64,000 bases of DNA, taken from the NCBI GenBank assembly GCA_964035015.1, contig CAXIUP010000099.1, forward strand, positions 22,501 through 86,500. Direction: 5' to 3'. This document shows, piece after piece, positions 1 to 64,000 of the stretch. Below the pieces are notes generated by a model that was given only the letters and a program-made list of their open reading frames with translations, was not told where the DNA came from and searched no databases. Source of the DNA: Corallium rubrum. Taxonomy: Eukaryota > Cnidaria > Anthozoa > Scleralcyonacea > Coralliidae. Positions within the stretch are counted from its first letter, which is position 1. Every line of letters begins with the position of its first letter. The position numbers and the translations under genes are program-made.

Positions 1-710
<710 letters not shown>

Positions 711-812
711 TTCGTTCGTTCGTTCGTTCGTTCGTTCGTTCGTTCGTTCGTTCGTTCGTTCGTTCGTTCGTTCGTTCGTTCGTTCGTTCGTTCGTTCGTT
801 CGTTCGTTCGTT
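711..812. repeat. (TTCG)n microsatellite, left flank of the P-type transposon
   Basis: TTCG tetramers run directly into the terminal repeat at 813. The same TTCG tract resumes at 6617 on the far side of the transposon, so the element inserted into a pre-existing microsatellite. Confidence 0.97.
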
Positions 813-843
813 CATAGATAATGGAGGGGGAACTGGATAGGAA
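813..843 (+). repeat. Left terminal inverted repeat of P-type transposon
   Basis: 31 bp, an exact reverse complement of 6586-6616. Identity ends after ...GGATAGGAA, where left and right diverge. Confidence 0.95.
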
Positions 844-913
844 ACTTCTAGCCAAACTGTAGCCTATGCTATAGCACTTCCGCTTCTATCTTGCGGCCTC
901 CTAGCAACGCCGA

Positions 914-939
914 AAGTTGTGCAAGCAACATTTCCGGTT
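914..939 (+). repeat. Left subterminal inverted repeat
   Basis: Starts AAGTTGTGCAA and ends TTTCCGGTT. The reverse complement of 6512-6537 has the same two blocks with a diverged 6-7 bp middle (21 of 26 matches by eye). Subterminal inverted repeats are known accessory sites in P elements; a role here is inferred. Confidence 0.75.
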
Positions 940-971
940 AGAGGTTGTCTGATCTGACTGATCAGATCCAG

Positions 972-2379
972 ATGAATTTCAGTTATTTCAACATCGATTT
1001 GCTATCAAGTCATGCTGCTGAGATTGAGAAGGTAAGCATTGCTACTTAATTTAATTATCTTTTCCTCTTTTTAATACGGTAATGAACTCGTAGGATCATT
1101 TTCTCGCGTTCGTACAACAGCTCTGAATTGGCCATGATTTTGATTTTGTTCAAACCAAAGTTCATGTTGTCCAAATACCTGACAAATACACCTAATGCAC
1201 TTCACAAGTAGTGTTATATTTACCAAACTTTTGTCATATTATATTAATTAGGCTTTTCCCATCACTTTTTGCGATGAAGAAGACGTTGAACTTCAAACTG
1301 GCGTCGGTGAAGTTGCAGCCAGTGAAATCACTGAAATGGACATTGAGAAATCTGCCACAAGATCTGATGGAGGCAAACCAAAGGCAAAGAAAGCTAAAAG
1401 GTCACGAAGAAGAAAGACAAAACAAAAAGTAATCGAGGCTGACTTTCATTATTTGGCGACAGATGCACTGCTCGCCATGAAGGAAAACGACATGCTAAAC
1501 GTTCTCTACAATCATGACATAAATCGTTTGCTGCAAGAACCTGTAGTTTCTTTTCCTTCAGACACTTTGAAAGAAAGATTTGAAAAAACTTGCAAGAAGT
1601 ATTCTTCTCCATTTATAACCACTGCAAGAGAAGCAATGTGGGAGGAGTTTAATAAGATATGGACCGATGCAAATGTTACGAAGCAAATAAAGGATACTTT
1701 GTGCGTTACGTCAGACTTTTGCTCTTGGTTTCTACTCTGTGTACAACAGGCAATTTCAAAAAGATATCTCAAACATGTCCCCAGTACGCTTGTTGCTAAT
1801 GTTGATTTGGCAGATGTAGAAAAAGAATCTGTTGCATATATTGCTGGTGCAGTCTTGAAAAACATTAGTTCCAAACTGTATAAACTAAAGAAGAACGTCG
1901 CCATTACTGGAAAAGATGTTAGTTCAGTGGACATAGACATCAAATTACTTGATGCCTGCAAAGACAGTGAGGAAGAGATGTCGGACAGCACAAGCACCAC
2001 AACCAAGTTGATCGAAGCTTTAAATCGAGGAGGTCTGATCTTCCCTAAAATGTCAATTATTAATATGTTCTTAGAAGTTGAAAGTATATTTAGGCGAAGC
2101 ATTAGTCCAAATTCAAAACTCATCTGTGAAGATTCTTTACTATCTGAATCACTTGATAATGAATCAGTTCAAAACAATTTTCTGAATGCTACAGACAATG
2201 AAATTGCTGAAAATGAACAAAAGTTTAAAATACTTAAAATGTGCTTACAATTTTACATCAAAGTTAGATGTTATGCCCATGCAAAATATCTTATTGAAAA
2301 CTACAGAGTAGACACTAAAACAGAACGTAAGAAGAAAGCACTGAGGAAAAAGCTGCAGCTGTCTGAACAAGAAAAGTAA
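972..2379 (+). CDS. Two-exon accessory gene of the P-type transposon, function unknown (395 aa)
   Basis: Exons 972-1031 and 1252-2379 join in phase 0 (donor AAG|GTAAGC, acceptor TTAATTAG|GCT) to give 395 aa starting at an ATG. The N-terminus is acidic, followed at about residues 60-80 by a Lys/Arg-rich stretch (KAKRSRRRKTKQK) that could be a nuclear localisation signal. The middle and C-terminus include VAYIAGAVLKNI (about 213-224), LNRGGLIFPKMSI (about 275-287) and a final charged helix. To me the YIAG...L..RGGL..P pattern resembles the part that follows the catalytic region in some P/THAP9-type and related transposases, but here it is a separate gene facing the transposase. It may be a regulatory or DNA-binding partner. 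I cannot name a family, and function is inference. Confidence 0.72.
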
Positions 2380-2556
2380 AACAAAAGTAGACAAATTTCT
2401 TTATATACAGTACAGCAGGTATTCAACAACAATACTGATTGTTAAATTTTTCCATTATTGCTTGTCTTAACTTTTGACATTAAATTCCATAATTATTAAG
2501 GGAGCAGTCATTTTTAATGGTCGTGGGTGGGATGGAAGATATTTGGAGGGTCTAAA

Positions 2557-2760
2557 GCTGTGTTTACACTGCAAGCTTGGCTGAGCCTTGGCCTACTTTT
2601 AGGCAGTGTAAACATGTCCTGGGCTGGCCTAGGCCAGAATATCAGGGCTTGCTTCCTTTGTTAGCCTATGCTTTGGCCTTGGCCATGCTTGTTCCAGTGT
2701 AAACACCACACATTTACCCCATGCCAGGCCAGGCCATGGCATGCAGTGTAAACACGGCTT
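2557..2760. mobile_element. Nested short inverted-repeat element
   Basis: Ends are inverted copies of a sequence containing GTGTTTACACTGCA (left about 2557-2578, right about 2738-2760). The internal sequence repeats GGCC/GTGTAAAC motifs. It is non-coding. Confidence 0.6.
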
Positions 2761-2949
2761 ATGTATTTTTTAACCTGCTGCTGGGGAAGGGGGGGGGGGG
2801 GATAAACATCATAAAAAAGAAGGGCTACAAAAAACAATGAACTCATCACACAAAACATAAAATTCACTCTCTAGTTTGATAGAGTATAGAAACTGCAATT
2901 ATCAAAAAGAAACTGCTAGCCCCACCTCCTACCCTGGCTAGCTTTAATG

Positions 2950-2950
<1 letters not shown>

Positions 2951-2986
<36 letters not shown>

Positions 2987-2993
2987 GGGGGGG
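2951..2993. repeat. (GT)n microsatellite followed by poly-G
   Basis: An uninterrupted GT tract to about 2984, then about nine G. Confidence 0.95.
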
Positions 2994-3519
2994 CTAATAT
3001 ACTGTAGCTGGCCGTGCTAAACTTACTACCCCCACCTCAAGTCAATCACAACACTGTCATATATGATCAGTGTGAAGCTGATTCTGAAGCCAAACAGGTA
3101 TACATTCCGTAAAGAATGACATTCTATACTATGTTGTGAGTCTGCAATTCCAGTTTTCAGGCATGGAAGATAAGTGTTTAATATTGAATATTAAAATACA
3201 GTGTAGATAATTATTAAGTGTTTGTGTGTGGTGTGGGGACTACAAGAATAAAAACTTTTTGGTGGGGGCCTTGAAAATTACATCAAGGAAAATGAGGGGC
3301 TATAAAAAATTATCATGTTTTAAAATACTTTCCACCCCACCCTCCACCATTAATAGTGACTGCTCCCTAACTACTTTCTAATAACATTTACATGTATTAC
3401 CCTTGAAGTTAAAGTGGTAACTCTCATTCATGGACAAAAACATTTAATTTTAAAGAGTTTTTAATGGTATGTATCTTATTAAGTTTAACGATTTCTGTAT
3501 AAATTTAATAATTATAAGT

Positions 3520-6429
3520 CTACAACTTTTGTTTCCGCTTTTTCAGAGGACTATTTGTAACAGTTATTCCTTCCCTGGGTCTTTTTGAGCCTTTTGTATT
3601 GCCTTTGGGTGTTATACTTGTTGCTATGCTTCGCTGGATTCTAAATTTATTCTCTTGAAATCCAAATGCTTGCACAGTTGGATTTGTTGATCTCCTGGCA
3701 AGTTGTCGGTGTCGCCCAAAATGCTCTTCCAGTGGATCTTGATTGAATTGGCTTGTTAAAACATATTTAAAGCCATGGTTTAGCAAGAACTTTACCACTT
3801 CTTCCAATGAATAAATAGTTATTCTGAGACCTTAAATAATATAATATAATAGATTGGATTGGAAGGGATTGGAATAGAATGAAATAAAATGGAATTATAG
3901 AATGCCATGGCATGGAATAGAATTACATACCTTCATAGGTTTGAACACTTAAAAACATTTTTGATTTGTCATCCTTGGAGAAATTTCCCTGTCTCTGGTT
4001 GATTGAAGCCTTCCAGGTTTCCAGATACTTTAGGAAAGTATTTTTCAGGAAATCAAACCGAAAATCACTTGCAGAAATGTATGGTGCTAGGTAGGGATTC
4101 CTTTTGTGCACAGAAACTTCAGGCTTGGTATTACAGCAATCAAAAAACCTATCCATCATTGACAAGAAAGTAGCTGTTTCACTGGTGTCGGTAGAGCCAT
4201 GGGCCATCATTACCTTTGAGACAGTCTCACTAAGAACTTGAGCGGCTAGATTAACTCGCATCTTTGAGTAACTAGTTAGATAAACATGTTCATTGCTGAG
4301 CTTGGGCATCATTCGTATCATGTTCTTTCTGTCAGTCTCATAAAGATCCATGATGTGTTTCCAAAGTAATGCTTTCCCATTATTCCATAATTTTCTTGTG
4401 TTTGACCCTGAGCCAGAATTTGCCAAGTTGTTCCTAGCAGTTTTGATGAGATGAGGGGGGTCTGAGAAAAAATAGATGTTTCTCTGTTCGTCAGTTGCAA
4501 ATACATTCTTTGTTTGATAAGTAACTTCATCCCCAGAATTATGGAGGCTGTACAGGCGCTGATTTGGACCAGCTTTATCTGATACTACCACAACAACTTT
4601 GAGACCAGCATAACTTTCAACCAGTCCAACAGCCTTCCACAGGAGTACACTGATCTGCTGTAGCTGTGGTGGTTGCAAAGTAACCCAAACTGAATTTTAG
4701 CCGAGATGCAATACTTGCCACCATAAAAACAAGAGCATGGGTAGCAATGTTTGCTGTTTGGATGCTCTGCTCCTTATTTCGAATTATGTGGCAGTCATCC
4801 ACATCTTTTCCCAGGTTTACAAAGCCAACTAACTCCCCAGTGTTTCTGTCATAGACTAGATCATCCTTTATTGACACCTCATCATGCATAAGCACAACAT
4901 ACTTTTGGATGCCACTCAGCTTTGCTGCCTGGTGCCTCAGATCATCAAACACAGCCTTCTGAAAGCCAGTACTTGGATGAACAATATTTGTATAATCCCG
5001 AAGCGTTCTCTCACAAGGCAGTTTAATGACATTGCTTTCTCTTAAGGCATTGTAAGCAGAAGGAGATCTAAGGTGTACATGTAAAGCAAACCTTATCATC
5101 ATTGGATGCCATCGTATACCCTTTGAATTTTTTTGAAAGGCTTTCTTCTGTTGCTGCCAGAACAGTTTTTCAAAAGAATCTTCAGGCATTTCATCTTCAA
5201 TACCAGAAATAATATTAGTAAAGTCATTGTGCAGTTCATCATTAAGGTAAGCTCCTTTTTGCTGAATTTCATCTTCTAAATTCTTCACCATTGTCCTTAA
5301 CTTTTTCTCTTTTTTCCGTGAGCTTTTCAATTCTTCAATTAGTTTTTCTTTGCAAACTTTACTCAGTGGAGTGTTAGGATGCAGTTCCTTGTTGACAGTT
5401 ACAGCAGTTACTTTTTCTTTTCTTTTCAACTCTGCTGCGACTTGTTGGCAAAATATGCAGCATCCATCTTTACATGTGTCTCCCAACAAAATACTGCAAT
5501 CACAGCTTCTGATACAGGAGGTACATTCAGTATTTTTATTGGTTGTGCCAGAATCAATAAACCACTGATTGTTTTCAGAGTTTCCAGTCTTGGCATTACA
5601 ATAATGCTGTACTAGGTCACTATCTCTGATTCCATTGCATAATATGAATTGTGCTACTTCACTCAGAAGCCATTGAATTCTCACTCTTGACACACTTCTT
5701 TTATACTTTAAGTATATCTCATGGTTGTCAGGCAAAACAATGGAAGAAGATTCAATACTGAATTCTAAAGTTTCATCTACTGTCACCTTGTGAACGATGT
5801 TTCCGTCTTCTGTCAAGTAACCAAAAACAAAGGAAGACTTGTTTTCAATTAAAACAGTCCAAGGTTTAATAATATGTTTGAAGTCTTTCTTTAAGTCTTG
5901 AAGTTCAGTGTATTTATAGACATTAATAATTGCTTCAGGAAAATCTCGCACCAATGTTCTCCTCGCCGGGACTTTCTTGGTTTCAACACTTTTTCGCGGT
6001 AGGTATTCAGTTGGAACACAACCTGGAATAAGTCGCTTTTGACCTTTTTCACCTTTCAAATATAAAATTAAATTTGTTCAAACAATCGGACAGTTCCCTG
6101 ACTTCCATGATCAGTCAACACCAGGTCAACACGCATAATTTTAGGCCTAGGTCAACTTTTCATGCGCCGAACTTAATGCAAATCAGCATAAACAAAGGAA
6201 CAACTGAAAACATACCTTTTTTATAACAACTTTCTTTAAAATGACGAGAACAAATGAACGCATTGTCTGGATTGAAGCCTTTATCGACCCTATTCACAAT
6301 CCGAATAAGTTGACTTCTCCATTCTTCGTGCAACTTGCCTTTCGGAATTTTGAAAAAGCTAAGTGCAGGATACTTAGCTTTTGAAGCATACGTTGGACAG
6401 CCCACTATACAACAATTTGCTCCTGGCAT
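3520..6429 (-). CDS. THAP-domain P-element-type transposase, three exons, one frameshift
   Basis: Exons 6429-6216, 6052-3931 and 3830-3520, with canonical sites (AAAAAAG|GTATGT and CTATGAAG|GTATGT; acceptors TTTGAAAG|GT and TATTTAAG|GT) that preserve phase, giving about 880 aa. Exon 1 is a THAP zinc finger: MPGANCCIVGC...CSRHF supplies the C2CH ligands. Exon 2 holds a Lys/Glu-rich coiled coil and then an RNase H-like DDE core: MHDEVSIKDDLVYDR (first Asp), VVVVSDKAGPNQR (second Asp, where the family usually has SDGAS.NR), then PPHLIKTARNN. Exon 3 carries NQDPLEEHFGR with the catalytic Glu. The reading frame breaks between about 4650 and 4690, after ...LGYFATT, so this copy probably needs repair or is inactive unless the break is a sequence error. 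The protein would cut at the TIRs of this same element. Confidence 0.85.
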
Positions 6430-6511
6430 TGAGCGAATGATAACTCTATTCGAGACTCAATTCAAATACCATTTGACTTATTTCGACCATGATTTGACTC
6501 ACTGTAACGTA

Positions 6512-6537
6512 AACCGGAAACAAAGTTTGCACAACTT
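6512..6537 (-). repeat. Right subterminal inverted repeat
   Basis: Reverse-complement partner of 914-939, lying about 49 bp inside the right TIR; the left copy lies about 70 bp inside its TIR. Confidence 0.75.
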
Positions 6538-6585
6538 GCCAAGATTACCGCGCGACCCAACATAGGCCTTTTGATCTAACCGGCA

Positions 6586-6616
6586 TTCCTATCCAGTTCC
6601 CCCTCCATTATCTATG
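6586..6616 (-). repeat. Right terminal inverted repeat of P-type transposon
   Basis: 31 bp, a perfect inverted copy of 813-843, followed immediately by the resumed TTCG microsatellite. Confidence 0.95.
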
Positions 6617-6834
6617 GTTCGTTCGTTCGTTCGTTCGTTCGTTCGTTCGTTCGTTCGTTCGTTCGTTCGTTCGTTCGTTCGTTCGTTCGTTCGTTCGTTC
6701 GTTCGTTCGTTCGTTTGTTTGTTTGTTTGTTTGTTTGTTTGTTTGTTATTCGTTTATTTATTTATTTATTATTGTATTTATTTGTTTGGTTTATTTATTT
6801 ATTTATTTATATATTTATTTATTTATTTATTTAC

Positions 6835-6917
<83 letters not shown>

Positions 6918-6922
6918 TATAT

Positions 6923-6965
<43 letters not shown>

Positions 6966-6966
6966 T
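6617..6966. repeat. Compound microsatellite (TTCG)n-(TTTG)n-(TTTA)n
   Basis: TTCG repeats to about 6713, TTTG to about 6747, then TTTA with a few variants (TTTATATA, TTTACTTA) to 6966. Together with 711-812 it marks the insertion target of the P-type element. Translated ORFs here are repeat artefacts. Confidence 0.97.
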
Positions 6967-7404
6967 ACTTATACAAAAGACTGACACGAGGACTGTGTGT
7001 AGTAGTGCGTGTGACCAATCATTTTTCCTCTTCACCTCAAACGTTTTGGGGAAGAGCTGGTCCTACCTTCGACGGCAGTCAAAAGTGGTCCTAGCTCGTG
7101 CTCGCTTGAGTCCAAGTTATCAGATTTCTTGCCCTTTGGCTTTCCGGAAAGCATTGTGTTTCAATTTCGAATGGCGCTGCTATGTCAATTTCTGCAATAG
7201 AAATCAAACCATCTTTGAATCATTCGGTCATTTAATTTGTGAAGCACCACTAAATAAGAACTTTTTTTGTTCTAGATACTCGTTCAGATCTATCCTATTT
7301 AGCATTCACATTCAGTTCGGTTTTGAATTACTGTAGATCGATCTCAAGGGGTATTTATATATGGAGGCGAGCCTGGGTACCCAAGCTAGCCCGCTTTGCC
7401 GAGA
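6967..7404. other. Unannotated spacer
   Basis: Non-repetitive by eye. A plus-strand frame stays open to 7336, but it runs on from the microsatellite without a credible start. I see no gene, RNA or repeat. Confidence 0.5.
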
Positions 7405-10128
7405 TGAAATAACAACGATGAACAACAATGTTACAACAATGGTGAACATGGTTGATGTATCAACACGTTCTTCGGTTTTTACAACATGCGTGAACAACGG
7501 TTGTTGTTTCATCAAGCAGTAACAACTTGATACATCAACCATGATCACCATTGTTGGAACATTGTTGTTCATCGTTGTTATTTCGTCATGCTGTTACAAC
7601 ATGTTGCATCATGTTGTTGTTACAACATGTTGCATCACAAGTTCTCCTTTACTTTTTCTGAGTATTACTAACTAACACAGCTTGTACAGCAAACAACTGA
7701 CAATTATTACTAACATCAAGCTGCAATTTCTGAAACTAACTACCAATAACAACTTGTTGAAACAATGATGAACAATGTTGTTCATTTGTCAATGTTGTTC
7801 ACATATGTCAACAAGTTGTCACAGCATTGTTGAAAGTTGTTGCAACATTGTTGCAAGTTGTTACAGCATTGTTCAGGCAACAATGCTTTAACAACTTGCG
7901 AGATTCTTAGGCGTGTACACGCATAAAAACGCACAACTTGTTCACGGTTGTCAACAGGCGTGAACAATGTTGTGCTGCTCGCCGTGATCAATGTTGTGCT
8001 GCTCGCAGTTGTCAACAAGTTCTCTTATGGTTCGAACAACTTGTTCACAGATAAATCAACAGTCATGAACAAGTTGTTCCAACAGCACATTTTTTATAGC
8101 CAACAACGTTGTTCGCACATGATACAACATGCATGTTGTAACAGCACGACGAAATAACAACGATGAACAACAATGTTACAACAATGGTGAACATGGTTGA
8201 TGTATCAACACGTTCTTCGGTTTTTACAACATGCGTGAATAACGGTTGTTGTTTCATCAAGCAGTAACAACTTGTTGAAACAATGATGAACAATGTTGTT
8301 CATTTGTCAATGTTGTTCACATATGTCAACAAGTTGTCACAGCATTGTTGCAAGTTGTTGCAACATTGTTGCAAGTTGTTACAGCATTGTTCAGGCAACA
8401 ATGCTGTAACAACTTGCGAGATTTTTACGCGTGTACACGCATAAAAACGCACAACTTGTTCACGGTTGTCAACAGGCGTGAACAATGTTGTGCTGCTCGC
8501 CGTGAACAAGTTGTCAACAAGTTGTTCACTTATGGTTCGAACAACTAGTTCACGGATAAATCAACAGTCATGAACAAGTTGTTCCAACAGCACATTTTTT
8601 ATAGCCAACAACGTTGTTCGCACACGATACAACATGTAACAGCACGACGAAATAACAACGATGAACAACAATGTTACAACAATGGTGAACATTGTTGATG
8701 TATCAACACGTTCTTCGGTTTTTACAACATGCGTGAACAACGGTTGTTGTTTCATCAAGCAGTAACAACTTGATACATCAACCATGATCACCATTGTTGG
8801 AACATTGTTGTTCATCGTTGTTATTTCGTCATGCTGTTACAACATGTTGCATCATGTTGCTGTTACAACATGTTGCATCACAAGTTCTCATTTACTTTTT
8901 CTGAGTATTACTAACTAACACAGCTTGTACAGCAAACAACTGACAATCATTACTAACATCAAGCTGCAATTTCTGAAACTAACTACCAGTAACAACTTGT
9001 TGAAACAATGATGAACAATGTTGTTCATTTGTCAATGTTGTTCACATATGTCAACAAGTTGTCACAGCATTGTTGCAAAGTTGCAAGTTGTTACAGCATT
9101 GTTCAGGCAACAATGCTGTAACAACTTGCGAGATTTTTACGCGTGTACACGCATAAAAACGCACAACTTGTTCACGGTTGTCAACAGGCGTGAACAATGT
9201 CGTGCTGCTCGCCGTGAACAAGTTGTCAACAAGTTGTTCACTTATGGTTCGAACAACTTGTTCACGGATAAATCAACAGTCATGAGCAAGTTGTTCCAAC
9301 AGCACATTTTTTATAGCCAACAACGTTGTTCGCACATGATACAACATGTAACAGCACGACGAAATAACAACGATGAACAACAATGGTGAACATGGTTGAT
9401 GTATCAACACGTTCTTCGGTTTTTACAACATGCGTGAACAACGGTTGTTGTTTCATCAAGCAGTAACAACTTGTTGAAACAATGATATGTTGTTCATTTG
9501 TCAATGTTGTTCACATATGTCAACAAGTTGTCACAGCATTGTTGCAAGTTGTTGCAACATTGTTGCAAGTTGTTACAGCATTGTTCAGGCAACAATGCTG
9601 TAACAACTTTCGAGATTTTTACGCGTGTACACGCATAAAAACGCACAACTTGTTCACGGTTGTCAACAGGCGTGAACAATGTGCTGCTCGCCGTGAACAA
9701 GTTGTCAACAAGTTGTTCACTTATGGTTTGAACAACTTGTTCACGGATAAATCAACAGTCATGAACAAGTTGTTCCAACAGCACACTTATTATAGCCAAC
9801 AACGTTCGCACATGATACAACATGTTGTAACAGCATGACGAAATAAGAACGATGAACAACAATGTCACAACAATGGTGAACATGGTTGATGATATCAACA
9901 CGTTCTTCGGTTGTTATACAACATGTGTGAACAACGGTTGTTTCAACATGCGTGAACAACGGTTGTTGTTTCATCAAGCAGTAACAACTTGTTGAATCAA
10001 TGATGAACAATGTTGTTCATTTATCAATGTTGTTCACATATGTCAACAAGTTGTCACAGCATTGTTGAAAGTTACAGCATTGTTCAGGCAACAATGCTGT
10101 AACAACTTGCGAGATTTTTACGCGTGTA
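7405..10128. repeat. Complex ~0.5-kb repeat array rich in ACAAC/GTTGT, five partial to full copies
   Basis: A landmark beginning TTCATTTGTCAATGTTGT recurs near 7780, 8300, 9025, 9494 and 10017, so spacing is about 470-725 bp. Units contain many self-complementary pieces, including a perfect 12-bp palindrome GCGTGTACACGC (for example 8429-8440) inside an A/T-flanked stem. A ~240-bp extra segment (7520-7765, again about 8767-9003) alternates with the basic unit. The array stops at 10128 in the middle of that palindrome. Short ORFs on both strands are shadows of the repeat. I cannot assign a known family. Confidence 0.85.
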
Positions 10129-10300
10129 GCTTGCTTGCTTGTGCTATTGTGTAATTTATCAGTTCTGGTAAGACACGAAGTCTCATTGTTTTAAATATGA
10201 ACTGTACATGAACAGAACATGTGAATTGTTAATATGTCGAAAGAAGCTGATAAAAACAAATTTTGTCGCGTGTACGAAGCTTTTAGTGCCAGCCCTCATT
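10129..10300. other. Unannotated spacer
   Basis: AT-rich unique-looking sequence with no feature I can support. Confidence 0.4.
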
Positions 10301-10303
10301 TCA

Positions 10304-10521
10304 AGTGCCTATGAAGCGAAAAATTATTATTGTCTTAAATGAAAGAACTCTTAAAACTACAACGTAACATCTTTTGTAGATCTTCGTTTCCGTGCTTCGT
10401 TGAGATATTTCAGTTTTTTTGATATGCAAAGTAAACACTTTGACATCACACGTGTATAATGAGTTATCGGAGAAAGTTCTATATCTTTGCTATTATCAAA
10501 CGAAATCACTTCATAGGCACT
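10304..10521. mobile_element. MITE of the AGTGCCTATGAA family, TTAA-type
   Basis: Inverted ends AGTGCCTATGAAG and CTTCATAGGCACT enclose about 200 bp of non-coding AT-rich DNA. The right flank is TTAA and the left flank is TTCA, a decayed TTAA. The same termini occur at 15109-15230 and 35665-36494, each flanked by TTAA on both sides, which suggests a TTAA-targeting superfamily (piggyBac or Kolobok type). Confidence 0.72.
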
Positions 10522-10552
10522 TTAAGCAGTGGCCCCTTTCTTTTTGCTAGTA

Positions 10553-11887
10553 AATATGACAGCTGATCATTAAGGATTTGAATGAGAATTCGGTTATAAT
10601 TTGAAAAATATTGCCGTATTTTCGTTAAATCTATAAAATAAACTTACTTTTAATGAGTGAGTTGAGACTTGTTATAGCGCTACTTTGAACAGCTGTAGTT
10701 CAAGGGAAAGATCAGGATAATAATAATACTTTATTATATAGCTAGACTTTCACTGGATACAGCGATGACTGTCATTGGTTGGTTTGTGGTCACATGACCT
10801 TAGTTAAATTTCAATGTCTACCAAGCGGGCAATAATTGAGAACTTATTGCCTGCTCGGTCAATAAGTTTTCAATTGTTGATCGCTAGAACTTTGAACTCT
10901 TCACGGCATCCTTTAAACAAAAGCTTGTTTGATACGAAAAAAAGAACATTTCTAGGTCTTCACTCTTCAAAGCATGTGTGAAGATTAACTGGAGAAATGT
11001 ATTGCTGTTCTTTTGTTCTGAAACTTACATTTGTTCGGTTGAAGCGAAATTACGGAGCCAGGCGAAATGTTTTGGTAAGTCTTAGCGTTTGTTTTTTGTG
11101 TACTTTCCCTTGATAAACGTCGAAATTATTCAGCGAAACTCAAGCTATATAACAAAACATTTAATGTCTGATCCCTCGGGAAACAGTTAGTTTTGTTTTC
11201 TCTCGAGTCTCGATGTTTCCCTCGACTTCGTCTCGGGAAATATCAAGACTCTCGGGAAAACAAAACTAACTGTTTCCCTCGGGAGCAGACATTAAGTGTA
11301 TATTATTCCTCAAATACCAATACAGGCACATGAAAAGATATTTACATAAAAGTACAGAACGTACCGTAACATGAACTAGATAATACCATGCAAACTATGG
11401 TTAAAAGTGTGAAGGGTATATTAATTGAGTTAGATAATATAGCTAGTAGTACAGTGTATGGTAATATGGGTTAGACAATATAATGACTATCATATAATGA
11501 AAGAATATTATGAAAATATTTTGATATTATTTATCATGATACACTTATCGTGTACATTTATTATATATAGAAAGAAATCCTTCGTGTCAAGTAAACGGAA
11601 AGACGCGTTTACACTGTATATATTATTTATAAAAGTTTTTCGAAGCTCTACAAACTTTTTGCTGGAGCAGGACATTAAATAGTGAAATTCATCACCGATT
11701 TCATTCGAGTGACATAAAGTACACTTTCGTTCCGCCGTTCAAAGTAATGCTGCTATTACAAGTCGTAAACATATGAAAGTTAAACTGTTAAAAGTAAGTT
11801 TATTCTATAGATTTAACGAAACTACGGCAATATTTTTTAAATTATAACCGAATTCTCATTCAAATCCTTAATTCAACTGTCATATTT
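10553..11887. mobile_element. Long inverted-repeat element (~100-bp arms)
   Basis: Left arm 10553-10653 and right arm 11787-11887 are about 90% identical in inverse orientation (for example GAATGAGAATTCGGTTATAA against its complement). The interior is non-coding and includes a second internal palindrome (11161-11295). No transposase is seen, so it is probably a non-autonomous foldback element. Confidence 0.75.
11161..11295. repeat. 135-bp near-perfect palindrome
   Basis: Arms 11161-11200 and 11256-11295 (TTAATGTCTG...GTTAGTTTTGTTTTC and its complement) pair almost fully. The centre, with its CTCGGGAAA/TTTCCCTCGA pieces, continues the pairing, so the whole segment could extrude as a hairpin. 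Confidence 0.85.
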
Positions 11888-12187
11888 ATTACTGTCAACC
11901 AGCACAACCCTAATGTAAAGGTGGAGTACAAGTTTGGGCTGTCTGTGGCTACACAAAGCAAGGAGACGACTTTCTTCGAATTCTGACTAGCGTCCTAGAA
12001 TTGTAAGTCTATAATTTCCTGGACGCACTAGTGATATCATTTCATTTTGAACTCTTGTTCCAGTATAAAGACAGTAATATGTATGACCAATCTCCCTTGT
12101 AATGGTAGAAAACTGAGATTTCAAGTGTCAAGTAATGATTGGAACTCGGTGGTGTTTTATTAATACGACAATCTACCTCACTGTCTT
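11888..12187. other. Unannotated spacer
   Basis: No open frame, RNA or repeat that I can support. Confidence 0.4.
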
Positions 12188-12492
12188 GCCATGACCACAC
12201 TAATCCGTTGTCAAACGAAAACGTAAACCTCGTATCGAAAACGTATCAAAGGTTTTCCGTCCACACTATCATTTTGGAATCGTTTTCGCCGTTTAGTAAA
12301 ACACTAAAAAGATCTACAGAGGTATGAATGAATAGTTCTACATAATCGTTTTCCAAAAGCTTCGTTTTTGCCATCCACATGCACTGGTGCCGAAAAAACG
12401 GCGTCTTCGAATGTCTCCACTCCGGATTAGTGTGCACCACGAAAGGCCAATCGTATGAAAAAGTCTCCGTTTTCATTAGTGTGGACATGGCC
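12188..12492. mobile_element. MITE with GGCCATGTCCACACTAAT ends
   Basis: The left end (TGCCATGACCACACTAATCC) and the right end read on the minus strand (GGCCATGTCCACACTAAT) are inverted and nearly identical. The interior repeats CGTTTTCG-type motifs. It is non-coding; the superfamily is not determined, and hAT-type is a guess. Confidence 0.65.
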
Positions 12493-12784
12493 TGTGTTTA
12501 CGCGGATCAAAATGAGACAAGTTGAATGTGAAATTGAGGCGTCCTGTTTGATAAAATGGGTATATAATATTAAACATACTTAAATGTCAAATTAGCATCC
12601 TGTCGACGAACACTTCAATCAACCTTACCGACCACCGTGCGTGGTAAATCGGTTGAGTAAATTTGTATGAAGAAATTATGACTATATTGGTCAGTTTTAC
12701 GAGGCATGGGCAGGTCCTGTGCACTGTAATATTACGTCTACGGATTTTCAGTTTCAACGCGTTTTTTTCAAGGGTGCAACCTCT

Positions 12785-13222
12785 TCTATAATAATAATAA
12801 ACTTTATTTACAGAAGGTTTACATAAACATTTGCAAAAATGTACCAGTTTAGCAAAGCTAATCTTCCACTGGGCCTTCTATTAAAAGTTCTTAAACCTGA
12901 AGATATAAAGTACAGATAAGTATAAATGTTAAATATTAAAACCTAAAAAATCCTAATATTATACCAAATTAAACATTACATGTATGTAACATATCCAATA
13001 AATATTTATAAACTTTTTGTTTAAAAAGACTTATTGAATGAACATTTCTTATATCAACAGGTAAACTGTTATATAGAGCAGCTCCACTATATGGGAGGCC
13101 TTTCCTGGTTATAGATAATTTATCGTTTGATACCCATAGATTGTTTAGTTGTACTTCTCGTGCTTCGTTGAGATACTGGTGATAAAGACTTAAAATATCA
13201 CATATATAATCCGCAGACCATA
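12785..13222 (-). pseudogene. LINE (non-LTR retrotransposon) 3' end: C-terminus of ORF2 and (ATT)n tail
   Basis: On the minus strand an open frame from about 13222 ends at the stop 12971-12969 and reads SADYICDILSLYHQYLNEAR...GLPYSGAALYNSLPVDIRN...SISLFKQKVYKYLL. The 'LYNSLPVDIRN...S...FK..VYKYLL' pattern is the usual end of LINE reverse-transcriptase ORFs. Downstream, an AATAAA-like signal and a short ATT-repeat tail near 12785-12800 (read on the minus strand) mark the 3' terminus. It is the end of the same decayed LINE whose other parts lie at 14330-16904. Confidence 0.75.
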
Positions 13223-14330
13223 ATGGCTATCTTGAACTTAACCCTAACATTAAATGCGACACATTAAATTCGACGTCTAAACCGAACTGTGTCATTTCTG
13301 TCGCATAATCGTCGCATTAAATTCGAAGAATTAAATGCGACGGAACTTCGAGGTCTAAACCAGGCCTTGTTAAGAACATCGTATCTTACCTTGTTCAGCC
13401 AGTGTTGGTTTGTCGATGTATTAGTAAAACTTGATGTGTGAGGTGCCTTCAACGCAACATGAACGAGATTAAAGGAAAATGATGACGATGTATATTATTT
13501 TATACTAGTTAAGTAAGGAGAATGAGTACTGACCCACTCTGTAATTGACCAATGGCGCAACAAAGTTCAAAGAACTGTGACGAACAACTTCCTCAAAGAC
13601 TTGGAACTCAAAAGTACGTTACAAGATATCGAGATTATTGCTATATACCCAGAAACGAAAATGTTGTTTCCGAAAGGCGTAAATCATCTTACATCCAACA
13701 TTTTCGGTTCAGTTCGGCAGTGTTTATTGATTTCGCCGTGCAACAACTACATGCGCGTTGATGAGAATCATCTCAAATATTACAACCCACCGAGAATTTT
13801 GAAAATTGAGACGAAAATGAAAGCGAAAAGTAATCGTCCTAAAGAGTGATCAGATATGAAAATCACGTGTAGTGTAATTAAATAACATACCGGAATTCCC
13901 TTTTCCGCCCAGTTATAATATTCATGCCCGCAATTCTCTGCATAGTCTTCCTGTTTATATAAAGCCGTGCTTTAATTAAATTTACATTACCAAGAGAAAA
14001 AGGTGAGTATGCGCGTGATATGGGGCCATATATCGAACGGACAAGAGGTCCGCTACGGCATATAAGGGTGCTCATTTGTCCCTAGCATAGTACTTCCAAA
14101 AGCGTTTGAACGTGCTTGATTTCACAGTCCTTGTGGTCGTTTACAGGTTGTTTACATATACATGCATGCACGATTCAGGCAAATTCTAAAGAACTCATTG
14201 ACCTGAGTAATGAGAAACACTAGAATACAATAGAATCACACGCCTTAGAAGACGCTTACAATACATAATTATATTATTAGGCGAATAGCCGCTACCGAGA
14301 GCGGCGGCATGCACAAACGACCCAAATTTC
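13223..14330. other. Sequence separating LINE fragments; MITE remnants, no clear gene
   Basis: The middle of the LINE reverse transcriptase (catalytic box onward) is not recognisable here. A short palindromic block with GTCGCATTAAATTC and its inverted partner lies at 13309-13340. Small ORFs at 13552-13849 have no recognisable domain. The segment probably replaces or interrupts LINE sequence. Confidence 0.4.
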
Positions 14331-14536
14331 TGGTGATGGACTGAATCCAGTTAATAGCGCTATCCGAGAGATTATAACATTTAGTTTCACTAGTAATAAA
14401 TTGTGATCAACTAAGTCAAAAGCCGCGCTAAAGTCCACCAACATAACAGCACCGGTATAAGCAAATCATTCTCCATGTTTTCAAGGCATTGGTCAGTCAG
14501 ATGTGTATTAGCTATAGTGCCGTTTCAGTACTGTGA

Positions 14537-14925
14537 TTAGGGACTTTAAGATTCAGACAACGGACTACGTCTACGGTAGAAAGTTTAACAGTGATATTAA
14601 ATGGTGGTGTATTATACATTCAAATTTCAAGATACATAATCGCACGGACTCGCCTTGTTCTTAAGTTCTTGAAGAGATACACTTGTTCAATCTATGTTAT
14701 TCGCGAGAGTAAGGTTAAGCTTTCCCAGGCTTCTGTAGTGATTCAGGTTCCGCGTTGTCTTTACAAAGTAAAAATGCTTTTTCTACGTTGTCAAACAGAG
14801 CCACGACGGCATGCAAATTACTCTTGAGACCGTCATTTGCAAAAGCTTTTTGTATATGACATAAAAATCTATTGTTCAAACACGTTGCCGTAGTCGTAGT
14901 AGTTGTGTTTTCTTCAAGTCCCTAA
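14537..14925. mobile_element. Inserted short element with TTAGGGACTT ends inside the LINE
   Basis: The left end TTAGGGACTTTAAG and the right end, read in reverse as TTAGGGACTTGAAG, are inverted, with further inward similarity. LINE coding sequence stops on one side and resumes on the other, so this is an insertion. Confidence 0.6.
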
Positions 14926-15108
14926 TGTCTCTATACAAGTTAAGCATGTTGCAATTGATTCATCAGTAATATCCCGAAGTTTTCGCGTCTGATTTAGCCA
15001 TATCCCTCATCTGCATTAAATCGCGAATATTATCAGTAAGCCAGGGAGTGGGTTTTGTTTTGACCGTATACTTCCTCAATGGAGCATGTGTGTCAGCAAT
15101 ATCTTTAA

Positions 15109-15230
15109 AGTGCCTATGAAATATCTCATGCAAGAACGAAGCAAGGAAACGAAAAACTGCAAAAGATGTTACTCTATCATTTTAAGTGTTCTTTCAAATG
15201 AGACAAACTTAGTTTCGTTTCATAGGCACT
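15109..15230. mobile_element. 122-bp MITE of the AGTGCCTATGAA family with TTAA on both sides
   Basis: Perfect inverted ends AGTGCCTATGAAA/TTTCATAGGCACT, flanked by TTAA at 15105-15108 and 15231-15234. It interrupts LINE linker sequence. Confidence 0.82.
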
Positions 15231-15522
15231 TTAAACAATTTCATAAAAATACCCAAGGCCTCATTTGGATCATCAATGGACCCAACCATCCCAAACGGAG
15301 CATGTTTTAAATCATTGATGAAATTATCTTGAGAAAAATGTTTATAACTAGTTTATACACAATTTTAGGAGGACCTTTTGGAATTTTAGTTTTCATAGAC
15401 AATACAGTGAGGTCATGGTCAGTAAATCCCATTTGAATTACTTTACTTTCGAAAACTCTTTCATGCCGGTTGGTAAATACAAGATCAAGGCAAGTCGATG
15501 TGCAGTGTGTATAAAAGAAAAA

Positions 15523-15765
15523 GAACCCTTAGAAAACAACCTATTGTAGTAGTTTAAAAGCCCTAAAAGCGCTGCGTTATAAATTAAGCAGCACATAAGT
15601 TAAACAGGAAGAGAAAAATAAAGCTTTTAAATACTTTCATCATGCATACACTTCAAGTTATCTTAATTTCCCAGGTGTATAAGACGGTGTGTTTTACGCA
15701 TCTGTGTGTTCAGCGAAGTGCTTAGGGCTTTCAAACTACTACAAAGGGTTGTTTTCTAAGGGTTC
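15523..15765. mobile_element. 243-bp MITE with GAACCCTTAGAAAACAACC ends
   Basis: Arms of about 44 bp (15523-15566 and 15722-15765) are inverted copies with three or so differences. It interrupts the LINE endonuclease region. Confidence 0.8.
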
Positions 15766-15961
15766 AGGTTTTTTTGATACACACTGTAGAACGATTAAAA
15801 CGAGCTGTACACACTGTTCTTTTTGGCTCATTAATAGTTTGAGTTTGACCGCAGATCCTAGCATACGCAAGTAATTGAGAGGATTCATTCTCATTAAGCC
15901 AGTTTTTATTAAAATCACCAAGTATATAAGTATCTCTCCCTTCATCTGTTCATAGGCAAAC

Positions 15962-16234
15962 GAGATATGGTCTGGAAACTCGGCATACTTCAAAGCGCCT
16001 ATAATGAGCTGTGATTTTATGTTGAACCGTACCTTACACCGTGCACAACCTTTGTTTTAGGTTTATTAATATTTAAATAGCACGGTCGAGTGATTGAACT
16101 GAAACGTTGCTATTGGACAACTCGTTCATTATACTAAAATACAATGTGTTCAGTGACCGTGCACAAAAATGCATAAAGGCGAACAAAAAGATAGACCAAA
16201 GACTTTAGCTGAAGTTTCCAGACCATATCTTGAT
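15962..16234. mobile_element. Inserted element with AGATATGGTCTGGAAACT ends
   Basis: 18-bp inverted termini near 15962-15980 and 16215-16234 enclose non-coding DNA within the LINE endonuclease region. Confidence 0.65.
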
Positions 16235-16281
16235 TGACTATGATCTGTTGCTCTCTCCCAAGAGTCAAATACGTTTTTCAT

Positions 16282-16416
16282 ACAGAGCGTTTTCATCTTA
16301 CGTCACGGCGGCCATATTGGTGTACGGTATGGGAATTAGCTCTTTCCTATTCAAATATTTCGTATTGTTTCACCACCCCAATGGGCCACCGATCACGTGA
16401 GTGAAAACCCTCTATA
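16282..16416. mobile_element. MITE with AGAGSGTTTTCA ends and GGCGGCCATATTGG core
   Basis: Left AGAGCGTTTTCA and right TGAAAACCCTCT are inverted. The interior carries ACGTCACGGCGGCCATATTGG, a sequence I associate with abundant coral repeats (from memory, not searched). Confidence 0.6.
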
Positions 16417-16904
16417 GATGCTATCCGCGTTCGGTGGACAGTAAAATATGCCAACTGGTATCACAGGAGCCAGTGGCTGATGAAACTCAGCCCACAATAC
16501 CTCAATATTCGAAGTACGTATATCTTCCCTTACCCTGCCGACAAAACAATCTTTATAATACAAACCCACAACGCCTCCATGACTGTTTCTATTTCTCTTC
16601 GGAAATTGATATCCTTCAATAACCAGAGACCCATCTAGAACGAAATCGTCCAACTTTGTCTCGGTGAGACCAAGAAAATGGTTCCGGTATTAACAACACG
16701 TCACTTTCTAAGACCATTGACGTTGACATGACCAAGGTGTAGATGTTTCTTCGACAACTTCGCGTAGTTAGGACCTGGATTTAATAATAAAGCGACATCT
16801 CCAGAACGTTGTAATATAATAGCGCCCAAAGCAAAATTTGTAAAACCAAGAACCTTCTTGCCACTGAAGCGTTCGACATGGACTTCGCAGTTATCCTTGT
16901 CCAT

Positions 16905-17409
16905 TAATTGACATGTAGTTATGATGATCTAGATACATTAGTCATTATTTGATATACATTATAATCTTGACATTGAATTTTGTTAGTTAATGTTATTTTC
17001 CAATCCTTATGTTTGCTTAAATGCTCCTCGTTTAATAATTTCGCATTTAGGGGCCGGTATGTGGGATTGGAACCTTTAATCCTGTTCTGTTGCTAGTCAC
17101 AACTGTGGATTTAATTAGGCTTTGAGTGATTTAGATAATTAGTTTTGGCACGTCTGCACACACTTATAGTGATGCTGTAGCCCAGGACTCAGTCAGTATA
17201 GTTGAGATTCTCGAGAAGAAAGGACTTGCGTCGAAAGACTAGAAGGAAAGAGCTACTGGGGAAACATCTGTGAGTTACTTTTCATTTGTATTTAGTTAAA
17301 TGTTAGGTTCAGTGTAGTTTAAGTTTTAGTTTTCAGACTTTACATTAATTTAGATTTAGATTTATTCTATTTAGTCGAACCATGTTACACGTTAAAGTTA
17401 CACGTTAAG
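16905..17409. other. Unannotated spacer, possibly LINE 5' flank
   Basis: Lies upstream of the LINE endonuclease start on the minus strand. No ORF or repeat I can support. Confidence 0.35.
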
Positions 17410-17990
17410 GTGGCTCCATACAGTTTCTTGAAAAATGGAAAATACAAGTTTGAGAGTCCAAAACACGTGCATAAACAATTCGGGAAAAGAATAAAACTAA
17501 ATGTTATTATGCATAGTTAAACAGTCTGACAATCAAAAACTGTTGCCAAATAAATAGCGACAGTTGTTGCTATAGCAACAATGACGTTTCAAAATGGCTG
17601 CCAATTACCCTTCAAACTAATTTAATTCGACAAAAACTTTGGTGAACACCAATTTTTTTTCATTAAAAACTTTTCTTGAAGTATGAGTGATCAATTGGTC
17701 GATTTTAAGAAAATTCTGTAGAACGAATAATTTTTTTTCCGGGAAAATCATGTTTATTAATTTTTAAAAAATTTCGTTCTACAGAATTTTATTAAAATCG
17801 GCCAATTGATTACTCATACTTCAAGAAAAGTTTTAATGAAAAAAAATATTGGGGGTCAACAAAGTTTTTTTCGAACTAAATTAGTTTGAAGGGTAATTGG
17901 CAGCCATTTTGAAAAGTCATGGTTGCCATAGCAACAACTGTTGCTATTTATTTGGTAACAGTTTTTGATTGTCAGACTGTTTAATAAAGT
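17410..17990. mobile_element. Foldback element with ~216-bp arms
   Basis: Arms 17517-17732 and 17768-17983 are about 90% complementary (from TTAAACAGTCTGACAATC to its complement), separated by a ~35-bp hinge. The left terminus has a further ~100-bp unpaired extension starting TTAAGGTGGCTCCATACAG. A half copy of the same family lies at 22219-22580. Confidence 0.85.
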
Positions 17991-18576
17991 TATACAATAA
18001 TTGGCTATTTACGATTACATTTGGAAAACCCTGTTTTGGGTGGTTTGAACTTGTGATCGATTCATTTCGTTGCCGTTGGCAAATTGGTTTCGGATATTTT
18101 CGCTATATACGTGCGTTTGCAGAGTTTTTCCATCTCAACTGTACTCACACGTAAGCTTTGTACCAAAGGGTTTCAATTCATTTTAATGCGTCAACGGTAG
18201 TAGAGCTTACATAAAATTATCACTAGGAAAACAGTTTAAAGGACAATCCTCGAATCTTAAAGTTGTTCTTTCAACTCATCTCCTTTGGGCGACCAGCAAT
18301 ACAGTACTTTTCAAAAGATTCCATTTCTGAGTCTGGTCTACATATATTTCTCTTTTGAAAACAAGTGTGTGTACAACCAGTGACGTCACAAAACCAATTT
18401 GGCCGCGCGGCGCGGCGGACAAAAATTAGTCCAAATGGTCAACTTTGAAGGCTTGTAGTTCTACTTTCTAAAAGCGTGATGTAAAAATAAAATAGCGCAT
18501 GATGATAAGCGTAATTCTGAACTAGAAAATGGGAATGTTAGTTGAGAAACGATTTTTTCGTTTCATAAACACTTTA

Positions 18577-18957
18577 AGCCTGGTTTTCACTAGCGACGTT
18601 AAGCCTGGTTCTCATATATCGCCGATCGTCGCCGACCCATGATTTAGATGCATGTTAAGTAAAAGAATAAAAGCACTGCTTTTCTGCATTGTTCTTTATT
18701 ACTTAACATGCTGCTGCACTTCCCGTTTTAACATGCATCTAAATCACAAATTGCCGACGATCGGCGACATATGAGAACCAGGCTTAAGCCTAAAGAACGG
18801 ACACAAAGTCACAAACGCAGTAAGCACTTCATGCTGACATGGTGGATGAACACATTTGAATTTCGGGAAAACAAAATGATAAATTGACCATGAAGTACTT
18901 ACTGCGCTTGCGTACGTCGTTATGCTTAGGTCGCTAGTGAAAACCAGGCTTTAAACT
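18577..18957. mobile_element. Outer TTAA-type MITE with GCCTGGTTTTCACTAGCGAC ends
   Basis: Left terminus near 18578-18597 and right terminus near 18932-18951 are inverted 20-mers, next to TTAA (left) and TTTAA (right). A second element (18603-18783) is nested inside. Confidence 0.78.
18603..18783. mobile_element. Inner TTAA-flanked MITE with GCCTGGTTCTCATAT ends
   Basis: Inverted ends GCCTGGTTCTCATAT/ATATGAGAACCAGGC with TTAA on both sides (18599-18602 and 18784-18787). Its long internal complementary arms (GCCGATCGTCG.../...CGACGATCGGC) make it a hairpin. It sits in the outer element, whose termini it resembles. Confidence 0.85.
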
Positions 18958-19383
18958 TGATAAATTACCAAACGTCTTGATGCCATCTGGGCACCTATGA
19001 GACTTTTTGCCATTTCTAGAACTTCTCTTAATCAAGTCAGAATCAGTACTGATTGTACAGTAGGTCATTCACGTTTCAGATTGTTCTTTACTGCATTCAT
19101 TTTTCTCACTGCACTTTTTAACTGCCAACAAAATGTCCAGTTACGAATGTTAAATCACAGTTAATAAAAGCGGAGACTGGTTAGGCTAGCTGTACCACGT
19201 GACAAAACATGCTATTGATCACGGTTTATTTGTATCACGTGATGCGGAGAGGGGGTCATATTTCAGCGTCACCTCAGAAAGCTATTGTTGCGATCTTGAA
19301 AATCTGCGTCAGAAATATTCCATTCTGTGTCTTCTTTTTGTTCCTGTTGTTGCGGTATTGTCTTCAAATCATAGTTTGAAGGG
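18958..19383. other. Upstream region of the second THAP transposase
   Basis: I searched by eye for terminal inverted repeats matching the 3' flank after 22043 and found none. Confidence 0.4.
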
Positions 19384-22043
19384 ATGCTTGGTGTAAACTG
19401 TGCGTTTTTTGGTTGTTCGACCAGTAGAAAGCACGGGCTTTCATTTTTCAAGATCCCAGCTGTTCGCGCAGACGATGGCGAGCAGACAGCATCGCTGAAG
19501 AGGAAAGGTAGAGAAGAATGGCTTCGTTTGATATTGCGAACGAGAGAAATGACTCCGGATTTGAGACAGCGGATCGAGAAAAACAATATTTATGTTTGCG
19601 AACTTCATTTTACGCAAGATTGCATTCTAACAAGTGAGTTTTTATATAGTCTGTTCTGTTGCGCGTCTTGTTATTTTCGTTGTGTGAGAACAAAGGACCC
19701 TTTATGAATAATTCAATGTCGTATTAAAATCGATATTGTTTTCAATTTCTAGATCCTAAGCGGAAAGTGTTGGTTACTGGAAGTATTCCAACCGAGAATT
19801 TACCTACCAAAAGCCATGATGTTCCTAAAAAAGAGCGTCGAACTCTCATACGAGTCAGTGAAGAAGATATGCCATCTTCTTCGTCAGTCGACCCTTCGCA
19901 CTTGTCGGTAAATATCAGTATGGCAGATTTGCAAAAGCATCTTGACGAGGAAAATATACACCCTTGGGAAGTAGATACAGCTGAACATAGTAGCATTGAA
20001 ATGGAACTGTATGATGGCATTCACAGCATTGCCAAATACACAGTAACAATCAACTCTGCACTAGAATTCACTGTTTTTGTTTTCCACTGGCCTATTCCTG
20101 AAACCCACACCATCTACCTTGAAAGAAAACGTTCCCTTCAAAGTCGAGATGATGTTAAAGAATTACTTTCTTTGGTTGAGAATTCCTGCCTTTGTCAAGG
20201 GTTGCCAGAAGATGATGACACCAAGCTGTAGTTGTGGATCCAAACACAGCAATTGCTGTCCATACTCCAGGAACAATTGTTCGCCATTCTGTCCCTAAGT
20301 TGTTGTCTGAAATTCAGTTTGAGTCAACCATTTCATTTCGTTCTCCAGACTGCCAAGTGATTCTGCAACCATCCAGCCTTATAGAAGAAGACTCATGCAG
20401 ACCATGTTCCATCGCCAGTGGTATTCTGAAGCGGTCATTGAGAAAAAAGAAAAGAGTTTCCTCTACCCCAGCTAAGCCAAAAGCAGCTCTTGCTGCATGT
20501 GGGCCAGAAAAGTTGCGAGCAACTGTAAAGTCAACAAGACTCCAGTGCAAGGAGTTGGAGGACAAACTCCAGGTACTCCAAGCCAAGATTGACAAGGATG
20601 GGGTGGGCATAAGTGAATCTTTGGAGAAGGACCTTCTCAAAATAATGGGAGGGCAAAATCTTGAAGCTACTCCTCACATGAAGTTTTTTTGGGAGCAGCA
20701 GATGAGGCTCTTGCAAACTGAGAAAATGGGAAGAAGATACCATCCTCAAATTATTCGATTTGCTTTGTCGCTGCATGGCAAGTCACCTGCTGCTTATAGA
20801 GAGCTGAGGGATAGTGGTGCTTTGATTCTTCCTAGTGAACGGGTGCTTAGAGATTATAAGAATTATTTCAAGCCAAAAGCTGGGATAACCAAAGAAAATA
20901 TTGAATGTCTTTGTGAAAAAGCATCTTCCTTTTCTGGTGTCCAACGATATGTGGCTCTCGTCATGGATGAGATGAAAATTCAGTCAAATCTTGTTTTTGA
21001 CAAGTATTCTGGTGATTTGATTGGTTTTATTGATCTTGGGGACCCAATGACTAACTATGCCAACCTTACTGAAGAAGATGCTATGGCATCCCATGCCTTG
21101 GCATTTCTTGTAAGAGGATTGTGCACTGACCTCAAACATGTCATTGCATATTTTTTTACAGGAAATGTCGCTTCTTACCAGTTATTGTCAATGTTCTGGA
21201 AAGTTGTCTCCATTCTCGAGCTACCATTAAATCTTTGGGTCTGTGCTGCTGTAAATGATGGGGCCTCTCCAAACCGCAAGTTTTTCCGTCTTCATACCAA
21301 ATTGGCAGTCGACTTGAAGTGTGATGTTGTATATAAGGCACCTAACCTTTTTTGCAATGTCACGCTTCATCTATTTCTTTGCAGATTATCCTCATTTGAT
21401 GAAGACAGCCCGTAATTGCCTGTGTAATTCTGGATCAGGTTCCTGTAGTCGCTTCATGTGGAATGATGGGAAATATCTTCTTTTCAAGCACATAGCAGAT
21501 CTTTTTTACAGTGACCAAGAATTTGGTTTGCACACTTTGCCAAAGCTGACCATGGGCCACATTGCGCTTACCTCCTACAGCAAGATGAAGGTGAAGCTGG
21601 CAACCCAAGTCCTCAGTCGGTCTGTGGCTATATCCTTGGAGGAAAGTGGTAATGAAGAGATCCTGGGAACTGCGAAGTTCTGTATGATGATGAATGATTT
21701 CTTTGACTGCACAAATGTGAGGTCACGGACTGAACATGTCAGGAAAAGAAATCAGTTCATCAAACCATACACAGCCCAAGATGATGAAAGATTTACCTGG
21801 CTGAAAGATGTCTTCTTACAGTACCTGGAGAACTGGAGGAAGAGTACACTTGCAGGCCCAGGAGATTACTCTCTTGAAGCCAGAGGGAAAATGTTCTTGT
21901 CCATCCAAACGTATGAAGGCTTGAAGATATCTGTGTATGCTCATATCGAGGCGATCCAGTTTCTTCTTGATGAGGGGTTTGTTTTAGCACAGCTTGTTAT
22001 TCTCGGAAAACCAGAGTTTCTAAACCATATTAAAACATTTTAA
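19384..22043 (+). pseudogene. Second THAP-domain P-element-type transposase, frameshifted and C-terminally truncated
   Basis: Exon 1 (19384-19633) encodes a THAP zinc finger: MLGVNCAFFGCSTSRKHG...YVCELHF gives the C2CH ligands. It is spliced (CTAACAA|GTGAGT to TTTCTAG|ATCC, phase kept) to an exon running 19753-22043. The order matches the first element: SIPTENLPTKS, coiled coil, then MDEMKIQSNLVFDKYSGDL (first Asp), VNDGASPNRKFFR (second Asp) and YPHLMKTARNCL. The frame changes near 20225 and at a T6 run near 21343, and the C-terminus ends without the QD.LEEHFG box holding the third acidic residue. It is thus inactive. Protein similarity to 3520-6429 is clear but moderate, so it is a separate lineage. 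Confidence 0.85.
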
Positions 22044-22218
22044 GCCGGCAATTGTTTCATGGTTAGTACTAACTTAGCATCTAAGACTAAGACCACGTTT
22101 ACACTATTCACTTCGTTCTGCGGGGTATTCGGATTCGTTAGGGGTTTACACTGCAACAGTATTTGCGGATTCGACACTTTACCGCACTAAACTCTGAATT
22201 TCTTTAATTCAGTTAATA
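22044..22218. other. 3' flank of the second transposase
   Basis: Contains two GTTTACACT motifs in a ~60-bp span; otherwise unremarkable. Confidence 0.35.
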
Positions 22219-22580
22219 TGGCTCCATACAGTTTCTTGAGAAATGGAAAATACAAGTTTGAGAGTCCAAAACACGTACAAATAATTTAAATAAAACTAAA
22301 TGTTATGTATAATTAAACAGTCTGACAATCAAAAACTGTTACCAAATAAATAGCAACAGTTGTTGCTATGGCAACAATGACATTTCAAAATGGCTGCCAA
22401 TTGCCCTTCAAACTAATTTAATTCGAAAAAAACTTTGGTGACCCCCAATTTTTTACTTCACTAAAACTTTTCTTGAAGTATGAGTAAGCAGTAGGCCGAT
22501 TTAAAAAAAATTCTGTGGAACGAATAATTTTTTTTTCGAAAAATAACGTTTACTAATTTTTAAAAAATTTCGTTATACAG
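22219..22580. mobile_element. Half copy of the foldback element, cut at its hinge
   Basis: Matches 17412-17783 (starting TATGGCTCCATACAGTTTC) through the left arm and hinge, then stops at ...CGTTATACAG, where the 38-bp satellite begins. The right arm is missing. Confidence 0.85.
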
Positions 22581-25500
22581 GGACGTGACAAAATTTTGAG
22601 GTTTTTTGACCACCCCGGGACCTGTGACAAAATTTTGAGATTTTTTTACCACACTGGACCCGCGACAAAATTTTGACGTTTTTTGACAACCCCGTACTTG
22701 CGACAAAATCTTGATATTTTTTTACGACCCGGACCTGGGAAAAATTTTGAGATTTTTTCACCACCGCGGGACATGAAACAAAATTTTGATATTTTTTGAC
22801 CACCCTGTACCCGGACCTGCGACAAAACTTCGTAATTTTTTGACCACACCGGCGACCTGCGACAAAATTTTGAGATTTTTTGACCAGCCTGGACCTGTGA
22901 AAAAATTTTGATATTTTTTTACCACCTCGGACCTGGCCATGGGAAAAAATTTTGAAATTTTCTTGACCACCACGGCCCTGTTAACAAATTTTGATATTTT
23001 TTTACCACCTCGGAACTGCAACAAAATTTTGAGATTTTCTGACCACCCCAGACCTGCGACAAAAGTTTGATATTTTTTGACCACCCCGGACCTGCGACAA
23101 AATTTCCAGTTTTTTTGAACACGCCTGACGTGCAACAAAATTTTGAGATTTTTTGACCACACTGGACATGCGACAAAATTTTGAGATTTTCTGACCACCC
23201 CAGACCTGCGACAAAAGTTGGAGATTTTCTGACAGACCCAGACCCGCGACAAAATTTTGAGATTTTCTGACCACCCCAGACCCGCGACAAAATTTTGAGA
23301 TTTTCTGACCACCCCAGACCCGCGACAAAATTTTGAGGTTTTCTGACCAGCCCTGACCTGCGACAAAATTTTGAGACTTTCTGACCACCCCAGACCTGTG
23401 ACAAAATTTTGAGATTTTTTGACCACGCTGGACATGCGATAAAATTTTGAGATTTTTTCACCACGCTGGAACTGCGAGAAAATGTTGAGATTTTTTGACC
23501 ATCCCGGACCTGCGAGAAAATTTTCAGTTTTTTTGACCACGCCGGACGTGCAACAAAATTTTGAGATTTTTTGACCACGCTGGACATGCGACAAAATTTT
23601 GAGATTTTCTGACAACCTTGTACCGTAGCAAAATTTTGAGATTTTTTGACCACGTTGGCCTTTTGACAAAAGGCTGAGATTTTTTGACCAACCCGGGACC
23701 TGCGACAAAATTTTGAGAATTTTTGACCACCTTGGACCTACAACAAAATTTTGAGATTTTCGGACCACCTCGGAGCTGCGACAAAATGTTGAGATTTTTT
23801 GACCACGCTGGACATGCGACAAAATTTTGAGATTTTCTGACCACCCAAGACCTGCGACAAAATTTTGAGGTTTTTTCACCACGCTGGAACTGCGAGAAAA
23901 TTTTGAGATATTTCGACCACCCCGGACCTGCAACAAAATTTTCAGATTTTCTGACCACCCCGGACATGCGATAAAATTTTGAGATTTTTTCACCACGCTG
24001 GAACTGCGAGAAAATGTTGAGATTTTTTGACCATCCCAGACCTGCGACAAAATTTTGAGATTTTTGGACCACCTCGGAGCTGCGACAAAATTTTTTGAGA
24101 TTTTTTGACCACCCTGGACATGCGACAAAATTTTGAGTTTTTCTTACAACCTTGTACCGTGGCAAAATTTTGAGATTTTTTGACCACGTTGGCCTTTTGA
24201 CAAAAGGCTGAGATTTTTTGACCAACCCGGGACCTGCGACAAAATGTTGAGATTTTTTGACCACGCTGGACATGCGACAAAATTTTGAGTTTTTCTTACA
24301 ACCTTGTACCGTGGCAAAATTTTGAGATTTTTTGACCACGTTGGCCTTTTGACAAAAGGCTGAGATTTTTTGACCAACCCGGGACCTGGGACAAAATTTT
24401 GAGATTTTTCGACCACCCTGTACCAGCGAGAAAACGCCGGACCTGGCACAAAATTTTCAGATTTTTTGACCACGCCGGACCTGCAACAAAATTTTGAGAT
24501 TTTTTGACCACCCTATACCTGCGACAAAATTTTGAGATTTTTGGAGCACCTCGTAGCTGCGACAAAATTTTGAGATTTTTCGACCACGCTGGACATGCGA
24601 CAAAATTTTAAGATTTTCTGACCACCCCGGACATGCGATAAAATTTTGAGATTTTTTCACCACGCTGGAACTGCGAGAAAATTTTAAGATTTTTTGACTA
24701 TCCCGGACCTGCGACAAAATTTTGAGATTTTTTGACCACCCCGGACCTGCGACAAAATTTTCAGTTTTTTTGACCACGCCGGACGTGCAACAAAATTTTG
24801 AGATTTTTTGACCACGCTGGACATGCGACAAAATTTTGATATTTTCTGACCACCCCAGATCTGCGACAAAATTTTGAGGTTTTTTCACCACGCTGGAACT
24901 GCGACAAAATTTTGAGATTTTCTCACCACGCTGGAACTGCGAGAAAATTTTGAGATATTTTGACCACCACGGACCTGCAACAAAATTTCGAGATGTTTTC
25001 ACCACGCTGGAACTGTGAGAAAATTTTGAGATTTTTTCACCACGCTGGCACTGCGAGAAAATGTTGAGATCTTTTAACCATCCCGGACCTGCGACAAAAT
25101 TTTGAGATTTTTTAAACACCCTGTACCCGCGAGAAAACCCCGGACCTGCGACAAAATTTTCATGTTTTTTGACCACGCCCGACCTGCAACAAAATTTTTA
25201 GATTTTTTGACTACCCTGGATCTGGGACAAAATTTTGAGATTTTTGGACTACCCATGACCTGCAATAAAATTTTGAGATTTTTCTGACCACCCCAGCCCT
25301 GCGACAAAATTTTGAGATTTTTTCACCACGCTGGCACTGCGAGAAAATGTTGAGATTTTTTGACAACCCTGGACCTGCGACAAAATTTTGAGATTTTTTT
25401 ACCACCCTGTACCCGCGAGAAAACCCCGGACCTGCGACAAAATTTTCAGTTTTTTCAACCACGCCGAACCTGCAACAAAATCTTGAGATGTTTTGACCAC

Positions 25501-26093
25501 CCTGGACATGCGACAAAATTTTGAGATTTTTGGACCACCTCGGAGCTGCGACAAAATTTTGAGATTTTGTGACCACGCTGGACATGCGACAAAATATTGA
25601 GATTTTCTGATCACCTTGTAGCCGTGGCAAAATTTTGAGTTTTTTTGACCACGTTGGCCCTTTGACAAAAGTCTGAGATTTTTTGACCAACCCGGACCTT
25701 CGACAAAATTTTGAGAATTTTTTACCACCTTGGACCTGCAACAAAATTTTGAGATTTTCTGACCACCGCAGACCTGCGACAAAATTATGAGATTTTTTGA
25801 CGACCCCGGGACCTGCAACAAAATTTTGAGATTTTATGACCACCCCGGGAGCTGTGACAAAATTGTGACATTTTTTGACCACCCTGGACCTGCGACAAAA
25901 TTTTGGGATTTTTTGACCACCCCGGACCTGCAACGAAATGTTGACATCTTTTGACAACCCTGGATCTGCAACAAAATTTTGAGATTTTTTGACCACCACG
26001 AACCTGTGACAAAATTGTGAGGTTTTTTGACCACACTGGACCTGTAACAAAATTTTGAGATTTTTTGACCAACCCGGCGGACCTGCGAAAAAA
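22581..26093 (-). repeat. 38-bp satellite array 1, about 92 units
   Basis: The unit reads approximately GACCTGCGACAAAATTTT followed by GAGATTTTTTGACCACCCCG, and two neighbouring units measured at 24705 and 24743 are 38 bp apart. The core CAAAATTTTGAG is most conserved, while the GGACCTGC/ACCACCC part varies. Longer-period duplications occur (for example around 24140-24400). The minus strand lacks stop codons in the unit, so ORFs of up to 456 residues appear in all three frames; they are not genes. Confidence 0.97.
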
Positions 26094-26162
26094 GACCAAT
26101 CACGAATCTCACTGCAATATATCATGAGCCAATGACGTTGCTTGATTTGCAAAATTATGCAT

Positions 26163-26410
26163 GTTACGCATAGGGCACTGTTTCTGGACAGGTTAGTACT
26201 TGGATGGGTGACCAGCTGGGAACAATAATCCCGTTCTCGAGCTTGAGACTTTAATATGTGAGTAGAGTTTAGTTGGTCTCTCCTGTGCTTCGAGGGTTTT
26301 TCGCCGGGTTCCCCGGTTTTCATCCCTCCGTAAAACCAACACCTGGGTCAGATTAGCTTCTGCAGCTAACCAGGTGATTTTAGCCCTCTATAAAAAAGTT
26401 TCAGTTTCAG
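26163..26410 (+). mobile_element. 5S rRNA-derived SINE fragment (SINE3 type)
   Basis: GGTTAGTACTTGGATGGGTGACC at about 26190-26213 is the 3' half (box C region) of a 5S rRNA gene, followed by CAGCTGGGAA. The first half of 5S, with box A, is absent. The rest is an unrelated body (GCCGGGTTCCCCGG...) ending in a GTTTCA repeat near 26400. This is the pattern of a 5'-truncated 5S-derived SINE, not a functional 5S gene. Confidence 0.72.
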
Positions 26411-26540
26411 TTTATGTCTTTTTCAATGCTCTGAAAACTGTCAATGGTGACCTACCCCCTTTGTTCCCGTAGTTGATCCCCCTATACTGTATACTTATTA
26501 TGACCAGTTCCTTACTGTGCACGTGATACTGTTTCTGTGT

Positions 26541-26705
26541 TTGAGGCATTTTGCCTCCACGTTGATTTACCACTAAGTTATATACATAAATGATGACATC
26601 GGTTGGTCACATGCCACCCTGTATTTTGGGATGTTTTGGCAAGGAAGTTTATGCGGTGTTTGTTTTTTGTTTTTGGATAATATACATGATAATTAATGTT
26701 ATTAT
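26541..26705 (+). mobile_element. Truncated copy of the Mutator-like MITE at 43016-43536
   Basis: GGCATTTTGCCTCCACGTTG, then ATCGGTTGGTCACATG and GTTTTGGCAAGGAAGTTTATGC, follow the same order as 43032-43180 with substitutions. The right half and TIR are missing. Confidence 0.65.
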
Positions 26706-27158
26706 TCATGTACGCCCGCTCCCCCCGAAATGCTGAAAGCGGCGAGATACTCTGAGTCAATAAAGTCAATAAAGTCGGTAGGGTCAGATCTTGACCTCAT
26801 TTCCTGATTGGCTCCAAAATATGTACGGAGTGTGGTGTAAATCTGTTAGGCAAGTGTTTTTAATTAGATTACTGCAACGTGAAAGTTATATGGTCATTGT
26901 TCAGCCTTTTCTTAAAGCATTGAAAAATCGGAAAAAATGAAAAGGGGGGACCCTATATTGATTTTGGCTATATCTTCAACTTTCGGTATTTGGTAAAAAA
27001 ATGTTTTGTATCGGGTAAAGGGTTTTTATACTTTCTGTAGCAACGAGAGACCTTTTCGTGCTAAATAACCGTGGTTTATGGTTATTTCAAAAGTTGAAAA
27101 ATCGTAAAAAATTAACATGATGAAAAAAATGCCCTAGCCCAGAGGTGTTTCACTATTG
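26706..27158. other. Unannotated spacer
   Basis: AT-rich; no ORF or repeat I can support. Confidence 0.35.
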
Positions 27159-27340
27159 CAGTCACTTATCCGGATTTTGTGCACATACAATTCAACCACC
27201 CTCTCAGCCTTCCCAGCGGAGACTCCAGTAATAGTCGATGGACTTGAACTGGTTGCATGGGAGACGTTGGCATCGAGATCCAAAGCTCGTAAAGTAATTT
27301 CTTACTTTGATGCCGCCTTTAACTATGGCCAGAACCAACA
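27159..27340 (+). other. Possible exon, unassigned
   Basis: An open frame (SLIRILCTYNSTTLSAFPAE...VAWETLASRSKARKVISYF) sits between a candidate acceptor (TATTGCAG) and a donor (CAACA|GTAAGA). A second candidate exon follows at 27687-27802 after a pyrimidine tract, but its phase does not join cleanly. The function is not recognised. Confidence 0.22.
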
Positions 27341-27589
27341 GTAAGAAACACACAAATTCATTTATACAGCAAACTTAACACGTCACAAGAAATTGTGGGA
27401 GACGTATTTTTCTGGGTAAAGACTGGTAATGTTATAAGGCATAAAATATAGCTTGAAATGAGTAATTTTCTTTCTAAAACGTTTTACTGAATGGAAAAAA
27501 TTAAATTGAAAAATGAAATTGAGTATTCGTACTTTTTTATCTTTTTGAAACCCAAGATTAGACATGCGCAAAACCAATTTATTGATTTT

Positions 27590-27686
27590 TTGTTTTTCTT
27601 CTTTTTTTTTCTTCTTTTTTCGCGTTCTCTTTTTTTTAATTTTCTTTCTTTCTCTTTCTTGTTTCTTTTTTTTTCTATTTTTTTAG
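27590..27686. repeat. Pyrimidine-rich low-complexity tract
   Basis: T-rich with scattered C (TTTCTTCTTTTTTT...); it could serve as the polypyrimidine tract of the candidate exon after it. Confidence 0.7.
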
Positions 27687-27802
27687 GCCATGCCCGCCTA
27701 CCGCCCGCGCCGGAACTCCCTAATACCGCCAGCTACGCAGGCTACAACGTTCATATCATTGATATCAACAAGAAGAAAGTGGTTTTATTTGTCAATATAT
27801 AA

Positions 27803-28469
27803 GCGAAACCAACGAAAATTTAGACGCTAACGGCTTCTCAAGTAAGTATAAGCATTTGTCTGTTGTAATTATTTCGTAGATTAACAATAATTTCGTAAAA
27901 TTTGACGAAAACCATCTTGGGCGATCAGCCAATTATCGAACAGAATTTGCCTAGAGTTGTCGGCGTTGTAATGGCGAATAGGAGTAAATGTTACGAAAAG
28001 TAACTTAAAATCTGAATAGCTGACTTAAAAACGATCTTGCTGATGTATTATGGTCGTATGTTCTTGTTTCATTCTGTTTTAATTTGTAAATTTCCAAAAT
28101 ATTAAAAGTGATGATCGCGCGCGTGGCACACCATGGGGGCTCGGTCAATGGTTAATCTTAAAAAAATTGCGTTTTATTGAACTGCTTTATATGTATATAT
28201 ATAAAAGTAAATAATCAATTATAAATAAATAATAAATAAATATTAAATAAAAAATAAATAAATAAATAAAAATAAAATTTTATATTAAATTTAATACATA
28301 TAAATTTGTGTTTCTTGTGTTTTTAGCATGCAATTAATGAAAGTTATGAATGAAGACAGATCAGAAGAGTATGGAGAATGCATGTCTTTCCTCAGCATCT
28401 GTCTCACACTTCTTTGATGAATCTATTTCTGCTATGTTAACTAGGTAAGTATCTTTGGATTACAGTAAT
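27803..28469. other. Unannotated spacer with AT-rich stretch
   Basis: 28190-28300 is AAT/AAAT low-complexity DNA. A splice-like acceptor (TTTTTAG, 28326) and donor (CTAG|GTAAGT, 28444) bracket 117 bp that I cannot translate convincingly. Confidence 0.35.
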
Positions 28470-28890
28470 CTGCCAGACATGCAAAAGATTTTCAGATTTT
28501 TTCTAGCCTGGATCTGCAACTTGAGTCTTTTTGACCACCCCATACCTGGTGACAAAAAATGGAGATTTTCTGACCACCCCAGACCTGCGACAAAATTTTG
28601 AGATTTTTTTACCACGCTGGACCTGCGGCAACATTTTGTGATTTTTTTACCACCCCGGACCTGCGGACCTGCGACAAAATTTTGAGATTTTTTGACCACC
28701 CTGGACGTGCTACAAAATTTTGAGATTTTTTGGCCACCCTGGACCTGCAACAAAGTTTGCAGATTTTTTGACCACCCCGGACCTGCGAGAAAATTTTGAG
28801 ATTTTATGACTATTCCGGGATTTGCAACAAAATTTTGAGATTTTTTCACCACCCCGGACCTGCGACAGAATTTTGAGATTTTTTGACCAC
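28470..28890 (-). repeat. 38-bp satellite array 2a (same orientation as array 1)
   Basis: About 11 units, degenerate at the left edge. It ends abruptly at ...TTTTTTGACCACCATAAAATC, where the orientation flips. Confidence 0.95.
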
Positions 28891-30924
28891 CATAAAATCT
28901 CAAAATTTTGTTGCAGGTCCAGGGTGGTCAAAAAATCTCAAGATTTTGTCGCAGGTCCAGGGTGGTCAAAAAATCTCAAAATTTTTTCACAGGTCCAGGG
29001 TGGTCAGTAAATCTCAAAATTTTGTCGCGGCTCTGGAGTGGTCAAAAAATCTGAAAATTTTGTTGCAGGTCCTGGGGTGGTCAAAAAATCTCAAAATTTT
29101 GTCACAGGCCCGTGTCCAGAGTGGTGAAAAAGTCTCAAAATTTTGTCACAGGTCCGGGGTAGACAAAAAATCTCAATATTTTGTCACAGGATCAGGGTGG
29201 CCAAAAAATCTCAAAATGTTGTCGCCGGTTCAGTGCGGTCATAAAATCTCAAAATTTTGTCACAGGTCCGGGGTAGACAAAAAATCTCAATATTTTGTCA
29301 CAGGATCAGGGTGGCCAAAAAATCTCAAAATGTTGTCGCCGGTCCAGTGCGGTCATAAAATCTCAAAATTTTGTCACAGGTCCGGGGTGGTCAGAAAACC
29401 TCAAAACTTTGTTGCAGGTCTGGGGGTGGTCAAAAAATCTCAAAATTTTGTCACAGGTCAGGTTGGGTGGTCCAAAAATCTCAAAATATTGTCACAGGTC
29501 CGGGGTGGACAAAAAATGTCAAAATTTTGTTGCAGGTCCGGGGGTGGTCAAAAAATCTCAAAATTTTGTCGCAGGTCCCGGGGTGGTCATAAAGTCTCAA
29601 AATTTTGTCGCAGGTTCCGGGGTGGTCATAAAATCTCAAAATTTTGTCACAGGTCTGGGGTGGTCAAAAAACCTGAAAATTTTGTCACAGGTCCGAGGTG
29701 GTCAAAAAACCTGAAAATTTTGTCTCAGGTCCTGGGGTGGTCATAAAATCTCAAAATTTTGTTACAGGTCTGGGGTGGTCAAAAAACCTGAAAATTTTGT
29801 CACAGGTCCGAGGTGGTCAAAAAACCTGAAAATTTTGTCTCAGGTCCTGGGGTGGTCATAAAATCTCAAAATTTTGGTGCAGGTCCTGGGGTGGTCATAA
29901 AATCTCAACATTTTGGTGCAGGTCCTGGGGTGGTCAAAAAATCTCAACATTTTGTCACAGGTCCCCAGGGTGATCAGAAAATCTCAAAATTTTGTCATGG
30001 CTCTCAGGAGTGGTCAAAAAATCAGAAAATTTTGTCGCAGGCCCGGTGTGGTCAAAAAATCTCAAAATTTTGTACAGGTCCAGGGTGTTGAAAAAATCTC
30101 GAAATTTTGTCACAGGTCAGGTGGGGTGGTCCAAAAATCTCAAAATATTGTCACAGGTCCGGGGTGGACAAAAAATCTCAAAATTTTGTTGCAGGTCCGG
30201 GGGTGGTCAAAAAATCTCAAAATTTTGTCACAGATCTGGAGTGATCAAAAAATCTGAAAATTTTGTTGCAGGTCCAGGGGGTGGTTAGAAAATCTCAAAA
30301 TTTTGTCACAGCTCTGGAGTGGTCAAAAAATCTGAAAATTTTGTTGCTGGTCCCGGGGTGGTCATAAAATTTCAAAATTTTGTGCAGGTCCAGCGTGGTC
30401 AAAAAATCTCATAATTTTCTCGCAGGCACGGGGTGGTCAAAAAATCTCAAAATTTTGTACAGGTCCAGGGTGTTGAAAAAATCTCAAAATTTTGTCACAG
30501 GTCAGGTTGGGTGGACAAAAAATCTCAAAATTTTGTTGCAGGTCCGGGGGTGGTCAAATAATCTCAAAATTTTGTCGCAGATCTGGAGTGGTCAAAAAAT
30601 CTGAAAATTTTGTTACACATCCCGGGGTGGTCAAAAAATCTCAAAATTTTGTCGCAGGTCCAGGGTGGTCAGAAAATCTCAAAATTTTGTTGCAGCTCTG
30701 GAGTTGTTAAAAAATCAGAAAATTTTGTTGCTGGTGAGGTCCTGGGGTGGTCATAAAATTTCAAAATTTTGTACAGGTCCAGCGTGGTCAAAAAATCTCA
30801 TAATTTTGTCACAGGCATGGGGTGGTCAGAAAATCTCAAAATTTTGTTGCAGTTCTGGAGTGGTCAAAAAATCTGAAAATTTTGTTGCAGGTCCCGGGGT
30901 GGTCAAAAAATCTCAAAATTTTGA
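28891..30924 (+). repeat. 38-bp satellite array 2b, inverted orientation (~53 units)
   Basis: Units here read GTGGTCAAAAAATCTCAAAA followed by TTTTGTCGCAGGTCCGGG, the reverse complement of the flanking arrays. Larger duplications are visible (for example the ~120-bp block near 29155-29370 and the block at 29640-29860). Confidence 0.97.
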
Positions 30925-32122
30925 CCATGCTATACCTGCGACAAAATTTTGAGATTTTTTGACCATGCCGGACCTGCAACAAAATTTTGAGATTTTTTGA
31001 CCACGCTTGAAAGATGAGAACATTTTGAGATTTTTTGACCACCCCATTCCTGCGACAAAATTTTGAGATTTTTTGGCCACGCTTGATCATGAAAAGTGAG
31101 AACATTTTAAGATTTTTTAACCACCCCAAACCCTTGACAAAATTTTGAGATTTTTTGTCCACCCTGGACCTGTGACAAAATTTTCAGTTTTTTTGACCAT
31201 GCTATACCTGCAACAAAATTTGGAGATTTTTTGACCATGCTGGACTTGCGAGAAAAGTTTGAGATTTTTTGACCACCCCATTCCTGCGACAAAATTTTGA
31301 GATTTTTTGGCCACGCTTGATCATGAAAAGTGAGAACATTTTAAGATTTTTTAACCACCCCAAACCTGTGACAAAATTTTGAGATTTTTTGTCCACCCTG
31401 GACCTGTGACAAAATTTTCAGTTTTTTTGACCATGCTATACCTGCAACAAAATTTGGAGATTTTTTGACCATGCTGGACTTGCGAGAAAAGTTTGAGATT
31501 TTTTGACCACCCCATTCCTGCGACAAAATTTTGAGATTTTTGGCCACGCTTGATCATGAAAAGTGAGAACATTTTAAGATTTTTTAACCACCCCAAACCT
31601 GTGACAAAATTTTGAGATTTTTTGTCCACCCTGGACCTGTGACAAAATTTTCAGTTTTTTTGACCATGCTATACCTGCGACAAAATTTGGAGATTTTTTG
31701 ACCATGCTGGACCTGCAACAAAATTTTGAGATTTTTTGACCACGCTTGAAAGATGAGAACATTTTGAGATTTTTTGACCACCTCATTCCTGCGACAAAAT
31801 TTTGAGATTTTTTGACCACGCTTGATCATGAAACGTGAGAACATTTTGAGATTTTTTGACCACCCCAGACCTGCGACAAAATTTTGAGATTTTTTGACCA
31901 CGCTTGAAACGTGAGAACATTTTGAGATTTTTTGACCACCCCAGACCTGCGACAAAATTTTGAGATTTTTTGTCCACCCCAGACCTGCAACAAAATTTTG
32001 AGAATTTTTGACCACCCCGGACCTGCAACAAAATTTTGAGATTTTTTGACCACCCCGGACCTGCAACAAAATTTTGAGACTTTTTGACCACCCCGGACCT
32101 GCGACAAAATTTTCAGTTTTTT
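30925..32122 (-). repeat. 38-bp satellite array 2c with ~232-bp higher-order repeat
   Basis: Orientation returns to that of array 1. Between about 31060 and 31680 a six-unit block of ~232 bp (marked by CACGCTTGATCATGAAAAGTG) is repeated. The array stops at the inverted repeat starting at 32122. Confidence 0.95.
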
Positions 32123-32224
32123 GTGACTACCGCTGACCTGTCAGCGGTAGCCATAATGTCGGCGTGTTGCTTGCTTGCGCGAGTGTCTTGAACCGCACTT
32201 ACGTCATACTCGTGCAGCCATCGC

Positions 32225-32328
32225 CATATAGTCAAGAAGATCGCCATTGATCGCCAAGTATTCGGGAAGTACTCGTCATATAGTCAAGAAGATCGCCATT
32301 GATCGCCAAGTATTCGGGAAGTACTCGA
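32225..32328. repeat. Tandem duplication, 52-bp unit
   Basis: Two copies of a unit containing GTCAAGAAGATCGCCATTG, near-identical, just upstream of the candidate small gene. Confidence 0.9.
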
Positions 32329-32397
32329 GTTGTTTTCGTGGCCTCGCGGGGAATAAACTAAAGTGAATCAAGTCTTTGCATTTTGGTTGCTCTCTCG

Positions 32398-33589
32398 ATG
32401 ACAGTTTTGATTTTTGAAAGTGTTAATTATTACTTTGCAAATCTTTTCTTCTTGGAACGGTTTCTGTCCACATTGATCAGTTTATACAAGGTAAGAAATA
32501 GTTTCAAAACTGTGACGTTGTTTATCTTATATACTATATACAAAATCTATAAGTACTTGGTCGGAAACAGGGTACTGTACTTATAGCAGTACTAGAAATA
32601 TTCAGCTTTTGCTAGAAGTTGGGCCTTCAACCTTCTTTTATCGAAGAAACTGCTATATACCTAAATTATTTATAATGATAAAATCGCTTTATAAGTTTAA
32701 TTTTGGTTGAATTGTGTGTTGTGCTCACTGGTCAGTGACTCATGTTTATACTGCATGTACACATGTATATATCATACACCAGTGCATACACTAAGAGTGA
32801 GAAGTGTGTTTTAACCAACTTCGAGCTAGATGTTTTGATATTAGAGCAAACACAACTTTCATTGTTTCGTGATCAAACAAATCAGGAAATTAATTGTTTG
32901 ATCACATACCAAACCTTTGTCTCGCTTATGATTTTCCTATCTGTTTGGTTTGTGAATTATTAATGAGTTCGAGAAGTATATATCACAGTGCCCTGTATTT
33001 ACACTATATACATTGTATATAAGAAATTTATGCTAGGTGGTGTTGGTGGCATAGTGGTTAGTGCACGTGCCTTTCACCTCTGCGAGCTGGGTTCAATACC
33101 TGCACGGTGCAGTTATCTGATTAAAATAATTCACCTTGGCCACATGTGAGAACAGTGCTTCCAGTTTGACTCTACCAAACACCACAGGTTTCCTCCGGGT
33201 ACTCAGGTTTCCTCCTGTATTAACACTGGACCAATGAGGGTGGGCCCTTACTGGAGCTCTGAGGATAACTGTTTAGATATAACTGATAGAGTTATCCAGT
33301 ATAAATAAGGTTAGATTAATTTAGTTTAAGCAAAATATGTTGGCTGTTACATAGACATTACAAAACCTTGACTTGGTGCTTTGTTTACTTGTTTTAGGTG
33401 TTGTTCAATATCTTGTATAATGAAATTAAGAAATCAACGTTTGTGGACACCAGAGCTGCTACAGTGATCCGTCCACAGAATAGTAGATACACCAGAAGTC
33501 TAACTCTTGTGAAAGCACTGAAACATTCTATAATCTACATGCCACCAATTGTATATTTTGATACTGAAATTGTTGTAAAGCTATTGTGA
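32398..33589 (+). CDS. Candidate small two-exon gene, 94 aa, unknown
   Basis: Exon 1 (32398-32490) starts at an ATG and ends ATACAAG|GTAAGA. Exon 2 (33398-33589) follows TTGTTTTAG and joins in phase 0. The product begins MTVLIFESVNYYFANLFFLE, hydrophobic and aromatic-rich, and continues with a basic middle (EIKKSTF, NSRYTRSL) and a hydrophobic end. No domain is recognised. The 907-bp intron carries a SINE. Its boundaries fall within the 14-bp inverted repeats. Coding status is uncertain because the ORF is short; the in-phase splice sites are the only support. Confidence 0.33.
33036..33320 (+). mobile_element. tRNA-derived SINE
   Basis: The head has a box A-like TGGCATAGTGG and, about 37 bp later, a box B-like GGTTCAATACC, the pol III internal promoter of tRNA genes. 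It continues into a non-tRNA body with CAGGTTTCCTCC repeats and an A/T-rich tail. It is too diverged in the acceptor stem to be a functional tRNA. Confidence 0.68.
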
Positions 33590-33840
33590 AGTGCTGGGAA
33601 ACTTAAAGCCTTGAATATGTTGAAAGCCTTGAAATGAAGAAATATATCTGTTGAAACTACAATACTGAGTATTGTTGTTCTGTGTTATTTAAAATACTAG
33701 CAGAATCACAAAATATCAGTGATGTGCATTAAACGTGAATGCCACTGACAGCATATTTATGGCAGGTAAAATGTTGTTTTGGAACACAATGTTGATTATC
33801 TCGAGTGATTAATTCTTTGAAAGTTTTCAAGGCGATAATG

Positions 33841-33972
33841 TATATAGATTATTTTTGTGGAAACACCGCAATGAAAATTATTTATTTGCTAACAGTTTCG
33901 GCCTGAGTCAACAGGCTGAAAGCTTAGCAAACAAATATTTTACGGTGTTTCCACAAAAATAATCTATATGTA
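33841..33972. repeat. Hairpin/foldback repeat
   Basis: ATAGATTATTTTTGTGGAAA and its complement (about 33845 and 33969) form ~45-bp arms around a GCCTGAGTCAACAGGCTGA loop. Confidence 0.8.
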
Positions 33973-34015
33973 TATGATCTGGGGTGAGTTGTACAAAGCC
34001 AAGATAGCTTATCTA

Positions 34016-34172
34016 GTTGATAAGTTCTAGCTAAAGAACAGCACTAATCATGCTTTGAACAACCTAATATAAAATTTTATCCACTGATAAAATTTTATCC
34101 ACAGTGGATAAAAGTTAAATTGGGTTGTTCAAAGCACCACTAGAGTGGTTCTCTAGCTAGGATTTATCCACC
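34016..34172. repeat. Foldback repeat
   Basis: The outer GATAAGTTCTAGCTA pairs with the inverted TAGCTAGGATTTATC, and the inner GCTTTGAACAACC pairs with GGTTGTTCAAAGC. It is non-coding. Confidence 0.72.
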
Positions 34173-34273
34173 ATTTTTGTGTGTGTGTCTGTGCTTTTCA
34201 CACATTTTCATGCATTTCAAGTCTATATCTCGTTCTGTACTTAACAGCGGTAGTCACATGTACGCATTGCGTA

Positions 34274-34427
34274 CCTATTTTTTGACCATGCTGGACCTGC
34301 TACAAAATTTGGAGATTTTTTGACCACGCTGGACTTGCGACAAAAGTTTGAGATTTTTTAACCACGCTGGAAGTGTGAGAAAATTTTGAGATTTTTTGAC
34401 CATCCCGGGACCTGCGAGAAAAATTTT
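34274..34427 (-). repeat. 38-bp satellite array 3 (four units)
   Basis: The same unit and orientation as 30925-32122, consistent with a continuation of that array across the 2.1-kb segment. Confidence 0.93.
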
Positions 34428-34432
34428 TTTTA

Positions 34433-34436
<4 letters not shown>

Positions 34437-34507
<71 letters not shown>
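34437..34507. repeat. (TA)n microsatellite
   Basis: About 35 TA dinucleotides directly after the last satellite unit. Confidence 0.97.
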
Positions 34508-34509
<2 letters not shown>

Positions 34510-35326
34510 AATTTCATATATATATTTCATATAAATCTTATAACTTTAAAAGTTATCTTTATAAGTCCACTCCAAATTAGACATTAGTTTCCCGTCCACC
34601 ACCCGCGTCTCCTAGATAGGGCCGCGTGATTTGTCCATTATTGACCTTTTGTTTCCATTACTGATTAATCTACCAATAAATTGTTTGCATATCAACGTAA
34701 CATTCAACATAAAAAAGCGAAAAAGCGGGTAATTCTTTCGTATTAACCAAGGGTCTGGGTACGAGATTGGTATTAACCGCTGGAATTTAAGAAATGTACG
34801 ACGGTGCACGTTGGTACATATTCGCCCTGGAAGTGAGATTTCAGGGATATGGCATACATTTTAAATAATGGATAATGGTAACGAGCCCTTCGCCCCCATG
34901 CAATTCTCAGGAAAGGGCGGATGGGAAACTAAAGTCTAATTTCGAGTGGCCTAAAGGGGCCTGTCCTCGAAACGCTAAAGTAAAGATTTTAAAAGTTTTT
35001 CTACTGATCGTGTTATATTTCTGATGTTAAGCTTGCGTGGAGGGTGTATGTGTATAAAAATAAAATAAAAACAAAGATGATTTGTTTGGCTTCTTCAGTT
35101 CTTTGTTAATTAATAAAAGTGCATTTGTTGGGTTCTAGCTTAAAATTTAGAGACAACTTTGTTTTTGTTTAAATGATTCACTCTAAATGGGGATTATCTG
35201 ACTGCTTATGAACCAATCAGATTTCAAGTTTTCGTATTGCACCTCTCAGCGCTACTGCCATATAATACTTGTATATTAATAGTCACTTTTTTTTGACAAT
35301 GACTTTGAATATAACCCGTAATTACA
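34508..35326. other. Unannotated spacer
   Basis: No gene or repeat I can support. Short minus-strand frames are not convincing. Confidence 0.4.
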
Positions 35327-35330
35327 TTAA

Positions 35331-36619
35331 TGGCATTGGCAATAAAAATTAAGTTTCTCTAATTTGAAAGAACTCATAAAATTGTAATAGAAGATCCTTT
35401 ACAATTTTTTCGTATCTTTCTTCGTTTTCAATTTTATTTCAATTTGTTTAATATGTAAATGAGATAGCCTCTGACGTCAGAAGCAGGGTACATTATTTTC
35501 ACACGTAGCAAAATCAGTTATATCTCTAAATTTGTTCGACGAAATCACTTTAAACTGTGCACATAAAACCGCCTTGTGACACTGAACATTTCATAAGTGA
35601 TTTTGCTTTGTTTAAAAATACTGCACCCGCTCCTGACGTCAGAGCCCATTCATTTACATATTAAAGTACCTATGAAGTGAAATTTGTTCTTGCTTCATTT
35701 GAAAGAGCATCAAAAAGTACGACAATATGCAGTTTACCGTTCCTTGATATCTTTTATAGTTCCAGAGTTATAAAGATTTAAAGATGTCAAAATGAAGAAA
35801 AAATATGGCACAAACAAATTGCTGATTCAGCGCAAATTGTGACGTCATGTGGTTTGCATGTTAATTTGGTGAATGTTTAAATGAACTATAGCTCAGTTAC
35901 TATGTGTCAGAATCAAATAGACCTTTGCACACATATAGTGCTAGATGAAACACAGTTGATATTATTACCCAGGCGCCTTGCACGGATTTTATGTAACACC
36001 ATGTATTTATCTCTGTGGGCATAATTTTCAAATTATTATAGTACTGAAACGTATTTTAGGCATGCATAGGTATGACAAGCACTTGTCTGATATTATTTTA
36101 TCCTTATCAGGACAGAGAAGGTGGTTTATATATAAAATCCGTGCAAGAGGCCTGAGTACAACAGTGTTACCTTGACAACAAAATGGGTGATATTATCAAC
36201 TGTGTTTCATCTTGCGCTATATGTGTGCAAAGGTTCATTTGATTCTGACACATAGTAACTGAGCTATATATAGTTCATTTAAACATTCACCAAATTAACA
36301 TGCAAACCACATGACGTCACAATTTGCGCTGAATCAGCAATTTGTTTGTGCCATATTTTTTCTTCATTTTGACATCTTTAAATCTTTATAACTCTGGAAC
36401 TATAAAAGATATCAAGGAACGGTAAACTGCATATTGTCCTACTTTTCAATGCTCTTTCAAATGAAGCAATAAAAAATTTAATTTCATAGGCACTTTAAAC
36501 ATATTGAAATATCTTGCAAACTAAGAAAGACACGAAAAAGTTAAAAATCTTCTAATAAATTTCTTTCTAAATAGAGTTCTTTCAAATTAAACAAACTTAA
36601 TTTTTATTCCCAATACCCT
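35331..36619. mobile_element. Outer TTAA-flanked foldback element
   Basis: TTAA at 35327-35330 and 36620-36623. Inverted arms (ATTGGCAATAAAAATTAAG at the left, its near complement at the right) extend about 120 bp. A second TTAA element (35665-36494) is nested in it. The right end lies only 36 bp before a coding exon at 36655. Confidence 0.78.
35665..36494. mobile_element. Inner TTAA-flanked foldback, AGTGCCTATGAA family, ~300-bp arms
   Basis: TTAA on both sides (35661-35664, 36495-36498). The left terminus AGTACCTATGAAG and right CATAGGCACT are inverted, and arms of ~300 bp are about 95% complementary (for example GATATCTTTTATAGTTCCAG). The ~220-bp centre is unpaired. No transposase ORF. 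Confidence 0.87.
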
Positions 36620-36658
36620 TTAAGTAAACAGATAATGCTGCTTTTTCATTGCAGATTG

Positions 36659-39600
36659 ATGGAGAGAATCCTTTTGATCAGAATGGAAAACAGAAATTAT
36701 TTACCCAGAGAAAAGGAGAGCACAAAATGGGCTGCAAGGTTTGCCAGTATTCTGAACAATGTTTCCAGTATTGTTGGACATGTTGTCAAGCTTGGGCAGG
36801 AAACCCACACAGAGGAGGGTAGAAAGTACTTAGCCACTTGTGCAGAGGTTGCAACAGAATACCTAAATTCAGGATCTGATAGACTGGTTCACATGTGGGC
36901 ATGTGCCTTATTCTGTACACGAAAGGTGGGCCCCCATATTGAACTCTTCTTCCTGTACTCAGGATAAAAAAGTGTACTCAACTCATTCACTACAAAGATA
37001 AAATGCATATCTTCATGCCACCGTGTAATACTCTCTATGTATTTATTTTCTATTTATATTTCAGATGGCAAAATACACAACATCCAGGGTTCCAAATGAG
37101 CAATTTTTTGTGCCTGGGGTTCAGCATTTGAAAAGTTGAAAAGCCTAACTTCAGTTTCACAAGTGGGTGTGGCCGTGGGTGTGGCCGTGAGTGTGGTAGT
37201 GGTGCAAATGCCAAAACCATTAACCAATAACCGGATTGAAACAAGTATAAATAAGAAATTAAGGGTATTTTCTCATTGTTTATAGTACATATATATACTG
37301 CCAGTAACAATTAATACATCACGTTAAACTTGCTAACTCATTGCATTGCGTCAGATTTCGGTCTCTTATGGTCCTACTTGACATGGTTAAAAGTGCGAGA
37401 CAAAACAACATTTTCTACATGCATCTGATCCCGAAATAAATGAAACAGAGAAAATAGTTACGCAGAAAATACGCAGGAAAGCCTTCTTTTATCAGTCAGC
37501 AAGTAGGCATTAACGTTGATCCCACGCTTCCGGTCATTCTACGGTGACACAAATTTTAAAATTATAAACCAAAGATCGTCTATCCAAGTGTTGCGCTTGT
37601 CTCGTATGCGTAAACATATCAAGTAATCGTACCTTTATCACGCGCACTGGCTGCACAAGCATCGATGCCTAACATCCACCGACCCCCGACCAAGCCAGAT
37701 TATAATAGAAAACGCGATAAAAACATGGTCTGTCTCGCTGTCGAGGTTTTTAAGTACCGAGTTAAGTGCTCTTTTGGAGCTTTGGAGCTTTGAATTATCA
37801 TATTTCTCATCTGTCAGACTGTTTGCGATAATAGAAATGAATAGTGACCTCGAAACGCTCGCTATCTTGAACTGAAAACTACTACCTCTGAATGTTAAAA
37901 CACTACAATAATATTTACTACCCTCCAGCTAATAAGTACGGTCGTCTAGCTAACAGTTTTTCGTTCCCTTGAGAATTAGAAATAGCGGGGCGGGATTGTA
38001 ATTTAATAGAAGGCTAAGAAGTATGGTATAGTGGATGCGGCAACAACAGTTTTGTAGTGCTATGGCATATTAAAGTCGGTGGAAAATAGAATAGTTATCG
38101 GTCGTAGAGTTGACTAGACTACCGAGTCACGCAAATACTTATCTACTGCGTCTGAAATGCACCAACGTATAATAATATTTCGAAGATTATTCGATATAAA
38201 CATGTAAATCCATTCCTTACTGAATATTCAATAACCTCCAATCTTGGTCGTCACGTCGTGAGTTGACAAAATAAAGAACATCTGCAGACCATAATCCTGC
38301 TAATCATTCTCACGCGATAATCCGAAGTGCAGAGTCAGAGCGAGACGTAAAGGAATGAGAATGGCCTAGATTTCTAGGCGGAGAAGGTTAGGGAGTCTGA
38401 GAACGTCCTAGTTTTTTTGGCGTAGAGCCCGAGAACGTCCTAGAATTGACAAAAACTAGGACGTTTCCAGTCTTCTGCACCCAAAACTAGGACGTGCCCA
38501 GACTCCAAGCTTAGCAGTGGAAAGGCAATGACGTCTTTAACGCGGATGTGTTGACATGTAAAGATGAGTCAACTGTGGTTTGGGGATTAATAAATTAAAC
38601 AAACAGCAGGATATTACAGAACAAAAAGCCAAAGCAATCTGCTAACTATGGGTATTATAATTTATGTTTGATATGTTTTACACTGTATTGCTTTAAAACT
38701 AGACAACCTAAGTTATACTTTCTGCTTGCCTAGTTTTTAAATTTGTTTGCCTAAATTTGAGAAACCTTGTACTAGGGGTTCCCAGGTATAATTGAGCTCA
38801 TCTGGAACCCTGCAACATCTGTTAGTGACAATGATATCCTGGGTCACTTCAGAGATGTGTTGGCACCATATGTCATTGAGAACCAAGTACCACAGACAAC
38901 TGAGCCATTCCTTTCCCCTATCAGCAGACCATCCCGTCAATCAGGGGAGAGACCGGTTAAGGGTTAAGGACATCGAAAACATTCTTTTGCGACTCACAGA
39001 TGGAGAAAAAGAAGAAAATGTACTGATTGACCAAGTTCATAATCAAACATATACAATACCAGTACTGTAGACTGTTATTAAAAGTAACAACCCTTTAATC
39101 CATTGCTCTACTACTGTATAACTTTCAGGTTCAAACTCTCCTGATCTCTGATAAGAGAGGCCGTGCTGGTGATCAAGTCAGGGACGACCCTGTGATTGCC
39201 TTTAGAGTTAACAAAGTGCGGAAAGAATGTAACGCCAAGTCAATAAGATGTAATGCACTAACTAATTTGGGTACTGCAGTATCAACTCTGAATTTAGGTA
39301 ATGATAAAAAATTATCTTTTACACTTTGATCAGACTTAACACAAAACAACTCAACACCACTACAAACATACTGTGATACTGATTACAGGGGTGTCAAGAA
39401 AAAATTGCCAAATAGAAAACAACCCAAATTCCATAACAGTAGTCTTACATTGTACAAAACCTTTTGTATAATGTGATACTTAGTTTCCCCATCCTATGTA
39501 GTAGAATCCCTGTACAGTATTTTACAAAGATAATCCAGTGATGTAAGGAAGTCGTCTGAGAAGATGAAAGGTTGTTTAATGAGTATAAGGAACTGCACAA

Positions 39601-41944
39601 AAAGGAAGATTGGTTTGGACACATTGAAAGAATATTTAGGAGGATGATCGGGTGTAGAGGTTTAGGGAGATCATTGTTGGGAAAAGGGAGATCTTGATGC
39701 AAGGGAGGTCACTATTGTTGAAGGTTAGCAAGGTAGAGGTGAGCAAATAATATCTACTCCGAGCAAAGGATCTACAGTATGGACTGACTTATAGCATGAA
39801 AAATACACAATATTTTAGTGGTGAAATGTCTTTATTCATAAATGATCGACAACTTTAATTTCTTTTATGTTCATATAAATTAGCCCTTTTGACCTTGTTT
39901 TGAAGTAAGAATTCTTTCAAAGTTTACACGTGAAAAAACAAGTTCATAAGGGCTAATTTATATGCATATTAAAAGAATATTAATTTGGTGGCCATTTATG
40001 AATAAGGTCTATTGTGTTTCATACAATTATTAACTTGCCATTCCTGTAATGCCTTTGTAAGTGTACACATACCTCAACTATATGACTGTGATCTTACATG
40101 CAGTACATCCATGTTGAAAAAGACAATGTATTCTCTAATGTTATATTTTTATAGGAAGGGCAGATTGCCAGACCAGGTTTTATTCCCCAAAGAAAGATAT
40201 TTATGTAAACAAACATTGCATAATGGTGAGGAGGACATTATTTTCATCTGATGGCCTGGCAAAGCTAGACAAAGGTTTGCCTTGAATCACCAAAAACATT
40301 TACTTCTCCTAAATATATTAACAAACAGTTCACTTTTATTTACTTCATTACAGCCTGTTTTGGTACATCGTCATGTACAGACGATAATGCTGCAAACACG
40401 TCTACTGCAACCGGTAATGCAAGTCAGGACAATGATAAAACACGTGCATCTACAGTTAGCACAGGTCAGATTTTACAGTAGTTTATAAAATAACATTTTT
40501 ATACTTTGTATATTTTCAATTAAATTCAGAAGGTTGAGTTTGACATCAGTGGCAGAAAATGATGTACATATTGTATAATTTCTGTATATCCTTATTAACC
40601 CTTTCATGCATGGCTTTCAGAGATGAGTAAAATCTTTTCTTCCCCTTGATGAGTAAAATCATCCGGTGTTAGACAGAATAAAAAGATAAAGTTGTTCCAC
40701 AACAACAGTGCACATGAAAGGGTTACAAGGGTCTATATTTTGAACTCTTAATAGTAATTTAATTCCATTGGTTCATGCATAAATTGCTGGAAAATCAAAA
40801 AAATAAAATACAGAACATTATCACCACATACAGGTGTACTACAATAAATACCATATACTTTGTCTCAAGTTGTCAACCCCTTCAATGTGGATGCCCTTTT
40901 AAAGAGACATGTACATGTAGGCAAAGTACCAAAGGGTTGTTCCTTCAATACCATAGTGGTCTGACCTCTCACTTATTTGTATTCCTTTTAGGAATACTCT
41001 GTAGGCTCTGACTTCAAAAGAAGCAGAGTTGCAATTAGTAAAAGCCACATTGGAAAAAAACAGAGGAAGCTCTGAGAGAAAGTGAAAAAAAACACCACCA
41101 ATTGGCTGAATTAATTGGTAGTAGAGATGAAGAGATTTTATGCCTACAAAATGAAATTCTAAACCTGCAGCAAGAGAACAGCAAACTAAAAAGAAAGCAG
41201 GAATCAGGAAAGGATGCCCAAGGTTAGTTGTAAACATTGTATAAAATGTAAGTTAACACTTCTTTAACTCTGTAAGTTAATAATTTTCTTTTTTACTGAT
41301 TATGAAATTATTAGTATGTATATTGTACTGTTCATGTAGGGCTTCCCTTCCAAGTTCACACACTAACAACACCACTTGAACCTCGACAGAAGAAACAAAA
41401 GGCCAAAAACCAAACAAGTACAGGTATGCAAACCCATTATAGTACTTGCATGAAAATATTCAATATTGTTACTTTAGGAACTAATAGCTCAGGACAATGC
41501 TCACCAACACCACTTGAAACAGGTAATAGCTCAGGACAAATATGCTCACCACTTGAAACAGGTAAGTTTATCAGCATCACTAGGAACCTATTGTACATGT
41601 AATCATCTCATTCAGTTTACTTGGAAGTGCACTTCTTCAGATGTGGCAAATTACTGCAATAAATATACACATGTACTAAGAAAAGCTTCCACTGATTGAA
41701 TGTACTGTTCCCATGTGAATTCCCATGTCAAACTTCTTTATTAATTTGTTTATTGAAAACCATATCATCTATTCCTTCCTATGACACTTGTTATTCCAAT
41801 TTCTTAGTATCACCCTTGACCAAGAAAAAAGAAGAAACAGAAAAGAAGATATGTAACATTTGCACTAATGAAAAAAGAAAGGCATCGATGATAAAGTGTA
41901 TCAGTTGTGGCCATGGCAGCATTGCAGCTGTGTTGGGTTATTAA
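36659..41944 (+). CDS. Multi-exon host-like gene, unknown, coiled coil and C-terminal RING-like zinc motif; two frameshifts
   Basis: Exons that I join: 36659-36925, 38776-39019, 39129-39297, 40354-40464, 41021-41222, 41340-41423, 41478-41561 and 41808-41944. Phases agree across every junction (0 for the first two introns, then 1 throughout), about 430 aa. The N-terminal exon reads WAARFASILNNVSSIVGHVV and the second ELIWNPATSVSDNDILGHF. Exon 5 is a coiled coil (LRESEKKHHQLAELIGSRDE...LQQENSKLKRK), exons 6-7 are Ser/Thr/Pro-rich linkers, and the end has CNICTNEKRKASMIKCISCGH, a partial RING or zinc-ribbon-like C4H set. A 7-bp tandem duplication (GTTAAGG twice, near 38958) shifts exon 2, and an A7 run near 41050 shifts exon 5. 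It is a pseudogene or contains sequence errors. The family is not recognised. Confidence 0.6.
37066..38391. other. Intron 1 sequence, nothing recognised
   Basis: No ORF, RNA or clear repeat by eye in this part of the intron. Confidence 0.4.
38392..38506. repeat. Foldback with four GAACGTCCTAG motifs
   Basis: GGAGTCTGAGAACGTCCTAG pairs with CTAGGACGTGCCCAGACTCC. A second internal pair of the motif makes a two-tier hairpin. It lies in intron 1 of the gene above. Confidence 0.8.
39825..40015. mobile_element. MITE with ATTCATAAATGG ends (intron 3)
   Basis: Left TGTCTTTATTCATAAATG and right CATTTATGAATAAGGTC are inverted, and inner TAAATTAGCCCTT/AAGGGCTAATTTA adds a longer arm. Confidence 0.75.
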
Positions 41945-42273
41945 ACATATAAGAATGCTATGAAACATTCCTCTGTTTTTAATTGCAAGAACTGCAAATA
42001 AGGATTGCATAAAGTAACACCTTATCTCACTTCGTTTAGATTAAGCTTAAATAAGATTTGTTTATTTCAAGAAGGCTATATAAATAATATAATATTAAAC
42101 TACATATTTACTAATTGCTTGTTCAGTCTGTATCAGTGAAAAAAATCAGACCTCTGTATATAGATTTTTTTTCCAATTTAGTTTTTACACTTATTTGTTT
42201 TGTAATATAATGTTTGCGGGAATTTCTTTTGTTCTCACAGGGCCATTAACAACTAATGTACCTCATTAGTATA

Positions 42274-42377
42274 TTCATTTTTGCTAATCTTACCTCAGTT
42301 GACGGCAAACCAGGTCTGATTAGAACTAATCATACCCGGTTTGACGCCAACGGAGGTACGATTACGAAAAATGAATT
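42274..42377. repeat. Hairpin repeat ~50-bp arms
   Basis: ATTCATTTTTGCTAATCTTA and CGATTACGAAAAATGAAT end the arms; GACGGCAAACC pairs with GGTTTGACGCC near the centre. Confidence 0.8.
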
Positions 42378-42454
42378 TTAATCAAATAAATCTGAAATCG
42401 CTTAAAATGAACAAAAATATAGAAAACACAAGAACTGTCACCAAACTCTTTAAT

Positions 42455-42760
42455 TTATGCATTATTAGTATTAACGAATACATTAACCGAACCAATGTTA
42501 GCATTGACAATCATACCATCTAGGCTCAAATTATTACATCGCACGTTACCTGTAGTCGCCTCGTACGATACTAATGCCTGACTCAAGACTTCGTCAGAAA
42601 CCTCTGACTCACACAATAGTTCAACAGAGAATTTCTCTTTTAGAGATATTTCTGAATCACAAGAAGAACTTAATGCATCAGATGCTCGCTTCCTCTCAGT
42701 TTCATTTATTGAACGTATGCCTCCTGGCATTCTCGGGAACCGCTTCTTTTTGCCAACCAT
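42455..42760 (-). CDS. Small unidentified ORF or first exon, 101 aa
   Basis: Starts at an ATG (MVGKKKRFPRMPGGIRSINE), with a basic N-terminus then an acidic Ser-rich part (SEISLKEKFSVELLCESEVS). A possible donor (CTACAG|GTAACG near 42550) would make it the first exon of a longer minus-strand gene; otherwise it stops at 42455. No domain is recognised. It converges on the gene ending at 41944. Confidence 0.4.
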   Translation of the reverse strand: MVGKKKRFPRMPGGIRSINETERKRASDALSSSCDSEISLKEKFSVELLCESEVSDEVLSQALVSYEATTGNVRCNNLSLDGMIVNANIGSVNVFVNTNNA

Positions 42761-43006
42761 TAGTATCTTCTTCCGTTCAAAACGTCTTAAAACGTTCCAC
42801 TTCTGTCATCATTCAAAGAATAAACTAGCCTGCGAAGCAGGCTGGGAGGCGCGGGCGCGGAGTGGGCGGAGTTGAAAGAGATCCTGCTACTGAAGCAGTA
42901 ACGTTTTGGACTTATGCGTACAGAATGTACGCAAAAGTTCCATTGGCTAATCCCTTTTAATTAGTAACTTAGGCCTGGTGTTTCTGCAAAATATCGCATC
43001 AGACTC

Positions 43007-43545
43007 TCTCAACTTCAACCTCGTCCCCAGGGCATTTTGCCTCCACGTTGGGAGGTCGGCGAAAATGGCCCTGGCATCGGCTGGTCACGTGACACCCAGA
43101 ATTTTGGGGTGTTTTGGCAAGAAAGTTTATACGGTCTTTGTGTTTCGTTTTTGTATAATACGTATACATGAATAATAAATAAGATATATTTAACGCTCTG
43201 CCGAATCACTCATGTGAACCTCTTTATCATAAATGCAACTGGCTAGTATTATTCATCATGATACTCCCCACGATTATCCAGGATACATTTAAATGTCGGG
43301 AAGAAACATATATCTAATGTTGTTCTTGACTTTAACCAAAGCTATCGTTACAATTCTTTGGATGAACTTCGCAGAGTGGATTTATTGCAATTCATATTTT
43401 GATGAATAAATTACACTGTATCTGAATTAATCAAGTTTTTAAACCGGCCAATCCAATTATAGAATCGACCAGCCGATGCCAGGGCCATTTTCGCCGACTC
43501 CCAACGTGGAGGCAAAATGCCCTGGGGACGAGGTTGTCTCAACTT
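43007..43545. mobile_element. Mutator-like MITE with 9-bp target duplication
   Basis: The body is 43016-43536, with inverted ends starting CAACCTCGTCCCCAGGGCAT, about 67-bp arms. It is flanked by direct repeats TCTCAACTT at 43007-43015 and 43537-43545. A 9-bp duplication with long TIRs is typical of Mutator-type elements. No transposase; the superfamily is inferred from the duplication length. Confidence 0.82.
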
Positions 43546-43871
43546 GGTATTTTTATGACTTTTATATAGTTATTTAATGCAGGGCTGTGATATTTTGAAC
43601 TCCGATGCCGATGGGCTTTCATGTTGACGACTTTTGAGTGATTCCGAGGAGAAAAGAGGTGTGTGTGTGTGAAGTGGCATGGCATAATATTTGCACACAG
43701 CATCTTGTCAGTTGTGGAACAAGGATGGCTAGTAATTTCAGAACTACTCATCACTAAAATATATTGTGTACGTATGTTATCACATTTTGAATGAGCTTTC
43801 ATTTGATGTATAGTTCAAACTCGTTAAAATGTCCAAAATCTGCGAACCGCTGTTCGAAATATAAAATATTA

Positions 43872-43943
43872 CAAATAAACAGGAAGTTGACTTCTCACAA
43901 GTGTTAATAGAGAATTTTAGAATTTTTTAAATAATATAACAAA

Positions 43944-44023
<80 letters not shown>

Positions 44024-44334
44024 AACGGAAGCTATTGAAAAATGCTATTTAGAGTAGAATTTTCTAGGGAAATATTCTTAAAATGGGGAAACATCGGTCA
44101 TTTGATTCATTGTGTGAATGTGTTTAAATATGAATCAGCCATATAAACACATTCACGCAATGAATCAAATGACCGACGTTTCCCCATTTTAAAAATTTTT
44201 CTCGTTTAGCTGAAAACTAGAAATTTCTACTCCACATAGCATTTTTCAATAGCTTCTGTTTGATATATATCTCATTTAAAAAATTCTAAAATTCTCTATT
44301 AACACTTGTGAGAAGTCAACTTCCTATTTATTTG
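43872..44334. mobile_element. Foldback element with a TA microsatellite expanded in one arm
   Basis: From CAAATAAACAGGAAGTTGAC to its complement at the right, arms of ~190 bp pair through AAAATGGGGAAAC and CACATTCAC..GAATGTG. The left arm carries (TA)n at 43946-44021 where the right arm has only GATATATATC. Confidence 0.85.
43946..44021. repeat. (TA)n microsatellite
   Basis: About 37 TA units within the left arm of the foldback. Confidence 0.97.
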
Positions 44335-44336
44335 TC

Positions 44337-44828
44337 CCCGAGCCGGGCGAGGGTGCTAATCTCAACGTGCGTGGAGTCCACTTTACACGCGAGATAAAAA
44401 GCTGAAAGCAATTCTGAAACCTGCTTATATATCTATTTATAAAATAAGGTGTCCTCTACGCACGCTCTGATTGGCTGGACTCCGTGCATTTATAAGAGAA
44501 CATGAATCATGAATGACGTAAAATGGCGTAGAATGGCGTCAGCTGGCCGGAAAAGCCCGCAAAATTCCAAAACTACCTCACATTTAGCTTAGTTTTGCTT
44601 CTTCTTATTTTATAAAAAAAAATAAAACATACCGCTCCTGTGCATATGTACTCTTATAAAGGCACGTTTGACGTCATTTGAACACGAAAGAAGTGTAAAG
44701 GCACTCGGGTTTAAATTTACGTCAGCAAATTATAATCCCCAAGCCTGGGTGAGGTTGCTAATCTCAACACGCGTGGAGTTCACTTACACGCGAAATTACA
44801 CGCAAGTGGGAAAGAAATTCTGCGAGGT

Positions 44829-44830
<2 letters not shown>
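44337..44830. repeat. Spacer with a ~65-bp direct repeat
   Basis: GCTAATCTCAACGTGCGTGGAG at about 44355 recurs as GCTAATCTCAACACGCGTGGAG near 44755, each followed by a TTACACGCGA-type sequence. The rest is unannotated. Confidence 0.6.

Positions 44831-44922
<92 letters not shown>
44831..44922. repeat. (TA)n microsatellite at the PLE boundary
   Basis: About 45 TA units running directly into the end of the inverted PLE copy (TATACGTGTGGG), so it is the likely insertion site. Confidence 0.96.
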
Positions 44923-44924
<2 letters not shown>

Positions 44925-45008
44925 GTGTGGGTTTTTGGTCTACGAAACGCAAAGAGTGCTCGATAACATATAGTTAGAGCAAATATAGATTTTCGCTTAC
45001 CTCAAAAG

Positions 45009-45051
45009 TCTGCTACAGGCTGTTTAATCTAAAAAAGAATCTTCAGGCAGA
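45009..45051 (-). ncRNA. Hammerhead ribozyme remnant (G12 changed)
   Basis: The same fold as at 48995-49037, but the conserved GAAA after stem II reads TAAA (G12 to U on the RNA), so it is predicted inactive. Confidence 0.6.
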
Positions 45052-45130
45052 TGACAATTTTCGAAAACAGGGGGTGCTTATATCCTTCTTGTCGGAACGT
45101 GGGAGTGTGGGGGCGAAACAATACATGCAT

Positions 45131-46446
45131 TCATGGCTTTGTTGCGCTGTTTGCGCGGAATTTGTGTCGATGACGACATTGACTGATAATTTCTGCTCTT
45201 TTGTTGAGTAAACAATTCTTGTTTTTATCTTTCAAAATATAAAATTTTTCTTCTAAACATAAATTACATCGTTTTGAACCTCCCGTGTACGAAATAGAAT
45301 GTTTTAAAATTTGCCAATTGATACTAAAATCCTTATTGTTTTCTTTCAATGCCCAAATATATTTCGAAAGTTCGGTGTCGTTTGCATGCTTTTTATGCTG
45401 AAAAGATTTAGTGTGGTTGGCCAATCGCTCTTTGAATGTGCTTGAAGTCATGCCAATGTAATTCTTGATCGTGTTTGTGTTGTTTACTGTGACTGTTGCT
45501 TTGTATACTATGTCCCTAGTCATGCATTGTTTTCTAAGTGGACAATTCGTGTTTTTCTTACAATTGCAACTGCTAGTGTCCTTATCCTGTGGCATGTTAT
45601 TCCTAGATATGTGTGCATTGTGTTTAGTGATTATTGACTTAACATTGTTCATGCAGCTGTAACTTACTTTGACTGTGTTTCTGTTAAAAATCTTATGGAG
45701 CTTGTGGTGTGGTGGGAAGTGCTTGTCAATTAGGTTTAGGAAATTACGTCCTATGTTTGTGCTTACACTCTTGCTAAAAGGTGGGTTGAACCAAGTGATG
45801 TTGCGTTGCCTATTCCTGCGTGGTTGCTGTGCTGTGTGTTGAGTGTAGCTAAGATCATGATCAAAGTTGCTGTGCCTAAGTGCGTTCTGATATATGGGTG
45901 CAGATTCCTGAAAAACTTGTTCATCTGACGAGAGAAGTGCAATGCGCTTGTTGATTGATGCAGGTAACTGTCTTGTGATGCTTGGTGGGTGGTTAGAGTG
46001 CTTATTTATGTAAAGCGGATCGTCATTGGGCTTCCTATAGGGCCTATAATTTCCATTGTTAAGGTCGAAAGTTACATCTAAAAAGTTTACTATGCGTAAA
46101 TTTGATTCGGCGGTAATTTTTAGGTCAAACTGCTCGAAAATTTTGTGGAGTTCTTTCCTTGTTTTGTCTGCTAAACGTGCTGATTTACTTTTTATAATAG
46201 CTAAACCGTCATCTCTATATAGGCCAATACTTTCTTTGCCAAATTTCTTACTTAGGTGATTTAAAATGAAAAGGCCTACTAACTCACAAACTTCCGCGCC
46301 GTCGAAACAACCCATGGTAACGTCAAACAAACTATTGCTATCTTTTTTTATCCATGAAATTCCGGTATTGAAAAGGAGAGATTTTCTAGCGTGTTTTATT
46401 ATTGAAATATTGTTTTCAGTTATAGTAGCCAAATTCGAAGCCCAAC
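45131..46446 (-). pseudogene. 5'-truncated PLE RT-GIY-YIG ORF (inverted copy)
   Basis: Open for 433 codons but begins downstream of RT motif A, so the palm is incomplete. Motif B (MGCFDGAEVCEL), motif C (YRDDG), the Cys cluster and GIY-YIG remain intact. Without an ATG and half its RT, it cannot make an active enzyme. Confidence 0.9.
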
Positions 46447-46519
46447 AAAAGAGCAGAAATTATCAGTCAATGTCGTCATCGACACAAATTTCGCGCAAAC
46501 AGCGCAACAAAGCCATGAA

Positions 46520-46791
46520 TGCATGTATTGTTTCGCCCCCACACTCCCACGTTCCGACAAGAAGGATATAAGCACCCCCTGTTTTCGAAAATTGTCATCT
46601 GCCCGAAGATTCTTTTTTAGATGAAACAGCCTGTAGCAGACTTTTGAGGTAAGCGAAAATCTATATTTGCTCTAACTATATGTTATCGAGCACTCTTTGC
46701 GTTTCGTAGACCAAAAACCCACACGTATATTCGCACCCGTATATCGGTTGTGCACTCTTGTTTACGTTATTCATTTCTATTTAACTTCAAA
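46520..46791 (+). promoter_or_regulatory. PLE inter-ORF segment (pseudo-LTR): ribozyme, candidate intron, 5' leader
   Basis: Representative of eight such segments. In order: a C-rich stretch (CGCCCCCACACTCCCAC), the hammerhead fold, the donor-like GAG|GTAAGC, a branch-like CTAAC, the acceptor-like TTTCGTAG (a 61-nt intron), the terminal CACACGTATA, then a leader to the ATG. Promoter activity is expected from PLE biology but no core promoter motif is evident. Confidence 0.55.
46598..46640 (+). ncRNA. Hammerhead ribozyme copy, core mutated (U4C)
   Basis: Stem strands TCTGC and GCAGA are intact, but the CUGANGA box reads CCGAAGA. Predicted inactive or weak. The same change occurs at 63371-63413. 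Confidence 0.6.
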
Positions 46792-48915
46792 ATGCGGCAA
46801 TTTCGATTTGACTATTCACTAAAGAATATCCCAATACCATCACAGGACGCTTATTTGAAGAATTTGAATGAAAAAGTGGAAAGTGTAATAAAACGTATGA
46901 GATGGAAAGCCAATTTCTTTCTTAAAAACAAACAGAGAGAAAACCAAAACAACCCTTTCGGCCTTGCGTCCAACAAAACACCTCCTTCTATCCCGGAAAT
47001 AAAACCTTTCGAAGACGACCTTATAAAACTCATCGAAAATATACAATTTCGGCCATATACGAACCAGTTTCAGAAATGTTTGGCTACCGATTTAAAGAAA
47101 ATTAATTCATCTCCCAACATTTTCATTTTTGCAGACAAAACTAGGAACATTTATGAAACCCCGCTCGACACATACAACAAACTCCTACATGACAACATCA
47201 CAAAAACATACAAGCACGGATCCGAGGACACTATAGATGAAATTGATTCAGAACTAAAAGAAATTTCGAACAGTTTAGGAATCGGCGACAAAATTGAAAA
47301 AATGAAAAAACGCGAAGCATTTATATCTTTAAAAGACCACAAAGAAAATTTCGAAAACAATCCAAAATGCCGATTAATTAACCCCGCTAAAAGCGAATCC
47401 GGAAAACTAAGTAAGGTGATTTTGGACAAAATTAATTCTAATTTGAGACAAAAACTGAATTTAAACCAATGGAGAAATACAAAACAAGTAATTGAGTGGT
47501 TTGGCAATATAAAAGATAAGGACAGACATAGTTTTATTTCGTTTGACATTGTCGATTTCTATCCGTCTATTTCTGAAAAACTATTGGACCAAGCATTATC
47601 TTGGGCTTCGAATTTGGCTACTATAACTGAAAACAATATTTCAATAATAAAACACGCTAGAAAATCTCTCCTTTTCAATACCGGAATTTCATGGATAAAA
47701 AAAGATAGCAATAGTTTGTTTGACGTTACCATGGGTTGTTTCGACGGCGCGGAAGTTTGTGAGTTAGTAGGCCTTTTCATTTTAAATCACCTAAGTAAGA
47801 AATTTGGCAAAGAAAGTATTGGCCTATATAGAGATGACGGTTTAGCTATTATAAAAAGTAAATCAGCACGTTTAGCAGACAAAACAAGGAAAGAACTCCA
47901 CAAAATTTTCGAGCAGTTTGACCTAAAAATTACCGCCGAATCAAATTTACGCATAGTAAACTTTTTAGATGTAACTTTCGACCTTAACAATGGAAATTAT
48001 AGGCCCTATAGGAAGCCCAATGACGATCCGCTTTACATAAATAAGCACTCTAACCACCCACCAAGCATCACAAGACAGTTACCTGCATCAATCAACAAGC
48101 GCATTGCACTTCTCTCGTCAGATGAACAAGTTTTTCAGGAATCTGCACCCATATATCAGAACGCACTTAGGCACAGCAACTTTGATCATGATCTTAGCTA
48201 CACTCAACACACAGCACAGCAACCACGCAGGAATAGGCAACGCAACATCACTTGGTTCAACCCACCTTTTAGCAAGAGTGTAAGCACAAACATAGGACGT
48301 AATTTCCTAAACCTAATTGACAAGCACTTCCCACCACACCACAAGCTCCATAAGATTTTTAACAGAAACACAGTCAAAGTAAGTTACAGCTGCATGAACA
48401 ATTTTAAGTCAATAATCACTAAACACAATGCACACATATCTAGGAATAACATGCCACAGGATAAGGACACTAGCAGTTGCAATTGTAAGAAAAACACGAA
48501 TTGTCCACTTAGAAAACAATGCATGACTAGGGACATAGTATACAAAGCAACAGTCACAGTAAACAACACAAACACGATCAAGAATTACATTGGCATGACT
48601 TCAAGCACATTCAAAGAGCGATTGGCCAACCACACTAAGTCTTTTCAGCATAAAAAGCATGCAAACGACACCGAACTTTCGAAATATATTTGGGCATTGA
48701 AAGAAAACAGTAAGGATTTTAGTATCAATTGGCAAATTTTAAAACATTCTATTTCGTACACGGGAGGTTCAAAACGATGTAATTTATGTTTAGAAGAAAA
48801 ATTTTATATTTTGAAAGATAAAAACAAGAATTGTTTACTCAACAAAAGAGCAGAAATTATCAGTCAATGTCGTCATCGACACAAATTCCGCGCAAACAGC
48901 GCAACAAAGCCATGA
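46792..48915 (+). CDS. Penelope-like reverse transcriptase with GIY-YIG endonuclease, copy 1 (707 aa)
   Basis: The protein copies element RNA into DNA at a nick made by its own endonuclease. The N-terminal part has the DK motif (FADKT, D115) found near the start of PLE RTs. The RT palm has motif A SFDIVDFYPSI (D252), motif B MGCFDGAEVCEL (314-325) and motif C YRDDG (346-350), then a thumb-like region. C-terminal Cys residues (C563, C565, C571, C577) precede a GIY-YIG domain: VYKA (Y584), YIG (599-601), FKERL and LCLEEKF. The ATG at 46792 is chosen; the frame is open 14 codons further to a GTG, which a eukaryotic gene would not normally use. Copy-specific residues are Asn in KNLNEKVES, Phe in MNNFKS and Ser in KENSKDF. 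Two of these are shared with copy 7. The clade within PLEs is not assigned. Confidence 0.93.
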   Translation: MRQFRFDYSLKNIPIPSQDAYLKNLNEKVESVIKRMRWKANFFLKNKQRENQNNPFGLASNKTPPSIPEIKPFEDDLIKLIENIQFRPYTNQFQKCLATDLKKINSSPNIFIFADKTRNIYETPLDTYNKLLHDNITKTYKHGSEDTIDEIDSELKEISNSLGIGDKIEKMKKREAFISLKDHKENFENNPKCRLINPAKSESGKLSKVILDKINSNLRQKLNLNQWRNTKQVIEWFGNIKDKDRHSFISFDIVDFYPSISEKLLDQALSWASNLATITENNISIIKHARKSLLFNTGISWIKKDSNSLFDVTMGCFDGAEVCELVGLFILNHLSKKFGKESIGLYRDDGLAIIKSKSARLADKTRKELHKIFEQFDLKITAESNLRIVNFLDVTFDLNNGNYRPYRKPNDDPLYINKHSNHPPSITRQLPASINKRIALLSSDEQVFQESAPIYQNALRHSNFDHDLSYTQHTAQQPRRNRQRNITWFNPPFSKSVSTNIGRNFLNLIDKHFPPHHKLHKIFNRNTVKVSYSCMNNFKSIITKHNAHISRNNMPQDKDTSSCNCKKNTNCPLRKQCMTRDIVYKATVTVNNTNTIKNYIGMTSSTFKERLANHTKSFQHKKHANDTELSKYIWALKENSKDFSINWQILKHSISYTGGSKRCNLCLEEKFYILKDKNKNCLLNKRAEIISQCRHRHKFRANSATKP

Positions 48916-48994
48916 ATGCATGTATTGTTTCGCCCCCACACTCCCACGTTCCGACAAGAAGGATATAAGCACCCCCTGTTTTCGAAAATTGTCA

Positions 48995-49037
48995 TCTGCC
49001 TGAAGATTCTTTTTTAGATGAAACAGCCTGTAGCAGA
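48995..49037 (+). ncRNA. Minimal type I hammerhead ribozyme (intact core)
   Basis: Stem I is TCTGC (48995-48999) pairing with GCAGA (49033-49037). Core box CTGAAGA is 49000-49006. Stem II is TTCT/AGAT with a T5 loop; its first pair is U-U, which is unusual. GAAA is 49020-49023. Stem III is ACA/TGT around GCC, a nearly palindromic ACAGCCUGU that could pair between two copies. Cleavage is predicted after A49032 (UGUA). This matches the short-stem-III hammerheads described from PLEs. Confidence 0.72.
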
Positions 49038-49045
49038 CTTTTGAG

Positions 49046-49106
49046 GTAAGCGAAAATCTATATTTGCTCTAACTATATGTTATCGAGCACTCTTTGCGTT
49101 TCGTAG
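49046..49106 (+). other. Candidate 61-nt intron in PLE leader
   Basis: GAG|GTAAGC at 49046, CTAAC about 35 nt before the end, and TTTCGTAG ending at 49106. It is conserved in all segments at the equivalent place. Penelope of Drosophila virilis also has a short intron in this region (established knowledge); splicing here is inferred. Confidence 0.5.
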
Positions 49107-49187
49107 ACCAAAACCCACACGTATATTCGCACCCGTATATCGGTTGTGCACTCTTGTTTACGTTATTCATTTCTATTTAACTTCAAA

Positions 49188-51311
49188 ATGCGGCAATTTC
49201 GATTTGACTATTCACTAAAGAATATCCCAATACCATCACAGGACGCTTATTTGAAGAATTTGATTGAAAAAGTGGAAAGTGTAATAAAACGTATGAGATG
49301 GAAAGCCAATTTCTTTCTTAAAAACAAACAGAGAGAAAACCAAAACAACCCTTTCGGCCTTGCGTCCAACAAAACACCTCCTTCTATCCCGGAAATAAAA
49401 CCTTTCGAAGACGACCTTATAAAACTCATCGAAAATATACAATTTCGGCCATATACGAACCAGTTTCAGAAATGTTTGGCTACCGATTTAAAGAAAATTA
49501 ATTCATCTCCCAACATTTTCATTTTTGCAGACAAAACTAGGAACATTTATGAAACCCCGCTCGACACATACAACAAACTCCTACATGACAACATCACAAA
49601 AACATACAAGCACGGATCCGAGGACACTATAGATGAAATTGATTCAGAACTAAAAGAAATTTCGAACAGTTTAGGAATCGGCGACAAAATTGAAAAAATG
49701 AAAAAACGCGAAGCATTTATATCTTTAAAAGACCACAAAGAAAATTTCGAAAACAATCCAAAATGCCGATTAATTAACCCCGCTAAAAGCGAATCCGGAA
49801 AACTAAGTAAGGTGATTTTGGACAAAATTAATTCTAATTTGAGACAAAAACTGAATTTAAACCAATGGAGAAATACAAAACAAGTAATTGAGTGGTTTGG
49901 CAATATAAAAGATAAGGACAGACATAGTTTTATTTCGTTTGACATTGTCGATTTCTATCCGTCTATTTCTGAAAAACTATTGGACCAAGCATTATCTTGG
50001 GCTTCGAATTTGGCTACTATAACTGAAAACAATATTTCAATAATAAAACACGCTAGAAAATCTCTCCTTTTCAATACCGGAATTTCATGGATAAAAAAAG
50101 ATAGCAATAGTTTGTTTGACGTTACCATGGGTTGTTTCGACGGCGCGGAAGTTTGTGAGTTAGTAGGCCTTTTCATTTTAAATCACCTAAGTAAGAAATT
50201 TGGCAAAGAAAGTATTGGCCTATATAGAGATGACGGTTTAGCTATTATAAAAAGTAAATCAGCACGTTTAGCAGACAAAACAAGGAAAGAACTCCACAAA
50301 ATTTTCGAGCAGTTTGACCTAAAAATTACCGCCGAATCAAATTTACGCATAGTAAACTTTTTAGATGTAACTTTCGACCTTAACAATGGAAATTATAGGC
50401 CCTATAGGAAGCCCAATGACGATCCGCTTTACATAAATAAGCACTCTAACCACCCACCAAGCATCACAAGACAGTTACCTGCATCAATCAACAAGCGCAT
50501 TGCACTTCTCTCGTCAGATGAACAAGTTTTTCAGGAATCTGCACCCATATATCAGAACGCACTTAGGCACAGCAACTTTGATCATGATCTTAGCTACACT
50601 CAACACACAGCACAGCAACCACGCAGGAATAGGCAACGCAACATCACTTGGTTCAACCCACCTTTTAGCAAGAGTGTAAGCACAAACATAGGACGTAATT
50701 TCCTAAACCTAATTGACAAGCACTTCCCACCACACCACAAGCTCCATAAGATTTTTAACAGAAACACAGTCAAAGTAAGTTACAGCTGCATGAACAATGT
50801 TAAGTCAATAATCACTAAACACAATGCACACATATCTAGGAATAACATGCCACAGGATAAGGACACTAGCAGTTGCAATTGTAAGAAAAACACGAATTGT
50901 CCACTTAGAAAACAATGCATGACTAGGGACATAGTATACAAAGCAACAGTCACAGTAAACAACACAAACACGATCAAGAATTACATTGGCATGACTTCAA
51001 CCACATTCAAAGAGCGATTGGCCAACCACACTAAATCTTTTCAGCATAAAAAGCATGCAAACGACACCGAACTTTCGAAATATATTTGGGCATTGAAAGA
51101 AAACAATAAGGATTTTAGTATCAATTGGCAAATTTTAAAACATTCTATTTCGTACACGGGAGGTTCAAAACGATGTAATTTATGTTTAGAAGAAAAATTT
51201 TATATTTTGAAAGATAAAAACAAGAATTGTTTACTCAACAAAAGAGCAGAAATTATCAGTCAATGTCGTCATCGACACAAATTCCGCGCAAACAGCGCAA
51301 CAAAGCCATGA
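49188..51311 (+). CDS. PLE RT-GIY-YIG, copy 2 (707 aa, intact)
   Basis: All RT and GIY-YIG motifs as in copy 1. It differs by Ile in KNLIEKVES, Thr in GMTSTTF, Asn in KENNKDF and Val in MNNVKS. It is flanked on both sides by hammerhead segments, the upstream one (48995) with an intact core. Confidence 0.93.
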   Translation: MRQFRFDYSLKNIPIPSQDAYLKNLIEKVESVIKRMRWKANFFLKNKQRENQNNPFGLASNKTPPSIPEIKPFEDDLIKLIENIQFRPYTNQFQKCLATDLKKINSSPNIFIFADKTRNIYETPLDTYNKLLHDNITKTYKHGSEDTIDEIDSELKEISNSLGIGDKIEKMKKREAFISLKDHKENFENNPKCRLINPAKSESGKLSKVILDKINSNLRQKLNLNQWRNTKQVIEWFGNIKDKDRHSFISFDIVDFYPSISEKLLDQALSWASNLATITENNISIIKHARKSLLFNTGISWIKKDSNSLFDVTMGCFDGAEVCELVGLFILNHLSKKFGKESIGLYRDDGLAIIKSKSARLADKTRKELHKIFEQFDLKITAESNLRIVNFLDVTFDLNNGNYRPYRKPNDDPLYINKHSNHPPSITRQLPASINKRIALLSSDEQVFQESAPIYQNALRHSNFDHDLSYTQHTAQQPRRNRQRNITWFNPPFSKSVSTNIGRNFLNLIDKHFPPHHKLHKIFNRNTVKVSYSCMNNVKSIITKHNAHISRNNMPQDKDTSSCNCKKNTNCPLRKQCMTRDIVYKATVTVNNTNTIKNYIGMTSTTFKERLANHTKSFQHKKHANDTELSKYIWALKENNKDFSINWQILKHSISYTGGSKRCNLCLEEKFYILKDKNKNCLLNKRAEIISQCRHRHKFRANSATKP

Positions 51312-51390
51312 ATGCATGTATTGTTTCGCCCCCACACTCCCACGTTCCGACAAGAAGGATATAAGCACCCCCTGTTTTCGAAAATTGTCA

Positions 51391-51433
51391 TCTGCCTGAA
51401 GATTCTTTTTTAGATGAAACAGCCTGTAGCAGA
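51391..51433 (+). ncRNA. Hammerhead ribozyme (intact core)
   Basis: Identical in all paired and core positions to 48995-49037, exactly 2396 bp downstream. Confidence 0.7.
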
Positions 51434-51583
51434 CTTTTGAGGTAAGCGAAAATCTATATTTGCTCTAACTATATGTTATCGAGCACTCTTTGCGTTTCGT
51501 AGACCAAAACCCACACGTATATTCGCACCCGTATATCGGTTGTGCACTCTTGTTTACGTTATTCATTTCTATTTAACTTCAAA

Positions 51584-53707
51584 ATGCGGCAATTTCGATT
51601 TGACTATTCACTAAAGAATATCCCAATACCATCACAGGACGCTTATTTGAAGAATTTGATTGAAAAAGTGGAAAGTGTAATAAAACGTATGAGATGGAAA
51701 GCCAATTTCTTTCTTAAAAACAAACAGAGAGAAAATCAAAACAACCCTTTCGGCCTTGCGTCCAACAAAACACCTCCTTCTATCCCGGAAATAAAACCTT
51801 TCGAAGACGACCTTATAAAACTCATCGAAAATATACAATTTCGGCCATATACGAACCAGTTTCAGAAATGTTTGGCTACCGATTTAAAGAAAATTAATTC
51901 ATCTCCCAACATTTTCATTTTTGCAGACAAAACTAGGAACATTTATGAAACCCCGCTCGACACATACAACAAACTCCTACATGACAACATCACAAAAACA
52001 TATAAGCATGGATCCGAGGACACTATAGATGAAATTGATTCAGAACTAAAAGAAATTTCGAACAGTTTAGGAATCGGCGACAAAATTGAAAAAATGAAAA
52101 AACGCGAAGCATTTATATCTTTAAAAGACCACAAAGAAAATTTCGAAAACAATCCAAAATGCCGATTAATTAACCCCGCTAAAAGCGAATCCGGAAAACT
52201 AAGTAAGGTGATTTTGGACAAAATTAATTCTAATTTGAGACAAAAACTGAATTTAAACCAATGGAGAAATACAAAACAAGTAATTGAGTGGTTTGGCAAT
52301 ATAAAAGATAAGGACAGACATAGTTTTATTTCGTTTGACATTGTCGATTTCTATCCGTCTATTTCTGAAAAACTATTGGACCAAGCATTATCTTGGGCTT
52401 CGAATTTGGCTACTATAACTGAAAACAATATTTCAATAATAAAACACGCTAGAAAATCTCTCCTTTTCAATACCGGAATTTCATGGATAAAAAAAGATAG
52501 CAATAGTTTGTTTGACGTTACCATGGGTTGTTTCGACGGCGCGGAAGTTTGTGAGTTAGTAGGCCTTTTCATTTTAAATCACCTAAGTAAGAAATTTGGC
52601 AAAGAAAGTATTGGCCTATATAGAGATGACGGTTTGGCTATTATAAAAAGTAAATCAGCACGTTTAGCAGACAAAACAAGGAAAGAACTCCACAAAATTT
52701 TCGAGCAGTTTGACCTAAAAATTACCGCCGAATCAAATTTACGCATAGTAAACTTTTTAGATGTAACTTTCGACCTTAACAATGGAAATTATAGGCCCTA
52801 TAGGAAGCCCAATGACGATCCGCTTTACATAAATAAGCACTCTAACCACCCACCAAGCATCACAAGACAGTTACCTGCATCAATCAACAAGCGCATTGCA
52901 CTTCTCTCATCAGATGAACAAGTTTTTCAGGAATCTGCACCCATATATCAGAACGCACTTAGGCACAGCAACTTTGATCATGATCTTAGCTACACTCAAC
53001 ACACAGCACAGCAACCACGCAGGAATAGGCAACGCAACATCACTTGGTTCAACCCACCTTTTAGCAAGAGTGTAAGCACAAACATAGGACGTAATTTCCT
53101 AAACCTAATTGACAAGCACTTCCCACCACACCACAAGCTCCATAAGATTTTTAACAGAAACACAGTCAAAGTAAGTTACAGCTGCATGAACAATGTTAAG
53201 TCAATAATCACTAAACACAATGCACACATATCTAGGAATAACATGCCACAGGATAAGGACACTAGCAGTTGCAATTGTAGGAAAAACACGAATTGTCCAC
53301 TTAGAAAACAATGCATGACTAGGGACATAGTATACAAAGCAACAGTCACAGTAAACAACACAAACACGATCAAAAATTACATTGGCATGACTTCAACCAC
53401 ATTCAAAGAGCGATTGGCCAACCACACTAAGTCTTTTCAGCATAAAAAGCATGCAAACGACACCGAACTTTCGAAATATATTTGGGCATTGAAAGAAAAC
53501 AATAAGGATTTTAGTATTAATTGGCAAATTTTAAAACATTCTATTTCGTACACGGGAGGTTCAAAACGATGTAATTTATGTTTAGAAGAAAAATTTCATA
53601 TTTTGAAAGATAAAAACAAGAATTGTTTACTCAACAAAAGAGCAGAAATTATCAGTCAATGTCGTCATCGACACAAATTCCGCGCAAACAGCGCAACAAA
53701 GCCATGA
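51584..53707 (+). CDS. PLE RT-GIY-YIG, copy 3 (707 aa, intact)
   Basis: Intact frame. Copy-specific changes are CNCRKN in the Cys cluster (Arg for Lys) and EEKFHIL (His for Tyr) near the C-terminus; catalytic motifs are unchanged. Confidence 0.93.
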   Translation: MRQFRFDYSLKNIPIPSQDAYLKNLIEKVESVIKRMRWKANFFLKNKQRENQNNPFGLASNKTPPSIPEIKPFEDDLIKLIENIQFRPYTNQFQKCLATDLKKINSSPNIFIFADKTRNIYETPLDTYNKLLHDNITKTYKHGSEDTIDEIDSELKEISNSLGIGDKIEKMKKREAFISLKDHKENFENNPKCRLINPAKSESGKLSKVILDKINSNLRQKLNLNQWRNTKQVIEWFGNIKDKDRHSFISFDIVDFYPSISEKLLDQALSWASNLATITENNISIIKHARKSLLFNTGISWIKKDSNSLFDVTMGCFDGAEVCELVGLFILNHLSKKFGKESIGLYRDDGLAIIKSKSARLADKTRKELHKIFEQFDLKITAESNLRIVNFLDVTFDLNNGNYRPYRKPNDDPLYINKHSNHPPSITRQLPASINKRIALLSSDEQVFQESAPIYQNALRHSNFDHDLSYTQHTAQQPRRNRQRNITWFNPPFSKSVSTNIGRNFLNLIDKHFPPHHKLHKIFNRNTVKVSYSCMNNVKSIITKHNAHISRNNMPQDKDTSSCNCRKNTNCPLRKQCMTRDIVYKATVTVNNTNTIKNYIGMTSTTFKERLANHTKSFQHKKHANDTELSKYIWALKENNKDFSINWQILKHSISYTGGSKRCNLCLEEKFHILKDKNKNCLLNKRAEIISQCRHRHKFRANSATKP

Positions 53708-53785
53708 ATGCATGTATTGTTTCGCCCCCACACTCCCACGTTCCGTCAGGAAGGATATAAGCACCCCTGTTTTCGAAAATTGTCA

Positions 53786-53828
53786 TCTGCCTGAAGATTC
53801 TTTTTTAGATGAAACAGCCTGTTGCAGA
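53786..53828 (+). ncRNA. Hammerhead ribozyme (intact core, U at cleavage site)
   Basis: As at 48995 except that the residue 5' of the cut is T instead of A (UGUU). The rule at that position is any base but G, so activity should be possible. Just upstream, the segment differs by TCAGG for ACAAG and loses one C. Confidence 0.68.
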
Positions 53829-53979
53829 CTTTTGAGGTAAGCGAAAATCTATATTTGCTCTAACTATATGTTATCGAGCACTCTTTGCGTTTCGTAGAAC
53901 CAAAACCCACACGTATATTCGCACCCGTATATCGGTTGTGCACTCTTGTTTACGTTATTCATTTCTATTTAACTTCAAA

Positions 53980-56103
53980 ATGCGGCAATTTCGATTTGAC
54001 TATTCACTAAAGAATATCCCAATACCATCACAGGACGCTTATTTGAAGAATTTGATTGAAAAAGTGGAAAGTGTAATAAAACGTATGAGATGGAAAGCCA
54101 ATTTCTTTCTTAAAAACAAACAGAGAGAAAATCAAAACAACCCTTTCGGCCTTGCGTCCAACAACACACCTCCTTCTATTCCGGAAATAAAACCTTTCGA
54201 AGACGACCTTATAAAACTCATCGAAAATATACAATTTCGGCCATATACGAACCAGTTTCAGAAATGTTTGGCTACCGATTTAAAGAAAATTAATTCATCT
54301 CCCAACATTTTCATTTTTGCAGACAAAACTAGGAACATTTATGAAACCCCGCTCGACACATACAACAAGCTCCTACATGACAACATCACAAAAACATATA
54401 AGCATGGATCCGAGGACACTATAGATGAAATTGATTCAGAACTAAAAGAAATTTCGAACAGTTTAGGAATCGGCGACAAAATTGAAAAAATGAAAAAACG
54501 CGAAGCATTTATATCTTTAAAAGACCACAAAGAAAATTTCGAAAACAATCCAAAATGCCGATTAATTAACCCCGCTAAAAGCGAATCCGGAAAACTAAGT
54601 AAGGTGATTTTGGACAAAATTAATTCTAATTTGAGACAAAAACTGAATTTAAACCAATGGAGAAATACAAAACAAGTAATTGAGTGGTTTGGCAATATAA
54701 AAGATAAGGACAGACATAGTTTTATTTCGTTTGACATTGTCGATTTCTATCCGTCTATTTCTGAAAAATTATTGGACCAAGCATTATCTTGGGCTTCGAA
54801 TTTGACTACTATAACTGAAAACAATATTTCAATAATAAAACACGCTAGAAAATCTCTCCTTTTCAATACCGGAATTTCATGGATAAAAAAAGATAGCAAT
54901 ACTTTGTTTGACGTTACCATGGGTTGTTTCGACGGCGCGGAAGTTTGTGAGTTAGTAGGCCTTTTCATTTTAAATCACCTAAGTAAGAAATTTGGCAAAG
55001 AAAGTATTGGCCTATATAGAGATGACGGTTTAGCTATTATAAAAAGTAAATCAGCACGTTTAGCAGACAAAACAAGGAAAGAACTCCACAAAATTTTCGA
55101 GCAGTTTGACCTAAAAATTACCGCCGAATCAAATTTACGCATAGTAAACTTTTTAGATGTAACTTTCGACCTTAACAATGGAAATTATAGGCCCTATAGG
55201 AAGCCCAATGACGATCCGCTTTACATAAATAAGCACTCTAACCACCCACCAAGCATCACAAGACAGTTACCTGCATCAATCAACAAGCGCATTGCACTTC
55301 TCTCATCAGATGAACAAGTTTTTCAGGAATCTGCACCCATATATCAGAACGCACTTAGGCACAGCAACTTTGATCATGATCTTAGCTACACTCAACACAC
55401 AGCACAGCAACCACGCAGGAATAGGCAACGCAACATCACTTGGTTCAACCCACCTTTTAGCAAGAGTGTAAGCACAAACATAGGACGTAATTTCCTAAAC
55501 CTAATTGACAAGCACTTCCCACCACACCACAAGCTCCATAAGATTTTTAACAGAAACACAGTCAAAGTAAGTTACAGCTGCATGAACAATGTTAAGTCAA
55601 TAATCACTAAACACAATGCACACATATCTAGGAATAACATGCCACAGGATAAGGACACTAGCAGTTGCAATTGTAAGAAAAACACGAATTGTCCACTTAG
55701 AAAACAATGCATGACTAGGGACATAGTATACAAAGCAACAGTCACAGTAAACAACACAAACACGATCAAGAATTACATTGGCATGACTTCAACCACATTC
55801 AAAGAGCGATTGGCCAACCACACTAAATCTTTTCAGCATAAAAAGCATGCAAACGACACCGAACTTTCGAAATACATTTGGGCATTGAAAGAAAACAATA
55901 AGGATTTTAGTATTAATTGGCAAATTTTAAAACATTCTATTTCGTACACGGGAGGTTCAAAACGATGTAATTTATGTTTAGAAGAAAAATTTTATATTTT
56001 GAAAGATAAAAACAAGAATTGTTTACTCAACAAAAGAGCAGAAATTATCAGTCAATGTCGTCATCGACACAAATTCCGCGCAAACAGCGCAACAAAGCCA
56101 TGA
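53980..56103 (+). CDS. PLE RT-GIY-YIG, copy 4 (707 aa, intact)
   Basis: Intact frame. Marker changes: Asn in SNNTPPS, Thr in ASNLTTI (shared with copy 5) and Thr in DSNTLFD just before motif B. RT and endonuclease motifs are conserved. Confidence 0.93.
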   Translation: MRQFRFDYSLKNIPIPSQDAYLKNLIEKVESVIKRMRWKANFFLKNKQRENQNNPFGLASNNTPPSIPEIKPFEDDLIKLIENIQFRPYTNQFQKCLATDLKKINSSPNIFIFADKTRNIYETPLDTYNKLLHDNITKTYKHGSEDTIDEIDSELKEISNSLGIGDKIEKMKKREAFISLKDHKENFENNPKCRLINPAKSESGKLSKVILDKINSNLRQKLNLNQWRNTKQVIEWFGNIKDKDRHSFISFDIVDFYPSISEKLLDQALSWASNLTTITENNISIIKHARKSLLFNTGISWIKKDSNTLFDVTMGCFDGAEVCELVGLFILNHLSKKFGKESIGLYRDDGLAIIKSKSARLADKTRKELHKIFEQFDLKITAESNLRIVNFLDVTFDLNNGNYRPYRKPNDDPLYINKHSNHPPSITRQLPASINKRIALLSSDEQVFQESAPIYQNALRHSNFDHDLSYTQHTAQQPRRNRQRNITWFNPPFSKSVSTNIGRNFLNLIDKHFPPHHKLHKIFNRNTVKVSYSCMNNVKSIITKHNAHISRNNMPQDKDTSSCNCKKNTNCPLRKQCMTRDIVYKATVTVNNTNTIKNYIGMTSTTFKERLANHTKSFQHKKHANDTELSKYIWALKENNKDFSINWQILKHSISYTGGSKRCNLCLEEKFYILKDKNKNCLLNKRAEIISQCRHRHKFRANSATKP

Positions 56104-56181
56104 ATGCATGTATTGTTTCGCCCCCACACTCCCACGTTCCGACAAGAAGGATATAAGCACCCCTGTTTTCGAAAATTGTCA

Positions 56182-56224
56182 TCTGCCTGAAGATTCTTTT
56201 TTAGATGAAACAGCCTGTTGCAGA
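56182..56224 (+). ncRNA. Hammerhead ribozyme (intact core, U at cleavage site)
   Basis: Same UGUU cleavage triplet variant as 53786-53828, linking copies 4 and 5 as a recent pair. Confidence 0.68.
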
Positions 56225-56375
56225 CTTTTGAGGTAAGCGAAAATCTATATTTGCTCTAACTATATGTTATCGAGCACTCTTTGCGTTTCGTAGACCAAAA
56301 ACCCACACGTATATTCGCACCCGTATATCGGTTGTGCACTCTTGTTTACGTTATTCATTTCTATTTAACTTCAAA

Positions 56376-58498
56376 ATGCGGCAATTTCGATTTGACTATT
56401 CACTAAAGAATATCCCAATACCATCACAGGACGCTTATTTGAAGAATTTGATTGAAAAAGTGGAAAGTGTAATAAAACGTATGAGATGGAAAGCCAATTT
56501 CTTTCTTAAAAACAAACAGAGAGAAAACCAAAACAACCCTTTCGGCCTTGCGTCCAACAAAACACCTCCTTCTATCCCGGAAATAAAACCTTTCGAAGAC
56601 GACCTTATAAAACTCATCGAAAATATACAATTTCGGCCATATACGAACCAGTTTCAGAAATGTTTGGCTACCGATTTAAAGAAAATTAATTCATCTCCCA
56701 ACATTTTCATTTTTGCAGACAAAACTAGGAACATTTATGAAACCCCGCTCGACACATACAACAAACTCCTACATGACAACATCACAAAAACATATAAGCA
56801 TGGATCCGAGGACACTATAGATGAAATTGATTCGAACTAAAAGAAATTTCGAACAGTTTAGGAATCGGCGACAAAATTGAAAAAATGAAAAAACGCGAAG
56901 CATTTATATCTTTAAAAGACCACAAAGAAAATTTCGAAAACAATCCAAAATGCCGATTAATTAACCCCGCTAAAAGCGAATCCGGAAAACTAAGTAAGGT
57001 GATTTTGGACAAAATTAATTCTAATTTGAGACAAAAACTGAATTTAAACCAATGGAGAAATACAAAACAAGTAATTGAGTGGTTTGGCAATATAAAAGAT
57101 AAGGACAGACATAGTTTTATTTCGTTTGACATTGTCGATTTCTATCCGTCTATTTCTGAAAAATTATTGGACCAAGCATTATCTTGGGCTTCGAATTTGA
57201 CTACTATAACTGAAAACAATATTTCAATAATAAAACACGCTAGAAAATCTCTCCTTTTCAATACCGGAATTTCATGGATAAAAAAAGATAGCAATAGTTT
57301 GTTTGACGTTACCATGGGTTGTTTCGACGGCGCGGAAGTTTGTGAGTTAGTAGGCCTTTTCATTTTAAATCACCTAAGTAAGAAATTTGGCAAAGAAAGT
57401 ATTGGCCTATATAGAGATGACGGTTTAGCTATTATAAAAAGTAAATCAGCACGTTTAGCAGACAAAACAAGGAAAGAACTCCACAAAATTTTCGAGCAGT
57501 TTGACCTAAAAATTACCGCCGAATCAAATTTACGCATAGTAAACTTTTTAGATGTAACTTTCGACCTTAACAATGGAAATTATAGGCCCTATAGGAAGCC
57601 CAATGACGATCCGCTTTACATAAATAAGCACTCTAACCACCCACCAAGCATCACAAGACAGTTACCTGCATCAATCAACAAGCGCATTGCACTTCTCTCG
57701 TCAGATGAACAAGTTTTTCAGGAATCTGCACCCATATATCAGAACGCACTTAGGCACAGCAACTTTGATCATGATCTTAGCTACACTCAACACACAGCAC
57801 AGCAACCACGCAGGAATAGGCAACGCAACATCACTTGGTTCAACCCACCTTTTAGCAAGAGTGTAAGCACAAACATAGGACGTAATTTCCTAAACCTAAT
57901 TGACAAGCACTTCCCACCACACCACAAGCTCCATAAGATTTTTAACAGAAACACAGTCAAAGTAAGTTACAGCTGCATGAACAATGTTAAGTCAATAATC
58001 ACTAAACACAATGCACACATATCTAGGAATAACATGCCACAGGATAAGGACACTAGCAGTTGCAATTGTAAGAAAAACACGAATTGTCCACTTAGAAAAC
58101 AATGCATGACTAGGGACATAGTATACAAAGCAACAGTCACAGTAAACAACACAAACACGATCAAGAATTACATTGGCATGACTTCAACCACATTCAAAGA
58201 GCGATTGGCCAACCACACTAAATCTTTTCAGCATAAAAAGCATGCAAACGACACCGAACTTTCGAAATATATTTGGGCATTGAAAGAAAACAATAAGGAT
58301 TTTAGTATTAATTGGCAAATTTTAAAACATTCTATTTCGTACACGGGAGGTTCAAAACGATGTAATTTATGTTTAGAAGAAAAATTTTATATTTTGAAAG
58401 ATAAAAACAAGAATTGTTTACTCAACAAAAGAGCAGAAATTATCAGTCAATGTCGTCATCGACACAAATTCCGCGCAAACAGCGCAACAAAGCCATGA
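56376..58498 (+). pseudogene. PLE RT-GIY-YIG, copy 5, single-base frameshift
   Basis: One A is missing at about 56834 (GATTCGAACT where other copies have GATTCAGAACT), which stops translation after about 154 residues. The frame resumes from Met at 56885 and is open to the usual stop at 58498. All RT motifs lie in the downstream part, so only the N-terminal region is disconnected. It shares ASNLTTI with copy 4. Confidence 0.9.
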
Positions 58499-58576
58499 AT
58501 GCATGTATTGTTTCGCCCCCACACTCCCACGTTCCGACAAGAAGGATATAAGCACCCCTGTTTTCGAAAATTGTCA

Positions 58577-58620
58577 TCTGCCTGAAGATTCTTTTTTTAG
58601 ATGAAACAGCCTGTAGCAGA
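58577..58620 (+). ncRNA. Hammerhead ribozyme (intact core, longer loop II)
   Basis: One extra T lies in the stem II loop (T6 instead of T5); all core and stem positions are unchanged. Confidence 0.7.
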
Positions 58621-58771
58621 CTTTTGAGGTAAGCGAAAATCTATATTTGCTCTAACTATATGTTATCGAGCACTCTTTGCGTTTCGTAGACCAAAAACCC
58701 ACACGTATATTCGCACCCGTATATCGGTTGTGCACTCTTGTTTACGTTATTCATTTCTATTTAACTTCAAA

Positions 58772-60895
58772 ATGCGGCAATTTCGATTTGACTATTCACT
58801 AAAGAATATCCCAATACCATCACAGGACGCTTATTTGAAGAATTTGATTGAAAAAGTGGAAAGTGTAATAAAACGTATGAGATGGAAAGCCAATTTCTTT
58901 CTTAAAAACAAACAGAGAGAAAACCAAAACAACCCTTTCGGCCTTGCGTCCAACAAAACACCTCCTTCTATCCCGGAAATAAAACCTTTCGAAGACGACC
59001 TTATAAAACTCATCGAAAATATACAATTTCGGCCATATACGAACCAGTTTCAGAAATGTTTGGCTACCGATTTAAAGAAAATTAATTCATCTCCCAACAT
59101 TTTCATTTTTGCAGACAAAACTAGGAACATTTATGAAACCCCGCTCGACACATACAACAAGCTCCTACATGACAACATCACAAAAACATACAAGCATGGA
59201 TCCGAGGACACTATAGATGAAATTGATTCGGAACTAAAAGAAATTTCGAACAGTTTAGGAATCGGCGACAAAATTGAAAAAATGAAAAAACGCGAAGCAT
59301 TTATATCTTTAAAAGACCACAAAGAAAATTTCGAAAACAATCCAAAATGCCGATTAATTAACCCCGCTAAAAGCGAATCCGGAAAACTAAGTAAGGTGAT
59401 TTTGGACAAAATTAATTCTAATTTGAGACAAAAACTGAATTTAAACCAATGGAGAAATACAAAACAAGTAATTGAGTGGTTTGGCAATATAAAAGATAAG
59501 GACAGACATAGTTTTATTTCGTTTGACATTGTCGATTTCTATCCGTCTATTTCTGAAAAACTATTGGACCAAGCATTATCTTGGGCTTCGAATTTGGCTA
59601 CTATAACTGAAAACAATATTTCAATAATAAAACACGCTAGAAAATCTCTCCTTTTCAATACCGGAATTTCATGGATAAAAAAAGATAGCAATAGTTTGTT
59701 TGACGTTACCATGGGTTGTTTCGACGGCGCGGAAGTTTGTGAGTTAGTAGGCCTTTTCATTTTAAATCACCTAAGTAAGAAATTTGGCAAAGAAAGTATT
59801 GGCCTATATAGAGATGACGGTTTAGCTATTATAAAAAGTAAATCAGCACGTTTAGCAGACAAAACAAGGAAAGAACTCCACAAAATTTTCGAGCAGTTTG
59901 ACCTAAAAATTACCGCCGAATCAAATTTACGCATAGTAAACTTTTTAGATGTAACTTTCGACCTTAACAATGGAAATTATAGGCCCTATAGGAAGCCCAA
60001 TGACGATCCGCTTTACATAAATAAGCACTCTAACCACCCACCAAGCATCACAAGACAGTTACCTGCATCAATCAACAAGCGCATTGCACTTCTCTCGTCA
60101 GATGAACAAGTTTTTCAGGAATCTGCACCCATATATCAGAACGCACTTAGGCACAGCAACTTTGATCATGATCTTAGCTACACTCAACACACAGCACAGC
60201 AACCACGCAGGAATAGGCAACGCAACATCACTTGGTTCAACCCACCTTTTAGCAAGAGTGTAAGCACAAACATAGGACGTAATTTCCTAAACCTAATTGA
60301 CAAGCACTTCCCACCACACCACAAGCTCCATAAGATTTTTAACAGAAACACAGTCAAAGTAAGTTACAGCTGCATGAACAATGTTAAGTCAATAATCACT
60401 AAACACAATGCACACATATCTAGGAATAACATGCCACAGGATAAGGACACTAGCAGTTGCAATTGTAAGAAAAACACGAATTGTCCACTTAGAAAACAAT
60501 GCATGACTAGGGACATAGTATACAAAGCAACAGTCACAGTAAACAACACAAACACGATCAAGAATTACATTGGCATGACTTCAAGCACATTCAAAGAGCG
60601 ATTGGCCAACCACACTAAATCTTTTCAGCATAAAAAGCATGCAAACGACACCGAACTTTCGAAATATATTTGGGCATTGAAAGAAAACAATAAGGATTTT
60701 AGTATCAATTGGCAAATTTTAAAACATTCTATTTCGTACACGGGAGGTTCAAAACGATGTAATTTATGTTTAGAAGAAAAATTTTATATTTTGAAAGATA
60801 AAAACAAGAATTGTTTACTCAACAAAAGAGCAGAAATTATCAGTCAATGTCGTCATCGACACAAATTCCGCGCAAACAGCGCAACAAAGCCATGA
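58772..60895 (+). CDS. PLE RT-GIY-YIG, copy 6 (707 aa, intact)
   Basis: Intact. Carries Ile in KNLIEKVES but Ser in GMTSSTF, a mix of the copy 2-5 and copy 1/7 markers, which suggests exchange among units. Confidence 0.93.
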   Translation: MRQFRFDYSLKNIPIPSQDAYLKNLIEKVESVIKRMRWKANFFLKNKQRENQNNPFGLASNKTPPSIPEIKPFEDDLIKLIENIQFRPYTNQFQKCLATDLKKINSSPNIFIFADKTRNIYETPLDTYNKLLHDNITKTYKHGSEDTIDEIDSELKEISNSLGIGDKIEKMKKREAFISLKDHKENFENNPKCRLINPAKSESGKLSKVILDKINSNLRQKLNLNQWRNTKQVIEWFGNIKDKDRHSFISFDIVDFYPSISEKLLDQALSWASNLATITENNISIIKHARKSLLFNTGISWIKKDSNSLFDVTMGCFDGAEVCELVGLFILNHLSKKFGKESIGLYRDDGLAIIKSKSARLADKTRKELHKIFEQFDLKITAESNLRIVNFLDVTFDLNNGNYRPYRKPNDDPLYINKHSNHPPSITRQLPASINKRIALLSSDEQVFQESAPIYQNALRHSNFDHDLSYTQHTAQQPRRNRQRNITWFNPPFSKSVSTNIGRNFLNLIDKHFPPHHKLHKIFNRNTVKVSYSCMNNVKSIITKHNAHISRNNMPQDKDTSSCNCKKNTNCPLRKQCMTRDIVYKATVTVNNTNTIKNYIGMTSSTFKERLANHTKSFQHKKHANDTELSKYIWALKENNKDFSINWQILKHSISYTGGSKRCNLCLEEKFYILKDKNKNCLLNKRAEIISQCRHRHKFRANSATKP

Positions 60896-60973
60896 ATGCA
60901 TGTATTGTTTCGCCCCCACACTCCCACGTTCCGACAAGAAGGATATAAGCACCCCTGTTTTCGAAAATTGTCA

Positions 60974-61016
60974 TCTGCCTGAAGATTCTTTTTTAGATGA
61001 AACAGCCTGTAGCAGA
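60974..61016 (+). ncRNA. Hammerhead ribozyme (intact core)
   Basis: Same core and stems as 48995-49037, with the UGUA cleavage triplet. Confidence 0.7.
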
Positions 61017-61167
61017 CTTTTGAGGTAAGCGAAAATCTATATTTGCTCTAACTATATGTTATCGAGCACTCTTTGCGTTTCGTAGAACAAAAACCCACAC
61101 GTATATTCGCACCCGTATATCGGTTGTGCACTCTTGTTTACGTTATTCATTTCTATTTAACTTCAAA

Positions 61168-63291
61168 ATGCGGCAATTTCGATTTGACTATTCACTAAAG
61201 AATATCCCAATACCATCACAGGACGCTTATTTGAAGAATTTGAATGAAAAAGTGGAAAGTGTAATAAAACGTATGAGATGGAAAGCCAATTTCTTTCTTA
61301 AAAACAAACAGAGAGAAAACCAAAACAACCCTTTCGGCCTTGCGTCCAACAAAACACCTCCTTCTATCCCGGAAATAAAACCTTTCGAAGACGACCTTAT
61401 AAAACTCATCGAAAATATACAATTTCGGCCATATACGAACCAGTTTCAGAAATGTTTGGCTACCGATTTAAAGAAAATTAATTCATCTCCCAACATTTTC
61501 ATTTTTGCAGACAAAACTAGGAACATTTATGAAACCCCGCTCGACACATACAACAAACTCCTACATGACAACATCACAAAAACATACAAGCACGGATCCG
61601 AGGACACTATAGATGAAATTGATTCAGAACTAAAAGAAATTTCGAACAGTTTAGGAATCGGCGACAAAATTGAAAAAATGAAAAAACGCGAAGCATTTAT
61701 ATCTTTAAAAGACCACAAAGAAAATTTCGAAAACAATCCAAAATGCCGATTAATTAACCCCGCTAAAAGCGAATCCGGAAAACTAAGTAAGGTGATTTTG
61801 GACAAAATTAATTCTAATTTGAGACAAAAACTGAATTTAAACCAATGGAGAAATACAAAACAAGTAATTGAGTGGTTTGGCAATATAAAAGATAAGGACA
61901 GACATAGTTTTATTTCGTTTGACATTGTCGATTTCTATCCGTCTATTTCTGAAAAACTATTGGACCAAGCATTATCTTGGGCTTCGAATTTGGCTACTAT
62001 AACTGAAAACAATATTTCAATAATAAAACACGCTAGAAAATCTCTCCTTTTCAATACCGGAATTTCATGGATAAAAAAAGATAGCAATAGTTTGTTTGAC
62101 GTTACCATGGGTTGTTTCGACGGCGCGGAAGTTTGTGAGTTAGTAGGCCTTTTCATTTTAAATCACCTAAGTAAGAAATTTGGCAAAGAAAGTATTGGCC
62201 TATATAGAGATGACGGTTTAGCTATTATAAAAAGTAAATCAGCACGTTTAGCAGACAAAACAAGGAAAGAACTCCACAAAATTTTCGAGCAGTTTGACCT
62301 AAAAATTACCGCCGAATCAAATTTACGCATAGTAAACTTTTTAGATGTAACTTTCGACCTTAACAATGGAAATTATAGGCCCTATAGGAAGCCCAATGAC
62401 GATCCGCTTTACATAAATAAGCACTCTAACCACCCACCAAGCATCACAAGACAGTTACCTGCATCAATCAACAAGCGCATTGCACTTCTCTCGTCAGATG
62501 AACAAGTTTTTCAGGAATCTGCACCCATATATCAGAACGCACTTAGGCACAGCAACTTTGATCATGATCTTAGCTACACTCAACACACAGCACAGCAACC
62601 ACGCAGGAATAGGCAACGCAACATCACTTGGTTCAACCCACCTTTTAGCAAGAGTGTAAGCACAAACATAGGACGTAATTTCCTAAACCTAATTGACAAG
62701 CACTTCCCACCACACCACAAGCTCCATAAGATTTTTAACAGAAACACAGTCAAAGTAAGTTACAGCTGCATGAACAATGTTAAGTCAATAATCACTAAAC
62801 ACAATGCACACATATCTAGGAATAACATGCCACAGGATAAGGACACTAGCAGTTGCAATTGTAAGAAAAACACGAATTGTCCACTTAGAAAACAATGCAT
62901 GACTAGGGACATAGTATACAAAGCAACAGTCACAGTAAACAACACAAACACGATCAAGAATTACATTGGCATGACTTCAAGCACATTCAAAGAGCGATTG
63001 GCCAACCACACTAAATCTTTTCAGCATAAAAAGCATGCAAACGACACCGAACTTTCGAAATATATTTGGGCATTGAAAGAAAACAGTAAGGATTTTAGTA
63101 TCAATTGGCAAATTTTAAAACATTCTATTTCGTACACGGGAGGTTCAAAACGATGTAATTTATGTTTAGAAGAAAAATTTTATATTTTGAAAGATAAAAA
63201 CAAGAATTGTTTACTCAACAAAAGAGCAGAAATTATCAGTCAATGTCGTCATCGACACAAATTCCGCGCAAACAGCGCAACAAAGCCATGA
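61168..63291 (+). CDS. PLE RT-GIY-YIG, copy 7 (707 aa, intact)
   Basis: Intact. Shares Asn in KNLNEKVES, Ser in GMTSSTF and Ser in KENSKDF with copy 1 at the far end of the array, but has Val in MNNVKS. Confidence 0.93.
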   Translation: MRQFRFDYSLKNIPIPSQDAYLKNLNEKVESVIKRMRWKANFFLKNKQRENQNNPFGLASNKTPPSIPEIKPFEDDLIKLIENIQFRPYTNQFQKCLATDLKKINSSPNIFIFADKTRNIYETPLDTYNKLLHDNITKTYKHGSEDTIDEIDSELKEISNSLGIGDKIEKMKKREAFISLKDHKENFENNPKCRLINPAKSESGKLSKVILDKINSNLRQKLNLNQWRNTKQVIEWFGNIKDKDRHSFISFDIVDFYPSISEKLLDQALSWASNLATITENNISIIKHARKSLLFNTGISWIKKDSNSLFDVTMGCFDGAEVCELVGLFILNHLSKKFGKESIGLYRDDGLAIIKSKSARLADKTRKELHKIFEQFDLKITAESNLRIVNFLDVTFDLNNGNYRPYRKPNDDPLYINKHSNHPPSITRQLPASINKRIALLSSDEQVFQESAPIYQNALRHSNFDHDLSYTQHTAQQPRRNRQRNITWFNPPFSKSVSTNIGRNFLNLIDKHFPPHHKLHKIFNRNTVKVSYSCMNNVKSIITKHNAHISRNNMPQDKDTSSCNCKKNTNCPLRKQCMTRDIVYKATVTVNNTNTIKNYIGMTSSTFKERLANHTKSFQHKKHANDTELSKYIWALKENSKDFSINWQILKHSISYTGGSKRCNLCLEEKFYILKDKNKNCLLNKRAEIISQCRHRHKFRANSATKP

Positions 63292-63370
63292 ATGCATGTA
63301 TTGTTTCGCCCCCACACTCCCACGTTCCGACAAGAAGGATATAAGCACCCCCTGTTTTCGAAAATTGTCA

Positions 63371-63413
63371 TCTGCCCGAAGATTCTTTTTTAGATGAAAC
63401 AGCCTGTAGCAGA
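63371..63413 (+). ncRNA. Hammerhead ribozyme copy, core mutated (U4C)
   Basis: CUGANGA reads CCGAAGA, the same change as at 46598-46640; the stems are intact. Confidence 0.6.
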
Positions 63414-63564
63414 CTTTTGAGGTAAGCGAAAATCTATATTTGCTCTAACTATATGTTATCGAGCACTCTTTGCGTTTCGTAGACCAAAAACCCACACGTA
63501 TATTCGCACCCGTATATCGGTTGTGCACTCTTGTTTACGTTATTCATTTCTATTTAACTTCAAA

Positions 63565-64000
63565 ATGCGGCAATTTCGATTTGACTATTCACTAAAGAAT
63601 ATCCCAATACCATCACAGGACGCTTATTTGAAGAATTTGAATGAAAAAGTGGAAAGTGTAATAAAACGTATGAGATGGAAAGCCAATTTCTTTCTTAAAA
63701 ACAAACAGAGAGAAAACCAAAACAACCCTTTCGGCCTTGCGTCCAACAAAACACCTCCTTCTATCCCGGAAATAAAACCTTTCGAAGACGACCTTATAAA
63801 ACTCATCGAAAATATACAATTTCGGCCATATACGAACCAGTTTCAGAAATGTTTGGCTACCGATTTAAAGAAAATTAATTCATCTCCCAACATTTTCATT
63901 TTTGCAGACAAAACTAGGAACATTTATGAAACCCCGCTCGACACATACAACAAACTCCTACATGACAACATCACAAAAACATACAAGCACGGATCCGAGG
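63565..64000 (+). CDS. PLE RT-GIY-YIG, copy 8, cut by the window end
   Basis: The first 145 codons are visible and open, including FADKT. It carries the Asn marker of copies 1 and 7 (KNLNEKVES). It continues beyond the window, so the array length is unknown. Confidence 0.9.
   Translation, partial: MRQFRFDYSLKNIPIPSQDAYLKNLNEKVESVIKRMRWKANFFLKNKQRENQNNPFGLASNKTPPSIPEIKPFEDDLIKLIENIQFRPYTNQFQKCLATDLKKINSSPNIFIFADKTRNIYETPLDTYNKLLHDNITKTYKHGSE

Follow-up and report, generated by a model that had tools for sequence, protein, structure and literature searches.

The window, i.e. the whole stretch of 64,000 nucleotides that was analysed, contains seven complete + strand units of a Penelope-like element (PLE), arranged head-to-tail, together with partial copies (Table 1). 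The array is still continuing at the window edge at position 64000. Tandem and inverted copies with pseudo-LTRs, a trait of PLEs, are thus present at this locus, and the seven complete units measure 2395-2397 nt from one predicted ribozyme cut to the next. Within positions 1-44800 the unit has two short matches only, of 17 nt (E 0.026) and 28 nt (E 0.09). That part of the window holds large satellite arrays with a 38-bp unit in both orientations (22587-32140), ORFs with P-element-like transposase domains (PF21787, PF12017) at 4617-6059 (-) and 20234-21415 (+), and, at 1-813, mostly simple tandem repeats (GCCTGCCT, TGTT and TTCG).

Table 1. Coordinates of the PLE array and its hammerhead motifs, leader elements and ORFs.
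Feature	Position	Strand	Remarks
Inverted, 5'-truncated PLE copy	44919..46445	-	99.8% identity to unit over 1527 nt
Hammerhead of inverted copy	45009..45051	-	G12 to U; predicted inactive
First + copy, 5'-truncated (first pseudo-LTR start)	46443..46635	+	3-nt overlap with inverted copy
Hammerhead	46598..46640	+	U4 to C; predicted impaired
PLE ORF, unit 1	46750..48915	+	721 codons counted from GTG; ATG start likely, as for unit 2
Hammerhead	48995..49037	+	intact core; predicted cut after 49032
Leader hairpin 1, then ACTCT	49066..49093	+	example; in all 8 + leaders; in minimum-energy fold
Equivalent of inverted-copy 3' end	49116..49126	+	CACACG then TATAT; unit positions 84-94
Leader hairpin 2, then ACTCT	49129..49154	+	example, 63 nt after hairpin 1; in all 8 + leaders; in minimum-energy fold
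PLE ORF, unit 2	49188..51311	+	707 aa from ATG; telomerase-like RT (predicted), Cys-rich linker, C-terminal GIY-YIG-like region
Hammerhead	51391..51433	+	intact core
PLE ORF, unit 3	51542..53707	+	
Hammerhead	53786..53828	+	intact core; H17 (cleavage position) is U, not A
PLE ORF, unit 4	53938..56103	+	
Hammerhead	56182..56224	+	intact core; H17 (cleavage position) is U, not A
PLE ORF, unit 5	56334..58498	+	frameshifted; listed as two ORFs
Hammerhead	58577..58620	+	intact core; loop II with one extra T
PLE ORF, unit 6	58730..60895	+	
Hammerhead	60974..61016	+	intact core
PLE ORF, unit 7	61126..63291	+	
Hammerhead	63371..63413	+	U4 to C; predicted impaired

Compared in pairs, the complete units differ at 4-21 of 2398 columns. 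Units 1 and 7 differ at 4 of the 2398 positions, and over 592 nt there is no difference between the partial unit 8 and unit 1. This makes it likely that units have exchanged sequence or that a parental array was copied. The ORF is open in six of the seven units, that of unit 5 being broken by the frameshift. Among the coding differences 12 columns are synonymous and 9 non-synonymous. As this corresponds to a crude dN/dS of 0.18, the element protein has probably been under constraint.

An AlphaFold model of the ORF protein was obtained with a pLDDT of 88.2 and a pTM of 0.85. The best PDB match reported by Foldseek is the telomerase TERT 3du5 (E 9.3e-09), and telomerases make up six of the ten top matches, although the TM-scores of the TERT match, 0.35 and 0.40, are low and the model matches viral polymerases and further RTs nearly as well. 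The model therefore points to a telomerase-like RT, as is required of a PLE. In a 22-row alignment the motifs FDIVDFYPSI and YRDDG are conserved, and so are Y598, G615, R624, H628, E683 and N698 (alignment numbering), which fit a GIY-YIG core; on the basis of what we take to be the GIY-YIG motif residues, the C-terminal region is read as GIY-YIG-like. Between this region and the RT lies a Cys-rich linker (CNC...C...C), of which C577, C579 and C591 are invariant and C585 is nearly invariant in the 22 rows. By this linker the element appears to be Neptune-like; a Cys-rich domain between RT and endonuclease is described for the Neptune clade of PLEs in PMC3846280. Pfam matched neither an RT nor a GIY-YIG domain in the ORF, and both were likewise unmatched in three relatives. 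Sequence searches of the PDB gave weak, unrelated matches only (best E 0.26 and 0.029).

Of 7997 candidates that were scored, 2352 are protein relatives of the unit ORF. Some of the best 120 of the 2352, which were listed, carry precomputed PF26215 or PF28514 labels, and many of these 120 lie on contigs of about 2.3-2.9 kb, near the size of one unit; such contigs are possibly collapsed tandem arrays. No relatives were found in viral contigs, plasmids or phages. From 60 pattern matches in genome contigs two PLE loci were obtained, namely L001 in the record 'bacterium isolate Cli_8' (56% protein identity in the best segment) and L002 in a Solemya elarraichensis gill symbiont (47% in the best segment). 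The presence of PLEs in these bacterial assemblies is probably due to host DNA contaminating the records.

The initial annotation had placed a minimal type I hammerhead ribozyme at nine positions and in every inter-ORF segment of the array. The motif TCTGC-CTGAAGA-TTCTTTTTTAGAT-GAAA-CAGCCTG-T[A/T]-GCAGA was indeed present at all nine, and the eight + copies each occupy one inter-ORF segment. The copy at 45009, however, is on the - strand and belongs to the inverted truncated copy, and not every copy is intact. The invariant core is preserved in six of the nine copies, which conform to the type I consensus CUGANGA ... GAAA ... UH, and has one residue changed in the other three. The changes concerned are U4 to C and G12 to U, both of which we presume to impair hammerhead cleavage. 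Among the + copies seen, the core changes fall in the first and the last (46598 and 63371). By eye, a TATAAG was noted at 48964-48969, 25 nt upstream of the ribozyme; it is a possible core promoter that might start the RNA at or near the ribozyme.

Both relatives carry a hammerhead at the place matching that in the window. In L002 it extends from 1250 to 1293, in the gap that separates an ORF ending at 1129 from the following ORF, and reads CCACAC-CUGACGA-U-CCA-GCAA-UGG-U-GAAA-CGGGCCG-UU-GUGUGG. L001 holds a partial hammerhead, CUGACGA-GUGC-GUAA-GCAC-GAAAC at 3762, about 125 nt past the ORF, which is interrupted by the contig end. An alignment of seven rows was assembled from five window variants, L002 and the incomplete L001. 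In this alignment 70 of 76 cells are paired (92.1%) and both sides have changed in 8 of 12 pairs; these counts represent three independent lineages (two in the case of stems I and III), and the same sequences served to draw the structure. Among 500 shuffles none reached the observed value on four measures and one did so on a fifth, and controls with slid partners gave 0-2 pairs changed on both sides. The type I form with three helices and an open-ended stem I is therefore backed by covariation, which for stems I and III comes from the comparison of the window with L002, since L001 stops before them. The segment upstream of the ribozyme showed no similarity above shuffles, either between the window and L002 or L001 (336 and 283 of 500 shuffles as good) or between L002 and L001 (68 of 500). 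The leaders also have a 14-nt stretch in common; since 53 of 2000 shuffles attained as much, it is weak evidence when taken alone.

The first pair of stem II had been regarded initially as the weakest point of the motif, since it is U.U. The same mismatch is found in L002, G-C stands in its place in L001, and the pair is non-standard in six of the seven rows. Hence, it looks like a shared quirk and is not clearly a defect.

A covariance-model search had been suggested as a check of the hammerhead. Rfam reported no hammerhead family at the gathering score in the whole window, and none at E values up to 10 in 44700-64000 or in 48970-49060. The same models also missed the clean hammerhead of L002, and in L001 RF00008 was reached with 18.0 bits, below the gathering score of 48.5 (E 0.078). 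The failure on the window consequently says little. Since the Rfam models miss L002, they are insensitive to the minimal form, and an Rfam match was not treated as defining. The stronger of the two tests is covariation with L001 and L002, and the putative ribozyme passes it. In addition, we used a relaxed type I descriptor consisting of stem I with at least 5 pairs, CTGANGA, stem II with at least 3 pairs (a mismatched first pair being allowed), GAAA, at least 2 further stem III pairs and TH. On both strands of the window it matches exactly the six intact copies, which as near-identical repeats represent one independent occurrence. It also matches L002 but not L001, because the L001 hammerhead is interrupted by the contig end. 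Run on 300 random sequences of 64 kb, generated by a first-order Markov model of the window, the descriptor matched twice, i.e. 0.0067 times per window. A chance resemblance to a hammerhead, to which the missing Rfam match might seem to point, is extremely improbable in view of this rate and of the same motif with covarying stems at the matching place in relatives. It is probable that the motif represents a true hammerhead of the minimal type I, located in the pseudo-LTR of a canonical PLE in a young tandem array; its cleavage, the dimer route, the RT start and the form of the template are what we infer.

Activity as a dimer, as suggested from the near-palindromic loop, is plausible judging by the self-complementarity of stem III with its loop, which reads ACAG-C-CUGU in the window and ACGG-G-CCGU in L002. 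A fourth stem III pair is possible only between two copies, yet it is kept in both of these sequences, which as a sample of two make a small test. Self-pairing of the stem III strand amounts to -9.2 in the window and -17.0 in L002. For the L002 dimer, the minimum-energy fold (-32.6 kcal/mol) contains both stems I and both stems II, a long stem III shared by the two copies and, in addition, a single A14-U17 pair. The minimum of the window dimer is not a double hammerhead, because CUGAAGA pairs with a U run and this competing helix persists. The same pairing dominates the window monomer, where the hammerhead has -2.8 versus -7.1 for the minimum; in the L002 monomer the values are -7.2 and -12.7. 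Compared with shuffles, the folding energies of single motifs are unremarkable (z -0.26 to -1.35 for six sequences).

That the hammerhead is not the preferred monomer fold raises the question of whether the ribozyme has merely been inherited by descent and is now dispensable or inactive in this lineage. The core changes in three of nine copies would agree with such a vestigial state, as would the variation within the motif, which at 3 of 44 columns is higher than in the rest of the unit (27 of 2354 columns; Fisher p 0.017, noticed after the fact). However, the stems have been kept by compensatory change relative to an element whose protein is roughly 50% identical, and the core is intact in six of the nine copies. 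We therefore consider a vestigial ribozyme quite unlikely.

Only one 3' end of the element is visible in the window, that of the inverted copy. It reads CCCACACG, followed by TATA leading into a (TA)46 repeat at 44832-44923. This end corresponds to the unit position 89-94 nt past the ribozyme cut, the exact position within this range being ambiguous with the TA repeat. A linear unit cut at the ribozyme would not carry such an end at its 3' terminus. Thus, the template of the inverted copy ran on across the ribozyme instead of stopping there: it was either uncut, or circular, or its ribozyme was already dead (G12 to U).

This bears on the proposal that two ribozymes excise an exact-unit RNA which serves as the replication intermediate and whose ends become the ends of the element. 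The even unit length and the intact hammerheads at six consecutive boundaries, from 48995 to 60974, would be expected from such a linear RNA. However, the visible 3' end is situated past the cut and the first + copy begins about 190 nt upstream of the cut site, so that we regard a linear intermediate of this kind as very unlikely. What survives of the initial claim of an excised exact-unit RNA is that a circularised unit could still act as an intermediate.

A similar spacing is found in PAc, the Poseidon element of the lizard Anolis carolinensis, which like the window element is a tandem PLE with a hammerhead near the ORF start (PMC11167929). There, the RT start is located 111-118 nt and the cut 26 nt into the ORF, so that they are 85-92 nt apart (PMC11167929), compared with 89-94 nt between the cut and the element end in the window; the agreement concerns one end here and one paper. 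By analogy, the 3' end of the inverted copy would mark the RT start. The two elements differ in layout: the ribozyme of PAc overlaps the beginning of its ORF, which also contains the RT start (PMC11167929), whereas in the window both the cut and the 3' end are located in the leader upstream of the ATG at 49188. Ribozyme mutants of PAc do not affect insertion in vitro (PMC11167929), which further weakens the role of an excised RNA and would also fit a dispensable ribozyme.

The position at which the inverted copy ends adjoins twin hairpins of the form GC[U/A]C...G[A/U]GC-ACU[C/U]U. A search with the pattern GC[N]C...G[N]GC-ACU[C/U]U, requiring a complementary middle pair, matched every one of the eight + leaders twice, namely 34 and 97-98 nt past the cut. 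The inverted copy has one match, because it ends before the second hairpin. In the L002 leader the hairpins (1335-1419) are found 48 and 111 nt past the cut, so that their spacing is 63 nt, compared with 63-64 nt in the + leaders. No further matches were detected elsewhere in the window and none in L001, the sequence of which holds no such leader. Random sequence yields 0.08 matches per 64 kb, a figure that flatters the hairpins since the pattern was written after seeing the copies. Less open to this bias are the equal spacing and a change from U-A to A-U in one of the four hairpins of the window and L002 leaders. All four are part of the minimum folds.

Taken together, we propose the following route. 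A read-through RNA of at least two units would bring two hammerheads into one molecule, whose self-complementary stem III strands (ACAGCCUGU) may pair into one long helix and form a double hammerhead. This would cut after UGU[A/U], possibly helped by the element protein, and release a unit of about 2396 nt with a 5'-OH at 49033 and the equivalent positions. The cut end would not be the place where RT starts; instead, RT would begin 89-94 nt further downstream, at the base of leader hairpin 2. On a linear cut unit this start would be found only near the 5' end, and the unit could not be a full template from there. The template would more likely be an uncut multimer RNA or a ligated circle.

In the latter case, a double-cut unit would be ligated by the host into a circular RNA, and rolling RT from the leader hairpins would generate head-to-tail arrays. 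With such a circle the exact unit length and the tandem layout can be reconciled with an RT start that does not coincide with the cut, and circular RNAs are known from hammerhead retrozymes (PMC7761336). However, the differences between the units mean that the present array is not one fresh copying round of one circle, and the array is explained equally well by a parental array having been copied or by unequal exchange. We consider the circular template possible, if doubtful.

The minimal type I form and dimer activity are already known for PLEs, to which the window array adds a member. Cervera and De la Pena reportedly described the minimal type I hammerheads of Penelope-like elements in 2014, and Lunse, Weinberg and Breaker, to go by the title of their 2017 work, reported dimer cleavage of PLE hammerheads. 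In two further sources PLE hammerheads are presented as conserved, minimal, in tandem and possibly cleaving as dimers, and their role is described as unknown (PMC7761336, PMC6155905). The window hammerhead shares with them the short stem III, the place in the pseudo-LTR or inter-ORF segment and the tandem arrangement. Features that may set it apart are the U.U at the start of stem II, common to L002, and the occurrence of core-changed copies within one array. Retrozymes (type III in plants, type I in animals) resemble the window element in that tandem hammerheads flank the unit and in that a unit-length RNA is predicted as the product, according to PMC7761336. In the same source retrozymes are short and non-coding, whereas the window unit has 2.4 kb and encodes its own RT.

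Since the hammerhead itself is a known PLE trait, the twin hairpin and the argument about the template are the parts worth following. We tentatively suggest, while considering it rather unlikely, that cut and RT start form a fixed PLE cassette, in which some 90 nt separate the hammerhead cut from a twin-hairpin RT start downstream of it, from the lizard Poseidon to the lineage in the window. If so, cutting would act after cDNA synthesis has started, by freeing or ending the template, or alternatively would provide a circle as the template, from which head-to-tail arrays arise; the ribozyme would then govern the number of units copied. With its near-identical units, in which intact and core-changed ribozymes stand side by side, the array is a natural test. 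The leader with the twin hairpin is common to one relative and adjoins the place where a copy ends. If the spacing between cut and RT start is general, the job of the ribozyme would become directly testable.
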